A stretch of DNA of 64,000 bases from Siphonodentalium dalli (Eukaryota > Mollusca > Scaphopoda > Gadilida > Siphonodentaliidae), in assembly GCA_032622095.1 (NCBI GenBank), contig CP136063.1, positions 13,371,814 through 13,435,813 of the forward strand, in the 5' to 3' direction. Position numbers and translations under genes: made by a program. This document shows, piece by piece, positions 1 to 64,000 of the stretch. The notes beneath the pieces were generated by a model, which did not search any database, was not told the DNA's origin, and worked only from the letters and a program-made list of their open reading frames with translations. Positions within the stretch are counted from its first letter, which is position 1. Every line of letters begins with the position of its first letter.

Positions 1-1339
1 CACCTACATGCAATTTTAGAGGACAGACTTTTGGAAGATGAAAACTTAAAAGTTCATTTTCATAGGAACTGCATTGCTCGATATACGTCACAAACCAACT
101 TGGATGTTGTAAGAAGGGACGCATCACCTGCTATACCTCCTAAGAGATCTCGCCGATCGGTTTCTGGATTCCAGTTCCAATTGCATTGTTTGTATTGTGG
201 ACAAGAGTGCATAGTTAATAAGGATAATAAAAAACCAGGAAGATGGCGCCCTGCATATATGTGTCGCTCGACTCACACAGAAGAGGGAAAGCCATATAGG
301 ATAGAGCTACTAGAAAAATGTGATGCTCGAGGGGATGTTTGGGGACAGGAGGTTCGTTGTAGGTGCGCTGAGTGACCTTCATGCAGTTGATGCGCGTTAT
401 CATAAGGATTGTATGACAAAATTTGTCCAGAACAGATGCATTACGCCAACTGAATATGAACACACAGTGACTGCTCATGTGGATACAGCTTTACAACATG
501 TCATCAATGTAGTCGCGAGCAACAAGAAACGTATTTGGAATTCTGTTGAACTGCACAACGAATATAAAGCCCACAACGGGTGTGTTTTGGCACGGCCACA
601 GTTGATCACTGAACTGAAACGTCACTTTTGTGACGAAATCCTTACACTGTCTGCTGTCGGTTATCCAAGTGTCTTAGCTTTCCATCAAAATACAGCAAAT
701 GTTTTGAGATTGGTAAAGGAAGAAAGTGGAGACGATTTTGAACCGCATATTGCAACAGTTGCTAAGCATGTGGTTGAGGAATGCAAAAACATTACCAGCA
801 ACAGATCGGAATACAATATTCATGTTGATAGGATATCCATTGAAGAATCTGTTTCCAGCACATTGATGACTTTCCTCGCTGCGATATCAACAAAGTTAGA
901 CAGATCGCTGCCTCCACTCCTTATTGGCAGTATTATCACAAGTATCGTCCTCAATCAAGCCACAGACCTCCAGGTAGCACTTGCGTGCTTTTACGTGATT
1001 CCAAGCTGATTGTTAATCATATGTATGAGTATCGTGTCACATGCAGTTACGACGAACTACGTCGATTCAAAAAATCAGCTGCTATGGCAGCATCATTGGA
1101 TACAGCGAAACAAGGAATAAATGACGCATCCAATGGTATGATCCAAATTATAGCCGATAATTTTGACTGTGATATCAGCTCTCCAAATGGGAAATCGTCG
1201 ATGCACTCACTTGCAATGATAATGACCCAGGCAGCTTGTGATGTTAGTATTGGTGATCGGACAATTCCTCGTTTGAAGAAAGATGACCTTCAAAATACGA
1301 CGATAGATGAACAAGCAATTGACGGATCTCAATTCAAAA
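1..1339 (+). pseudogene. Nuclease-like element gene, copy A, N-terminal part
   Basis: This is the 5' part of a large element-encoded protein whose true start lies upstream of the window; intact starts are seen at 40497 and 44746. The region reads in three overlapping frames (31-375, 320-1009, 985-1339). It is rich in Cys and His, with CLYCGQEC near 190-215 and a YHKDC motif near 398-412, which suggests a zinc-binding N-terminus. The frame changes come from an 8-nt deletion near 365 and a 1-nt deletion near 986, so this copy cannot make the full protein. The same family occurs in three further copies in the window. The N-terminal function is unknown and zinc binding is inferred from Cys/His spacing only. 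Confidence 0.8.
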
Positions 1340-2353
1340 CTAGAATGCACTCAGAGAGATGCCAACGTGCGCAAAAATGTAATAAACAATAGTTTAAAAA
1401 ATAATTTCACTGTATTTTACTTAATTTATTTAATTTAATTTAATGTTAGCAAAAAAAGACAATTACCATTTCTAATTTTATCACAGATAAAAGGCAAATT
1501 ACTATATTAATCATTTAAGTAATTAAAACCAATTCCATGTTGCCGAAATGATGAGACTTTAATATCGATTACATTTTTTTCAGCGGCATATTTTCATTTT
1601 CATTTTCCGATAGTCAAAGTTGACCAAAGGAGCAATTATAAGAAATAATTAGTACTATTTTTGTAAATATTGATAGCAGTCAATATGCAACAATACATAT
1701 CAATAATTAATCAATAATTAATCAATAACGATCATTGTATGTAATAATAAACTCTTAAAACCGTGTTTGTGTTAACAAATGCGTTTTGTTTTGTGTTACG
1801 TCATTCGTCGTATTTGACCCGGAACTCTGCTGAAGGTTAGGCTATTCAGCCTATTGCGTCGAATTACAAAATCGCGTTTTGAATGTCTCTCTTTTCTCGC
1901 ACGATAAAAAGAGGTCTTCGCACGAACCAAAAATGATAAAACTTCCCAATTATAAGTGAAAATACCCAAATGAAGGAGTCTATGTAGGTCCCGAAGGAGT
2001 CTATAGACTCTTTGATGTATATTTCTGATGGAGAAAATGTAGGTCGATCTATTTTTGTCATAACTCTGACGAATTTTGACCTGGGAGAAAAAACTCGAAA
2101 TCGAGGCCAACTACGAGCATGCCAGTTTTAAATATAGAAACAGGGAATCCTGACAAATGGCGATATCGGAGACAAACAAATAAACGAAAACAACACATAA
2201 AATAAACATAGCAAAAACGCGGCACAGTAAAAATGTCAGAACGCCACGAGGTTTTACGTCGTTTTTGGTGACGTCATGGAGTGTGACACCAACTTCCAAG
2301 CTACCAAGCTACGAATCTGTCTGATCGCCATACTGTTGCGCGAGCGCACGTAA
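1340..2353. mobile_element. 1-kb AT-rich insertion in copy A
   Basis: This 1014-bp block interrupts the element gene and is absent from the other arm, where the flanks join directly near 7655. It lies between host A and T with at most a 2-bp (AA/TT) ambiguity and no longer target duplication. On the minus strand it ends in CTAG followed by T, as Helitrons do, but it starts TTACG instead of TC and its terminal hairpin is weak. The plus-strand right end has the palindrome GCGCGAGCGC. No convincing gene is visible inside. Helitron-like is the best guess; class unresolved. Confidence 0.6.
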
Positions 2354-5165
2354 TTACTAAGAACCCTGTAATGAACAGTGTTCCCAAATCCACCGTTTCA
2401 GGTAAATTCAGCCACCACCAAGATGTTTCGCGGCGGGCAGGTGAAAACGATTTGTCTTTCTTTGAGGATGTGATTTACAAGGACAACTGCCCCGAATATA
2501 ATGGATACAATACCAATTTGTGTTGGGAACAGGGACAGTCTGCTAGACTAAAGACAAATATTGTCTATCTCCCGCTGATAGACAGACCACCAGCAGATTC
2601 ACAGACAATGATAGCTGCAATGACAAAAGCTCAAACTTTATCTCGATCAGCTGGACAAGCTTTTGTCACATTCACTGCAGACCAACAGTTATATCGTGTT
2701 GCCTTGCACGCTACTTGGGACAATCCTACCAAGTTCAATGACGTGTATCTGCGAATCGGGGGCATGCACCTTCTGATGAGTTACTGTGGTTCGATAGGTT
2801 CGTTGATGGCGGAAAGTGGTTTGGTGGAAATCCTCAGTGTGCAGTTTGGTGGAGTATTGAAAATGCTCACAGGAAAGAAATTTCCGCAAAATGTTCGTGC
2901 TATCATAATGATGGCTGAAGAAGTGTTGCGTTATGTATTTTGCAAATTCGAAATGGAATGCATGCATGACCTAGATACCACATTGGACAGATTGGCACTT
3001 CAAAGTAGAACATCTAAGCTGTGGATTGACTGTCTGTTGAGACCAGTGTTTCTTATGTTGAAATACATACGTGCTGAGCGTGAATCGTATTGGCCACTGC
3101 ATCTAGACTCGGTCAGTGATATGATTCCATTGTTTTTTGCAGCCGGTCATATCCACTATGCCAGATATGCCTTGTATTATTTACGTTCAATGGAAACATT
3201 GCCCGAAAATGTCGGCCAACACTTCGTGAAGGGCGAGCACACAATGCACCACAACACTGGAATTTTTAATGGAATTTGGACAGACATGGCCATCGAAACT
3301 ACATTTATGAGATATGGGCACGGACGTTGTGGAATAATTGGTATAACACTAAAGCCAGAGAGCATCAAAACCTGGGCATACAGCTTACACATATGCAATG
3401 GTCTGATAAAAGATTTAGAATCAATGCAAAATTGTGATGCGAATCAATCTCACACACACCACAAGGAAGAGTCGACGTCCAGAATTAAACTTGATGCTGT
3501 CGACAGGGAAGCTTTGCGAGCTAAATTGGAGATTTGTATTGATCCCCTTGAACCAAGTCAGCACCCCGATGGTCTTATCAATATCGATTCGGGCAAGATA
3601 GTTAGCGACAAAACTGTGAATGTTGACAATTCTAGAGCATTGGGTTTGAAGCAAATGCAAGAGTTTGAGAAGAGTTGGCCAGACGGATTCCACAATAAAA
3701 TATCCCGTGACGTGCATACAATGGCACAGTCCCGCAAGCATATAAAGATAGACGATGGGAAAATATTTTACCCCGAAATCATATATGCCAGAGCAATGGG
3801 CCTGCATGACAGCTCCCGTAGTGTATATATTAATGACACATTGTCTCACGAACTCGCTCCATATCCAGCTTCTATGTTCGAGCCAGATGGTCATCTAAGT
3901 CAAAACCCAACTTGAAGAATGCTCTTAGAGTTGATTATACACCTGATAATTCTGCAGAGCGCATGCCGATTGAAGCAACATTTCTGGATGGTTGCGCTAT
4001 TCTCTGGGTCATCCCCTGGCCATCACCTGGCACTGTTCAGGATTATTTAAATCGGTTTAGATTGTACATTCGTAACCACATGAAGACCACAGATGTATAC
4101 CTTGTATTTGATCGATACATTACAGGTAGCACGAATGGTTCTACGCGAATCGGACGAGACCAAGGTGCAAGTCGGATGCACACACTGAAGACAACTACCC
4201 GACTGCCATCCCAAAAGGTAATTCTTACTGTTACACATAACAAAGCACAGCTTGTTAATCTTATCTGCCAAGACCTTCAGAAACACGCTGACGATTGGAA
4301 GGAAACTCAACACAAATTGGTCATTACAGGAGAAGATCCAGTGCCTCTGGAAATACACAAATGTTTGATAGTTCGGCGAATTGACCTCAAGTCAACACAC
4401 GAAGAAGCCGATACAGTCATCATTAACCAGGTAGCAAATATTTCAACATCATGTTCACTCATACTAGCTGACGACACCGACATATTTATAATGCTTCTGC
4501 ATTTCGTGCACATGGGTGAGATTTCTGGACGTGTGCTGCTGGCTTCCCCAGCTAAAGGGCGGACTACGATCGACATAAACAAAACTTACCAGACGCATAG
4601 CAAAATTATTCCTGATCTGCTAGCGATGCACGGATTGACAGGGTGCGACACCGTTGCATCATACTTTGGTATTGGGAAGTGTTCGGCCCCTCAAAACTCT
4701 GCGCAGTGGAAAGCACCCTTTGAGTATGCTCGGGAATAGTCATATAAATATAAATGATGCAGTGGACGAAGTCTTGCCTTTCATTTTGACGTGTTATGGT
4801 ATCCCAACGTGTAAGAGCACAACAGAAGCAAGAATAAAAATGTGGTCGTTAAAAGTTGGACGGTCAATGGCGTGTGCTCCAAAATTGAACTCTTTACCCC
4901 CAACCACCGAAGCTTTCATTGAAAATATAAAGCGTGCTCACCTTCAAGTTGCTACTTGGCGATATGCATCAGACGAATCTCCGCCGGATATGGAGGCAAC
5001 AAATTTTGGTTGGTCTAAAGATGGCGACGAACTCGTTCCTACCACGGTTGTCGACAAGATACCAAAGGCCCCGGATAGCATACTGAAGCTGATACGGTGT
5101 TCGTGCACCAGCAATTCGCCTTGCTCGTCAAAGAGATGTGGGTGCTTTCGTGCTGGTTTGATGTG
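2354..5165 (+). pseudogene. Nuclease-like element gene, copy A, middle and C-terminal part
   Basis: This continues copy A after the insertion. The middle part reads to 3915, and a frame change near 3895-3912 leads into 3912-4739. That part has five acidic motifs in the order expected of FEN1/XPG-type PIN nucleases: DGCAILW (Asp at 3987), VFDRY (Asp at 4110), HEEAD (4401-4412), ADDTD (near 4468-4482) and GCDT (Asp at 4647) followed by FGIGK. A further shift near 4690 leads to 4654-5165, which ends in a tesmin/TSO1-like CXC segment (CSCTSNSPC, KRCGCFRAG, near 5098-5162) cut off at the palindrome turn. The family is a large, usually unnamed set of animal proteins with mobile-element behaviour. 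The nuclease assignment is my inference from motif order. It is broken by at least two frameshifts. Confidence 0.75.
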
Positions 5166-8100
5166 CATTTTTATTCTTGCTTCTGTTGTGCTCTTACACT
5201 TTGGGAGACCATAACACGTCAAAATGAAAGGCAAGACTTCGTCCACTACATCATTTATATTTATATGACTATTCCCGAGCATACTCAAAGGGTGCTTTCC
5301 ACTGCGCAGAGTTTTTAGGGCCGAACACTTCCCAATACCAAAGTATGATGCAACGGTGTCGCACCCTGTCAATCCGTGCATCGCTAGCAGATCAGGAATA
5401 ATTTTGCTATGCGTCTGGTAAGTTTTGTTTATGTCGATCGTAGTCCGCCCTTTAGCTGGGGAAGCCAGCAGCACACGTCCAGAAATCTCACCCATGTGCA
5501 CGAAATGCAGAAGCATTATAAATATGTCGGTGTCGTCAGCTAGGATGAGTGAACATGATGTTGAAATATTTGCTACCTGGTTAATGATGACCGTATCGGC
5601 TTCTTCGTGTGTTGACTTGAGGTCAATTCGCCGAACTATCAAACCTTTGTGTATTTCCAGAGGCACTGGATCTTCTCCTGTAATGACCAATTTGTGTTGA
5701 GTTTCCTTCCAATCGTCAGCGTGTTTCTGAAGGTCTTGGCAGATAAGATTAACAAGCTGTGCTTTGTTATGTGTAACAGTAAGAATTACCTTTTGGGATG
5801 GCAGTCGGGTAGTTGTCTTCAGTGTGTGCATCCGACTTGCACCTTGGTCTCGTCCGATTCGCGTAGAACCATTCGTGCTACCTGTAATGTATCGATCAAA
5901 TACAAGGTATACATCTGTGGTCTTCATGTGGTTACGAATGTACAATCTAAACCGATTTAAATAATCCTGAACAGTGCCAGGTGATGGCCAGGGGATGACC
6001 CAGAGAATAGCGCAACCATCCAGAAATGTTGCTTCAATCGGCATGCGCTCTGCAGAATTATCAGGTGTATAATCAACTCTAAGAGCATTCTTCAAGTTGG
6101 GTTTTGACTTAGATGACCATCTGGCTCGAACATAGAAGCTGGATATGGAGCGAGTTCGTGAGACAATGTGTCATTAATATATACACTACGGGAGCTGTCA
6201 TGCAGGCCCATTGCTCTGGCATATATGATTTCGGGGTAAAATATTTTCCCATCGTCTATCTTTATATGCTTGCGGGACTGTGCCATTGTATGCACGTCAC
6301 GGGATATTTTATTGTGGAATCCGTCTGGCCAACTCTTCTCAAACTCTTGCATTTGCTTCAAACCCAATGCTCTAGAATTGTCAACATTCACAGTTTTGTC
6401 GCTAACTATCTTGCCCGAATCGATATTGATAAGACCATCGGGGTGCTGACTTGGTTCAAGGGGATCAATACAAATCTCCAATTTAGCTCGCAAAGCTTCC
6501 CTGTCGACAGCATCAAGTTTAATTCTGGACGTCGACTCTTCCTTGTGGTGTGTGTGAGATTGATTCGCATCACAATTTTGCATTGATTCTAAATCTTTTA
6601 TCAGACCATTGCATATGTGTAAGCTGTATGCCCATGTTTTGATGCTCTCTGGCTTTAGTGTTATACCAATTATTCCACAACGTCCGTGCCCATATCTCAT
6701 AAATGTAGTTTCGATGGCCATGTCTGTCCAAATTCCATTAAAAATTCCAGTGTTGTGGTGCATTGTGTGCTCGCCCTTCACAAAGTGTTGGCCGACATTT
6801 TCGGGCAATGTTTCCATTGAACGTAAATAATACAAGGCATATCTGGCATAGTGGATATGACCGGCTGCAAAAAACAATGGAATCATATCACTGACCGAGT
6901 CTAGATGTAGTGGCCAATACGATTCACGCTCAGCACGTATGTATTTCAACATAAGAAACACTGGTCTCAACAGACAGTCAATCCACAGCTTAGATGTTCT
7001 ACTTTGAAGTGCCAATCTGTCCAATGTGGTATCTAGGTCATGCATGCATTCCATTTCGAATTTGCAAAATACATAACGCAACACTTCTTCAGCCAACATT
7101 ATGATAGCACGAACATTTTGCGGAAATTTCTTTCCTGTGAGCATTTTCAATACTCCACCAAACTGCACACTGAGGATTTCCACCAAACCACTTTCCGCCA
7201 TCAACGAACCTATCGAACCACAGTAACTCATCAGAAGGTGCATGCCCCCGATTCGCAGATACACGTCATTGAACTTGGTAGGATTGTCCCAAGTAGCGTG
7301 CAAGGCAACACGATATAACTGTTGGTCTGCAGTGAATGTGACAAAAGCTTGTCCAGCTGATCGAGATAAAGTTTGAGCTTTTGTCATTGCAGCTATCATT
7401 GTCAGTGAATCTGCTGGTGGTCTGTCTATCAGCGGGAGATAGACAATATTTGTCTTTAGTCTAGCAGACTGTCCCTGTTCCCAACACAAATTGGTATTGT
7501 ATCCATTATATTCGGGGCAGTTGTCCTTGTAAATCACATCCTCAAAGAAAGACAAATCGTTTTCACCTGCCCGCCGCGAAACATCTTGGTGGTGGCTGAA
7601 TTTACCTGAAACGGTGGATTTGGGAACACTGTTCATTACAGGGTTCTTAGTAATTTTGAATTGAGATCCGTCAATTGCTTGTTCATCTATCGTCGTATTT
7701 GGAAGGTCATCTTTCTTCAAACGAGGAATTGTCCGATCACCAATACTAACATCACAAGCTGCCTGGGTCATTATCATTGCAAGTGAGTGCATCGACGATT
7801 TCCCATTTGGAGAGCTGATATCACAGTCAAAATTATCGGCTATAATTTGGATCATACCATTGGATGCGTCATTTATTCCTTGTTTCGCTGTATCCAATGA
7901 TGCTGCCATAGCAGCTGATTTTTTGAATCGACGTAGTTCGTCGTAACTGCATGTGACACGATACTCATACATATGATTAACAATCAGCTTGGAATCACGT
8001 AAAAGCACGCAAGTGCTACCTGTAGGTCTGTGGCTTGATTGAGGACGATACTTGTGATAATACTGCCAATAAGGAGTGGAGGCAGCGATCTGTCTAACTT

Positions 8101-9118
8101 TGTTGATATCGCAGCGACGAAAGTCATCAATGTGCTGGAAACAGATTCTTCAATGGATATCCTATCAACATGAATATTGTATTCCGATCTGTTGCTGGTA
8201 ATGATTTTGCATTCCTCAACCACATGCTTAGAAACTGTTGCAATATGCGGTTCAAAATCGTCTCCACTTTCTTCCTTTACCTATCTCAAAACATTTGCTG
8301 TATTTTGATGGAAAGCTAAGACACTTGGATAACCGACAGCAGACAGTGTAAGGATTTCGTCACAAAAGTGACGTTTCAGTTCAGTGATCAACTGTGGCCG
8401 TGCCAAAACACACCCGTTGTGGGCTTTATATTCGTTGTGCAGTTCAACAGAATTCCAAATACGTTTCTTGTTGCTCGCGACTACATTGATGACATGTTGT
8501 AAAGCTGTATCCACATGAGCAGCAGTCACTGTGTGTTCATATTCAGTTGGCGTAATGCATCTGTTCTGGACAAATTTTGTCATACAATCCTTATGATAAC
8601 GCGCATCAACTGCATGAAGGTCACTCAGCGCACCTACAACGAACCTCCTGTCCCCAAACATCCCCTCGAGCATCACATTTTTCTAGTAGCTCTATCCTAT
8701 ATGGCTTTCCCTCTTCTGTGTGAGTCGAGCGACACATATATGCAGGGCGCCATCTTCCTGGTTTTTTATTATCCTTATTAACTATGCACTCTTGTCCACA
8801 ATACAAACAATGCAATTGGAACTGGAATCCAGAAACCGATCGGCGAGATCTCTTAGGAGGTATAGCAGGTGATGCGTCCCTTCTTACAACATCCAAGTTG
8901 GTTTTTGACGTATATCGAGCAATGCAGTTCCTATGAAAATGAACTTTTAAGTTTTCATCTTCCAAAAGTCTGTCCTCTAAAATTGCATGTAGGTGATCGT
9001 CATAAACTTTACTTGCATTAATAATAGTCAGAATCCTACTTATATTTGCATTAACCGAACATAGGTCAGTCGAAATACACCTGTCGCCTTACCGAAATTT
9101 AAAAATGCACTCTTCCGT
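5166..9118 (-). pseudogene. Nuclease-like element gene, copy B (right arm)
   Basis: This is the inverted partner of copy A. Reading on the minus strand from 9118, the normal start codon is present but codon 11 is TAA, so it is a pseudogene from the outset. Open segments follow at 8965-8621, 8676-8281, 8223-7984, 8008-6092 and 6095 to about 5166. It lacks the 1-kb insertion, so 8008-6092 (638 aa) shows the uninterrupted middle of the protein. All five acidic motifs are readable on the minus strand between 6095 and 5300. The gene is truncated at the fold, before the CXC segment. The reading frame that continues past 5166 to 4944 is an artefact of the fold. Confidence 0.8.
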
Positions 9119-9784
9119 CATAGTTCATCTGACATGAGTCTGAAACTGAAAGGAAAGACATTAATTTATATACAAACTCCGAAATATATATATCAATCAA
9201 TTAGTAATTCAGTCATCAACCAAGAGTATAATATGTGACACGAATGTGATTGCCGAGAAAAATCTCACCTGAAACAACTTAATCGCATTCAAAACAATTG
9301 TGACATATACAATAACATAATGATGTGTTAATGACATAACACTCCATAGTTTAATATACATGGGCAACCACATGCAAAATAACCAATTGAGCCACATCAT
9401 TGCAGCTCCAAACTCAGTTATTTTAGCATATCGTTATATATTTTTTATATTTTCACATATTTGGCGGCCATTTTGGAAGCCATTCTTTATTCGTGACACC
9501 GACATTCCATATTGGCACTCAGGTAATATATTAGGTTATGTTTAGGGACCAAATAGCAACCGTATTGTTATTTGGAAAGAAAATATCAGCTTCAAACTAA
9601 AACTAGCATATTTTGGCAGCCATCTTGGACGCCATCTTGAATTTCTCAAATTGCTCAATGGTGAGGGGTCCACATCACCCTAGAAAACGTTACAGAGACC
9701 ATCCCCATGAATAATCAGCAAAGAAACAAACTATAACAGAGAAATTTGGGTCAGGCCAAAATTCGACACTTGGCCGCTGGACTA
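5166..9784 (-). mobile_element. Element copy B with its outer terminus
   Basis: Homology to the copies at 39834-42239 and 43006-45409 runs to 9784 and then stops, in sequence that reads AGTCCAGCGGCCAAGTG from the outside inwards. That shared end is the likely element terminus. Between it and the gene start (9119-9784) there is no gene, only AT-rich leader with paired GGCCAA/TTGGCC motifs near the tip. The opposite terminus is not seen in any copy because every copy is cut at a palindrome fold. Confidence 0.65.
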
Positions 9785-9810
9785 GATTGCTAAACAACAA
9801 GTATTCAAAC

Positions 9811-10044
9811 ATGGACTTGCTGCAGTCGAAGATATCATTCATCGTGGTAAAAGTCCGAAAGAAGCAAGGTAAAGAAGCATTGAAATCTTTTGGAAGGGAA
9901 ACAATAAACAAAATATCAACACCAAAATGCATAAATAGATCATCGCAACCTTTGAAAAATCATTCTTCTCACAAACGAATTAGACGTAAGTCCATTAGAA
10001 CACCCGTAAAGAAATCGAAACGATATCTCGATATATTTGATTAA
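9811..10044 (+). CDS. Small basic protein of Polinton-like remnant
   Basis: This ORF of about 77 aa was started at the ATG at 9811; an in-frame non-ATG extension to 9787 is possible. It is strongly basic, with clustered Lys/Arg in its second half (KRIRRKSIRTPVKKSKR) and a short hydrophobic C-terminus (YLDIF). It ends a few bases before the capsid remnant. Small basic proteins commonly sit beside capsid genes in this element class and may bind DNA, but there is no specific family match I can name. It appears intact, and expression is unknown. Confidence 0.45.
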   Translation: MDLLQSKISFIVVKVRKKQGKEALKSFGRETINKISTPKCINRSSQPLKNHSSHKRIRRKSIRTPVKKSKRYLDIFD

Positions 10045-10046
10045 TC

Positions 10047-11345
10047 ATGATGATGCAAAATGGATCATGTGAATGCAGCAAGTCCGAGATAGATGCTTCT
10101 GATGTTGCGCCAACAATGACAACGATGTTGGAATCACAATGGATAGAACATCACCCGATTAGCTCTTTGAATAATTCTGAACCGATAGAATTTGTAATTC
10201 CACCTCAAACTGAAAATGGACAGATGTGAATCAATCATATTTGTACCTGAAATTCAAAACTACAAAGCAAATGGAACAAACTTGGTTGATGCTACTGAAA
10301 TTGCGCCTGTTAACATCTTTTTGCATAGCATGTTCAGTGGTATCGATATTTACCTAAATAACAAACGTGTAACAGCGAGCGGAGATACATATCCTTATCG
10401 AGCCTACATGAAAAATATCTTGGCTTATTCTGCTGAATGTAAAGAGAATCAACTTGCCGCACTAGAAATGTGGTATCCCGACACCGCTAAACGGTTCACC
10501 GAAAACACTAAAGCTGGTCGTAATGATGGATAGAAATCTCGCCAAACAATCATAGCAGGTACCAAAACAGTAGAATTGTGTGGTCGTTTACACACAGATA
10601 TATTTCTACAAGAAAAATACTTACCAAATGGAATTGAGATAATAATTCGTCTCAATAGAGCGAATCAAAAATTCTCTTTAATTGGTCAAGACGAGGGAAA
10701 ATTAGTGTTTGAAACGGCAGTTTTCAATGTTCGTACAATTACGCTAATGCCAGTAGTAGCAAATAACTTGAACCAAACAATAATACAAAGAAATATGAAA
10801 ATACCGATTAGAAGAGTTGAAGTGAAAACATTCACTATTGGTAAAGGGCTTAGATCAAAATTGAAGATCACCTTTTTCAAGGAAAATTGCCAAAGAGACT
10901 TTTCATAGGCTTGGTATGAAACCAAGATATGAATGGCGATATTGAAACGAACCCATTCCATTTCCAACACTTCAATCTGAAAAAGCTTGAAGTTAGTCAG
11001 GACGGACACACCATCCATAACCGACCATTTGAACCAAACTGTGCATCAGAACAGTGCCTAAGATCTTATTTATCACTGTATCAGTCTTCGGGTATATTTG
11101 GACAGAACAAATCCTTTGGTTTGAATCTCGAAAAATACATGAATGGTTATTGTTTCTGGGGTTACGACCTCACACCTGACCAAGGAGCAGAGGAAGGACA
11201 TTTGCATCCAATAAAAACCGGTAACATAAGGATAGAGCTTCAGTTTGCAATAGCTCTAGCTTCAGTGATCAACGTGATAGTTTATGCTGAGTTCGACAAT
11301 CAAATTGAAATCAACAGTTTGCGAGAAATAATAACAGATTATTAA
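10047..11345 (+). pseudogene. Polinton-type major capsid protein, broken
   Basis: The sequence resembles the major capsid family of Polintons (often listed as F54H12.2-like in animal genomes). Segment 10047-10229 has the N-terminal PISSL and PIEFVIP motifs. Segment 10216-10533 has APVNIFLHSMFSGIDIYL and YPYRAYM. Segment 10576-10908 has the VELCGRLHTDIF stretch, and 10929-11345 has the C-terminal GYDLTPDQ and INVIVYAEFDNQIEI stretch. There are breaks near 10216-10229 (frame change), 10531 (stop) and 10906-10929 (frame change and stop). The four parts together are about the expected family length. It is annotated as a decayed copy and cannot encode a full capsid protein. Confidence 0.8.
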
Positions 11346-11349
11346 AACG

Positions 11350-11783
11350 CATGGATGGACTGCATTTGGAGGAAAATTTGAGACTGGAAGTTGGAGGACT
11401 CGATTTCATTCCATTTGTTTCTATCCTTGACAAAGTTCGGAAAACTTTCGAGAGATGTTTCGTTCATGAAATACAAAATCAAATTTCAAAAGAAGTGACA
11501 CTCAATTGATCATCCAAGTCAGACACGACATTTACTTTGTCTTTGGATGCCACCTATACAATGGGTAGATATGTTCATTGATATAGCACTACTTAAATTG
11601 AACATCTATCGAGTTATAGAACAATGGTATTCAGAAATAGAATCATTTACACCACAAGAGAAATTTGAGGCATTCAAACTTTGGAAAGATATAAAGGAAG
11701 TTGTTCGTGCAATCTGTAATCAATTTAATTCGGTTTTTGTTGACTTGTGGTGTGAACAAATAAAACAAATACTACGAAGATGA
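11350..11783 (+). pseudogene. Unrecognised ORF between capsid and protease
   Basis: A short reading frame follows the capsid remnant and breaks near 11507. A second frame, 11547-11783, encodes 78 aa with amphipathic helical character (WVDMFIDIALLKLNIYRVIE) and no motif I recognise. Its end overlaps the start of the protease frame by the four bases ATGA (11780-11783). Position suggests a minor capsid or accessory gene of the Polinton remnant, but sequence alone does not support a name. Confidence 0.35.
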
Positions 11784-12032
11784 ACACTAGCGAACTTCAG
11801 CATATACTAGACAAATCATCCTACCTCTGTTCATTGTATGGTGTAGTGTGTGCAAAAGATCAGTTACCACACGAGAAACCCCATCAGGTAAAAGCATACA
11901 TAGTAAATACACATACGTCAGAAAAGCCAGGAGAACACTGGGTTCCAATTTTCTTCAATGTGAACATTGCAACATATTTCGATTCGTTTGGGATACCAGT
12001 TATTGATAAATATATCAAATCACTAGAAGGTG
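11780..12032 (+). pseudogene. Adenovirus-type maturation protease, N-terminal half
   Basis: This begins MNTSELQHIL and carries the GEHWVPIFF segment with the catalytic-type His, then YFDSFG, as in Polinton/adenovirus-type cysteine proteases (ULP1 fold), which process capsid proteins. The frame runs into repeat DNA at about 12033. The second half is found at 13146-13439, so the gene has been split by a repeat insertion of about 1.1 kb. The reading frame that continues to 12226 is repeat sequence and not protease. Confidence 0.7.
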
Positions 12033-13145
12033 ACCCGACTTCGTCCGGGCTATTCAAAAACCAAATTTCAAGTCGATTGCTCCACCCGTTTCCTAGATCT
12101 CGTCTGCGCATGCGCGAAGCTGGTGTCGCACGTGCTCGGCGACCCGATAAAATTCGTATCCGGGGCAAGATACATTCACATACCAAATTTCAAGTCGATA
12201 GCTACACCCGTTTCCGAGATATATAGCCCAATGTCATTTGCGGATACCTCGGCCGGTGATGAGTTAACGCGACACAGTCAAATGCATCGGCAGGGTGAGA
12301 GTTAACGTAATCTAACTTTATGACCTCTGACGACGTCATAGAAGTTACGCATTGATTTTATCCTGATAAAAGCATCGTACCACTTGTACCTAATAATTGA
12401 GGCAGATAACTAAAACGGATACATACATATTATATATCGTTGGAAAGATGAAGCCACACAGATTCTAACCGTGCAAATTATATGACTGGCAATTTATTAT
12501 TCGCGCTATATCGTATCGATTTGTGAGCACCGAACTAAAATATATTAGCGCAAAACGGCGTAAAAATAGATTTGACCTCCGCACGTGAAAAGTTGACCTC
12601 GCACGGACAAATAAATATGCCTATGTTCGTCTCCGGCCGAAAATACCCTAAAATACCAAATTTCATCGAAATTGGCTTAGTCGTTTTGGAGTCCATCGAT
12701 TTCAAACACACACACAAACAAACAAACACATACACACACACACACACAGATCTTTCAAAATATATAATAGACTAGCCGATGAGCCCGACGTTGTCCGGGC
12801 TATTCAAAAACAAAATTTCAAGTCGATAGCTCTACCCGTTTCCGAGATCTGGTCTGCGCATGCGCGAAGCTGGCGTCGCACGGACTCGGCGACCCGATAA
12901 AAATCGTATCCGGGGCAAGATACATTCACATAGCAAATTTCAAGTCGATAGCTCCACCCGTTTCCGAGATCTCGTCTGCGCATGCACGAAGCGGGCGCCG
13001 CACGGGCTCGCCAATACGACAACGACGACCGCCTGGTCAAACTACACTCACGTACCAAGTTTCGTCCCGATCGGTCGAGAATCGTAGATTTGTATTAATG
13101 ACAGACAGACAAACAAACATACAGACAGAGGTCTTCAAAATATAT
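12033..13145 (+). mobile_element. RTE/SINE-like 3' tail cluster
   Basis: This insertion of about 1.1 kb splits the protease gene. Two related blocks (12033-12230 and 12777-13000) share motifs such as CAAATTTCAAGTCGATAG and CTGCGCATGCGCGAAGC. Two tails end in (ACAA)n or (CA)n plus TTTCAAAATATATA-type sequence (near 12700-12770 and 13095-13145), preceded by segments reading CCAAATTTCATCGAAATTGG and CCAAGTTTCGTCCCGATCGG. These are typical of RTE-clade LINE 3' ends or SINEs that borrow them. No reverse transcriptase is present. The exact subdivision is uncertain. Confidence 0.6.
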
Positions 13146-13439
13146 ATGAGATTTATTCAAAGAAATTCGATCGAATGTAAAATAAACGTTGGGCGGTTTC
13201 AACATCACCGTACAAACGTATGTGGTATCTACTGCATATTTGCTTTACATTTCTTGAAAAGCGGATATGGTATAAAAGTATTAATTGAAATGAATTTTGA
13301 TGGTGACTACTTCAAAAATGATAGAAACGTATTTGATTGGATTCATAGAAACTATGAGCCCTTACGTAAAGAATCAGAAACATTACCCAAAACATGTATT
13401 TCACAAACTTGTAAGACTTACTGTGAATTCCAGTGTTGA
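13146..13439 (+). pseudogene. Adenovirus-type maturation protease, C-terminal half
   Basis: The frame resumes after the repeat and contains VCGIYCIFALHFLKSGYG, whose first Cys occupies the nucleophile position of the family. The DYFKNDRNVFDWIHRNY segment follows. The open frame starts inside the repeat tail at 13098, so the first residues are not protease. With 11780-12032 it makes up one interrupted gene. AT-rich non-coding sequence follows to about 13640, with a possible poly(A) signal near 13618. Confidence 0.7.
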
Positions 13440-13748
13440 TAAAATGTGTTCATTACCAATTGTTTAAATATGTTATAATCATAATCAATTGTAAATATGT
13501 TGATTGTTAATGATGAAATGTATTACCAAATGTAAAATATGTTCATTGCATTACCAATTATGGATTGTAAATATGATAAATTTATGATCAGTTGTAAATA
13601 TGTTGATTCTTAATTCAAAAATAAAAGTTAAGTTGTTGAAAAACAGTGTCTGTTTTTAATGATCGTCTTCGGCATTGTCGATGAAGATCTTAATTCACCA
13701 AAAAGAAACACATTTGAATTGACGTTTGGGGAAATGTAGAAAAACACA

Positions 13749-14252
13749 ATGACGTCGCCAAGGAAGCCCGCGCGTTTTACATATAATAAATCCCATTTAG
13801 AGTATATCATTTTCTCCACGATGGAATGCGCTGCTACTGATCTTGGATCTTATGTCAGAGCCATCCGTGTATCGGCCCCGATGGACATTGCGGTGTGGGA
13901 GGCCCTTTCCTGGGCAGTGTATTGTACAGGTGAAAAGTTCTTTGAACTATTCACTTTTGTCTGTGCAACTTGGGCTCGCAATCCTACACTGTTCAGTGGA
14001 CAGGAGATAGAACATATCGAATGGCTTGGGACAACAGATGTCTTACTTACGGTGGCGGCAACCCTTCTGCAGAGAAAGCTCCTGTTTTGGAGAGAGAAAA
14101 AGCAATACAGATTAGACGTATCCCCTTTGAAGGGTGTGAGTGTACCCCAAGGTATATTTCCATCTCTCATCGAGGGTTCGCTTGTGTTTCGGGAGTTGGA
14201 TCAACAGGATGGATTTGAGTTCCTAGAGACTCCTTATCCACTTTGCTTGTGA
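13749..14252 (+). CDS. 167-aa ORF, weakly OTU-like, with histone-type 3' end
   Basis: This intact ORF starts at the first ATG of an uninterrupted frame. Residues 45-80 (DIAVWEALSWAVYCTG, then FELFTFVCATWARNP) and 93-117 (WLGTTDVLLTVAATLLQRKL) recall the order of helices and strands in OTU-type proteases. The position normally holding the catalytic Cys is not Cys here (DIAVWEAL), so a peptidase role is doubtful. The OTU link is weak and made by eye. A perfect histone-mRNA stem-loop begins 13 nt after the stop, an arrangement normally restricted to replication-dependent histone genes. The ORF does not look like a histone. It may be a separate retained gene or belong to the Polinton remnant upstream. 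Confidence 0.5.
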   Translation: MTSPRKPARFTYNKSHLEYIIFSTMECAATDLGSYVRAIRVSAPMDIAVWEALSWAVYCTGEKFFELFTFVCATWARNPTLFSGQEIEHIEWLGTTDVLLTVAATLLQRKLLFWREKKQYRLDVSPLKGVSVPQGIFPSLIEGSLVFRELDQQDGFEFLETPYPLCL

Positions 14253-14265
14253 TCTGACGTAAAAC

Positions 14266-14281
14266 GGCCCTTTTCAGGGCC
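14266..14281 (+). promoter_or_regulatory. Histone-mRNA-type 3' stem-loop
   Basis: GGCCCTTTTCAGGGCC is a 6-bp stem with the TTTC loop and matches the animal histone 3' stem-loop consensus exactly. It is preceded by AAAAC and followed by ACACAAAA, giving a plausible CA cleavage context. No clear purine-rich downstream element is visible. It lies 13 nt after the stop codon of the 13749-14252 ORF on the same strand. Confidence 0.75.
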
Positions 14282-14401
14282 ACACAAAAACCTGCTATCA
14301 GATGACTCTTGCATGCCCATTTTCACAGCGCTAGCATCTTCGAATTTATTCGAAGACTTTCGCTTTTGTTAAAAATGCACTGGTAAAGTAGCACAATTTA
14401 C

Positions 14402-14479
14402 TAATGCCTCGATTTTTCTCGGTATGATTATAAGTTCAGTTAGTTCAGCCATTAGAATCCGAGAAAAATAGAAGCATTA
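14402..14479. repeat. Small inverted repeat
   Basis: TAATGCCTCGATTTTTCTCG at 14402 pairs with its near-complement ending at 14479, matching at 19 of 21 positions around a 36-bp loop. A shorter perfect hairpin (TCTTCGAA/TTCGAAGA) lies just upstream near 14337-14356. It is probably a tiny foldback element. Confidence 0.55.
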
Positions 14480-14566
14480 ATAAATTATGATCTTTTCTGT
14501 AAAAAAAACTCTTCGAAGCGCTCACTTTACTTTTTGGAATCTAACACAACCTCTAGACCGACCCTG

Positions 14567-14792
14567 GGCTGACACTCTGGCCCACCCCTCATGAGGTTTG
14601 GTTTGCATTTTTTCTGGCCCACCGCAGCGAGGTAGGTGGGCCAGAACAATCCAAACCAAATCCTACGGCACACTCTGGCCCATGGGCGAGTGTCCCGCAG
14701 CGAGGGGGGGGGGGTGGGCCAGAAAAAAATACAAACCAAATTCTGCGGGACAGAGTGTCCCGCAGCGAGGGGGGTGGGCCAGAGTGTCAGCC
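14567..14792. repeat. G/C-rich foldback element
   Basis: The ends GGCTGACACTCTGGCCCACC (14567) and GGTGGGCCAGAGTGTCAGCC (ending 14792) are inverted copies. Inside are further inverted and direct copies of TGGGCCAGA and GTGTCCCGCAGCGAGG plus a run of nine or more G near 14705. It is strongly palindromic at several scales. It lies just outside the palindrome 2 boundary at 14866. Confidence 0.7.
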
Positions 14793-15489
14793 AATACTAC
14801 TAACAGGAGCGTAGTGCTGAGCGAAACAGAGATTAATTCATTACTTATTGTTCTCCCATACTCGAACTATGATATTATTGATATGTATATCATATGCACG
14901 TCCATGTGATTTCGAAAATTTCCTTTTCCAGTTTCACTCACCGTTGTTACCAGGTCATTCTCCAGGCCAACACACCGATCTGCCATCACAATCACATTTC
15001 TTCCGTTTAGTGGTTAAACGCCGGTATTATCTTCTTAAATGTCTGTATCGAGCATATAACTGCTAACATTAGCTTCATTTAATACACTTTCTGTAACGCT
15101 GTCCTCACTACCATCGCCATCGTTGGCTTATGAAACGCTTGAACTTTTACAAAACAAATCATCAGTGCGCCATTGTTTCAATGTTGAAGGTTGTCCCCAA
15201 GTGACGTCATCGCCCAAAAGAGACTCCAAAATTTACGTTCCGGGGTAGGTTTGATGCCGGTCGATTTACGCGGCCCAGAATGACGGAACAGAATAATCGT
15301 TTACTATGGGCTTTGTTTTTCGATGTTAGAGGGTCGGGGTGAACTCGAAAAAGCATAAATGATACCAAAGTGCGGGGAGTTGCGTCTATCTCTTTAATGT
15401 TCTATTATACTAAAACAACTCCATTGATAACAATACCCCTGCATCCCATCAAAATCTACTTCATTGCCATCCTCATCATTTCACTTTGG

Positions 15490-16225
15490 TATCCCCACCC
15501 AGGTGTACCTTGGTGTTATTCACCCAGGTGTTCCTTGGTGTTTCCTACCCATGTGTACCTTGGTGTTTCCCACCCAGGTGTACCTTGTTGTTTTCTTACC
15601 CAGGTGTACCTTGGTGTTTTCCTGCCCAGGTGTACCTTGGTGTTTCCTTACCTGGGTGTACCTTGGGGTTTTCTAACCCAGGTGCATCTCAATGGGAAAT
15701 CAACCTGGGTAAGAAAACACCAAGGTACACCGGCGTAAGAAAACACCAAGGTACACCTGGGTTGGAAACATCAAGGTACACCTGGGTGGGGAACACCCAG
15801 GTAGGAAACACCAGGGTACACCTGGGTGAATAACACCAAGGTACACCTGGGTGGGAAACACCCAGGTAGGAAACACCAGGGTACACCTGGGTGAATAACA
15901 CCAAGGTAACCTGGGTGGGAAACACCCTGGTAGGAAACATCAGGGTACACCTGGGTGAATAACACCATGGTACACCTGGGTGGGGAAACACCCAGGTAGG
16001 AAACACCAGGGTACACCTGGTGGGAAACACCCAGGTAGGGTACACATGGGTGTGGTCACCTGGGTAATTACACCCAGGTTTATCCATACCAGGGTTTTTA
16101 TCCAGTTTCAGGTGGGTAAATCATGGTAAAACCCAGGTTTAGCGGGGTCTTAATGGTTGGTGGATGTCTTGGTAGATAGATTTTTACCTGGGTTTCGGCC
16201 CAAAAAACCTGGGTGGATTTACCCA
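15490..16225. repeat. Head-to-head minisatellite (left arm)
   Basis: Units of roughly 25-35 bp built on CCCAGGTGTACCTTGGTGTT run in one orientation to about 15690, then the same units run inverted (AACACCAAGGTACACCTGGG) to about 16075, with looser copies to 16225. The orientation switch lies at a short unique stretch around 15690-15705. Long open frames on both strands here are by-products of the repeat. The copy in the right arm is at 52345-53090. Confidence 0.85.
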
Positions 16226-17026
16226 GGTACATTTTTATATGGGCAGTTATGAGATTTAAAACGACTCACCCACCCCAAATACTTTATCCCCTTATTATGA
16301 CAAATTATATAATATGAGCTTTTGATTTTATGTTTAAGTACTGATATATGTATTACTGTGATCATATCTTTGACCAATTATCAGTTATAGCTAATCGCTA
16401 TCGCCAAGGTATGGGTTAAACATCTGTCGATCGTGATCGGCCTCTCGTTTTATATTTGGTTCAAATAGGGGCAGAAATATGAGATTTACCCATATGTACC
16501 GTATGTGAACTGTTAACCTTGTGGGTTGATTTATGAGCTGGGTTTAGAACCACATAATTGGTGTGAGGGTTTCTGGGATTGACCCCCCTAACCTTGGTAT
16601 TCAGTGTAAAATATGTTGTAACTAGACCAACAAATGGCCACATTTAGAATATTTCTAACTTTATGAATTTGAAGTACCAGTTGTAAAATTATTCAATCAT
16701 GTGAGATTGAAGCCACATGGACATCCATGTTGGTCGGTTGATAGAGGTTTATCGTCGTTTCAGCTGCTATGCAATATCACAACATCAGTTTTACTGGTTG
16801 AATGACCACACTAACTGTTAATTGCCCCAATTCGAACTTCGCTGCAGCATTGAAGTTTTATGACTGCGTTTAATGTGAGCGTGCTTTGTGAGTATATGAT
16901 ATGTGTGACCAGTTTTATATTTCGGATCATTATGGTTTTAGTCGCGATAGCACGTTGTTCAATTAATTCTTCATAACGTATCTTCACAGTTGTGATTATT
17001 TTTGACTTTAGGTCTGTTCTACTGCG
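16226..17026. other. Non-coding, AT-rich stretch of left arm
   Basis: No supported gene. Mirrored in the right arm at about 51750-52344. A short segment is missing from the right-arm copy around 16700-16890. Confidence 0.5.
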
Positions 17027-17234
17027 CTATATAACCTACATTTATTCTGTGTTAATGGATGTATACCGCGCTATATGACCTACAGTTATTCTGTGTTAAT
17101 GGATTTATACCGCGCTATATACCGGTACACAGTACACTGATATAACCTACAGTTATTATGTGTTAATGGATTTATACCGCGCGAAATAACCTACAGTTAT
17201 TCTGTGTTAATGGATGTATACCGCGCTATATAAC
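17027..17234 (+). repeat. 44-bp tandem repeat, insertion site of the retrotransposon
   Basis: Units of about 44 bp contain GCGCTATATAACCTACA and TTCTGTGTTAATGGAT, with 4-5 imperfect copies. The LTR element interrupts the last unit after ATAAC, and the rest of that unit resumes at 34831. Right-arm copies lie at about 50395-50531 and 51644-51750. Confidence 0.85.
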
Positions 17235-17455
17235 TGTAGCGGTTTTGGCCTCTTGTGTCACCGAGATCATCCGGAAACCCACGGACACCACTCGGGACGA
17301 CTCACGTGACCCGACTCTTCCCGAAGGTGACGTCATCCGGGAATTCTCTGCACTTCAACGACAGCCTTCAAACCGACAACATCGCTCCGCGCTCAAGACT
17401 TCTATAATAGGTAATTTCATTAGATAACATCACTTATAAACCCTAATCATGTTAT
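17235..17455 (+). repeat. 5' LTR
   Basis: The 221-bp LTR begins TGTAGCGGTTTTGG and ends CATGTTAT. It differs from the 3' LTR at GTGTC versus GTTTC and GTAATTT versus GTAACTT. Border placement follows equal LTR length and the 5-bp duplication. No obvious TATA box was identified with confidence. Confidence 0.93.
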
Positions 17456-19647
17456 ATTGGCGACGAGGTGTTTCGAATTTAACGTGCGTGAAATAAAATG
17501 TAAAGTAGAGTGTAAGTAAATTATAAATGAATTTCTGAATTTTTCTCTTGGAAAATTTTGGCGCGCCAAGCGCCGCCATCTTGCCTTCTTGCCCGAATTT
17601 TCGGCAATTTCCGGAAATGATGGGAATTTTCCAAGAACACGCGTAAAGCAACATAAACCATAAAGTAAACTAACATTCTATTATAAAACCTACATTTACA
17701 ATAATGCACTTGGTAATCTCGTATTTAATGGACATTTTTTCTTTCAGATAGGCCCAATGCCGACGATTAATTCTACACTGTTTCCCTGAATTTGAGTCGT
17801 GCATAGGAGCGCACAATTCATTGTTCAAATTCTTTCTGCAGTGTTTTGCCATGTTTTATTTATTTCATCGAAATAGGCCAACTTTGGAACTTGCACAACA
17901 CTGTTTAATTTTCTTGTCAATGTATTTCGTACTCTTATGATTCAATAAACGATTTGTTTTTTATGTTATTCTCTCGGCAGAAACCGGAATAACATTAGCA
18001 CCCACTAAATGATGTTTCGTTGGTTATCTCGAATATTCGCAACATTGAACATAGCAAATTTGCTTGTAATTTAAATGTAATTTAAAAGGTAAATTCTACG
18101 GGTGTCGCACTCTGGAGCCTTGCTGCTAAAATCACATAAATTGTTGTTGGAAATGCTGGGTGACATGTTTTATGTCACTTATGATATAGTGCGAATATTC
18201 GAAATACAGAAATGCTCATAATAAAACTTATTTTTGCAATAAGTACGATAATTCATTGAGAGCTGTTTTTGCGTGGTGGAATAACTGTCCGAAAGCAGCT
18301 ACTTGATGTAATAAATAAGTCTAAACAGTACTTTTATTTTCATGACATAATTAATTAACATAATATAACGAGGATGCTATCTCTGTTGTGGCGATCGCGC
18401 TTCGCAGGAATAGAACTTCCAATAAACTTGTTAAATTTCATAAAAGAGGTCAATTAGTAAATTAGACAGCGCGGAAGAGGGATTTAAATTTTTGCAATAA
18501 ACCTGGTATCCATTTTTTCGTCCATAAACTAGGTTATAATTAATTTGAATTCGTAGACTTATCTGGCACATTTTGTATTCGGTGTTCATGGATGACATGA
18601 CCACACACGCGTAATCTGTGGTTTTTTTTGTGCGCGATATAACTGTGCCAGTTAAATTAATAATTTTCAGCTGAATATTGTTGTTGTATGTAATGTATTA
18701 CTAGTAGCTGTCCAGTTCACACAAATAACTACTATCAAATTGTTTGAACTTTTTGTGATTTACATTTCTTGAAATTATCTTGTGATAAATAATTTGGTTA
18801 TTAATTTTGTGATTGTGATAAAGAATAATTGATAATATAAAGCATTGTGAACTGAACAGATTGCAGCAACCTATATTTATATTGTATTACCCATTGAACC
18901 CTACTTGTGTTGATGTGCAACCACTGGCACATGTCAAAAAAAGTACCCACTTCTCGAATCATGCCGTTCTCTTCAATTCTTCTCGAGCAAGAGACGCGGG
19001 TCTTGATGAACCTGATCTATTCCCTTTGGATTAATGCAGATTAATTTAATACTTTTTTTCAATTACTCTGCTATTCCGATAAGTTACAGTTACTTAGGAA
19101 GCCGAGCATCATAAGTGTAACGCACTTAAATCAGAATCAGTTAATCTGTTTCTAAACAGATTAATGTATATCACGTAAATTTTGTATTGTAATTGTTGTG
19201 TGATATACCCTCATAGATTAATTTGTTTTTGTGTAGTAAATTATTCAATTGTCTAAGTAAATGAGCAGCTTATAATTTATGTGTGATAATTGTTTTGGTA
19301 ATAAGATATTTTTGTATTAATTTATTTTTGCTGCTCGTAGATTAATTTTTATAAGATAAGATTATTATGAGGAATGTATTAATTTAAAAGGGAATAGCAT
19401 AACATCAGTATTCCAATTAATGAAGTCTTCACAGGTGTTACTCGCAGTCAATAATTAAAGCGGACGTTCCGTTTATTTTGCTAAAGTAATACCAGTGTGA
19501 TTTAGTTTCGACCGTCAGATAAACGCGGACAATCCGTTTGATAGGTTGAGAAAGGCTAATAAGACCAAAACTATCGAAGGCGACTATTAAAGGTAAGGCG
19601 GAAAATCCGTTTATTTTTACCAAAGCACAACCAGGTGAGTATACATA
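17456..19647 (+). other. Retrotransposon leader
   Basis: This 2.2-kb stretch contains no credible gene. A TGG-initiated candidate primer-binding site (TGGCGACGAGGTGTTTCG, 17458-17475) lies two bases after the LTR; I could not match it confidently to a particular tRNA. The end of the leader has three small hairpins (19461-19609) and a strong splice donor (CAG/GTGAGT, 19632-19640) just before the gag ATG. Confidence 0.7.
19461..19609 (+). promoter_or_regulatory. Three CGGA-NNN-TCCG mini-hairpins before gag
   Basis: CGGACGTTCCG (19461-19471), CGGACAATCCG (19526-19536) and CGGAAAATCCG (19599-19609) keep the same 4-bp stem with three different loops. Each is preceded by G and followed by TTT. The first and third sit in a longer duplicated segment. 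Their position just upstream of gag suggests a possible RNA packaging or translation signal. This is inference. Confidence 0.35.
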
Positions 19648-22362
19648 ATGGCAACCACCGGAGTGGAAATAAATCTTTGCTCGACCAAGGAGTTGTGTAA
19701 AATAGTAGGCATTTCCGATGATTCGGCAACAAAGATAGTACTCCATAGGGCACGAAAAGGTGATATCAGAGATATCAATGAATTGAGAGAGATACTCACC
19801 CCCCACCTATGTGCCAGAATTAAGGGGCCAATTGGCTATACAATAAGCAAGGAACAATTGGAAACCCAGAAGGAGCAGAGCGACAGCAGGGAGTACCAAG
19901 ATTTATCTCTTTCTGAGGAGGACTTGCAAGAACCCAAGTATTACAGCTCTCCAATCACTACGAGAAGTATAAAAGAAAGAGAAAGGGAAGAACATGTGGC
20001 CTCTTACAGAAAAGAAACAGAACATATGGCCTCTGTAAAAAGAGAAACACAGAGAGAGATGACGAAAAATGAAAAGAGGCAACAGGAATGCGAAGAGTAT
20101 AAAGATGAAGATGGAGAACAGGAAGAAAAAGACCTGCGAAGTGAGACAATCAGCCAGGAGCAAGGCGATATCCAACCAAGGGGCCAACAGGATAGTCGAG
20201 GAAATGAATTGGCTAGAGGGTGGAAATCGTATGAAGAACAGCATGGGGACAGGTATGATCGAGTAGAAGAGGAAAGATACAAGTGGCAAGGGAAAATGGC
20301 TAGTATGCAGAAAGAATTTGATAGAATGCAAAGGGATTTCGACCTAGAAATACGCCAAAAAGAAGACCAGCTTCAACAAGCTAACAGTGAGAATCGACTG
20401 GTAAGAAGAAGTTTGGGGAATGTGGAAGAAGAAAATAAAGATCTTAAAAGGGAAAAAGAAAGAACCGGAAAAGGGTGGGAGGAAATACACATACGGATGG
20501 ATAAGGAGGAAAGAGAAAATGAGTTCCTGAAAAGAGAAAATGAGTTCCTGAATAGAGAAAATGAGTCCCTGAAGAAAGCAATCAAGGAGAAAACACAAGA
20601 ATGTGAGTCCCTGAAAGAAGAAGGAACTTACTTGAAAGAAGAAAAGAGGGCTCAGGCTCAAAGTTATGAAGACAAGTTGAGGGACGAGAGAGATGGGCGC
20701 CGGAAGGATAAACAAAGCTATGAACAAGCTAGGGTGGTGCCCGAACCAAGACACCCCACCCATTTTCCTCCACCAATCTGGCAACAACCACCATTCATTC
20801 ATGGAGGCAATCAACAGTACACATACCCGTCTAACCAGGTGGCGACCCCAGCTATACAGATGCCACCAGCCACAATACCACCAGTGACACCAGCGGTACA
20901 GGCAGTGGTCGATCTAGGGAGACGGGAGAGGGAGCCGGAACGAAATGAAAGAAGGGAGAATGATGAACCAAGGAGATGGGGTGAGGACCGGGAGCATTAT
21001 AGAGAGGAACGTAATGACCGGGGAAGATATGATAGAAGGGACAGGATAGGGGTTGAGAAAATACCATCTCGACTAAAGTTCGATGGAACCTCCATGTGGT
21101 TGGTGTTTGAAAAGAGATTCGTCCATTTCTCCCAGCGCCAGAACTGGGAGGAGGAAGAAAAGAAAGAGAAACTGGTCTGGTGTTTGGAGAAGAAGGCGGC
21201 CGAATTCTGTGCGATGGTCGACCGAAAGGATGAAATGTCATATCAACAACTTCTGAGAGAACTCCGAAGCAGATATGAGGAACATGATCGTCCTGAGAAG
21301 GCCCAGACAGATCTAGCAGTGGCCAAGCAAAATACAGATGAACCTCTAGAGGACTGGGTAGACCGAGTCCAGAAGCTGTCAATACAGGCCTTCAGTGATG
21401 CGCCGGGGGCAGTCCAGCAGAGACAGGCAGTATTAAAGTTCTGCCAAGGACTACTGGACAAGGAAACAGGGCAACATGTTGCCACTTCCGCCCAGCCAAC
21501 CATTAAAATGGCAGTAGAAAAGGCGCAGCTCTTCCAGCAGACCACGCAGGCGATATACGGGAAGAGACTGAAGAAAGAGGTAAAGGCCACATGGGTAGAT
21601 TCGGATTCAGATTCGGATGGGGCCCAGATCAGCCAAGTGTATAGGGATCGGGACAATAGGGGACGAGGGAATGGAAGAAGGGTTTCCGACTTGGAGGATG
21701 GAAGAAGGAACAATTCCAGGTTCGACCGGAATTGGAGGTCAGAGAGATCTGAGGGTTCCAACAATTCCAGGTATGACCGGAATCAGAGGTCGGAGAGTCC
21801 GAACAATTCCAGGTATGACCGGAATCAGAGGTCGGAGAGTCCGAAGAACTCCGGGTATGACCGGAATTGGAGGTCGGAAAGTCCAAAGAACTCGGGGTAT
21901 GACCAAAATTCCCGATATAACCGGTCCCGAACAGAAAATACAGAAAAATACAGAAATACAGAAAATACAAAGCCGACAAATGATTCCACTCCATGGGGCA
22001 GGAGTGGAACTACAAGAGATGGAGACACTGTCAAAAACAGGACGTCCGCCAACCAATCCTCGGATGTCAACTCAAGGGTGAGATCACTAGAGGGAGGAAT
22101 GGGTGAGATGGCAGCGGACATTAAGAAGCTGATGGGCCTAGTAGAGGAGAAGTCAAGATACCGGAATTATTCCAACTATGGGGACAGATCGAGAAGCCCT
22201 TCACCTAGGCGAAATGGGGAATTGGTTTGCTTCAAATGTGAAAAACCAGGCCACTTTCGCCGTAACTGTCCCCAGAATGAACAACAGGACAAATTCCCGA
22301 AGAAAGTATCATTCAATAAGAACGAGGAGTTAAACGAGAGCGGGTCGTCCATCGAGGCCTAG
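19648..22362 (+). CDS. gag: Gag polyprotein (904 aa) with HhH-like N-terminus
   Basis: Structural protein expected to form the cytoplasmic particle and bind the element RNA. Residues about 6-60 (INLCSTKELCKIVGISDDSA, then INELREI) resemble a ComEA-type helix-hairpin-helix. Residues about 75-370 are a highly charged coiled coil with short direct repeats (LKRENEFL, LNRENESL). A proline-rich stretch follows at about 375-430. The Gag core is about 470-640 (RLKFDGTSMWLVFEKRF, LEDWVDRVQKLS). Tandem 14-residue repeats built on NNSRYDRNQRSESP occupy about 690-770. A CCHC zinc knuckle (CFKCEKPGHFRRNC) lies near residue 860. The start is the first ATG after the leader and just downstream of a splice donor. 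Pol lies in the -1 frame and its open frame overlaps the gag end (22266-22362). The length is well above the usual Gag size because of the coiled coil. Confidence 0.93.
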   Translation: MATTGVEINLCSTKELCKIVGISDDSATKIVLHRARKGDIRDINELREILTPHLCARIKGPIGYTISKEQLETQKEQSDSREYQDLSLSEEDLQEPKYYSSPITTRSIKEREREEHVASYRKETEHMASVKRETQREMTKNEKRQQECEEYKDEDGEQEEKDLRSETISQEQGDIQPRGQQDSRGNELARGWKSYEEQHGDRYDRVEEERYKWQGKMASMQKEFDRMQRDFDLEIRQKEDQLQQANSENRLVRRSLGNVEEENKDLKREKERTGKGWEEIHIRMDKEERENEFLKRENEFLNRENESLKKAIKEKTQECESLKEEGTYLKEEKRAQAQSYEDKLRDERDGRRKDKQSYEQARVVPEPRHPTHFPPPIWQQPPFIHGGNQQYTYPSNQVATPAIQMPPATIPPVTPAVQAVVDLGRREREPERNERRENDEPRRWGEDREHYREERNDRGRYDRRDRIGVEKIPSRLKFDGTSMWLVFEKRFVHFSQRQNWEEEEKKEKLVWCLEKKAAEFCAMVDRKDEMSYQQLLRELRSRYEEHDRPEKAQTDLAVAKQNTDEPLEDWVDRVQKLSIQAFSDAPGAVQQRQAVLKFCQGLLDKETGQHVATSAQPTIKMAVEKAQLFQQTTQAIYGKRLKKEVKATWVDSDSDSDGAQISQVYRDRDNRGRGNGRRVSDLEDGRRNNSRFDRNWRSERSEGSNNSRYDRNQRSESPNNSRYDRNQRSESPKNSGYDRNWRSESPKNSGYDQNSRYNRSRTENTEKYRNTENTKPTNDSTPWGRSGTTRDGDTVKNRTSANQSSDVNSRVRSLEGGMGEMAADIKKLMGLVEEKSRYRNYSNYGDRSRSPSPRRNGELVCFKCEKPGHFRRNCPQNEQQDKFPKKVSFNKNEELNESGSSIEA

Positions 22363-25300
22363 AAACGACCCGAATCAAAGAAGGCCCAGGCAAAGACAAC
22401 AAGCCTTCAGAACGTGGAAGCTCCATTATAAGTAGAGAGGGTAAGGCACAACCAAGTTGTAGAACTTATAGCCTGGAGGACGAAGAGTTCAATGCATCGA
22501 TGTTCAATGTTGACTCTGACCAAACAGGTAGTGGGTTCAAAGAAGTTGTGAGCAAGCCCGGGAACGAGGTAGGTACATCAAACCGCCCTAGCCCAATGGT
22601 GAAGCTGGACGATGCATCGTTATCCGATGCTCAGCCGGCTTACCAGGTGGATAGGGACATGAGTGGGCCTATCTTGATATCTGCCAATGAAAGAAATAAG
22701 TGGAGTAGACCAGAACCTAGGAAGGAACCGATAGGTGACGCAAGGGACGAAATACCCACGACTGGTAGAGGGGTAGAGCAAGTCGAAGAAAACTCGTGGA
22801 AGGGTGACGACGAAATCCTATCGGAACAGAAAACAGAATGGATCATGCCAGCTAACAGCATGAGTGGACCCCCTAGTCAAAGAAAGGCTGAGATCAAAGA
22901 GATAGGGAACTCAGAGGATCACGATGAAACGGATCTGGTAGATTCCCCAGAATTGGAAATAGCTCAGCCTAGCGAACCATCTCCGGGTACGCTAAACAAC
23001 GAAGAAGAACCCGTTGAATTCACGATCCAACAAGTTAGGGGAACCATGCTGTACATCCCAGTAGAAATCAATGGGAGCAGATTGAATGCCGTTGTTGATA
23101 GTGGTGCAGAAGTAACCATCATATCGGATAAGGCTTTCAAGAGGCTGGAGAAACCACCTGACATCCAGAAAAAGGCGAAGATGCATACGGCAGGCAGGAA
23201 TTTATGCATGAATGCGTGGATCACCCAGCCGACCAACTTGCTAATAGGGGGAAAAACATACAGCCACCCCTTATATGTTGCTCCCGTGGGCGATGATATG
23301 CTGTTGGGGTTGGATTTCATGAAGAAACATTCTGCCCGTATAAACCTAGACCGGGATATTATCGAATTGGGAGGAATCACTATCAAAATGGAACGCTTAG
23401 GGGATGCTGCCCATGATGGACAAATCCAAGTACGAGTTTCCAAGGCGACTGTGGTACCTCCAGGTCAGGTGCGCTTGTGCCAGGGTGTCATGGCCGAAAA
23501 TCTCAAACCATACATCCTGGAAGGAACGGAGCATCCTAGTATCATCATTCCGAGAACTGTTCACAGTGCCGGGAAAACCCCAGTGATCTGTCTCGTCAAC
23601 ACTTCAGAGAGATATATTAAATTCAAGCGAGGGCAAGTTATCGCCGCAGCATCTGAGGTGGAAGTATTGCGCTGTGACGGCGGCGCCAGTGTATCAGCAG
23701 TGCGAGTCGGAACAGAACCGTACAAAATCCCAGAACATCTGATGGATTTATACAATCGTTCAGCGGAAAATTTAGAGGCAAGCCAGCAGGACGCTCTGGC
23801 TCAACTCATAAGTGAGTACGCTGATGTTTTCGCAATAGACGAATATGATCTGGGGAACTTCACGGCAATGGAACACACTATTGATACCGGAGATGCTCTG
23901 CCCATTAAAATGAACCTCCGCCGAACCCCCGTGGCTTTTGTCAATGAAGAAAAACAGCTGTTGGACAAAATGCTGAGGGCCGGCGTGATTGAACCCAGCA
24001 CTTCAGAATGGGCAGCTGCACCAGTACTGATCCGGAAACGGGACGGCAGTATTCGCTGGTGCCTCGACTACCGCGGTCTGAACTCGGTGACTAAAAAAGA
24101 TGTCTGGCCCATTCCCCTGTTCTCAGAATGTGTGGATTTATTAAGCCAGAAACAGTATTTTAGCCATCTGGATGGAAATTCTGCGTATTGGCAGATTCCC
24201 ATTCGAGAAGAAGACCGCCACAAGACTGCTTTCCTGACAAAATACGGGACCTTCCATCACGTCCAACTCGCTTTCGGTCTTTGTAACGCGCCAAGTTGCT
24301 ATTCCAGGGCCATGAGCCTTGTGCTGCAGGGGTTAAACTGGAATATAGCATTGGCATTCTTAGACGACGTTCTGGTGATGGCGTCGGATTTTACTAGCCA
24401 CGTCGTCAACCTTAAGAGGGTCCTGGAAAGATTCCGGAAATACCAACTCCGCCTAAAACCCAAAAAGTGTGGCTTGTTTCAAAGAAAAACAGAATTCTTG
24501 GGGCGAACGATAGACGGCCAGGGCATGACGATGACAGATGCCTCCTGCAAGGTCATCGAGGAGTGGCCGACCCCTCGAAATAGCAAGGACGTAGAAAGAT
24601 TTTTGGGATTGGCAGGATACCACAGAATGTTCGTAAAGAACTTCTCGAAGCTCGCCGCCCCCCTACACCAGCTCACGGGGAAGAATCCAAAATTTGAATG
24701 GGGTTACGAGCAAGAAGAGGCTTTCCTTTCCTTAAGAGAAGCCCTTATGACACCCCCGGTTCTTGCTCTACCGACAATAGAGGACCCATTCATACTGGAT
24801 ACGGATGCCTCGGACGGGGCGATAGGCGCAGAGCTAATCCAAGTCCAGGAAGGGGTGGAGAAAGTCATTGCGTATGGAAGCATATCTTTGAGTCATGAGC
24901 AAAAGAACTATTGCACGACTCGTAAAGAATTACTGGCCGTGGTATTTTTCGCCAGGACGTTCCGGCACTATTTGCTGGGGCGACCTTTTGTGGTGCGAAC
25001 TGACCACGCCAGCCTGACATGGCTCCTACGCTTCAAGCACCCCCAAGGCCAGATTGCACGATGGCTGGAAGAACTGAGCCAATATCAAATGACAATTAAG
25101 CATCGCCCAGGAGCGCGTCATCAAAACGCAGACGCAATATCACGCCTAGTGGATGAAGATCCTTGTCATTGTTTCAAGGCAGGGGTGATATTAGAAGATT
25201 TGCCCTGTGGTGGGTGCAAATACTGCCAAAAGGCAGAAGAGAAATGGGGAGCGTTCATTGATTCGGTGGATGACGTGATCCCCTTGGCTCAGGTCCGGGC

Positions 25301-25988
25301 ACAGTCCATAAACTTGGAGCACCAAGTTATGGACGTGACGTGTCCCATGCTGTGGCCATGGGATCCAGGGGGGTCAAGAATGAAAGAACACCGGACGGAA
25401 ATAAGGGAACTTACCTTAATTCCCGACTGGGGTTCGGAACTAGGATCCCACCCTACCGTGACCTGTGTTGCGAAAGTGACAAATGGGGAGGAAATCTCCC
25501 ACCAAGTTGGGGTAGGTGTTGCGAAAGCGACAATAGGGGAAGTTCAAGGGAACCCCGAATCCGGGTTAATAAAGGTAAGTGCGACCGACTTAGGAAAAGT
25601 CCATTTTATCGGTTCCATTGACATACCCCATATGGAAATCATTACGGTGAGTCAGGTCGTGGCAGACGCATGCCCGCTTCAACTGTATACGGCTGACGAC
25701 CTGAAAGAAGCACAAGGCGAGGACGTGGATTTACACAAAATTATAGAGTGGGTACAACAGAAGAAGGATCCTGAAGAGGGAGAATTATTTAGATGCAGTC
25801 CTTGGGTGAAATATCTGTGGATAAATAAAGATCGCTTGAAGATGAGAGAGGGAGTACTCTGGATGATAAACAGACAAGAGCAGACAGTCAGAGTTCTTCC
25901 TTGGAATTTACAAGGTGAAGCGATAAGAGTGCCACGATTTACCAGCATCAGGGCACCAAGGGATGGAAAGAACGTTGGAAAGAGCTAA
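22266..25988 (+). CDS. pol: Pol part 1: protease, reverse transcriptase, RNase H
   Basis: This is the -1 frame relative to gag. It is open from 22266 and its first ATG is 22500, so fusion by -1 frameshift or internal initiation are both possible. Residue numbers are from 22500. The aspartic protease has VVDSGAEVTII near 198-208. RT begins near 495 (WCLDYRGLNSVTKKDVWPIP) and has HLDGNSAYWQI and the catalytic FLDD box near 620. RNase H has DTDASDGAIGAEL near 765 and RTDHASLTWLL near 840. The catalytic residues I can place are intact. The N-terminal 180 residues are acidic and unassigned. The frame diverges near 25926, just before the integrase zinc domain, which is read in the next frame, and stops at 25988. 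The break is either an inactivating indel or, less likely, a recoding site. Confidence 0.9.
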
Positions 25989-27408
25989 ACAGAATTTCAC
26001 GTGGTACCACATGTCAGAAAGCGTCCGCCAATATGTTTCGGGGTGTCAACAGTGCAATGCAAGTAAGAAGTTGAACCGAAAAGCAAAGAACCCCATGATT
26101 ATGTTTCATTCAGGTTACCCCATGGAGAGAGTTCATCTAGACTTTCTGGGACCGCTCCCAGCCACGGATCGTGGCAATGAGCATATCCTGGTGATGGTCG
26201 ATCAATTCACTAAATGGGTGGAATGCGTACCGTTACCTAACCAGACTGCGGAAACGACTGCCCAGGCAGCCGTGAACGAGTTTTTTACTAGGTTCGGGTA
26301 CCCGTTCCAAATATTTACTGACCAGGGTGCCAATTTCCAAAGTAAATTGTTTACGGCACTATGTGACCTGATGAAGATACATAAGACTAAAACTACAGCC
26401 TATAGACCATCGGCGAATGGGCAATGTGAGAATCACAACAAGACCTTGATGGCAGCTGTTAGATGCTTTGTGGAGAAATGCCCAAATCAATGGGACAAGT
26501 ACGTTTCTCAGATAGCTGGGGCACTACGGTCATCTGTGAATCGATCCACAGGATTCACGCCGAACAAATTAATGTTGGGGAGGGAAGTGAACCATCCAGC
26601 TGCATTGATGTTCGGAGATCCCAGCCCGGGAGAAGAAGAAGTCCACGAGTATCTAAAGGTCTTGAGTAAGAATATCCGTGAGGCTCACGATATAGCAAGA
26701 AAAACTCTGGTAACCACGCAGAAGAAAATGAAGCGAGATTATGACACCAAAATATTACAGAAGGTATACCATCCTGGGGAATTAGTGTATATTTTGGACA
26801 CAGCCGTCATAAAGGGAAAACCCAAGAAGCTTCAGCCGGTATGGAAAGGTCCGGGAATTGTGGTTGACCAGATAACACCCTTCTTGTATAAAGTGAAGTT
26901 GCAAAAGGCCCAATTCGTCACTAATCACGACAAGATGAAGCTATGCCGGAACCGGGAAATCCCACCTTGGCTGAAGACCTTTGTGGATAATGGGTTCAGC
27001 TTGGGGGAGGTTGTGGATAGTTATTCATCAGTCCTAAAGGGTAAAGGGAAAAAGGTGAGTCCGGACTGGCAGGGGCCGAAGATTATCACTCAGAAATTAT
27101 CACCTTTTCTGTACGAGGCAAAAGACCAAACCATCGTTAGTCGTCTTCTGCCTGACCGACTAAGAAAACACAAAGGTAAGATGCCGACATGGATAAAAGC
27201 CATCCGCAAGGAACTACCCATTTTGGGAACCAAGACGCGCTCCGAATATTGTTTCTGTAGAAAGCCGGACAAAGGAACATTTATGATTCAGTGTAACACC
27301 TGCGAAGAATGGTTTCATGGGCCTTGCGTGCGAATCTCCAAAGAAGACGCGAGACATCTGGATATTTACAGTTGTCGGAACTGCCTAAATCAAAGCGGAA
27401 AAACGTAG
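25927..27408 (+). CDS. pol: Pol part 2: integrase with duplicated GPY/F-like region and C-terminal PHD finger
   Basis: This frame opens at 25927 after an upstream stop; its first ATG is 25963. It starts inside the HHCC zinc domain (His codons near 25933 and 25954, CQQC near 26048). The catalytic core has HLDFLGP, FTDQGANF and GQCENHNKTL, with 35 residues between the second Asp and the Glu, as in DD35E integrases. Two GPY/F-like modules follow (PVWKGPGIVVDQITPFLYKV and PDWQGPKIITQKLSPFLYEA). The last 50 residues are a PHD finger (YCFCRKPDKGTFMIQCNTC, EEWFHGPC, CRNC), with a C4HC3 pattern and Tyr, Met and Trp at positions expected for a methyl-lysine cage. Integrase joins element cDNA to the genome, and the PHD finger could steer it to modified H3 tails. 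The frame break upstream means this part is not continuous with RT. Confidence 0.9.
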   Translation, partial: ECHDLPASGHQGMERTLERAKQNFTWYHMSESVRQYVSGCQQCNASKKLNRKAKNPMIMFHSGYPMERVHLDFLGPLPATDRGNEHILVMVDQFTKWVECVPLPNQTAETTAQAAVNEFFTRFGYPFQIFTDQGANFQSKLFTALCDLMKIHKTKTTAYRPSANGQCENHNKTLMAAVRCFVEKCPNQWDKYVSQIAGALRSSVNRSTGFTPNKLMLGREVNHPAALMFGDPSPGEEEVHEYLKVLSKNIREAHDIARKTLVTTQKKMKRDYDTKILQKVYHPGELVYILDTAVIKGKPKKLQPVWKGPGIVVDQITPFLYKVKLQKAQFVTNHDKMKLCRNREIPPWLKTFVDNGFSLGEVVDSYSSVLKGKGKKVSPDWQGPKIITQKLSPFLYEAKDQTIVSRLLPDRLRKHKGKMPTWIKAIRKELPILGTKTRSEYCFCRKPDKGTFMIQCNTCEEWFHGPCVRISKEDARHLDIYSCRNCLNQSGKT

Positions 27409-28842
27409 GGTTGAGCGCGGTTCACTAAATCTCCGGACATGTTATCCCCGTGAATGCCTATCCGACTGGTAAAGCTTGTAACCAAATTAGATCCGTACGA
27501 GTTTATTGGTTAAGATAGGCTAGATGAAAATGTAACAGGTAATGCCTGATGATCAGGTTTACTATCATTTAAAGGGATATACGTAAATTAACCGGGGACC
27601 GGTAACGCCTAACAATCATTAATACGTCAAAATTACAATCTTATTTGATATACAGTATCAAGGAATAGAGGTGGAATGGGCCCTTAAAGATGCCTTTGCT
27701 TTTCAGGCTCGAACACACGAGGATTCCATCCATCTTCCAGTCTTCCGTCTTCCAGTTGTCCGTCTTCCAGTCTTCCGTAGCCACGCGTCGTCCATCCTCG
27801 CAAGTCTACAGTTTTCCAGTCTTCCGCTGCCACAAGTCTGCAATCTTCTGCGGCCACAAGCCTTCCGTCTTCCCATCTTCTGCTGTCAACGTCTTCGGTT
27901 GTCAAACGTCTTTCAACTGCTCACAGCACATAATATATGTTGGCTTCAAAACGTAACGACCCAACCTTCTTGAAACCTTAAACCGTCAGTATCTTCGAAG
28001 AAAACCAACCTTCTTGAAATCTTCAAGCGTCAGTATCTTCGAAGAAAACCAATCTTCTTGAAAACGTCAAGCATCAGTATCTTCAAAGAAGATCACCCAA
28101 CATCGTGTTAAGTAATCTGCATCAGCATCTTCAAAGAAGATCATCCAACATCCAACATCCAACATCTGCATCAGCATCAGTATCTTCAAAGAAGACCCTC
28201 CAGTTCCCGTTAAGTAGGATACATCGGTGTCTTGAAAGAAGATCAGCTAAATTTCTGTTTAAACTGTTTAAAGTGACATTTAATCTGGACCATGTCTCTA
28301 AAGAAGATCGTCCACCTTCCGGTGAAAACTTATTGAAATTCATATTGTTACCTGGATCAGCATCTCGAGAAAAGATCAGTATCAGTGTCAGAATAGTCAC
28401 TCATAGCTGAGGCGTTGTCCATCTCAACGCTCAAGCTGACCGCAGATCAGAGTTACACTTTCCCGTGGTTCATCAGTATCCAAATCTGCAGCGGTTTCAA
28501 CGAACGGCAGGTTACTGAAATCTGGGCAGAAAGCTCCAATGTTGGTTGTATGTCGATTGTGTCCCTATCTGTAGTTTTGGAGGATAATGAGTTTGCAGAT
28601 TGTAATGAATTATTGAAAATTGGTAAAGAAATATTCTATATTAAGTTGTCATAAGGAGGTAATTTTAATATCTCATCGTAATAGGTCTTTTCGGTTAGGC
28701 TATTGGTATTGTTCTTCTGTTTACACGGTTAAAAATGTTGCCGTCGTAATTCAATCTCTTATGGGTACTGTATTACTGTACTGTGTTTTGATTACCTTGA
28801 TCTCCATCTCCCTAGTTCTTGTAAAGTTTTCCTCCATAAAAT
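27409..28842 (+). repeat. Repeat-rich spacer between pol and ORF3
   Basis: No gene is visible. At 27725-27905 lies a CTTCC/GTCTTCCG-type microsatellite-like run. At 27960-28400 lie 5-8 imperfect copies of a unit of about 45-65 bp built on CATCAGTATCTTCAAAGAAGA. A pyrimidine tract ending in AG (TCTCCATCTCCCTAG, 28801-28815) is a good splice-acceptor candidate 28 bases before the ORF3 start. Confidence 0.7.
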
Positions 28843-31800
28843 ATGGACGTGGATAAGGAAAATATCAGCCCTAGAAGGGATTGGCGCCCAAAATTGTCTA
28901 TCACGGAGAGGGTCCAGAAGGCATGTCGCAACCACTCGTTGATGGATGTCACCACCTTGTTCAATGAGATTGGGTTTGATGATAACCTGCACGCCCCTCA
29001 GATTGAGGATCTGACCCTGATGCAATATCGGCTCGCGGTGTACCAGAAAAACGCTCGATGGATCACGCGATGCAGACAAGATGCTAGACTATTTTTGGAT
29101 GATACCTGGATAGATAACAAGCTTCCAAGTCTCGACGGAAAACAGAAAATTTCTCGCCAGCGCCCGGCTACAAGACGCCCTACTGAAACAGAAACCATAG
29201 ATACCAGAGATCACACCACCGTCCTTTATGAACTCTCTTCCTCTCGAAGAAACGACACCGAGGTTAGAAATTCTTCATATTCTTCCACGTCTTCCTCAGT
29301 AAAGCCACCGCCTTCCGCAGCATCATCTTCACAGTCATCCGTACTGCTTAACCAGGAGCAGCCTCCTTCTTCCAGACCTTCCGGTCAGAGACCTGCCATA
29401 CCTTCTGCGTCGATGTCTTCTTCCTCGTTAGATCAACCGTTGCGACCGTACCGCGTACTGCGACCACGCTCCGAAGCCGAAAGGAACCGGTCTCACTCAC
29501 ATCAAAGACAAAGTCATTCCTCTCATAGAGAATCTCGACAACCGCAGGGTGCATCTCGTGCAGATAGACGCCATTCACCACGTATTTCCAGAAACCATGG
29601 ACGGCGGGACTCTAGGGCAACCATTCCCTATCGCCATTCTCCAGTAAGGAAATCTTCAATGCGCCACTCACCATATCCGAGATCTCAGGGGTCAGGGAGG
29701 GCACAGCCTTATGAACCACCCCTTCGAGAACGTCAACGTTCGGTCGCACCCTTTCGATCACATCAGGGTAACATGTCATTGCGGAGATCAAGGTCTTCTC
29801 CTTCTCGTAGGAATCCATCCAGTCTCGACTCGCGAGATACTGTGATTCCTTCAGCTCCGCCTCCTCGAAGGAATCCATCCAGTCTCGACTCGCGAGATAT
29901 TGTGATTCCTTCAGCTCAGTCTTCTCGTAGGAATCCGCCCAGTCTCGACTCCCGAGATATTGGGATTCCTTCAGCTCAGTCTTTTCGTAGGAATCCGCCC
30001 CGTCTCGACTCCCGAGATATTGGGATTCCTTCATCTCAGTCTTCTTCCCAGAAGAATCAGTCTCGTCTCGACTCCCGAGACATTGGGATTCCTCCGTTTC
30101 AGTCTTCCCGGATAGACCCGTCTCATCTTGACTCCCAGGATAGTGGGGTCCATCCATCACCTTTTATCTTGCGGAATCCTCCCCGTCTCGAATCTCGAGG
30201 CTCTGAGGCTTCACCATTATATTCTTCTATTCTGAAGAATCCTCCCCGTCTCGAATCTCGAGGCTCTGAGGTTGCACCATTAAATAATTCTATTATGAGG
30301 AATTCGCCCAATCTCGATTCTCGAGATTCTGAGGGCCCATCATCATATTCTTCTGTTCTGGGGAACCTACCCCGTCTCGAATCCCGAGATTCTGAGGTTT
30401 CCAGTTTTAACGTCATGCCATTGACTGGGGGAGCTACGACAGAGATCAATACCTCTGTTAAATCTACAGATTCTCGGGTAATTCTTCCCATGGAGTTACT
30501 GACTGAGGAAGTCAATTCTCTTCCTTCTTTGGAGACCTCTCTTGTTGAGCCAGGTGAGAAGCAGGTTAGCAGGAAAGTTCCACCTCGTAACGACACCAAG
30601 TGTCCTCTGTGCGGTCAACCGTCTAAGAAGATGAAACGGCATTGCATGGTCCATCATCTCCCTCAAACAGTCTGGGAATTTAGGACAGCAGATCAACCCC
30701 AACCGGAAGATTGGGAATTTCTTTTGCTCTTCCTTGCTAAACGTCTTAACTGTAGTCTCGCGGAGTTGATTGGAAAGTGTAACAACAGCTCCGTAAGGAT
30801 GCCGTCTTCGAGCATCACACCCGATTGTTTGACCATGATGGCAGAATTTCAGTCTTTTCTTCACACACAGTATGATTGGCCAGTGGTGGACAAGTTTTCT
30901 CTCCATCCCATAAACTCTGTGGCCGTGCTTCTGCACTGGAGACCTCTTTGCAATTTACTACTCCAAATTCCCCTGGAGGGACAGAAGAGTTTTCGTAATC
31001 TTTGCCCAGGTCGCCTTTGCAATTTTGTAACCAGATCTGGGAAAGCTCGACTGAACCAGCAGCATCTGACCGCTGAATTGAACCTGACTAACGTAAAGAA
31101 GTCCGATGGAGTACCCATATCCACGAAGAAGAAACCGGTTTATCCGAATCTCCACATCCAGATATCAGGCGAGTCTTTTCCACCGCCCCATAAACCCCAG
31201 ATAGAATGCGGACCTCCCCGGATTGTCAGCTGTTCCCCTCCAACTGCAGATCCTGCGATTTCAACGCTCCCCCCACCTTCTGAGGTTAAGATCAGCCACT
31301 CAACAGGTTCTGACAAGACTGTTCCACCTGTCCCGCAACCACCAATCTACACTCCAGATGCTGTTTCTACAGTTCTGGATCCAGGTGTACTTACTGTGGA
31401 TGCTGTACGGACAGTTCCGATTCTCTCGGAATCTCCCACTGGGTCAATGGACACGACCCTGGTTCTGGGAAGTAACCCTCCCCTTACACCGGAGGTCAGC
31501 GACTCTGCCAACGCGGATAGTATTCTTGGGAGCCCGTCAGGCCAGTGGCCTCCCCTCAGTGTTCCGCAGAATAGGATCAGCCGAATCACTCTTCCTATTC
31601 TTCCCCCACCTCGGGATTTTGGGCTAGCTAGAATGGCTGTAGATTCACACTTCCATTTAGATCGCTTGCATGATTGTCTTAGAGGCTATCCGAAATTTGA
31701 CATAGACGACATGCTCCAATATCGACCTTCGCCGTTCCCGACGACTCCTATCAACCTTATAGGTGGAGTGATGATCTTCTGTGATCCCTCCACTTACCCG

Positions 31801-32463
31801 GTTGACATCCGTGTTGATACCCCGTTTAAGGCGGCCGTTGGTCTCCATCCAAAGAAAGCCGGTCTTTATTCATCTTACCATAAACGTCTCGATGAATTGT
31901 TTGCACATCCCGGTACGGTCGCAATTGGCGAAATTGGACTGGACCGGACTATGGCACCTAGCTACTGGGAGCAACAAGATTCTGTCTTGAGGGATATCGT
32001 CAAGTCTGCAGTACTATATCAGAAGCCCATAGTTCTTCATTTACGAGGTCTTGCGAATTTCCCTGCTGATGTCTATGCCCGAGGACACAAGATTGTCTCC
32101 GACGTCTGTCCTCCTAACCAACTAATTCATCTTCACTGCTTCAATGCTGGCGTGGAGGAGTTCCAACAGTGGAGCAACTCTTTTCCCCATTGCTACTTTG
32201 GTTTTACGGCTGCTGTGACATTTTTCAACGTGTCTCAGAAAAGGGCGTTGCAAGCCATACCTTCTTCCCGTCTTTTGTTGGAAACAGACTCTCCCTACTT
32301 TGGTCAACCTTGGGGAGCCGAAATCAGTAGCCCCGCCTATATTGGAAATGTTGCGCGAGTCGTATCCGACATCCGGAACGAAAGTCTTCAGGACATCTTA
32401 CAAGCAACGATTCTGAATACTAGCCGGTTTTACGGAACACCTGTTCCGGGGAACTTCCTTTAA
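28843..32463 (+). CDS. ORF3: Arg/Ser-rich protein with C-terminal TatD nuclease domain (1206 aa)
   Basis: This is the third large sense ORF of the retrotransposon, in the position env or accessory genes occupy. Residues 1-95 form a moderately conserved-looking unassigned region (MDVDKENISPRRDW). About 110-320 is Ser/Arg/Pro-rich. About 320-520 has roughly ten tandem 18-21-residue repeats (RRNPPSLDSRDIGIPSAQSS-like). A C2H2-like zinc motif (CPLCGQPSKKMKRHCMVHH) is near 587. The TatD domain spans about 931-1200: DSHFHLDR (HxH metal ligands), GEIGLDR (Glu, about 1029), LHLRG (His, about 1066), HLHCF (His, about 1096) and ETDSPY (Asp, about 1147). All expected metal ligands are present. TatD enzymes are Mg-dependent DNases, and the layout recalls animal TATDN2. 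Its role in the element is unknown; cDNA or RNA-DNA hybrid processing is conceivable. Expression is probably by splicing or an internal promoter. Confidence 0.92.
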   Translation: MDVDKENISPRRDWRPKLSITERVQKACRNHSLMDVTTLFNEIGFDDNLHAPQIEDLTLMQYRLAVYQKNARWITRCRQDARLFLDDTWIDNKLPSLDGKQKISRQRPATRRPTETETIDTRDHTTVLYELSSSRRNDTEVRNSSYSSTSSSVKPPPSAASSSQSSVLLNQEQPPSSRPSGQRPAIPSASMSSSSLDQPLRPYRVLRPRSEAERNRSHSHQRQSHSSHRESRQPQGASRADRRHSPRISRNHGRRDSRATIPYRHSPVRKSSMRHSPYPRSQGSGRAQPYEPPLRERQRSVAPFRSHQGNMSLRRSRSSPSRRNPSSLDSRDTVIPSAPPPRRNPSSLDSRDIVIPSAQSSRRNPPSLDSRDIGIPSAQSFRRNPPRLDSRDIGIPSSQSSSQKNQSRLDSRDIGIPPFQSSRIDPSHLDSQDSGVHPSPFILRNPPRLESRGSEASPLYSSILKNPPRLESRGSEVAPLNNSIMRNSPNLDSRDSEGPSSYSSVLGNLPRLESRDSEVSSFNVMPLTGGATTEINTSVKSTDSRVILPMELLTEEVNSLPSLETSLVEPGEKQVSRKVPPRNDTKCPLCGQPSKKMKRHCMVHHLPQTVWEFRTADQPQPEDWEFLLLFLAKRLNCSLAELIGKCNNSSVRMPSSSITPDCLTMMAEFQSFLHTQYDWPVVDKFSLHPINSVAVLLHWRPLCNLLLQIPLEGQKSFRNLCPGRLCNFVTRSGKARLNQQHLTAELNLTNVKKSDGVPISTKKKPVYPNLHIQISGESFPPPHKPQIECGPPRIVSCSPPTADPAISTLPPPSEVKISHSTGSDKTVPPVPQPPIYTPDAVSTVLDPGVLTVDAVRTVPILSESPTGSMDTTLVLGSNPPLTPEVSDSANADSILGSPSGQWPPLSVPQNRISRITLPILPPPRDFGLARMAVDSHFHLDRLHDCLRGYPKFDIDDMLQYRPSPFPTTPINLIGGVMIFCDPSTYPVDIRVDTPFKAAVGLHPKKAGLYSSYHKRLDELFAHPGTVAIGEIGLDRTMAPSYWEQQDSVLRDIVKSAVLYQKPIVLHLRGLANFPADVYARGHKIVSDVCPPNQLIHLHCFNAGVEEFQQWSNSFPHCYFGFTAAVTFFNVSQKRALQAIPSSRLLLETDSPYFGQPWGAEISSPAYIGNVARVVSDIRNESLQDILQATILNTSRFYGTPVPGNFL
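29806..30400 (+). repeat. About 60-bp in-frame tandem repeats in ORF3
   Basis: About ten units contain AATCC...CGTCTCGACTCCCGAGATA-type sequence, with lengths that are multiples of three so the frame is kept. They encode the Asp/Arg/Ser repeat of ORF3. Differences between units are clustered in the second half of each unit. Confidence 0.85.
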
Positions 32464-34590
32464 TATTCTCTCCCTCAGTCGGGACCAATCGCCACATCGG
32501 CGTTTCTTTGTGTATTATATTGTAATGTTTCAACTAGCCGGACCGATGATGTAATCATCATTCCTATTTTTCATGGTAGAATTATCATCTTCCCCTTTAG
32601 TAGAATTCCTGTATATATTCTGGAACTTCTTGGACTAGACGGACCCATCATGATTCCTGTTTTCAATAACGTTGGAAACCAATTAATTTGTTAAATGTTT
32701 GAGTATTCTTCCATGTATTTCCCCCGTAGGCTCACTAAACAAGTCTGAGGTGACTGAATCAAATTGGATAGTATTGTTGGGTGTATGGAAGCAATCACGA
32801 GTATCTGTATTGTTTATTTAGTTAGGAAGTAATAATGGGATTCTATATTCATAAGTTAACATGGTTTATTATAAAGTATTATATATCACATTAAGTTTGT
32901 CAAGTTGAAACCAAACAGACCCCCTATTCTATTTAACACAGAGGTTATTAATCACATTAATTCATAAGTAAGCATAATAAATGGTAATTTCCACCTGTCA
33001 GCCATGGTGTCAGAAAGAGTGCGTCTTTCTTGTTCAGTGTCCAGTTCTGTTTCCTCTGTCTTTGGAGACACAGGGAGTCCTTTCTACCTCCCTATTTTGG
33101 CCAAGCCCCTGGACATCTTTTCTTAATCACACCACTGTCTTTATGCTATTTTTGGCACTACAACGCGGGGATCCGTGTTTGCTTCGTCGCCAATGAAGCC
33201 AAACAGGAGTCTACATTCATATTTAGACATAGTTTATTCTATACACTAGATGTCATTATAAATGGTATACAGTCATATTCAACATGTCTGCCAATATCGG
33301 ACATTATATTCAGTCAACAACATGGTTTATTCTATACATAAGTCACAAACCAAAACAGGACATTATATTGTTTATTAACATGGTTTATTCTATGTATTAA
33401 TACCAGATGTCACAGTAAAACAACATGTCAGCCATATGACGTGTGTTCTTGTCGGGATTCAGTTCTGTTCTAAAATAATAAAAGGAATCTACTCTGTATA
33501 TAATATGGTCAATAAAGTAATAGGACATTGAATTCTCTATTTAACCTAGTTCGTTATAATAGCAAGAATGGGTCTTGCTCGGTCAGCGATCAGTTATGTT
33601 TTGTCATACTGGGTCGCTAAGATTTTGTAAATATGTTATGAGTTTGTCTGATCCGGCCCGAGGAACTATTGTAGATGCGAGTTTCTCGTTCTGCTGGTCC
33701 TCCTTGGTATTGAGCTTGTCCTTTTCGCTGAGAAGAAGTCTTCATTCTCCTTGTCGGACAGCCTTGCCCACCAGATGCCGGCCTGGAAGCGAGCACATCG
33801 TTCCATATATTCTTTGTTAATGCACTCGAGAGAGGAAACCGCTCCACAACAATCTTGGGTAACGAGGTCACCCGACCCAGACTGACATGAGGAAGGAACC
33901 CCCATGAAGACTCCCTAGTCTGATGTACTGGTTCCAGATATCATCTTTGTCACCATAATCCGTCCGAACCAAGAGCGATATGAGAAAAGAACCCCAAATG
34001 AAGACTTCCTAGTCTGATGTAGTGGTTCTCTATATCATCTTTGCCGCCTCAATCCGTCCGAACCATGACTAACACAGGAAAGGAATCCCGATGAAGACTC
34101 TTGGGTCTGATGTATTGATTCCCGGTATCGTCTATACCACCGTAATTCGCGAATCACAACGAATAGCAAAGGCACTAGTCTAGTTGGAAGGATCAAGGCC
34201 CTGATGACGACGGTCGGCGTTTACCCGAAGATTTAAGCGGAGTAGAACCCTCAAGGGAGCATCATGTTGTACATCTGTATATTCTGCATTATTTCCTGTT
34301 CCACGGAGCATCCGAATAAACTCATTTCGTCCACGAAGCGTTCCGAGGAATCCAATTCTTCTACAGAGCATCTGAATCGACTCATTCCTCCATGGAGCCT
34401 CCAAATGAACTCATTTCTTCCGCTGAGCATTCCAGGAAATTCAACCCTTCTACGGAGCATCCGGAGGGACTCATTTCTTCTATGGAGCATCCGGGGTCTT
34501 TCATTTCTTCAACGGAGCCTCCCGATAAACTCACGTCTCCTACTAAATGTCTGGGTTATCTCATTCCACCGGATATGGAGCCAATTCTTC
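32464..34590 (+). repeat. Repeat-rich 3' region of the retrotransposon
   Basis: No gene is supported. From 32860 to 33520 several imperfect copies of ATGGTTTATTCTATA-like sequence occur. From about 33880 to 34150 there are three copies of a unit of about 100 bp (GATGAAGACT...TCTGATGTA...CCGTCCGAACCA). From about 34297 to 34560 there are about nine copies of a 30-bp unit (TCATTTCTTC-ACGGAGCATCCG). Confidence 0.75.
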
Positions 34591-34604
34591 AAAGTGAGGG
34601 GGAA
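34591..34604 (+). promoter_or_regulatory. Polypurine tract
   Basis: AAAGTGAGGGGGAA abuts the 3' LTR directly, as required for plus-strand priming. It has one pyrimidine. Confidence 0.8.
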
Positions 34605-34825
34605 TGTAGCGGTTTTGGCCTCTTGTTTCACCGAGATCATCCGGAAACCCACGGACACCACTCGGGACGACTCACGTGACCCGACTCTTCCCGAAGGTGA
34701 CGTCATCCGGGAATTCTCTGCACTTCAACGACAGCCTTCAAACCGACAACATCGCTCCGCGCTCAAGACTTCTATAATAGGTAACTTCATTAGATAACAT
34801 CACTTATAAACCCTAATCATGTTAT
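34605..34825 (+). repeat. 3' LTR
   Basis: 221 bp, identical to the 5' LTR except for two substitutions. The target duplication ATAAC follows at 34826-34830, then the interrupted 44-bp repeat unit resumes. Confidence 0.93.
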
Positions 34826-34938
34826 ATAACCTACAGTTATTCGGTGTTAATGGATTTTGATGCTTATTAAATTAGATTTCGGCTATTTATAGACTGCTGA
34901 TTCACGAGATTAGCTGATCTGTATGATAATTCTACGCG

Positions 34939-35057
34939 ATGGGAGATGTTAAGATGACTGATCACGAGGTCAGCTGCTCAATCGACAATTCTACGCGATG
35001 GGAGATGTTAACATGACTGTTCACGAGGTCAGCTGATCTATAGGACAATTCAACGCG
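34939..35057 (+). repeat. 59/60-bp repeats carrying copies of the zinc-finger start
   Basis: Two units with ATGGGAGATGTTAA-ATGACTG precede the true ORF start at 35058, which is the same motif in a third unit. ATG positions are 34939, 34998 and 35058. The upstream ATGs reach stops within a unit. The right-arm equivalent lies at about 50189-50310. Confidence 0.75.
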
Positions 35058-36212
35058 ATGGGAGATATTAACATGACTGTTCCCGAGACCGTCCAGACGG
35101 GGAATAGACGTCACAGTTGTGAAGTATGCGGAAAATCGTTCACTCGATCAGACAGCTTGGCGAGACATAAGAGAATCCACACTGGAGATAAGCCTTACTG
35201 TTGTGATATATGCGGAAAATCATTTATTCAATCCAGCAACTTGGTGGCACATAAGAGGATCCACATCGGAGATACGTATCACCGTTGTGATATATGCGGG
35301 AAATCGTTTAATCAATCAAGCTGCTTGTTGAAACACAAGAAAATTCACATAGGAGACAAGCCTTATCATTGTGATATATGCGGGAAATCGTTCACTCAGT
35401 CGAGCAACTTGGAGACTCATAAGAGAATCCACACTGGAGATAAGCCTTACCATTGTGATATCTGCGGGAAATCATTTAATGGTTCGAGCGACTTGGTGGC
35501 ACACAAGAGAATCCACACCGGAGATAAGCCTTACCATTGTGATATATGTGGGAAATCATTTAATCAATCAGGCAACATGGTGTCGCATAAGATAATCCAC
35601 ACCGGAGATAAGCCTTACCATTGTGGTATATGTGGGAAATCATTTAGTCATGCCAGTGTCTTGGTGACACATACGAGAATCCACACAGGAGATAAGCCTT
35701 ACCGTTGTGATATATGCGGGAAATCGTTCACTCAATTGACCAACTTGGTGACTCATAAGATAATCCACACAGGAGATACGCCTTACCATTGTGATATATG
35801 CGGGAAATCATATAAGCTGTTAAGCAACTTGGTGAAACATAAGGTAGTCCACACAGGCGATAAGCCTTACGATTGTGATATACATGTATGTGGGAAATCA
35901 TTTATTCGATCGAGGGATTTGTTGACGCATAAGAGAATCCACACTGGGGTTAAGCCTCACCGGTGTGATATATGCGGGAACTCATTTAATCAGTCGCAAG
36001 GTTTGGCGACACATGCGAGAATCCACACCGGAGATAAGCCTTACCATTGTGATATATGCGGGAAATCATTTATTCAATCAAGCGACTTGACGAGACATAA
36101 TAGAATCCACACAGGTGATAAGCCCTATCATTGTGATATATGCGGGAAATCATTTAATCGATCGGACATCTTGGTGACACATACGAGAATACATGCCGGA
36201 GATAAGCCTTAA
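35058..36212 (+). CDS. 13-finger C2H2 zinc-finger protein (left arm)
   Basis: Single-exon ORF of 384 aa. After a short leader (MGDINMTVPETVQTGNRR) come 13 consecutive C2H2 fingers joined by TGDKP-type linkers, so a sequence-specific DNA-binding protein is expected. There is no KRAB, BTB, SCAN or other effector domain. Finger 10 has an enlarged CX4C spacing (CDIHVC). The residues at helix positions -1, 2, 3 and 6 vary between fingers while the framework is almost constant. The ORF ends inside the array. Decayed fingers continue downstream to about 37010, so the ancestral array was longer. A near-identical inverted copy lies at 49034-50188. Start chosen at the ATG of the third upstream repeat. 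Target and role unknown. Confidence 0.9.
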   Translation: MGDINMTVPETVQTGNRRHSCEVCGKSFTRSDSLARHKRIHTGDKPYCCDICGKSFIQSSNLVAHKRIHIGDTYHRCDICGKSFNQSSCLLKHKKIHIGDKPYHCDICGKSFTQSSNLETHKRIHTGDKPYHCDICGKSFNGSSDLVAHKRIHTGDKPYHCDICGKSFNQSGNMVSHKIIHTGDKPYHCGICGKSFSHASVLVTHTRIHTGDKPYRCDICGKSFTQLTNLVTHKIIHTGDTPYHCDICGKSYKLLSNLVKHKVVHTGDKPYDCDIHVCGKSFIRSRDLLTHKRIHTGVKPHRCDICGNSFNQSQGLATHARIHTGDKPYHCDICGKSFIQSSDLTRHNRIHTGDKPYHCDICGKSFNRSDILVTHTRIHAGDKP

Positions 36213-37010
36213 CGTTGTGATGTATGCCCTAAAATATGTAGTCAGTCAGGCCACTTGACTGTATTCAAAACTGTTCATACCGGAGATCGCCCGTGTCAAT
36301 GCGATATGTCCGGGGAAGCAATTATCTTGCAGCAATAACTTAATCAAACATAAGACCATTCACACCGGATATCGCCCGCATTATGATTGTGATATGTGCG
36401 GGAAATCATTTAATCGGTTAGATCACTTTACAATGTATATGAGGTCCCTTAAAATAAAACAATTCATACTGGATATCGCCCGTATCAATGCGATATGTGC
36501 GGGGAATCCGTTCTCTTTCAGCGATAACTAGATCGAACATAAGATAATTCACACCTGACATCTCTGGGCATTATGACTGTGATGTGTGCGGGAAATCATT
36601 TAATCGGTGAGGTCACTTAAAATAAAACAATTCATACCGGATATCGCCCGTATCAATGCGATATATCCCTGGAATCAGTTATGTTGCAGCGATAACTTGA
36701 TCGAACATAAGATCATTCACACCCGAAATTGCCCGCATTATGATTGTGATGAATGCGGGAAATCATTTAATCGGTTAGATCACTTTACAATGTATATAAA
36801 ACAATTCATACCGGAGATCGCCCGTTAATAATTCATACCGGAGATCGCCCGTATCAATGCGATTTGTGCGGGGAATCCGTTCTCTTGCAGCGATAACATG
36901 ATTGAACATAAGATAATTCACACCGGAAATCGCCGGGCATTACGGTTGTGATATATGAAGGAAAGCATTTAATCGGTGAGATAACTTTATATAAAACAAT
37001 TCATACCGGA
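36213..37010 (+). pseudogene. Decayed zinc-finger tail (left arm)
   Basis: At least six finger remnants are recognisable (TGCGGGAAATCATTTAATCGG, CATAAGACCATTCACACCGG and similar) but are separated by frameshifts and stops. Longest open piece 36607-36828. It is continuous with the intact array upstream and so represents its degenerated 3' end. Confidence 0.8.
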
Positions 37011-37879
37011 GAATAAGTGAACCGATAACTAAAGTTAGAAATTATCGGCCAATCAGAATGCGTGTTTCAGCAAAAATATTTGACTTGAATTACAATGTTT
37101 ATTCCTCAATATCAATACAGATGTTTTATATATACTTACTTATGGAATTATATTTAAAGGTGGATTATCTCTTTGTAAACATGTATTATATAGTTACCGG
37201 GGTATCAAATATTAGATTTGAATCGAAGACTCCTGTCCGGTGTTCTAAAATATAAGTATGGTTGTAAAATAAGTATGGTGTTTTATGTTTTGTTCGTCTG
37301 CGCATGTTCACTTCTCCCATAAAACGTAGGTTGCGCCTCGGTGGGAAACAGTATCACCAAAGAGTCGGTGTTCAGCACCGATCTTCAAGCAAGTGAAAAT
37401 TTTATGATTTAATCGATATATAGTCACACGAAAGGAACATACAATTTTGGCGAGCAAAATGAATCTTATTATCACATCACACAAAATAATTTGGGAATTG
37501 CGCGTTATGTATACATATTAAGTTTGGTGTTTGTACATCTATGTTTAATTATGTGCTTCTTCCCTTCCAGATGAAATTCACAACCCTGGGGACATCACAT
37601 ATAGGCCTACAGAGACGCTAAAACACAATTAGACCCGACAAATTGAAAAGTATATGGAAAATGAACAAATTTCAGGAATGTAATTTGAGTTGTGTTTTAT
37701 TCGTCTTCATTGTGTATTATTCGAAGTTCAAAATAGATTATTCCAAACATAAATTGCATCTGATTTCTGTGTTAATCCAATTTACTACATTTATTATATA
37801 ATGCCACACAAACAACACATGGAACGGCTTACAAATCTGAATGTCGTGACTTTGTCGTTGGTTTTTTTTAATTTGTAAG
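37011..37879. other. AT-rich non-coding stretch (left arm)
   Basis: No supported gene. Contains a TCGGTG/CACCGA hairpin near 37365. Mirrored at about 47370-48230. Confidence 0.5.
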
Positions 37880-38530
37880 TAAAATAAGTATTGATTTTTC
37901 TGACAAATAAGTATGGTTGTCAAATAGCTCGGTATATATGGCTGGAAAGCGGAATATCGCCGGGGGATAACGGGTGTTATCTTTTAAGATTATCATAATA
38001 AAGAATATCTGGAAGCAGACATGCATACCGATTGTACAATTGTTTTAAGGCTTCTAACTTTAACAAGACATGGTTTCGTTTGCAAAATAAGTATTGATTT
38101 TTCCGACAAATAAGTATGGTTGTCAAATAGCTCGGTATGACTGGATAGCGGATTATCGGGGATAACGGGTGTCATCTTTTAAGATTATCATACTAAAGAA
38201 CATCTGGAAGCAGAAATGCATACCGATTGTACAATTGCTTTAATGCTTCTAACATTAACAAGAAATATTTTCGTTTGCAAAATAAGTATTGATTTTTCTG
38301 ACAAATAAGTATACGAGTTGTCAAAAAACTGGGTATAATATGACTTGAAAGCGGATTATCGGGGATGACGGGTGTCCTCTTTTAAGATTACCAAACTAAA
38401 GAACATCTGGAAGCAGAAATGCGTACCGATTTTACAATTGTTTTGAGGATTCTAACATTTACAAGACATTTTGTCGTTTGCAAAATAAGTATTGATTTTT
38501 GTCACAAATAAGTATGGTTGGCACATATGT
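37880..38530 (+). repeat. About 200-bp satellite (left arm)
   Basis: The motif AAGTATTGATTTTTCTGACAA recurs at 37886, 38089, 38284 and 38487 (periods 203, 195 and 203). Units also share AGCGGATTATCGGGG and ATCTGGAAGCAGAAATGC. About 3.3 units. Mirrored at about 46720-47365. Confidence 0.85.
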
Positions 38531-38578
38531 ATTGGAGACTGGAGAAGGATTATCATGAACGAATTTTATCTAAATAAT

Positions 38579-38811
38579 GGCTGCGGATACACGTACCACA
38601 ATGCGATGGCATGGTAGGTGTGACAATTTATTATAGTGCTTATTTGGTGATAATCTGTCGTCATATTTCTGTGCCATAGCTGGTTATGTAATTCGCTGAG
38701 TTTCCGCATAATGAGTCGACTCGACCAATCAACCAATTGTCACCAAACTCCACCATAATAAATTGTCACACCTGCTATGGCATCGCTACCGTGATACGTG
38801 TGTCCGCAGCC
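38579..38811. repeat. Foldback element with arms of about 60 bp (left arm)
   Basis: GGCTGCGGATACACGTACCA at 38579 is the inverted near-copy of the sequence ending at 38811. Pairing continues for about 60 bp, including GGTGTGACAATTTATTAT. The loop is about 110 bp, with no gene. Mirrored at 46435-46667. Confidence 0.8.
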
Positions 38812-38877
38812 AATCATACAAAAAGGTCAAATATGTATGGAAGCGTTTTAGTGCCACCTAACAAAAAATACTATGAG

Positions 38878-39062
38878 ATAGTTTCTCCTAAGTAGGAGAT
38901 AGTATCCCCTAATTAGGACTTAGTATCTCCTAATTAGGAGATATTATATACTAATTAGGACTTAGTATCTCCTAATACTATCTCCTAATTAGGAGTTATT
39001 ATCTCCTAATTAGGACTTAGTGTCTCCTAATTGGGAGATATCTCCTAATTAGGAGATAATAT
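38878..39062. repeat. Palindromic TCTCCTAATTAGGAGA array (left arm)
   Basis: An array of about 185 bp of CTCCTAATTAGGAG-type palindromes contains six CTAATTAG cores, some units altered to CTAAGTAG or CTAATTGG. TAATTA is the core of many homeodomain sites. Mirrored at about 46185-46370. Confidence 0.8.
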
Positions 39063-39198
39063 AGATATAAAGAACTCAACACCAGTTAGCGGTCATTTTC
39101 ATTCCCATTCATCGCTCAGAGTCGCCGCCCAGAGAAAGGACGTGCCCTCTTTGAGTGACGGTTGATTTTTCTGTCGGGCTTGGCTGGGCATGGATAGC

Positions 39199-39554
39199 TT
39201 AAAGGGGACTGTACACTAAATCCGACCATTTGTGTGACCATCTCCGTTTATAATCAACAGAGTTTATGCAACAAATGGATGAATTTGAGACATGTATTAG
39301 TGCAAAATACACTCATGTGCTCTATGAACGAATAAAATAACATGGTATTTATAATGAAAATTTATTTATGACTCCAGCCGTTTATTAATTTCCATTATAA
39401 TTACCATGTTGTTTGCATCATTCGTAGAGCACACAAGTCACAAGTGTACTTTGCGCTAATTAATGGCTCAAATTCATTCATTCATATATATTATGTTGAG
39501 TATAAAAGGAGATGGTCTCATAAATAGCCTGGTTCAGTGTACAGTACCCTTTAA
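39199..39554. mobile_element. TTAA-flanked MITE (left arm)
   Basis: A 356-bp element (TTAA included) with long imperfect inverted arms. The ends read TTAAAGGGGACTGTACACT and AGTGTACAGTACCCTTTAA. TTAA duplication is characteristic of piggyBac- and Kolobok-type transposases. No coding capacity. Mirrored at 45689-46044. Confidence 0.75.
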
Positions 39555-39833
39555 TCCCAAGCCATGCAAGTCTCGCACGATGTGAACTCTTTCCAGTCGA
39601 TGCATTATGTCCATGGACCAACCATGACCATGCGTACACATGCATGCATGATGACTTGAAGTGGTTTTGCAGTATAAGAGGTCACACCAGTAGCAACATT
39701 TACTTGAAGTGGCCTAACAGGGTAAGATAGACCTCTGGTAGGACCGACAGGAAACCACCACCAGGGGCCATCAAGACCACTCGAGGGAAGAAGAAAAAGG
39801 ACAATTGAAACGCAGAAACAGTATACATAATTA

Positions 39834-42800
39834 TAGTCCAGCGGCCAAGTGTCGAATTTTGGCCTGACCCAAAATTCTCTGTTATAGTTTGTTTCTTTGC
39901 TGATTATTCATGGGGATGGTCTCTGTAACGTTTTCTAGGGTGATGTGGACCCCTCACCATTGAGCAATTTGAGAAATTCAAGATGGCGTCCAAGATGGCT
40001 GCCAAAATATGCTAGTTTTAGTTTGAAGCTGATATTTTCTTTCCAAATAACAATACGATTGCTATTTGGTCCCTAAACATAACCTAATATATTACCTGAG
40101 TGCCAATATGGAATGTCGGTGTCATGAATAAAGAATGGCTTCCAAAATGGCCGCCAAATATGTGAAAATATAAAAAATATATAACGATATGCTAAAATAA
40201 CTGAGTTTGGAGCTGCAATGATGTGGCTCAATTGGTTATTTTGCATGTGGTTGCCCATGTATATTAAACTATGGAGTGTTATGTCATTAACACATCATTA
40301 TTTTATTGTATATGTCACAATTGTTTTGAATGCGATTAAGTTGTTTCAGGTGAGATGTTTCTCGGCAATCACATTCGTGTCACATATTATACTCTTGGTT
40401 GATGACTGAATTACTAATTGATTGATATATATATTTCGGAGTTTGTATATACATTAATGTCTTTCCTTTCAGTTTCAGACTCATGTCAGATGAACTATGA
40501 CGGAAGAGTGCATTTTTAAATTTCGGTATGGCGACAGGTGTATTTCGACTGACCTATGTTCGGTTAATGCTAATATAAGTAGGATTCTGACTATTATTAA
40601 TGCAAGTAAAGTTTATGACGATCACCTACATGCAATTTTAGAGGACAGACTTTTGGAAGATGAAAACTTAAAAGTTCATTTTCATAGGAACTGCATTGCT
40701 CGATATACGTCAAAAACCAACTTGGATGTTGTAAGAAGGGACGCATCACCTGCTATACCTCCTAAGAGATCTCGCCGATCGGTGTCTGGATTCCATTTCC
40801 AATTGCATTGTTTGTATTGTGGACAAGAGTGCATAGTTAATAAGGATAATAAAAAACCAGGAAGATGGCGCCCTGCGTATATGTGTCGCTCGACTCACAC
40901 AGAAGAGGGAAAGCCATATAGGATAGAGCTACTAGAAAAAAAATGTGATACTCGAGGGGATGTTTGGGGACAGGAGGTTCGTTGTAGGATTGGAAGTGCG
41001 CTGAGTGACCTTCATGCAGTTGATGTGCGTTATCATAAGGATTGTATGACAAAATTTGTCCAGAACAGATGCCTTACGCCAACTGAATCTGAACACACAG
41101 TGACTGCTCATGTGGATACAGCTTTACAACATGTCATCAATGTAGTCGCGAGCAACAAGAAACGTATTTGGAATTCTGTTGAACTGCACAACGAATATAA
41201 AGCCCACAACGGGTGTGTTTTGGCACGGCCACAGTTGATCACTGAACTGAAACGTCACTTTTGTGACGAAATCCTTACACTGTCTGCTGTCGGTTATCCA
41301 AGTGTCTTAGCTTTCCATCAAAATACAGCAAATGTTTTGAGATTGGTAAAGGAAGAAAGTGGAGACGATTTAGAACCGCATATTGCAACAGTTGCTAAGC
41401 ATGTGGTTGAAGAATGCAAAAACATTACCAGCAACAAATCGGAATACAATATTCATGTTGATAGGATATCCATTGAAGAATCTGTTTCCAGCACATTGAT
41501 GACTTTCGTCGCTGCGATATCAACAAAGTTAGACAGATCGCTGCCTGCACTCCTTATGGGCAGTATTATCACAAGTACCGTCCTCAATCAAGCCACAGAC
41601 CTCCAGGTAGCACTTGGCGTGCTTTTACGTGATTCCAAGCTGATTGTTAATCATATGTATGAGTATCGTGTCACATGCAGTTACGACGAACTACGTCGAT
41701 TCAAAAAATCAGCTGCTATGCCAGCATCATTGGATACAGCGAAACAAGGAATAATGGTTGCGTCCAATATCATACCATTGGATCATGGTATGATCCAAAT
41801 TATAGCCGATAATTTTGACTGTGCTATCAGCTCTCCAAATGGGAAATCGTCGACGCACTCACTTGCAATGATAATGACCCAGGCAGCTTGTGATGTTTGT
41901 ATTGGTGATCGGACAATTCCTCGTTTGAAGAAAGATGACCTTCCAAATACGACGATAGATGAACAAGCAATTGACGGATCTCAATTCAAAATTACTAAGA
42001 ACCCTGTAATGAACAGTGTTCCCAAATCCACCGTTTCAGGTAAATTCAGCCACCACCAAGATGTTTCGCGGCGGCGGGCAGGTGAAAACGATTTGTCTTT
42101 CTTTGAGGATGTGATTTACAAGGACAACTGCCCCGAATATAATGGATACAATACCAATGTGTGTTGGGAACAGGGACAGTCTGCTAGACTAAAGACAAAT
42201 ATTGTCTATCTCCCGCTGATAGACAGACCACCAGCAGATCCACAGACAATGATAGCTGCAATGACAAAAGCTCAAACTTGATCTCGATCAGCTGGACAAG
42301 CTTTTGTCATATTCACTGCAGACCAACAGTTATATCGTGTTGCCTTGCACGCTACTTGGGACAATCCTACCAAGTTCAATAACGTGTATCTGCGAATCGG
42401 GGGCATGCACCTTCTGATGAGTTACTGTGGTTCGATAGGTTCGTTGATGGCGGAAAGTGGTTTGGTGGAAATCCTCAGTGTGCAGTTTGGTGGAGTATTG
42501 AAAATGCTCACAGGAAAGAAATTTCCGCAAAATGTTCGTGCTCTCAGAATGTTGGCTGAAGAAGTGTTGCGCTATGTATTTTGCAAATTCGAAATGGAAT
42601 GCATGCATGACCTAGATACCACATTGGACAGATTAGAACATCTAAGCTGTGGATTGACTGTCTGTTGAGACCAGTGTTTCTTATGTTGAAATACATACGT
42701 GCTGAGCGTGAATCGGATTGACCACTACATCTAGACTCGGTCAGTGATATGATTCCATTGTTTTTTGCAGCCGGTCATATCCACTATGCCAGATATGCCT

Positions 42801-43005
42801 TGTATTATTTACGTTCAATGGAATCATTGCCCGAAAATGTCGGCCAACACTTCGTGAAGGGCGAGCACACAATGCACCACAACACTGGAATTTTTAATGG
42901 AATTTGGACAGACATGGCCATCGAAACTACATTTATGAGATATGGGCACGGACGTTGTGGAATAATTGGTATAACACTAAAGCCAGAGAGCATCAAAACC
43001 TGGGC
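39834..43005 (+). mobile_element. Nuclease-like element, copy C (left arm plus spacer)
   Basis: The element terminus AGTCCAGCGGCCAAGTG is at 39834-39851. The leader runs to 40496 and contains a possible intron (donor CAG/GTGAGA near 40350, acceptor TTTCAGTTTCAG ending near 40482). The gene starts at 40497. The copy is truncated at the palindrome turn (43005) and lacks the acidic nuclease motifs and CXC end. Confidence 0.7.
40497..43005 (+). pseudogene. Nuclease-like element gene, copy C
   Basis: This is the best-preserved N-terminal part in the window: an uninterrupted 594-codon frame from 40497 to a TGA at 42279-42281, where copies A and B have a Leu codon. It shows the complete N-terminus (MTEECIFKFRYGDRC) and the Cys/His-rich region (CLYCGQEC, YHKDC). 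After the stop, frames at 42345-42668 and 42749-43005 continue, with a small deletion near 42636. The frame then runs into the inverted arm at 43006. It is therefore a 3'-truncated, stop-containing copy. The 42240-43005 segment is present once only and is the palindrome spacer. Confidence 0.8.
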
Positions 43006-44746
43006 ATCTGCTGGTGGTCTGTCTATCAGCGGGAGATAGACAATATTTGTCTTTAGTCTAGCAGACTGTCCCTGTTCCCAACACAAATTGGTATTGTATC
43101 CATTATATTCGGGGCAGTTGTCCTTGTAAATCACATCCTCAAAGAAAGACAAATCGTTTTCACCTGCCCGCCGCCGCGAAACATCTTGGTGGTGGCTGAA
43201 TTTACCTGAAACGGTGGATTTGGGAACACTGTTCATTACAGGGTTCTTAGTAATTTTGAATTGAGATCCGTCAATTGCTTGTTCATCTATCGTCGTATTT
43301 GGAAGGTCATCTTTCTTCAAACGAGGAATTGTCCGATCACCAATACAAACATCACAAGCTGCCTGGGTCATTATCATTGCAAGTGAGTGCGTCGACGATT
43401 TCCCATTTGGAGAGCTGATAGCACAGTCAAAATTATCGGCTATAATTTGGATCATACCATGATCCAATGGTATGATATTGGACGCAACCATTATTCCTTG
43501 TTTCGCTGTATCCAATGATGCTGGCATAGCAGCTGATTTTTTGAATCGACGTAGTTCGTCGTAACTGCATGTGACACGATACTCATACATATGATTAACA
43601 ATCAGCTTGGAATCACGTAAAAGCACGCCAAGTGCTACCTGGAGGTCTGTGGCTTGATTGAGGACGGTACTTGTGATAATACTGCCCATAAGGAGTGCAG
43701 GCAGCGATCTGTCTAACTTTGTTGATATCGCAGCGACGAAAGTCATCAATGTGCTGGAAACAGATTCTTCAATGGATATCCTATCAACATGAATATTGTA
43801 TTCCGATTTGTTGCTGGTAATGTTTTTGCATTCCTCAACCACATGCTTAGCAACTGTTGCAATATGCGGTTCTAAATCGTCTCCACTTTCTTCCTTTACC
43901 AATCTCAAAACATTTGCTGTATTTTGATGGAAAGCTAAGACACTTGGATAACCGACAACAGACAGTGTAAGGATTTCGTCACAAAAGTGACGTTTCAGTT
44001 CAGTGATCAACTGTGGCCGTGCCAAAACACACCCGTTGTGGGCTTTATATTCGTTGTGCAGTTCAACAGAATTCCAAATACGTTTCTTGTTGCTCGCGAC
44101 TACATTGATGACATGTTGTAAAGCTGTATCCACATGAGCAGTCACTGTGTGTTCAGATTTAGTTGGCGTAAGGCATCTGTTCTGGACAAATTTTGTCATA
44201 CAATCCTTATGATAACGCACATCAACTGCATGAAGGTCACTCAGCGCACTTCCAATCCTACAACGAACCTCCTGTCCCCAAACATCCCCTCGAGTATCAC
44301 ATTTTTTCTAGTAGCTCTATCCTATATGGCTTTCCCTCTTCTGTGTGAGTCGAGCGACACATATACGCAGGGCGCCATCTTCCTGGTTTTTTATTATCCT
44401 TATTAACTATGCACTCTTGTCCACAATACAAACAATGCAATTGGAAATGGAATCCAGAAACCGATCGGCGAGATCTCTTAGGAGGTATAGCAGGTGATGC
44501 GTCCCTTCTTACAACATCCAAGTTGGTTTTTGACGTATATCGAGCAATGCAGTTCCTATGAAAATGAACTTTTAAGTTTTCATCTTCCAAAAGTCTGTCC
44601 TCTAAAATTGCATGTAGGTGATCGTCATAAACTTTACTTGCATTAATAATAGTCAGAATCCTACTTATATTAGCATTAACCGAACATAGGTCCGTCGAAA
44701 TACACCTGTCGCCATACCGAAATTTAAAAATGCACTCTTCCGTCAT
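43006..44746 (-). pseudogene. Nuclease-like element gene, copy D
   Basis: Minus-strand copy from the ATG at 44746. Open to about 44297, where a length difference in an A-run near 44305 shifts the frame relative to copy C (a real indel or a homopolymer sequencing error). The frame then resumes from about 44220 and is open to the fold at 43006. Only the part upstream of the RPPAD segment is present. The continuation to 42805 is the fold read through in a foreign frame. Protein differences from copy C are few. Confidence 0.75.
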
Positions 44747-45409
44747 AGTTCATCTGACATGAGTCTGAAACTGAAAGGAAAGACATTAATGTATATACAA
44801 ACTCCGAAATATATATATCAATCAATTAGTAATTCAGTCATCAACCAAGAGTATAATATGTGACACGAATGTGATTGCCGAGAAACATCTCACCTGAAAC
44901 AACTTAATCGCATTCAAAACAATTGTGACATATACAATAAAATAATGATGTGTTAATGACATAACACTCCATAGTTTAATATACATGGGCAACCACATGC
45001 AAAATAACCAATTGAGCCACATCATTGCAGCTCCAAACTCAGTTATTTTAGCATATCGTTATATATTTTTTATATTTTCACATATTTGGCGGCCATTTTG
45101 GAAGCCATTCTTTATTCCTGACACCGACATTCCATATTGGCACTCAGGTAATATATTAGGTTATGTTTAGGGACCAAATAGCAATCGTATTGTTATTTGG
45201 AAAGAAAATATCAGCTTCAAACTAAAACTAGCATATTTTGGCAGCCATCTTGGACGCCATCTTGAATTTCTCAAATTGCTCAATGGTGAGGGGTCCACAT
45301 CACCCTAGAAAACGTTACAGAGACCATCCCCATGAATAATCAGCAAAGAAACAAACTATAACAGAGAATTTTGGGTCAGGCCAAAATTCGACACTTGGCC
45401 GCTGGACTA
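43006..45409 (-). mobile_element. Nuclease-like element, copy D (right arm)
   Basis: Inverted partner of copy C. It begins at the fold (equivalent to 42239) and runs out to the element terminus at 45409. The gene start is at 44746 on the minus strand. The leader at 44747-45409 has no gene. Confidence 0.75.
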
Positions 45410-45688
45410 TAATTATGTATACTGTTTCTGCGTTTCAATTGTTCTTTTTCTTCTTCCCTCGAGTGGTCTTGATGGCCCCTGGTGGTGGTTTCCTGTCGGT
45501 CCTACCAGAGGTCTATCTTACCCTGTTAGGCCACTTCAAGTAAATGTTGCTACTGGTGTGACCTCTTATACTGCAAAACCACTTCAAGTCATCATGCATG
45601 CATGTGTACGCATGGTCATGGTTGGTCCATGGACATAATGCATCGACTGGAAAGAGTTCACATCGTGCGAGACTTGCATGGCTTGGGA

Positions 45689-46044
45689 TTAAAGGGTACT
45701 GTACACTGAATCCGGCTATTTATGAGACCATCTCCTTTTATACTCAACATAATATATATGAATGAATGAATTTGAGCCATTAATTAGCGCAAAGTACACT
45801 TGTGACTTGTGTGCTCTACGAATGATGCAAACAACATGGTAATTATAATGGAAATTAATAAACGGCTGGAGTCATAAATAAATTTTCATTATAAATACCA
45901 TGTTATTTTATTCGTTCATAGAGCACATGAGTGTATTTTGCACTAATACATGTCTCAAATTCATCCATTTGTTGCATAAACTCTGTTGATTATAAACGGA
46001 GATGGTCACACAAATGGTCGGATTTAGTGTACAGTCCCCTTTAA
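45689..46044. mobile_element. TTAA-flanked MITE (right arm)
   Basis: Inverted counterpart of 39199-39554, with both TTAA flanks kept. Confidence 0.75.
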
Positions 46045-46184
46045 GCTATCCATGCCCAGCCAAGCCCGACAGAAAAATCAACCGTCACTCAAAGAGGGCA
46101 CGTCCTTTCTCTGGGCGGCGACTCTGAGCGATGAATGGGAATGAAAATGACCGCTAACTGGTGTTGAGTTCTTTATATCTATAT

Positions 46185-46370
46185 TATCTCCTAATTAGGA
46201 GATAATATCTCCCAATTAGGAGACACTAAGTCCTAATTAGGAGATAATAACTCCTAATTAGGAGATAGTATTAGGAGATACTAAGTCCTAATTAGTATAT
46301 AATATCTCCTAATTAGGAGATACTAAGTCCTAATTAGGGGATACTATCTCCTACTTAGGAGAAACTATCT
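46185..46370. repeat. Palindromic CTAATTAG array (right arm)
   Basis: Counterpart of 38878-39062 with the same order of altered units. Confidence 0.78.
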
Positions 46371-46434
46371 CATAGTATTTTTTGTTAGGTGGCACTAAAA
46401 CGCTTCCATACATATTTGACCTTTTTGTATGATT

Positions 46435-46667
46435 GGCTGCGGACACACGTATCACGGTAGCGATGCCATAGCAGGTGTGACAATTTATTATGGTGGAGTT
46501 TGGTGACAATTGGTTGATTGGTCGAGTCGACTCATTATGCGGAAACTCAGCGAATTACATAACCAGCTATGGCACAGAAATATGACGACAGATTATCACC
46601 AAATAAGCACTATAATAAATTGTCACACCTACCATGCCATCGCATTGTGGTACGTGTATCCGCAGCC
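46435..46667. repeat. Foldback element (right arm)
   Basis: Counterpart of 38579-38811. Confidence 0.78.
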
Positions 46668-46719
46668 ATTATTTAGATAAAAATCGTTCATGATAATCCT
46701 TCTCCAGTCTCCAATACAT

Positions 46720-47365
46720 ATGTGCCAACCATACTTATTTGTGACAAAAATCAATACTTATTTTGCAAACGACAAAATGTCTTGTAAATGTTAGAATCCT
46801 CAAAACAATTGTAAAATCGGTACGCATTTCTGCTTCCAGATGTTCTTTAGTTTGGTAATCTTAAAAGAGGACACCCGTCATCCCCGATAATCCGCTTTCA
46901 AGTCATATTATACCCAGTTTTTTGACAACTCGTATACTTATTTGTCAGAAAAATCAATACTTATTTTGCAAACGAAAATATTTCTTGTTAATGTTAGAAG
47001 CATTAAAGCAATTGTACAATCGGTATGCATTTCTGCTTCCAGATGTTCTTTAGTATGATAATCTTAAAAGATGACACCCGTTATCCCCGATAATCCGCTA
47101 TCCAGTCATACCGAGCTATTTGACAACCATACTTATTTGTCGGAAAAATCAATACTTATTTTGCAAACGAAACCATGTCTTGTTAAAGTTAGAAGCCTTA
47201 AAACAATTGTACAATCGGTATGCATGTCTGCTTCCAGATATTCTTTATTATGATAATCTTAAAAGATAACACCCGTTATCCCCCGGCGATATTCCGCTTT
47301 CCAGCCATATATACCGAGCTATTTGACAACCATACTTATTTGTCAGAAAAATCAATACTTATTTT
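46720..47365 (-). repeat. About 200-bp satellite (right arm)
   Basis: Counterpart of 37880-38530, about three units. Confidence 0.82.
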
Positions 47366-48229
47366 ACTTACAAATTAAAAAAAACCAACGACAAAGTCAC
47401 GACATTCAGATTTGTAAGCCGTTCCATGTGTTGTTTGTGTGGCATTATATAATAAATGTAGTAAATTGGATTAACACAGAAATCAGATGCAATTTATGTT
47501 TGGAATAATCTATTTTGAACTTCGAATAATACACAATGAAGACGAATAAAACACAACTCAAATTACATTCCTGAAATTTGTTCATTTTCCATATACTTTT
47601 CAATTTGTCGGGTCTAATTGTGTTTTAGCGTCTCTGTAGGCCTATATGTGATGTCCCCAGGGTTGTGAATTTCATCTGGAAGGGAAGAAGCACATAATTA
47701 AACATAGATGTACAAACACCAAACTTAATATGTATACATAACGCGCAATTCCCAAATTATTTTGTGTGATGTGATAATAAGATTCATTTTGCTCGCCAAA
47801 ATTGTATGTTCCTTTCGTGTGACTATATATCGATTAAATCATTAAATTTTCACTTGCTTGAAGATCGGTGCTGAACACCGACTCTTTGGTGATACTGTTT
47901 CCCACCGAGGCGCAACCTACGTTTTATGGGAGGAGTGAACATGCGCAGACGAACAAAACATAAAACACCATACTTATTTTACAACCATACTTATATTTTA
48001 GAACACCGGACAGGAGTCTTCGATTCAAATCTAATATTTGATACCCCGGTAACTATATAATACATGTTTACAAAGAGATAATCCACCTTTAAATATAATT
48101 CCATAAGTAAGTATATATAAAACATCTGTATTGATATTGAGGAATAAACATTGTAATTCAAGTCAAATATTTTTGCTGAAACACGCATTCTGATTGGCCG
48201 ATAATTTCTAACTTTAGTTATCGGTTCAC
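47366..48229. other. AT-rich non-coding stretch (right arm)
   Basis: Counterpart of 37011-37879. No supported gene. Confidence 0.5.
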
Positions 48230-49033
48230 TTATTCTCCGGTATGAATTGTTTTATATAAAGTTATCTCACCGATTAAATGCTTTCCTTCATATATCACAA
48301 CCGTAATGCCCGGCGATTTCCGGTGTGAATTATCTTATGTTCAATCATGTTATCGCTGCAAGAGAACGGATTCCCCGCACAAATCGCATTGATACGGGCG
48401 ATCTCCGGTATGAATTATTAACGGGCGATCTCCGGTATGAATTGTTTTATATACATTGTAAAGTGATCTAACCGATTAAATGATTTCCCGCATTCATCAC
48501 AATCATAATGCGGGCAATTTCGGGTGTGAATGATCTTATGTTCGATCAAGTTATCGCTGCAACAGAACTGATTCCAGGGATATATCGCATTGATACGGGC
48601 GATATCCGGTATGAATTGTTTTATTTTAAGTGACCTCACCGATTAAATGATTTCCCGCACACATCACAGTCATAATGCCCAGAGATTTCAGGTGTGAATT
48701 ATCTTATGTTCGATCTAGTTATCGCTGAAAGAGAACGGATTCCCCGCACATATCGCATTGATACGGGCGATATCCAGTATGAATTGTTTTATTTTAAGTG
48801 ACCTCATATACATTGTAAAGTGATCTAACCGATTAAATGATTTCCCGCACATATCACAATCATAATGCGGGCGATATCCGGTGTGAATGGTCTTATGTTT
48901 GATTAAGTTATTGCTGCAAGATAATTGCTTCCCCGGACATATCGCATTGACACGGGCGATCTCCGGTATGAACAGTTTTGAATACAGTCAAGTGGCCTGA
49001 CTGACTACATATTTTAGGGCATACATCACAACG
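48230..49033 (-). pseudogene. Decayed zinc-finger tail (right arm)
   Basis: Counterpart of 36213-37010, with the same frameshifts. The decay therefore predates the inverted duplication, or has been homogenised between the arms. Confidence 0.78.
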
Positions 49034-50188
49034 TTAAGGCTTATCTCCGGCATGTATTCTCGTATGTGTCACCAAGATGTCCGATCGATTAAATGATTTC
49101 CCGCATATATCACAATGATGGGGCTTATCACCTGTGTGGATTCTATTATGTCTCGTCAAGTCGCTTGATTGAATAAATGATTTCCCGCATATATCACAAT
49201 GGTAAGGCTTATCTCCGGTGTGGATTCTCGTATGTGTCGCCAAACCTTGCGACTGATTAAATGAGTTCCCGCATATATCACACCGGTGAGGCTTAACCCC
49301 AGTGTGGATTCTCTTATGCGTCAACAAATCCCTCGATCGAATAAATGATTTCCCACATACATGTATATCACAATCGTAAGGCTTATCGCCTGTGTGGACT
49401 ACCTTATGTTTCACCAAGTTGCTTAACTGCTTATATGATTTCCCGCATATATCACAATGGTAAGGCGTATCTCCTGTGTGGATTATCTTATGAGTCACCA
49501 AGTTGGTCAATTGAGTGAACGATTTCCCACATATATCACAACGGTAAGGCTTATCTCCTGTGTGGATTCTCGTATGTGTCACCAAGACACTGGCATGACT
49601 AAATGATTTCCCACATATACCACAATGGTAAGGCTTATCTCCGATGTGGATTATCTTATGCGACACCATGTTGCCTGATTGATTAAATGATTTCCCACAT
49701 ATATCACAATGGTAAGGCTTATCTCCGGTGTGGATTCTCTTGTGTGCCACCAAGTCGCTCGAACCATTAAATGATTTCCCGCAGATATCACAATGGTAAG
49801 GCTTATCTCCAGTGTGGATTCTCTTATGAGTCTCCAAGTTGCTCGACTGAGTGAACGATTTCCCGCATATATCACAATGATAAGGCTTGTCTCCTATGTG
49901 AATTTTCTTGTGTTTCAACAAGCAGCTTGATTGATTAAACGATTTCCCGCATATATCACAACGGTGATACGTATCTCCGATGTGGATCCTCTTATGTGCC
50001 ACCAAGTTGCTGGATTGAATAAATGATTTTCCGCATATATCACAACAGTAAGGCTTATCTCCAGTGTGGATTCTCTTATGTCTCGCCAAGCTGTCTGATC
50101 GAGTGAACGATTTTCCGCATACTTCACAACTGTGACGTCTATTCCCCGTCTGGACGGTCTCGGGAACAGTCATGTTAATATCTCCCAT
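49034..50188 (-). CDS. 13-finger C2H2 zinc-finger protein (right arm)
   Basis: Inverted copy of the 35058-36212 gene, also 384 aa and fully open. Four residues differ: a linker Thr to Ile before finger 7, Leu to Gln at helix position -1 of finger 9 (codon at 49427-49429), Ala to Thr in finger 11, and Tyr to His at the start of finger 13. The finger 9 change is at a base-contacting position. Both genes kept 13 open fingers while the adjacent tail decayed, which hints at constraint but does not prove it. Confidence 0.9.
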   Translation of the reverse strand: MGDINMTVPETVQTGNRRHSCEVCGKSFTRSDSLARHKRIHTGDKPYCCDICGKSFIQSSNLVAHKRIHIGDTYHRCDICGKSFNQSSCLLKHKKIHIGDKPYHCDICGKSFTQSSNLETHKRIHTGDKPYHCDICGKSFNGSSDLVAHKRIHTGDKPYHCDICGKSFNQSGNMVSHKIIHIGDKPYHCGICGKSFSHASVLVTHTRIHTGDKPYRCDICGKSFTQLTNLVTHKIIHTGDTPYHCDICGKSYKQLSNLVKHKVVHTGDKPYDCDIHVCGKSFIRSRDLLTHKRIHTGVKPHRCDICGNSFNQSQGLATHTRIHTGDKPYHCDICGKSFIQSSDLTRHNRIHTGDKPHHCDICGKSFNRSDILVTHTRIHAGDKP

Positions 50189-50394
50189 CGCGTTGAATTG
50201 TCCTATATATCAGCTGACCTCGTGAACAGTCATGTTAACATCTCCCATCGCGTAGAATTGTCGATTGAGCAGCTGACCTCGTGAACAGTCATCTTAACAT
50301 CTCACATCGCGTAGAATTATCATACAGATCAGCTAATCTCGTGAATCAGCAGTCTATAAATAGCCGAAATCTAATTTAATAAGAATCGAAATCC

Positions 50395-50531
50395 ATTAAC
50401 ACCGAATAACTGTAGGTTATATAGCGCGGTATACATCCATTAACACAGAATAACTGTAGGTTATTTCGCGCGGTATAAATCCATTAACACATAATAACTG
50501 TAGGTTATATCAGTGTACTGTGTACCGGTAT
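50395..50531 (-). repeat. 44-bp repeats with the retrotransposon empty site (right arm)
   Basis: The sequence CGAATAACTGTAGGTTATATAG near 50403 is the uninterrupted form of the unit split by the LTR element in the left arm. The array is itself interrupted at 50532 by the 1.1-kb element and resumes at 51644. Confidence 0.85.
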
Positions 50532-51643
50532 CACAGTCCTAGGAATCACTGTCCATGTAATATTAAATTTGATTAAAATATAACAAATAGATCTAGATAT
50601 ATTACCTCTACTATATAGATATAAGCTACAGTTAGGCAACTTCAGATTTTGTTATTATGTAAATCATCACCTCATTGGCTGCAGACCACCCCCTGTGCTC
50701 TATCACTCAAACGAACAATTCGATTTTTCGTTCGAAAAAAATGCATTTATCTCCCCACATTTGACATGTGACAATTAAGTCAATTGTTCTTAATGTGCTC
50801 GTCGGGTCATATCAACTGTACCTTGTCTGAGTTGTACATAAATCGTAATTTTCCATCCAATATTCACATTGAATAACTGTCGGCTAAATTATCAAGTGAC
50901 GTAATTCTGCAAAATTGTTTAAAACGGGAAGTTATCAATCCAGTTCCCTATTACACATTACTTTTGCAGCCAAACCCAGCACTAGTTATCTCCCATTGCC
51001 ATTCTTGAGATGCGGAGTTAACTGGGAGCTTGGAATATAAAATTTGCTTTCACATCTCAAGATATCAACCACCCCCAGGGCCCTACTTGAAAATATATAG
51101 ATATATTAGTTTGAGATGGTCATTTCTACATTTCTCTAGTAATGAGAATGAGTTAAAATGTGTACTTAGTAGTGTACAACAGAGCCAGTTTTAACACACC
51201 CGACGTCTGTTTACTCACATCCGTAATCCCTTTTATTCGGATTATCACCGGTTGGCTATACGCGAACGAACTATTTACAGATTGGGTGGTTTTCTCAGAA
51301 ATGATTAGGAATCCCCGAGAGTTGGACTTGAATGAATATTCGAGGAACTAACAGACATTTTTCTGGTAAGTGGGTAAAGATAGAAACAATCTGAATACAC
51401 CAGCGTTTCAAGAAAAAAATACGGAATATGATGATATAAACTCAGAAAGCGAGAATGTTTGTGTGGCAGAAAAATTTGTACTCTTGTAATTTCGTTCAAA
51501 TCATCTACCAATGAAAATGCAGAACACAAAATTTTTACTTGCCAAACTGGTATATATATTAATATAATAACTAACTATAATATATTGATTTAATATTATT
51601 AAATAATATTTTATTCAACTAACAGTGATTCCTAGGGACTGTG
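50532..51643. mobile_element. 1.1-kb TIR element with 7-bp target duplication
   Basis: Ends are inverted: CACAGTC then CTAGGAATCACTG at the left; the right end gives CACAGTCC then CTAGGAATCACTG on the complementary strand. Flanks duplicate CCGGTAT (50525-50531 and 51644-51650). The left arm shows the empty site near 17120-17127. The interior (1112 bp in total) holds no transposase and is probably non-autonomous. A 63-codon ORF at 51160-51351 is unremarkable. The superfamily is unassigned. A 7-bp duplication fits few groups (hAT-like or Dada-like are candidates). Confidence 0.85.
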
Positions 51644-52344
51644 CCGGTATATAGCGCGGTATAAATCCATTAACACAGAATAACTGTAGGTCATATAGCG
51701 CGGTATACATCCATTAACACAGAATAAATGTAGGTTATATAGCGCAGTAGAACAGACCTAAAGTCAAAAATAATCACAACTGTGAAGATACGTTATGAAG
51801 AATTAATTGAACAACGTGCTATCGCGACTAAAACCATAATGATCCGAAATATAAAACTGGTCACACATATCATATGATTGAATAATTTTACAACTGGTAC
51901 TTCAAATTCATAAAGTTAGAAATATTCTAAATGTGGCCATTTGTTGGTCTAGTTACAACATATTTTACACTGAATACCAAAGTTAGGGGGGTCAATCCCA
52001 GAAACCCTCACACCAATTATGTGGTTCTAAACCCAGCTCATAAATCAACCCACAAGGTTAACAGTTCACATACGGTACATATGGGTAAATCTCATATTTC
52101 TGCCCCTATTTGAACCAAATATAAAACGAGAGGCCGATCACGATCGACAGATGTTTAACCCATACCTTGGCGATAGCGATTAGCTATAACTGATAATTGG
52201 TCAAAGATATGATCACAGTAATACATATATCAGTACTTAAACATAAAATCAAAAGCTCATATTATATAATTTGTCTTAATAAGGGGTTAAAGTATTTGGG
52301 GTGGGTGAGTCGTTTTAAATCTCATAACTGCCCATATAAAAATG
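51644..52344. other. Remaining 44-bp repeats and AT-rich stretch (right arm)
   Basis: 44-bp repeat units run to about 51750, then non-coding sequence matches 16226-17026 inverted. No gene supported. Confidence 0.6.
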
Positions 52345-53090
52345 TACCTGGGTAAATCCACCCAGGTTTTTTGGGCCGAAACCCAGGTAAAAATCTATCT
52401 ACCAAGACATTCACCAACCATTAAGACCCCGCTAAACCTGGGTTTTACCATGATTCACCCACCTGAAACTGGATAAAAACCCTGGTATGGATAAACCTGG
52501 GTGTAATTACCCAGGTGACCACACCCAGGTGTACCCTACCTGTGTGTTTCCCACCCAGATGTACCCTGGTGTTTCCTACCTGGGTGTTTCCCCACCCAGG
52601 TGTACCATGGTGTTATTCACCCAGGTGTACCCTGATGTTTCCTACCAGGGTGTTTCCCACCCAGGTTACCTTGGTGTTATTCACCCAGGTGTACCCTGGT
52701 GTTTCCTACCTGGGTGTTTCCCACCCAGGTGTACCTTGGTGTTATTCACCCATGTGTACCCTGGTGTTTCCTACCTGGGTGTTCCCCACCCAGGTGTACC
52801 TTGATGTTTCCAACCCAGGTGTACCTTGGTGTTTTCTTACGCCGGTGTACCTTGGTGTTTTCTTACCCAGGTTGATTTCCCATTGAGATGCACCTGGGTT
52901 AGAAAACCCCAAGGTACACCCAGGTAAGGAAACACCAAGGTACACCTGGGCAGGAAAACACCAAGGTACACCTGGGTTAGAAAACAACAAGGTACACCTG
53001 GGTGGGAAACACCAAGGTACACATGGGTAGGAAACACCAAGGAACACCTGGGTGAATAACACCAAGGTACACCTGGGTGGGGATACCAAA
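52345..53090. repeat. Head-to-head minisatellite (right arm)
   Basis: Counterpart of 15490-16225, including the orientation switch near 52875-52895. Open frames here are repeat artefacts. Confidence 0.85.
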
Positions 53091-53345
53091 GTGAAATGAT
53101 GAGGATGGCAATGAAGTAGATTTTGATGGGATGCAGGGGTATTGTTATCAATGGAGTTGTTTTAGTATAATAGAACATTAAAGAGATAGACGCAACTCCC
53201 CGCACTTTGGTATCATTTATGCTTTTTCGAGTTCACCCCGACCCTCTAACATCGAAAAACAAAGCCCATAGTAAACGATTATTCTGTTCCGTCATTCCGG
53301 GCCGCGTAAATCGACCGGCATCAAACCTACCCCGGAACGTAAATT

Positions 53346-53540
53346 TTGGAGTCTCTTTTGGGCGATGACGTCACTTGGGGACAACCTTCAACATTGAAAC
53401 AATGGCGCACTGATGATTTGTTTTGTAAAAGTTCAAGCGTTTCATTAGCCAACGATGGCGATGGTAGTGAGGACATCGTTACAGAAAGTGTATTAAATGA
53501 AGCTAATGTTAGCAGTTATATGCTCGATACAGACATTTAA
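53346..53540 (+). CDS. 64-aa ORF near the outer edge of the right arm
   Basis: The open frame starts MESLLGDDVTWGQPS and is acidic, with no recognised domain. The left-arm counterpart is interrupted by a stop (complement of 15128-15130), so at least one copy is non-coding. A good splice-donor-like GTGAGTG lies at about 53633. It could be a fragment of an exon or nothing at all. Confidence 0.2.
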   Translation: MESLLGDDVTWGQPSTLKQWRTDDLFCKSSSVSLANDGDGSEDIVTESVLNEANVSSYMLDTDI

Positions 53541-53709
53541 GAAGATAATACCGGCGTTTAACCACTAAACGGAAGAAATGTGATTCTGATGGCAGATCGG
53601 TGTGTTGGCCTGGATAATGACCTGGTAACAACGGTGAGTGAAACTGGAAAAGGAAATTTTCGAAATCACATGGACGTGCATATGATATACATATCAATAA
53701 TAGCATAGT

Positions 53710-54215
53710 ATTCTAATTGAAGTGGAATTGAAAACAAGTGAAACCGAGTACTGGATTTTTTTTTTTTATATTTTTTTTTTTTTTAAATCTGATGTGATTA
53801 AAAAAATAAAAATAAAAATGAATTGTCAATGGAAAAGATAATAATTTTATCTAGATCTAGATCTCATCATTGCCATCAATGGTGTTATGTCTTATGACAG
53901 TGTGTTCTACCCGGTATCTGTCGACTCTAGTTGTCTAACTTATAGTATATTTGAAGAGTAATAAAAGTTATATTAAACAATTTAAACTGTTACAAAAAAT
54001 TCAGGTTTGCCTGAGAAAAATAAATATAAAATTTTCAAAATGCCTGATCCAACGATTGTTGGGTCGTAGTGGGAGTTGGTGTAAACATTATTTATTTAGT
54101 ATCCCAGATTTATACAACAATTTACAAAATGATGTTAATATATATATGTAAGTATGATAAGCCAGGCGCTTCTATGGAGCCATCTCCTTAGAAAAGAACA
54201 GTACATGTATTGCGT
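53710..54215. other. Low-complexity and unique flank
   Basis: T-rich and A-rich runs at 53757-53820, then unique AT-rich DNA. No supported gene. Confidence 0.5.
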
Positions 54216-54596
54216 ACACTGTTAAAAAATTTCCGTTTTCAGACGGTACAAAGATCCGGAAAATTGCTGCCGGCACTATGTTCTGTAAGGTTACGGAACA
54301 TTGTATAATTTCATTATGGCAATATGTTCTGTACGGTGACGGAACATTGTATCATTTCATTACTGGCATATGTTCTGTAGGGTGATGGAACATTGTATCA
54401 TTTGATTACGGCAATATGTGCTGTATGGTTATGGAACAATGTTCCGTAATCATATGGGTCATAGGGCCGCGACAAAACGGTCCAGTGTGCCGTGTCTTGA
54501 CGCAGTTATGTGCCGGCAGCAATTTACCGGATCTTTGTTCCGTTGTATATTTGCGGAACTTTGTTCCGTTTGAGAATGTCAATTTTTGAACGGTGC
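54216..54596. mobile_element. MITE-like element with internal 46-bp repeats
   Basis: Imperfect inverted ends (ACACTGTTAAAAAATTTCC, and AATTTTTGAACGGTGCA at the other end) and inner inverted blocks containing ACAAAGATCCGG and TGCTGCCGGCA. Between them are four direct repeats of about 46 bp (starts 54272, 54318, 54365, 54410) with GGCAATATGTTCTGTA and GGAACATTGTAT. A related fragment lies at 61751-61843. Confidence 0.65.
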
Positions 54597-55889
54597 ATTA
54601 GTTGAATTTACTGTCTAAAATGTATTTTTCCTACAAACTAGGCAATTATATGACTTATTATCTTTAAACTGGGTCCTATGTCCAATGCCCTTTTAAAAAG
54701 TGGATTCCAGATCCAAGGGAGGGGTGGCGGTTCACACCACCTGAAGGTTATAACCCACTTCAGATGGAATACCGCTAAACATTTATAAATAAATACAAGA
54801 CATTTCATCATTTTTTTAAATTACTTCGGAAAATTGTCTTTCATAAATTTACAAGTCAATGTCTGCAAATTAATTTTTCTGACAAATTCCACACTATACT
54901 ATTTACTAACAAGAATTTATAGCATCAGAGACCCCATATGTGGTACACGTGCGCTCTTTGATGCTATACATAAAATATGATAAATAGTTGGGCTTTTTGA
55001 AGTTACAAAATCCATTGCATAATGTTACATTATACTGGTAACCATACTTGTCTAATGCAACAATATTTTGATAGGGAAGGCTAAATGCTCCAAGAATAAA
55101 GTATAAACAATAATTTTATATTAATGTATAATAAAATTGCACAACATACATGTATATCAATGCATATAACCAGGGGGTGATGCATGACAAACAGTTCCAT
55201 ATGCTGAAGTGTCAAATTACTCTTAAATACCATACCGGTACATACAGTACAGACAGTTGGTCCACAGGAGAATGTTCACTGGAAGCACTTCAAAATAATT
55301 TGAGCAATTTGTCACATATATATCCATACCATCATTACGTTGAATAGTTCAGCACTGTGCACACACAATATTTAGCTGAGGTGGAAGTGGTACCAACTGG
55401 TATGTCCACTGTTCCCAAATGGTCCTATGGTTAAGACATTCAAGGATGGTACACAAGTACGGATCGTCATCACGTCAATTCACAATCGCGCACAAAAAAG
55501 GTGATATTCCACACAAGTCACATATTCACATACAGTACCAGCACAGAAATACGATTTGTCATCCACCTTGAAAGAAAGTTATCTCACAGAATCACCTTGG
55601 CATGTTGGAGTTTAAGTATGCCAGTACACCGGTACATGTTCAGTAGCAATTGACACTGCTTTACTGTAACCTTGTCTCCGGTTGTTAATGGTATGGTACA
55701 TCCCTTCAAATCAGATTCAACAGCCATCCTGAAAATAGTCATATCACAAATATACATACATGTATACCAAGTCACTATGTTATATGCATCAATATTATCA
55801 GGATTTTAACTTCTTGCACTCGCCTCACTTTTCACCATATCATCTGAAAATAACTTTCTAATCTGCTCGTACACCATACATGTCATGTG
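54597..55889. other. AT-rich non-coding stretch
   Basis: Only short, unconvincing ORFs. No RNA gene or repeat that I can support. Confidence 0.4.
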
Positions 55890-57890
55890 TATCTATCTTT
55901 CAAGTTGATAATAAACACTCTTTATTACCAATTATTAGTGTCCCTTTAAGTCATGTGATGTCAACAGCAGCTATCACGTGACATTTCCCACATCATTTTA
56001 CTTTTGTGCACCAATTTTTTCACATATCTTCTGGGTTGATAATCATAATGAACGCTCTTTATTTATCATATGAATTATTAGTAGTCCCCTTTAAGTCACA
56101 TTAGGTCAAAGGCGCCTATCCCATGAGATTCCCCTCGGCAGGTAACCCATCTGTACCAATTCTCCTACATATCTTCTAAGATGATAAGGGACGCTCTTTA
56201 TTGACCATTGCCCCTTTAAGACATCTGAGGTCAACGGCACCTATCACATGACACTCCATGGGTCAATGTAATGTATCTCAGAGTTACAATTTTCACCGCC
56301 AGATTGCAACCATTTTGGTATATAATTAATTATCTAATTAAATTATTTGTTAGTGCCCTATTAAGACATCTGAGGTTAACGGATCCCGGGGACCTATCTA
56401 ATAAGATTCCCCAGGATGAATGACCCATATGTATATATAGATAATAGTAAACAGTAGTAACATCCATCCCCCCCCCCCGGAATGATTTACAGTCCCGGGC
56501 CTATTGGTGGCCCTCGACTGTGTCTCGGACCGTCAATATGTCCTCGGGCTGTTAGTAAAGCCGGGCCGATTATTTATAAACCATGACACCCTCCAAAATC
56601 ATGTCATTTAATATGGTATATTAATCAATTATATTACAAGTATAGTGGTATATAACTAAGTCTACCCAGACTTCTGGAGCAGATAATATGAACAAGTTCA
56701 TCATACTCACCGAGTCACCGACTGTATATATGTTCCTCTTCACAATTCACATATTCCAGGGTGTTTTGCAACTTCTGCTGGTGGTGGCATGCCATTATCA
56801 GTATGGTGTCCAGTGCTGGAGCTATTTGACTGATTGCACCGTATTTATGTCCATGTTCAATTTATTTTCATCAGCTGTTTCAGGAATCGAACTGTGGAAT
56901 ATACATTGAATAAAGTCTTTAGTATTCGGAATGTTTTTCATTTGTCCTAACCCTTTCATGAGTGGAACTTCCTGACGTTTTGTGAAAACCCTGTGCCGAT
57001 GCATTCTCTTATATATATGCGAGCGCTCAGAGGGCGCCTATAGCATATATAAGAAAATGCATTGGCCTAACAATATTTACCTTGATCTTGTAAGCCAGTG
57101 TATTCTCTCATATATGCGAGGCTCCCTGTGGGTGACTCACACATATTAGATAATGCACTGACACACCGGTAAATAAACGCTCTTCATTGATCGTTTACTA
57201 GTAATTTATGTTAATATAATTTAGTAGTCCCCGTTTAAGGTCAAATGTGCCTATGTCATGATATTTGCCTGGTCAGGTGATCTCTGTATCAATTTTCTTA
57301 CATATCGTCTAAGCTGATACTGAACGCTCTTTATTGCTTGTACATGATAAATATAATTGTTAAATCCCCCTTTAGTGTCAACGGCACACCCCCAGTCAAT
57401 TTACCACAAATGATCACGTGTATTTGTATATTCGGATATTGTTCCTAAACTCAAGGATATAATTATGGACATTTTAAATTGTAGGTCATTCTCCAGATAT
57501 GGTTACATCTATTTTTTTAAGTTGATAATAAACGCTCTTTATTGCCAATTAGTGGTGCCTCTTTAAGTCATTTGCACATATTTTTAAGCCCATGACACCC
57601 TTGTGTCAAATTGCCTTGATGTTCAAATTTGCCGACATATCTTCTGAGCTGATAATAAACACTCTTCGTTGATCACCTAATTTATGTTAATATAATTTAG
57701 TACTCCCCGTTTAAGTCATCTGATGTCAACGGTGCCTATGTCATTATATTTGCCTGGTCATGTGACCTATGTGTACCAATTTCCCTACATATCGTCTAAG
57801 CTGATAAGGAACACTCTTTATTGCTCGCATATGATAAATATAATTGTTAAGTCCCCCTTTAGGATCAACGGCACACCCCCGGTCAATTTA
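55890..57890 (+). repeat. Degenerate dispersed satellite
   Basis: Eight or nine imperfect copies of a unit of about 130-180 bp recur near 55905, 56030, 56180, 56340, 57180, 57310, 57520, 57650 and 57790. Shared motifs are GATAATAAACGCTCTTTATT, CCCCTTTAAGTCATCTGATG and TCAACGGCACCTATCACATG. Interrupted by unrelated sequence including a C-run near 56468 and unique DNA at 56480-57170. Confidence 0.7.
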
Positions 57891-59098
57891 CCACTGAATA
57901 TCAATTTCCAGCGACCATTTCATTCACACGCACAATATTGACTGTCTCATGAGTCGTGCCACTAATCATAGTCTAATATGCCCTCAGGCTTTTAATTATT
58001 CCTGTTGGCAATTACTAAAACAGGACACACTCAAATTTCAAAACTCATATTGTTGTTATATATTACATGTATATTGGTATATAAATATTTGGATAGACTT
58101 TAAGTCTATCCAGACTGGTTGATGACATGCACAAGTTCATCTGTATCATATATACTCACCGACTAAGGCTGTACCTGTTCCTATTCACACATTCAAGGAT
58201 GTCGGGCAACTTCCACTGGTGGTCATTATCGGTCTTTTACTTGAGATGGCCTCACACTTCATCCTTCAGCCTTTATATTGTGTTTGTACTGTACTGCTTG
58301 CATGTGTGCTATGTCCAATATATCCCCATCAGCTGTTTCAGGAATCGGACTGTGGAATACAAATTGATTAAAAACTTTAATATTAATAGGAATACATGTA
58401 CATGTATATGTTTTTCAATCGTCTTTATTGCTAATGAATCGTAATGATTGCATGACGTGGATGTAAGTGTAACGCCTTACCCAACCGTCTCAAAACGCCA
58501 CCACTACTCTTCAGAGGCCACATCATCAGTTCATCACGGCGACTTGGGTTCGGGACCCACCATTAGAGCCACTTCACATTGACAACATCTAACTAGTATT
58601 TACATATAAACATCAATTTATATATACAAGGAATGAGTCACATGTACACAAACATTACCCGTGCACATCATGTGACGTCAGCCACCCAAACACGGGACCA
58701 AAGCCCCTCTAACTGAAACTACATAACACGACATTTAACTCGTCGTCACATCACATTGTCACCAAGGAGACAACTAACAGACGGAACTGATGTCAAGACA
58801 TGCGCATGGTTTACAACTAGATCTAATGTAGCGCGAACGCGTAATCACTCAAAATAAATCAGAATTAATTGTCTTTAAGTATTGGTTGAAAGATAATTAT
58901 AGAACAGTTTACAATCACCCCACTTCCCAAATCCATGATTGCTGCGAAAAACTGATCGGTCTATTTTACTCTTTAGCCCTGCCCGACTGGGCTATTATAA
59001 TTTATAATATGATATTGATCGATCGCTGGTTCACCCATGCAGTCCCAGAACTGTACATGTAGCTGATTTTTTTTGTTTTACATAGGGGCCCGTACTAG
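57891..59098. other. Non-coding stretch
   Basis: No gene supported. The 105-codon ORF at 58127-58444 has low-complexity hydrophobic content and no recognisable domain. Confidence 0.4.
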
Positions 59099-59155
59099 AT
59101 CATGCCATGAATCTCTACTCGGGCTGACGCCCGGAGTAGAGAGTCGTGGCATGAT
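59099..59155. repeat. 26-bp-stem hairpin
   Basis: ATCATGCCATGAATCTCTAC...GGGC at 59099-59124 pairs with 59129-59155 with a few mismatches and a 4-base loop. Outer ACTAG-containing sequence is also roughly inverted, so this may be the core of a small foldback. Confidence 0.65.
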
Positions 59156-59325
59156 ATACATGTAGTGCCCATACTAGTAATCACATGATATGCATGGCCA
59201 TCAATGGGATCATATTATTTTCAAAATGTACGAGTCTGGGCTAACAACTAATTTGTGAATATGCCAGTTGCAATTGCAATATATTATATAGCTGATATAC
59301 AAATTAATAATAGCACATGTATAAA

Positions 59326-59704
59326 TGAACGTTCAGAAGACCACGATCCAATCGTAAATGGAGGAATCGGGCCTGACAAAATCGTGGATAGTTTGTTCAC
59401 ACGATTGCGATATTGTCGTACTAGTTAGTACATGATGATATCGTAGGTTGCTCGAAAAGCATATGATTGACTACCCTGTGATCTTTCCAGACACGATTTG
59501 TACGTACACACGACTGCGATTACGTCACAAGTTGAGGTATACAAGGATACGCCATGATTTTGAATCTGAAATCAAACAGTGCTTGATATTATTTTATGAC
59601 TTGCGAGTTTGACATCATCATGCAAAGTATAACTACCGGTTACTTCCTACGGCGGAAACCCTTTCATTTACGATTGAATTGTGTCATCTGATTCTGAACG
59701 TTCA
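59326..59704. mobile_element. 379-bp MITE-like element
   Basis: The termini are TGAACGTTCAGAA and its complement, with further pairing through CAATCGTAAATG about 24 bp inside (terminal arms of about 36 bp with an indel). The interior has repeated ACGAT-containing motifs and no gene. Confidence 0.65.
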
Positions 59705-61750
59705 CCAAACAGCTAAAGTAAATTATAATGTATATATATCGTATGTAAGAAACGCAGAACAATACTTCCATTCATACAAGTGATGTTTGGTGACCTGTAA
59801 AATGTTAACACTGGTGACACAGAAAGTTATGATAAACAATGACTGAGTGAATCAGATTGAGAAATTGAACAACTGGCTGACTGGTGAAACTGAAAGTTGA
59901 AAAATCCAACTTCAGGGGGAAAAGCAGACAAATTCACATCTGGAATGACTTTGTGACACTTCACCTGTTTTATTCCTTTTAGTATGTTACATCCAATAGC
60001 TGTTTAGTCGTACTGTGTGTTGTATCGCTTTGTTTAGCGTGACATTTGCTTGCTCAAAGCGCTTTTAAAATAATTTCACAGACAAAAATATCTGAAATGC
60101 GCGAATAAACGCATATAGTTATTTCCCATTTCGAACTTCCTTCTGGTTGAATTGCGAACCGAAACAGTAACTGGCGTGAGCCTATTGAGGTCACGGTCAA
60201 CATATGTTTAACCCATACCTACATCGATTGCTATATAAACATGTACACATATACCAGTTAATAACTGCACATATGTGGGAGTTGATTTAGTCATTACTGA
60301 CCGATGTCACTCATAAAGTAGATAAAACATCGTAACACACTCCTTTGGACATGCCACTAAAATAACTCCAATAGCCTGCACATATTCCAACTGAGATACC
60401 GTATAGGGTCGTTAAATTGTTTTATATTGCGATTTTGTTGTGTTTGTTGGTTTGATGTTTCAATAGAACAACTATAAAGGCAAATCATGAATCACTATTA
60501 GATTATTACTAGGTCCTAAACATCCACGGTCAATTTTACACCAAATTAGTCAACATTTCCCAAGCCAAGTTTCCTCTTATACCAGGCAAAATAAAATAGA
60601 ATAGATGCAATTGCCACCAATTCGTACTACACATGTATCGCAGAAATCCATAGAATCATCCAGAAGTAATTCGTCGATTCGTCGAAAAACATTGACAGTG
60701 CTCAGCTCAAAATGCATATAGAACGCTCTTTATTATACCGCTTTTGGGCGACGGGAGCATAGTCGCTCTTTATAAGCAGTTTGCAATATATCCCAATACA
60801 AAGGAAACCATATATTTCAAACCTATAGGCCTAACTTGTAAATAATACAACAATTCATATAATTACAGCTTTGTCATTAATGTCATGCAAACGGAATTCA
60901 GAAATCAAACAAAGTGACACGTAGGCCTATACGTGACAAACGAGCAATCTCCAATAGCCATGTGCAGGCCTATATTAGAAACAGAAATCTTTCAATTTAC
61001 TTTTATGACCATTTACGGCTGTCAGCTCAACTATACACAGCATTGAAAAGATTCTTAATCACCCATCTATGGCATTCACGCTAAATCAACACGAACACGT
61101 AACTATACCAGTATATAACAGTTAGTGGTAACTCGGATTATAGCGGTTTTACGACGGGTGCTCTTGTCTAGTTTTGGACTCCCCATAGATGTTTAGTATG
61201 TGCTTATGTACACTGCATATGTGATTTCACAATTAGCAGAAACCCAGCTTGTACACCAAGTTAGCTTGCATTCCTGTGGTGTGGAACTCCGGCGGGGTGC
61301 ATGTCGATACCCCGGAGGCGATCATTTATGCGGTCCTCTACTGCAATGCCGTATATATGGCTTAGCAATCATCATTTACCAGTCAGCAAAGTGACAATGT
61401 TAGGACTAGTGATGTTATAAATGGATCAGAATGGATTGAGATAACGCCAGTATATAAGTAGGTCATAATACAGCATTCCGCAACAGAGATATTAAATTAG
61501 TTTATCAATGGCGCCGGTTGTTTAATCTATCAATAAAATTAGACTGCACGCACGAGGCGTCCGGGTGTAATATATAAATGACAAGACTGAGACGCGGAGA
61601 ATGATTCACAATATATAGATTAACTTACCTGATTATAGTCAAACACTCTGGACAAAATATATTTCGTGCCGACACTCTCCTGCAGGTCTTCTTGAAATAT
61701 TCAAAACAAAGAGGTTGTAACCACGTGACTCCGTACCCAGCGTTCAAATT
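59705..61750. other. Non-coding stretch
   Basis: AT-rich DNA with isolated copies of AACGCTCTTTATT near 60722. No supported gene. Confidence 0.4.
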
Positions 61751-61843
61751 ACGGATCTATGTTCCATCAGGGTGATTACGGCACAATGAAAAATTTGAAA
61801 ACGGATCATAGAGTAGTGTCAGAACGGACATTTTTAACAGTGT
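61751..61843 (-). mobile_element. Fragment related to the 54216-54596 element
   Basis: Inverted partial copy: TTTTTAACAGTGT at the right end and GGATCTATGTTCCATCAGGG at the left match the end and internal repeat of the 54216 element with divergence. Confidence 0.5.
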
Positions 61844-62296
61844 AGTGAAAAGATACTATCAGAGATACTGAGTATTGGGAGTTAGTGGGACCACCCAAAC
61901 CCGATCTACTCGGGACAACCCGACAATGTCCAACATGAGCTAAGAATATATTTACTAGTCTCATAATTGTGTGTTTTGTTTTTTTTTTATAACCCACAAC
62001 ATAATTTTGCTAAAAATGTAAATATAAAAATTATCTCTTTGGCAATTGGCGATAAAATCTCGGCCTTTTTTTTGTACATTTCTGTTTCAATTGTCAACTT
62101 ATGTCAAGTACCGGTATGTGCGTCCAACATACATGCCACTGGTCAGTTTGAACATTATATTAATTTCTTTTTTCTCTCACGAAATTGTAGTAATACATGC
62201 TTACTCATTGCCCCCCCCCCTATGTACTCAAAGCTATATTACGTGTAAACATATTTGTGGAAGTCCAAGTGACTGATTATAATCATGAAATATACT

Positions 62297-62622
62297 TTTA
62301 TGCCAGTTCTGCCTGGGGATTATTGATGCAAGATCTTAATCTTTCTACAATCTTTGCCAATTTCAGGTGTTCCTGTTCAAATTGCATGGCAGAATCACCT
62401 ACTGTACAACTAAGTGTGTCAGGATTGCTCAGAAGACGGCTCAGCATATCAAAAGGACTACAGTTGCATGACATAGATTGGTGCATTCTTGAATCGGTTT
62501 CTGGTCAGCAACAATGTGGTCACCCTTTGAAGGTCCATTATATGATGCATGAAGTATACATTCTACTGGCAGTTCAACCGATGGTGCCGGGACGTACCTT
62601 GGACATTGCAGTAGATGTTTAA
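62297..62622 (+). pseudogene. Possible decayed Cys-rich exon
   Basis: A pyrimidine-rich acceptor (CAATTTCAG, ending near 62366) is followed by codons for CSCSNCMAESP. In another frame further Cys/Tyr-rich codons follow near 62434-62470. This faintly resembles the Cys-rich P2X7-type C-terminal domain found fused in many invertebrate proteins, but it would need two frame changes. Kept only as a low-confidence remnant. Confidence 0.2.
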
Positions 62623-64000
62623 TGCCATCATGTATTCTGTACCCCGGTACAGGGAAAGACAGGAGTTTGCTTAAGTGTTGTTTGTACAGCAGGTTAAGGG
62701 CGGGCTGACAGACATGAGATATGTTGTTTGTTTATTAAACATCAAATTTAATGAAAGCCTTTGTCACAACTTTTCTATCCATGATGCACTTGTCATGTTG
62801 CAATATCTTATTTTTATATATTTTTAAAGGCTGGAAAAAGGTAGTCCTGAAAACAGTGAAATTTTGAAGGAATTCAATGTCTTTAATATCAGTGGAAATT
62901 ACATGATTACTTTCTATAGTTTTCAGGTAATTGCTCATTCCTGGAATATATTTCAATTTCAATATAGTCAAGTTTAAAGTGATTTGATTGAAATATTATT
63001 ATATAAATTTAGAATATCAGAATTTTTCAGACAATTATAGACAATCTGACATTTTGAATATATTCAACCAGCTGTAATCGAATGTGTGGGTATTATTATG
63101 ACATGACAGTTTGTATGGCGATAACAGGGTTGTTATCGAGGGGATCAAACATTTTCAAACACGACCTCCCCTACATGTACCCATGGCATATTTTCATCTT
63201 AAGAGATGGACCACAGGAAATGTCATGCCTGACTGATATGTTCCTACTAGGATTAAGGTCATGGTTAATTAATGTTATGTTTACCATCAATCGCGCATTT
63301 TCTTTTTCTATAATTAAAATTAATGAATTTCACATATTATTGGCACAATGCACGCTTTGATTGTTTGATATATCATTCACATAGAAATAATAGAAACAAG
63401 ATTGGTGTTATATGTTATAATTACATTGTACTATATACACCAGTAAGTAATGTCAGAAACCCATCAGGAATATAATTAATAATGAAAAATCTCCTCATTT
63501 CGCATTTAATTCTCAGAATCCTGGATGATGCTAAACATAAACTTTATTAACCATGGCCTAAACTTGGCATTGCTCAATAATTTCGGTATACTGTAACTGC
63601 AAGAGCTGATAGACTTGTGTCATTAAGCACTATAAACAGAATATCCATTATTATTAATTTATTGCTTTCGATCAATATTTTGTCAGGGTGGAATTTCACA
63701 ACAGTTTGAAAGGAGGGGTTGGTTCAAATGATGGGGTGGGCCTGTGGGACAAATATAGAAATTTCGAGCTGAACCCCCACACAAATCCTCCAACCACATG
63801 CGAAGCATTTAAGTTTCTGAGTTATTTAGTCAAAATTTATTATATTATCTTTTATCCCACCAATGTCAACTCGGTTTGTAGAAATAGTAATTGCCAGTCA
63901 TATAGTAACAACTTGTGGCACTTGTACGTGTTGAGAACATTTTTTGAACCAAACAACTGGAGGATATCTTTGTTGCCATTCCTCCAAGTTTCAGGACACT
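62623..64000. other. Non-coding right end of window
   Basis: AT-rich, no supported gene, repeat or RNA. The 92-codon frame at 63082-63360 lacks any recognisable feature. Confidence 0.4.

What the first reader, a model, noticed from the sequence alone, without database searches (positions are those of the whole stretch)
28843..32463. A Ty3/gypsy retrotransposon that carries its own TatD-family nuclease
Seen: a 1206-aa sense ORF lies between integrase and the polypurine tract, inside borders proved by LTRs, target duplication and an empty site. Its C-terminal 270 residues have HxH, Glu, His, His and Asp in TatD order with every metal ligand present. Known: TatD enzymes are Mg-dependent DNases, and animal TATDN2 has a Ser/Arg-rich N-terminus like this one. 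Inference: a captured host nuclease now serves the element, for example by processing cDNA ends or RNA-DNA hybrids or by countering host defence. Ty3/gypsy elements normally carry env, RNase H duplicates or nothing here.
Basis: partly seen in the sequence, partly recalled or inferred. Interest (0 to 1): 0.88.

Follow-up and report, generated by a model that had tools for sequence, protein, structure and literature searches.

The report
Retrotransposons that carry a TatD nuclease
An unnamed, probably animal genome holds a diverse group of jumping genes (LTR retrotransposons) that carry an extra gene for an enzyme of the TatD nuclease family, in some members fused to an RNA-repair enzyme, which suggests that these elements bring their own tools for processing DNA or RNA.

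Summary
A 17.6-kb LTR element (17235-34824) has 220-bp LTRs (99.1%), a 5-6-bp target duplication and an empty site in a 99.6% identical inverted duplicate. ORF3 (1206 codons) ends in a TatD domain (Pfam 8.7e-38) with all six metal ligands.

ORF3 is not a passenger. The window's 2.2-Gb genome holds at least 146 TatD matches. I fetched 20: 17 lie behind RT-RNase H-integrase in the window's order, in 12 families (RT 45-77% identical to the window's). Of 89 best integrase places, 66 have a listed TatD downstream on the same strand, none upstream or opposite; 5 of 5 sampled of the other 23 have it too. TatD co-diverges with RT (r 0.79, ten families) and is under purifying selection. Strong 3' splice-site-like sequences sit just before ORF3 in 6 of 12 families (0.34 expected): probably an env-like spliced mRNA.

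New: ORF3 of four families also encodes a Tpt1/KptA RNA 2'-phosphotransferase domain with its catalytic tetrad. Proteins with the same zinc-finger/WR/TatD layout occur in sea urchins.

Unproven: activity, substrate, and a host source. I found no paper describing such elements in the library searched.

The parts
17229..17234 (.). target-site duplication, left copy (TATAAC)
   Evidence: right copy 34825-34830; one copy at the empty site near 50416
17235..17454 (+). 5' LTR (TG...TA, 220 bp)
   Evidence: 99.1% identical to 34605-34824; edge read
17458..17470 (+). primer-binding-site-like sequence TGGCGACGAGG..., whose first 11 bases recur after the 5' LTR of L025
   Evidence: the tRNA was not identified
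19635..19640 (+). 5' splice-site-like CAG|GTGAGT, best-scoring of 912 GT sites in the element, 13 nt before the gag ATG
   Evidence: recalled position weights
19648..22362 (+). gag ORF (904 aa): helix-hairpin-helix motif, capsid-like region, CCHC zinc knuckle
22500..25988 (+). pol ORF part 1: protease, RT, RNase H (frame ends early in this copy)
   Evidence: one frame in other copies
25963..27408 (+). pol ORF part 2: integrase with C-terminal PHD finger (27250-27384)
28796..28816 (+). 3' splice-site-like tract ending CTAG|T, 27 nt before the ORF3 ATG (rank 22 of 1217)
   Evidence: similar placement in sister families
28843..32463 (+). ORF3 (1206 aa)
29795..30412 (+). in-frame 60/63-nt tandem repeats within ORF3
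30601..30957 (+). ORF3 zinc finger (CPLC...H...HHLP) plus 'NSVAVLLHWRPL' block; related sequence in all 12 representative families and in 5 of 5 outside proteins aligned
31642..32436 (+). ORF3 C-terminal TatD domain, six metal ligands
34591..34604 (+). polypurine tract
34605..34824 (+). 3' LTR
34825..34830 (.). target-site duplication, right copy
50411..50421 (-). empty insertion site on the inverted duplicate arm (approximate)

Best explanation
A lineage of Ty3/gypsy-order LTR retrotransposons (gag / PR-RT-RH-IN-PHD / ORF3) carries ORF3 as a regular third gene. Shown by sequence: position, wide conservation, co-divergence with pol, purifying selection on the TatD domain, and a complete metal site. 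Inferred from splice-site-like sequences: ORF3 is made from a spliced, env-like subgenomic mRNA, so it acts in trans rather than as part of Gag-Pol. Inferred, and my commitment: the product is an accessory nucleic-acid-end enzyme. It binds through its zinc finger/WR block and uses TatD (in four families together with Tpt1) to trim and repair ends of the element's own RNA, tRNA primer, RNA-DNA hybrid or cDNA, including ends made by host nucleases, so that reverse transcription and integration can finish. My separate odds: integral and selected third gene about 0.95; spliced mRNA about 0.8; active nuclease about 0.85; end trimming/repair of the element's own nucleic acids rather than another role about 0.5.
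For: 146 TatD matches in the own genome (a lower bound), 17 of them full-length at 97-100% without stops (my count). 17 of 20 fetched loci have RT-RH-IN upstream in the same order. 66 of 89 best IN places have a TatD of the list 2-8 kb downstream on the same strand, 0 upstream or opposite; 5 of 5 sampled of the other 23 have it too. LTRs flank it in three other families, with 4-5-bp duplications as I read them. Six ligands kept in 20 of 20 own-genome domains whose segment is complete (12 families) and in 7 of 7 outside proteins. Ten copies: 19 synonymous, 6 non-synonymous, p 3.6e-8; three other families: 6 and 0. Mantel r RT-TatD 0.794 over ten families, 0 of 10,000 permutations. 3' splice-site-like sequence in the top 1.5% within 30 nt of the first ORF3 ATG in 6 of 12 families, 0.34 expected, 0 of 20,000. 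Tpt1 domain in ORF3 of four families, E 6.8e-32 to 7.5e-48. Zinc finger/WR block related in all 12 families.
Against: No activity, transcript or particle data. On the donor side only the window has an outstanding site before gag; of the three other leaders examined the best sites before gag score 6.8 (L024), 6.9 (L025) and 8.2 (L027) against 12.8, and L027's best lies inside gag. L017, L023, L026 and L028 lack a good acceptor within 30 nt (none in the top 8%). The ten copies were the best-scoring loci of a protein search, which favours few non-synonymous changes. ORF3 outside TatD evolves fast, the Tpt1 domain is present only in some families, and within families it shows 2 synonymous and 5 non-synonymous changes. 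That pattern also fits a host-conflict protein.
Confidence: 0.48

Rival explanations
1. ORF3 is a counter-defence protein: TatD (with Tpt1 in some families) destroys or edits host nucleic acids such as small RNAs, R-loops or sensed DNA/RNA ends, much as retroviral accessory proteins act on host factors (parallel recalled).
For: Env position with a probable separate spliced mRNA; TatD diverges more than RT (34-62% against 48-77% identity between families); variable N-terminal half and patchy Tpt1 domain. [quoted passage not shown]
Against: Strict conservation of the TatD domain within families and its presence throughout the sampled lineage fit a constant substrate at least as well; no host target is identified.
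Confidence: 0.33
2. ORF3 keeps the TatD fold as a binding or structural (for example capsid- or chromatin-associated) module without nuclease activity.
For: The zinc finger/WR block and the PHD finger of IN show that binding modules are part of this lineage.
Against: All six metal ligands kept in 20 of 20 own-genome domains whose segment is complete and in 7 of 7 outside proteins.
Confidence: 0.08
3. Chance passenger: a host gene captured by, or nested in, this one copy.
For: In the window family ORF3 lies 1.4 kb behind IN, further than in most other families.
Against: Present in 12 diverged families, within about 105 nt of the end of pol in 8 of the 10 families with an unbroken pol end, behind 66 of 89 IN places, under purifying selection.
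Confidence: 0.01
4. TatD ORFs are a host multigene family that merely expanded near retrotransposons, or an assembly artefact.
For: The sea urchin relatives are annotated as ordinary genes and their genomic context could not be read; L016, L019 and L033 hold TatD without RT upstream.
Against: Fixed order and strand relative to IN with no contrary case among the listed matches; ORF3 inside the LTRs in four families; RT, IN and TatD trees share their pairs.
Confidence: 0.02

Closest known systems
Ty3/gypsy (Metaviridae) LTR retrotransposons, including env-bearing errantivirus-like ones
   Same: LTRs, PBS-like and PPT sites, PR-RT-RH-IN order, 4-6-bp target duplications, third ORF in the env position with probable splicing
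   Different: ORF3 has no Pfam env match but a TatD domain (and Tpt1 in four families); IN ends in a PHD finger; the window element is 17.6 kb. The position of its RT was not tested against reference elements.
TatD nucleases (E. coli TatD/YcfH, human TATDN1, TATDN3)
   Same: predicted fold and all six metal ligands
   Different: fused to a long N-terminal part with a zinc finger/WR block, and encoded by a retroelement
TATDN2 (RNA strand of R-loops, per PMC12754012 passages)
   Same: long N-terminal extension before a C-terminal TatD (recalled for TATDN2)
   Different: no TATDN2 sequence was available for comparison; whether it has the zinc finger/WR block was not tested
Tpt1/KptA/TRPT1 RNA 2'-phosphotransferases
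   Same: the L022 ORF3 matches tRNA 2'-phosphotransferase 1 (7yw3, E 1e-30); Arg-His-Arg-Arg tetrad kept in 4 of 4 families as I read the alignment (tetrad from PMC6333775 passages)
   Different: within a retroelement ORF, N-terminal to TatD; absent from the window's ORF3
'Uncharacterized' sea urchin proteins LOC121426781, LOC135154056 (Lytechinus) and LOC105441695 (Strongylocentrotus)
   Same: zinc finger, N..A...WR block, TatD in the same order
   Different: genomic context not readable here, so it is unknown whether they lie in LTR elements

Membership tests
Ty3/gypsy LTR retrotransposon | two LTRs with target-site duplication | tested here: met
   window; three more families
Ty3/gypsy LTR retrotransposon | domain order protease-RT-RNase H-integrase | tested here: met
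   window; sister families. The protease was not detected in L021 and L022, and in L030 by tblastn only
Ty3/gypsy LTR retrotransposon | RT groups with Metaviridae in a reference tree | not tested
   no reference element set at hand
Ty3/gypsy LTR retrotransposon | primer-binding site complementary to a tRNA | tested here: inconclusive
   TGGCG within a few bases of the 5' LTR end in the window and three families; tRNA not identified
env-bearing gypsy (errantivirus-like) | third ORF behind pol made from a spliced mRNA | tested here: inconclusive
   position met; strong acceptor-like sites in 6 of 12 families; donor clear only in the window; no RNA data
env-bearing gypsy (errantivirus-like) | third ORF encodes an envelope glycoprotein | tested here: not met
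   Pfam finds TatD and Tpt1 (and one weak Amidohydro_2 match over TatD), no env family, in the window and 8 sister ORF3s; transmembrane segments were not computed
TatD nuclease | profile match and TatD fold | tested here: met
TatD nuclease | metal ligands HxH, E, H, H, D | tested here: met
   20 of 20 own-genome domains whose segment is complete and 7 of 7 outside proteins; the L033 and P0009 segments lack the HxH part and were set aside
TatD nuclease | metal-dependent nuclease activity | not testable with these tools
   needs a biochemical assay
TATDN2 | groups with animal TATDN2 rather than TATDN1/3 or bacterial TatD | not tested
   no TATDN2 sequence retrieved; ORF3 domains group apart from three viral-contig TatDs and one bacterial-type TatD (100/99)
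Tpt1/KptA (sister families only) | Arg-His-Arg-Arg tetrad | tested here: met
   4 of 4 families (tetrad from PMC6333775)

The most novel reading that the evidence does not exclude
These elements carry a nucleic-acid end-repair cassette: a TatD nuclease, in a subset joined to an NAD+-dependent Tpt1 RNA 2'-phosphotransferase, expressed from a spliced mRNA. It would mend or edit RNA, primer or cDNA ends damaged by host defences, a retroelement counterpart of the RNA-repair genes with which some phages undo host RNA cleavage (that phage parallel is recalled). Many 'uncharacterized TatD' genes of marine invertebrates would be genes of, or taken from, this lineage.
Probability: 0.33. Interest if true: 0.93.

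Novelty: new variant of a known kind. Interest (0 to 1): 0.85.

Why it matters
LTR retrotransposons are usually described with gag, pol and at most env or small accessory genes (recalled). A whole lineage with a conserved nuclease gene, and in part an RNA-repair domain, suggests that some retroelements supply their own end-processing enzymes. That makes it directly testable how these enzymes act on reverse-transcription intermediates or on host defence. It also warns that some 'TATDN2-like' gene calls in invertebrate genomes may be retroelement genes. One example consistent with this, untested here, is a giant squid figure legend that lists TATDN2, POGK and ZMYM1 among non-Hox genes inside the Hox cluster (PMC6962438 passage).

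Tried and rejected
Nested insertion: rejected, because in 8 of the 10 families with an unbroken pol end ORF3 starts within about 105 nt of it (the window family and L017 have 1.5 and 0.6 kb), and in the window no direct repeat of 40 nt or more has one copy on each side of ORF3 and no inverted repeat of 60 nt or more was found. Passenger or host family: rejected. Viral contigs: no relative of the integrase and none with the first TatD query; the three TatD loci found with the profile group with the bacterial-type TatD away from ORF3 in the tree, and their gene context was not read. Relation to TATDN2: left open for lack of sequences. Structure of the zinc finger/WR block: model too weak (mean pLDDT 59.7), so no fold search was made with it. 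The scan for other Tpt1 genes of this genome (PF01885) did not complete. Literature: searches listed nothing on TatD or Tpt1 in LTR elements, as far as the listings showed (one search listed 12 of 5,086); the library holds open-licence PMC papers only, and Repbase was not searched. An early reading of the middle Tpt1 arginine as 'IRA' was dropped; I now place it in the K-x-R motif.
Full report
What is there. The window holds one 17.6-kb LTR element, 17235-34824. Its LTRs are 99.1% identical. The insertion split a site that is still empty in the inverted duplicate arm of the same window (34823-42245 against 50423-43000, 99.56% identical), where one copy of TATAAC stands in place of two. Inside are gag (helix-hairpin-helix motif, CCHC), protease, RT, RNase H, integrase with a C-terminal PHD finger, then ORF3 of 1206 codons, then the polypurine tract. 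ORF3's C-terminus is a TatD domain (Pfam 8.7e-38; PDB YcfH by sequence 1.2e-13; by fold 3.2e-12, on a model whose mean pLDDT is 54.2 but mostly above 80 in the TatD part) with all six metal ligands. Pol is in two frames in this copy and in one frame in other copies.

Is it a regular part of the element? The TatD domain was searched against the window's own genome (2.23 Gb, 9 contigs). One search gives 146 matches (144 of 562 candidates scored, so a lower bound). By my count of its rows, 17 are full length, 97-100% identical and without stops, and 10 of these 17 lie in open frames of 1005 codons or more; 7 more full-length matches stand at 61-62%. 25 of the 146 rows list a stop inside the match, in the L020 group the stop at the end of the frame. 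I chose 20 matches across the identity range and fetched 10 kb at each. 17 of 20 carry RT, RNase H and integrase upstream on the same strand in the window's order; the misses are L016 (rearranged), L019 and L033. They form 12 families, counting near-identical RTs as one, with RTs 45-77% identical to the window's. In 8 of the 10 families whose pol ends unbroken, ORF3 starts within about 105 nt of that end; the window family has 1.5 kb and L017 0.6 kb between them, and in L023 and L032 pol is broken.

The reverse test starts from the integrase. One search scored 89 of 4565 candidates and lists 145 rows; I kept 89 places and dropped 56 rows that are second pieces, mostly the PHD part. 66 of 89 have a TatD match downstream on the same strand, at 2.0-8.0 kb; none of the listed TatD matches lies upstream or on the other strand within 12 kb. 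Of the 23 without one I sampled 5, chosen for long open pol frames, at the expected place: 5 of 5 hold TatD. The other 18 were not checked. No TatD-less relative was therefore shown, but both lists are capped at the best matches, so where in the Ty3/gypsy tree the gene was gained is unknown.

Borders in other families. Three further families have LTR pairs around gag-pol-ORF3: L024 (379 bp, 100%), L025 (279 bp, 100%) and L027 (about 266 bp, 99.6%), with target duplications that I read as AATC, TATA and AGTAG and spans of about 12.2, 10.8 and 11.9 kb. By LTR identity these insertions are recent, as in the window. L025 has lost most of the stretch between IN and TatD that its sister L026 keeps.

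Selection and co-divergence. In ten copies of the window family the TatD part shows 19 synonymous and 6 non-synonymous changes (pN/pS 0.10, p 3.6e-8). The ten were the best-scoring loci of a protein search, which favours few non-synonymous changes. Other close pairs agree: dN/dS 0.15, 0.30, 0.19, 0.18 and 0.00, with one pair undefined, and 6 synonymous against 0 non-synonymous changes in four copy pairs of three other families. Between families synonymous sites are saturated. With unbroken domain hits of ten families, distances of TatD and RT correlate at r 0.794 (0 of 10,000 permutations), against 0.702 for RT with integrase. The pairs window/L017, L020/L021, L022/L026 and L027/L028, and the group of L024, L030, L027 and L028, recur in RT, integrase and TatD trees; the deeper forks differ or stay open. 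A first run gave similar results but used joined RT or integrase segments for some rows and is not relied on for those.

Expression. With recalled splice-site weights, the best 5' splice-site-like sequence of the whole window element (of 912) lies 13 nt before the gag ATG, and a good 3' site (rank 22 of 1217) lies 27 nt before the ORF3 ATG. Across 12 families (the window's stood in for by its sister copy L014), 6 have a 3' site in the top 1.5% within 30 nt of the first ORF3 ATG, against 0.34 expected from other ATGs of the same loci (0 of 20,000 draws); 4 of 12 in the top 0.5%, 8 of 12 in the top 3.5%. The 30-nt limit and the thresholds were set. Against this, four families have none within the top 8% there (L017, L023, L026, L028), and in the three other leaders examined the best 5' sites before gag are weaker (6.8, 6.9 and 8.2 against 12.8), with L027's best inside gag. 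I infer a spliced env-like mRNA; no RNA data were available.

A second enzyme. Pfam on ORF3 of eight of the eleven sister families found TatD in 8 of 8 and, N-terminal to it, a Tpt1/KptA RNA 2'-phosphotransferase domain in four: L020, L021, L022 and L026 (E 2.5e-41, 6.8e-32, 7.5e-48, 1.6e-44). The L022 domain matches tRNA 2'-phosphotransferase 1 (7yw3, E 1e-30). The Arg-His-Arg-Arg tetrad named in PMC6333775 (passages) is kept in 4 of 4 as I read the alignment. With these four domains as queries no match (E up to 0.01) was found in the window or in the other 16 fetched loci. Copy pairs show 2 synonymous and 5 non-synonymous changes, too few to judge selection. [quoted passage not shown]

The N-terminal block. 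Between the variable N-terminus and TatD lies a zinc-finger-like motif followed by an N..A...WR block. In 8 own-genome families and 5 of the 7 outside proteins aligned, one Cys, two His, a Pro, an Ala and Trp-Arg are invariant. The window's block did not find L024, L027, L028 and L032 by tblastn, but ORF3s of other families do by blastp (best E 2.0e-25, 1.6e-16, 1.8e-14 and 1.0e-14 with L030). By strict patterns the zinc motif is seen in 11 of 12 families (not L032) and the WR motif in 10 of 12 (not L024, L028).

Outside this genome. Three protein searches, each limited to about 8,000 candidates, found seven proteins with a related TatD domain and, where the N-terminal part is present, the same layout: two in Lytechinus, one in Strongylocentrotus (six member sequences), three from ENA contigs and a shorter one from another public source; an eighth hit, P0009, is a bacterial-type TatD. 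Their genomic context could not be read. In the TatD tree the seven group with the ORF3 domains, apart from three viral-contig TatDs and P0009 (100/99). Host TATDN1, 2 and 3 could not be included.

How it most likely works. Shown: an integral, selected, TatD-bearing third gene. Inferred: trans-acting expression by splicing, nuclease activity, and use on nucleic-acid ends. Because TatD is joined to an RNA-repair domain in four families, I favour trimming and repair of the element's own RNA, primer, hybrid or cDNA ends, about even with all other roles together; attack on host nucleic acids is the main rival, favoured by the separate mRNA and by the fast change of ORF3 outside TatD.

Novelty. The element is an LTR retrotransposon of Ty3/gypsy domain order, so it is a new variant of a known kind, with an accessory enzyme gene for which I found no description in the library searched (search listings, plus passages of PMC6962438, PMC12754012 and PMC6333775 and the outline with abstract of PMC12440569).

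Noticed in passing
L020, L021, L022, L026 (ORF3): Tpt1/KptA RNA 2'-phosphotransferase domain N-terminal to TatD in four sister families, tetrad kept in 4 of 4.
   Followed up: partly
34823-42245 and 43000-50423: Large inverted duplication, 99.56% identical, with a C2H2 zinc-finger ORF in one arm (35058-36212) and an ORF of equal length in the other (49034-50188); the element borders only one arm.
   Followed up: partly
about 50531-51640: About 1.1 kb present only in the duplicate arm, with ends that look like terminal inverted repeats (CAGTCCCTAGGAATCACTG / CAGTGATTCCTAGGACTG): probably a non-autonomous DNA transposon.
   Followed up: no
27250-27384 and pol of L020, L022, L026, L030: PHD finger at the C-terminus of the integrase in every pol scanned with Pfam, the window and 4 of 4 sister families.
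   Followed up: partly
19648-19800: Helix-hairpin-helix motif (PF12836, E 8.7e-8) at the N-terminus of gag in the window; not reported in the four sister gags scanned, some of which are probably cut short by the locus edge.
   Followed up: no
29795-30412: In-frame 60/63-nt tandem repeats build part of the Ser/Arg-rich stretch of ORF3.
   Followed up: no
2352-4842 and 5166-7655: Another inverted repeat pair, 99.5% identical, with long ORFs that match no Pfam family at E 0.01.
   Followed up: no
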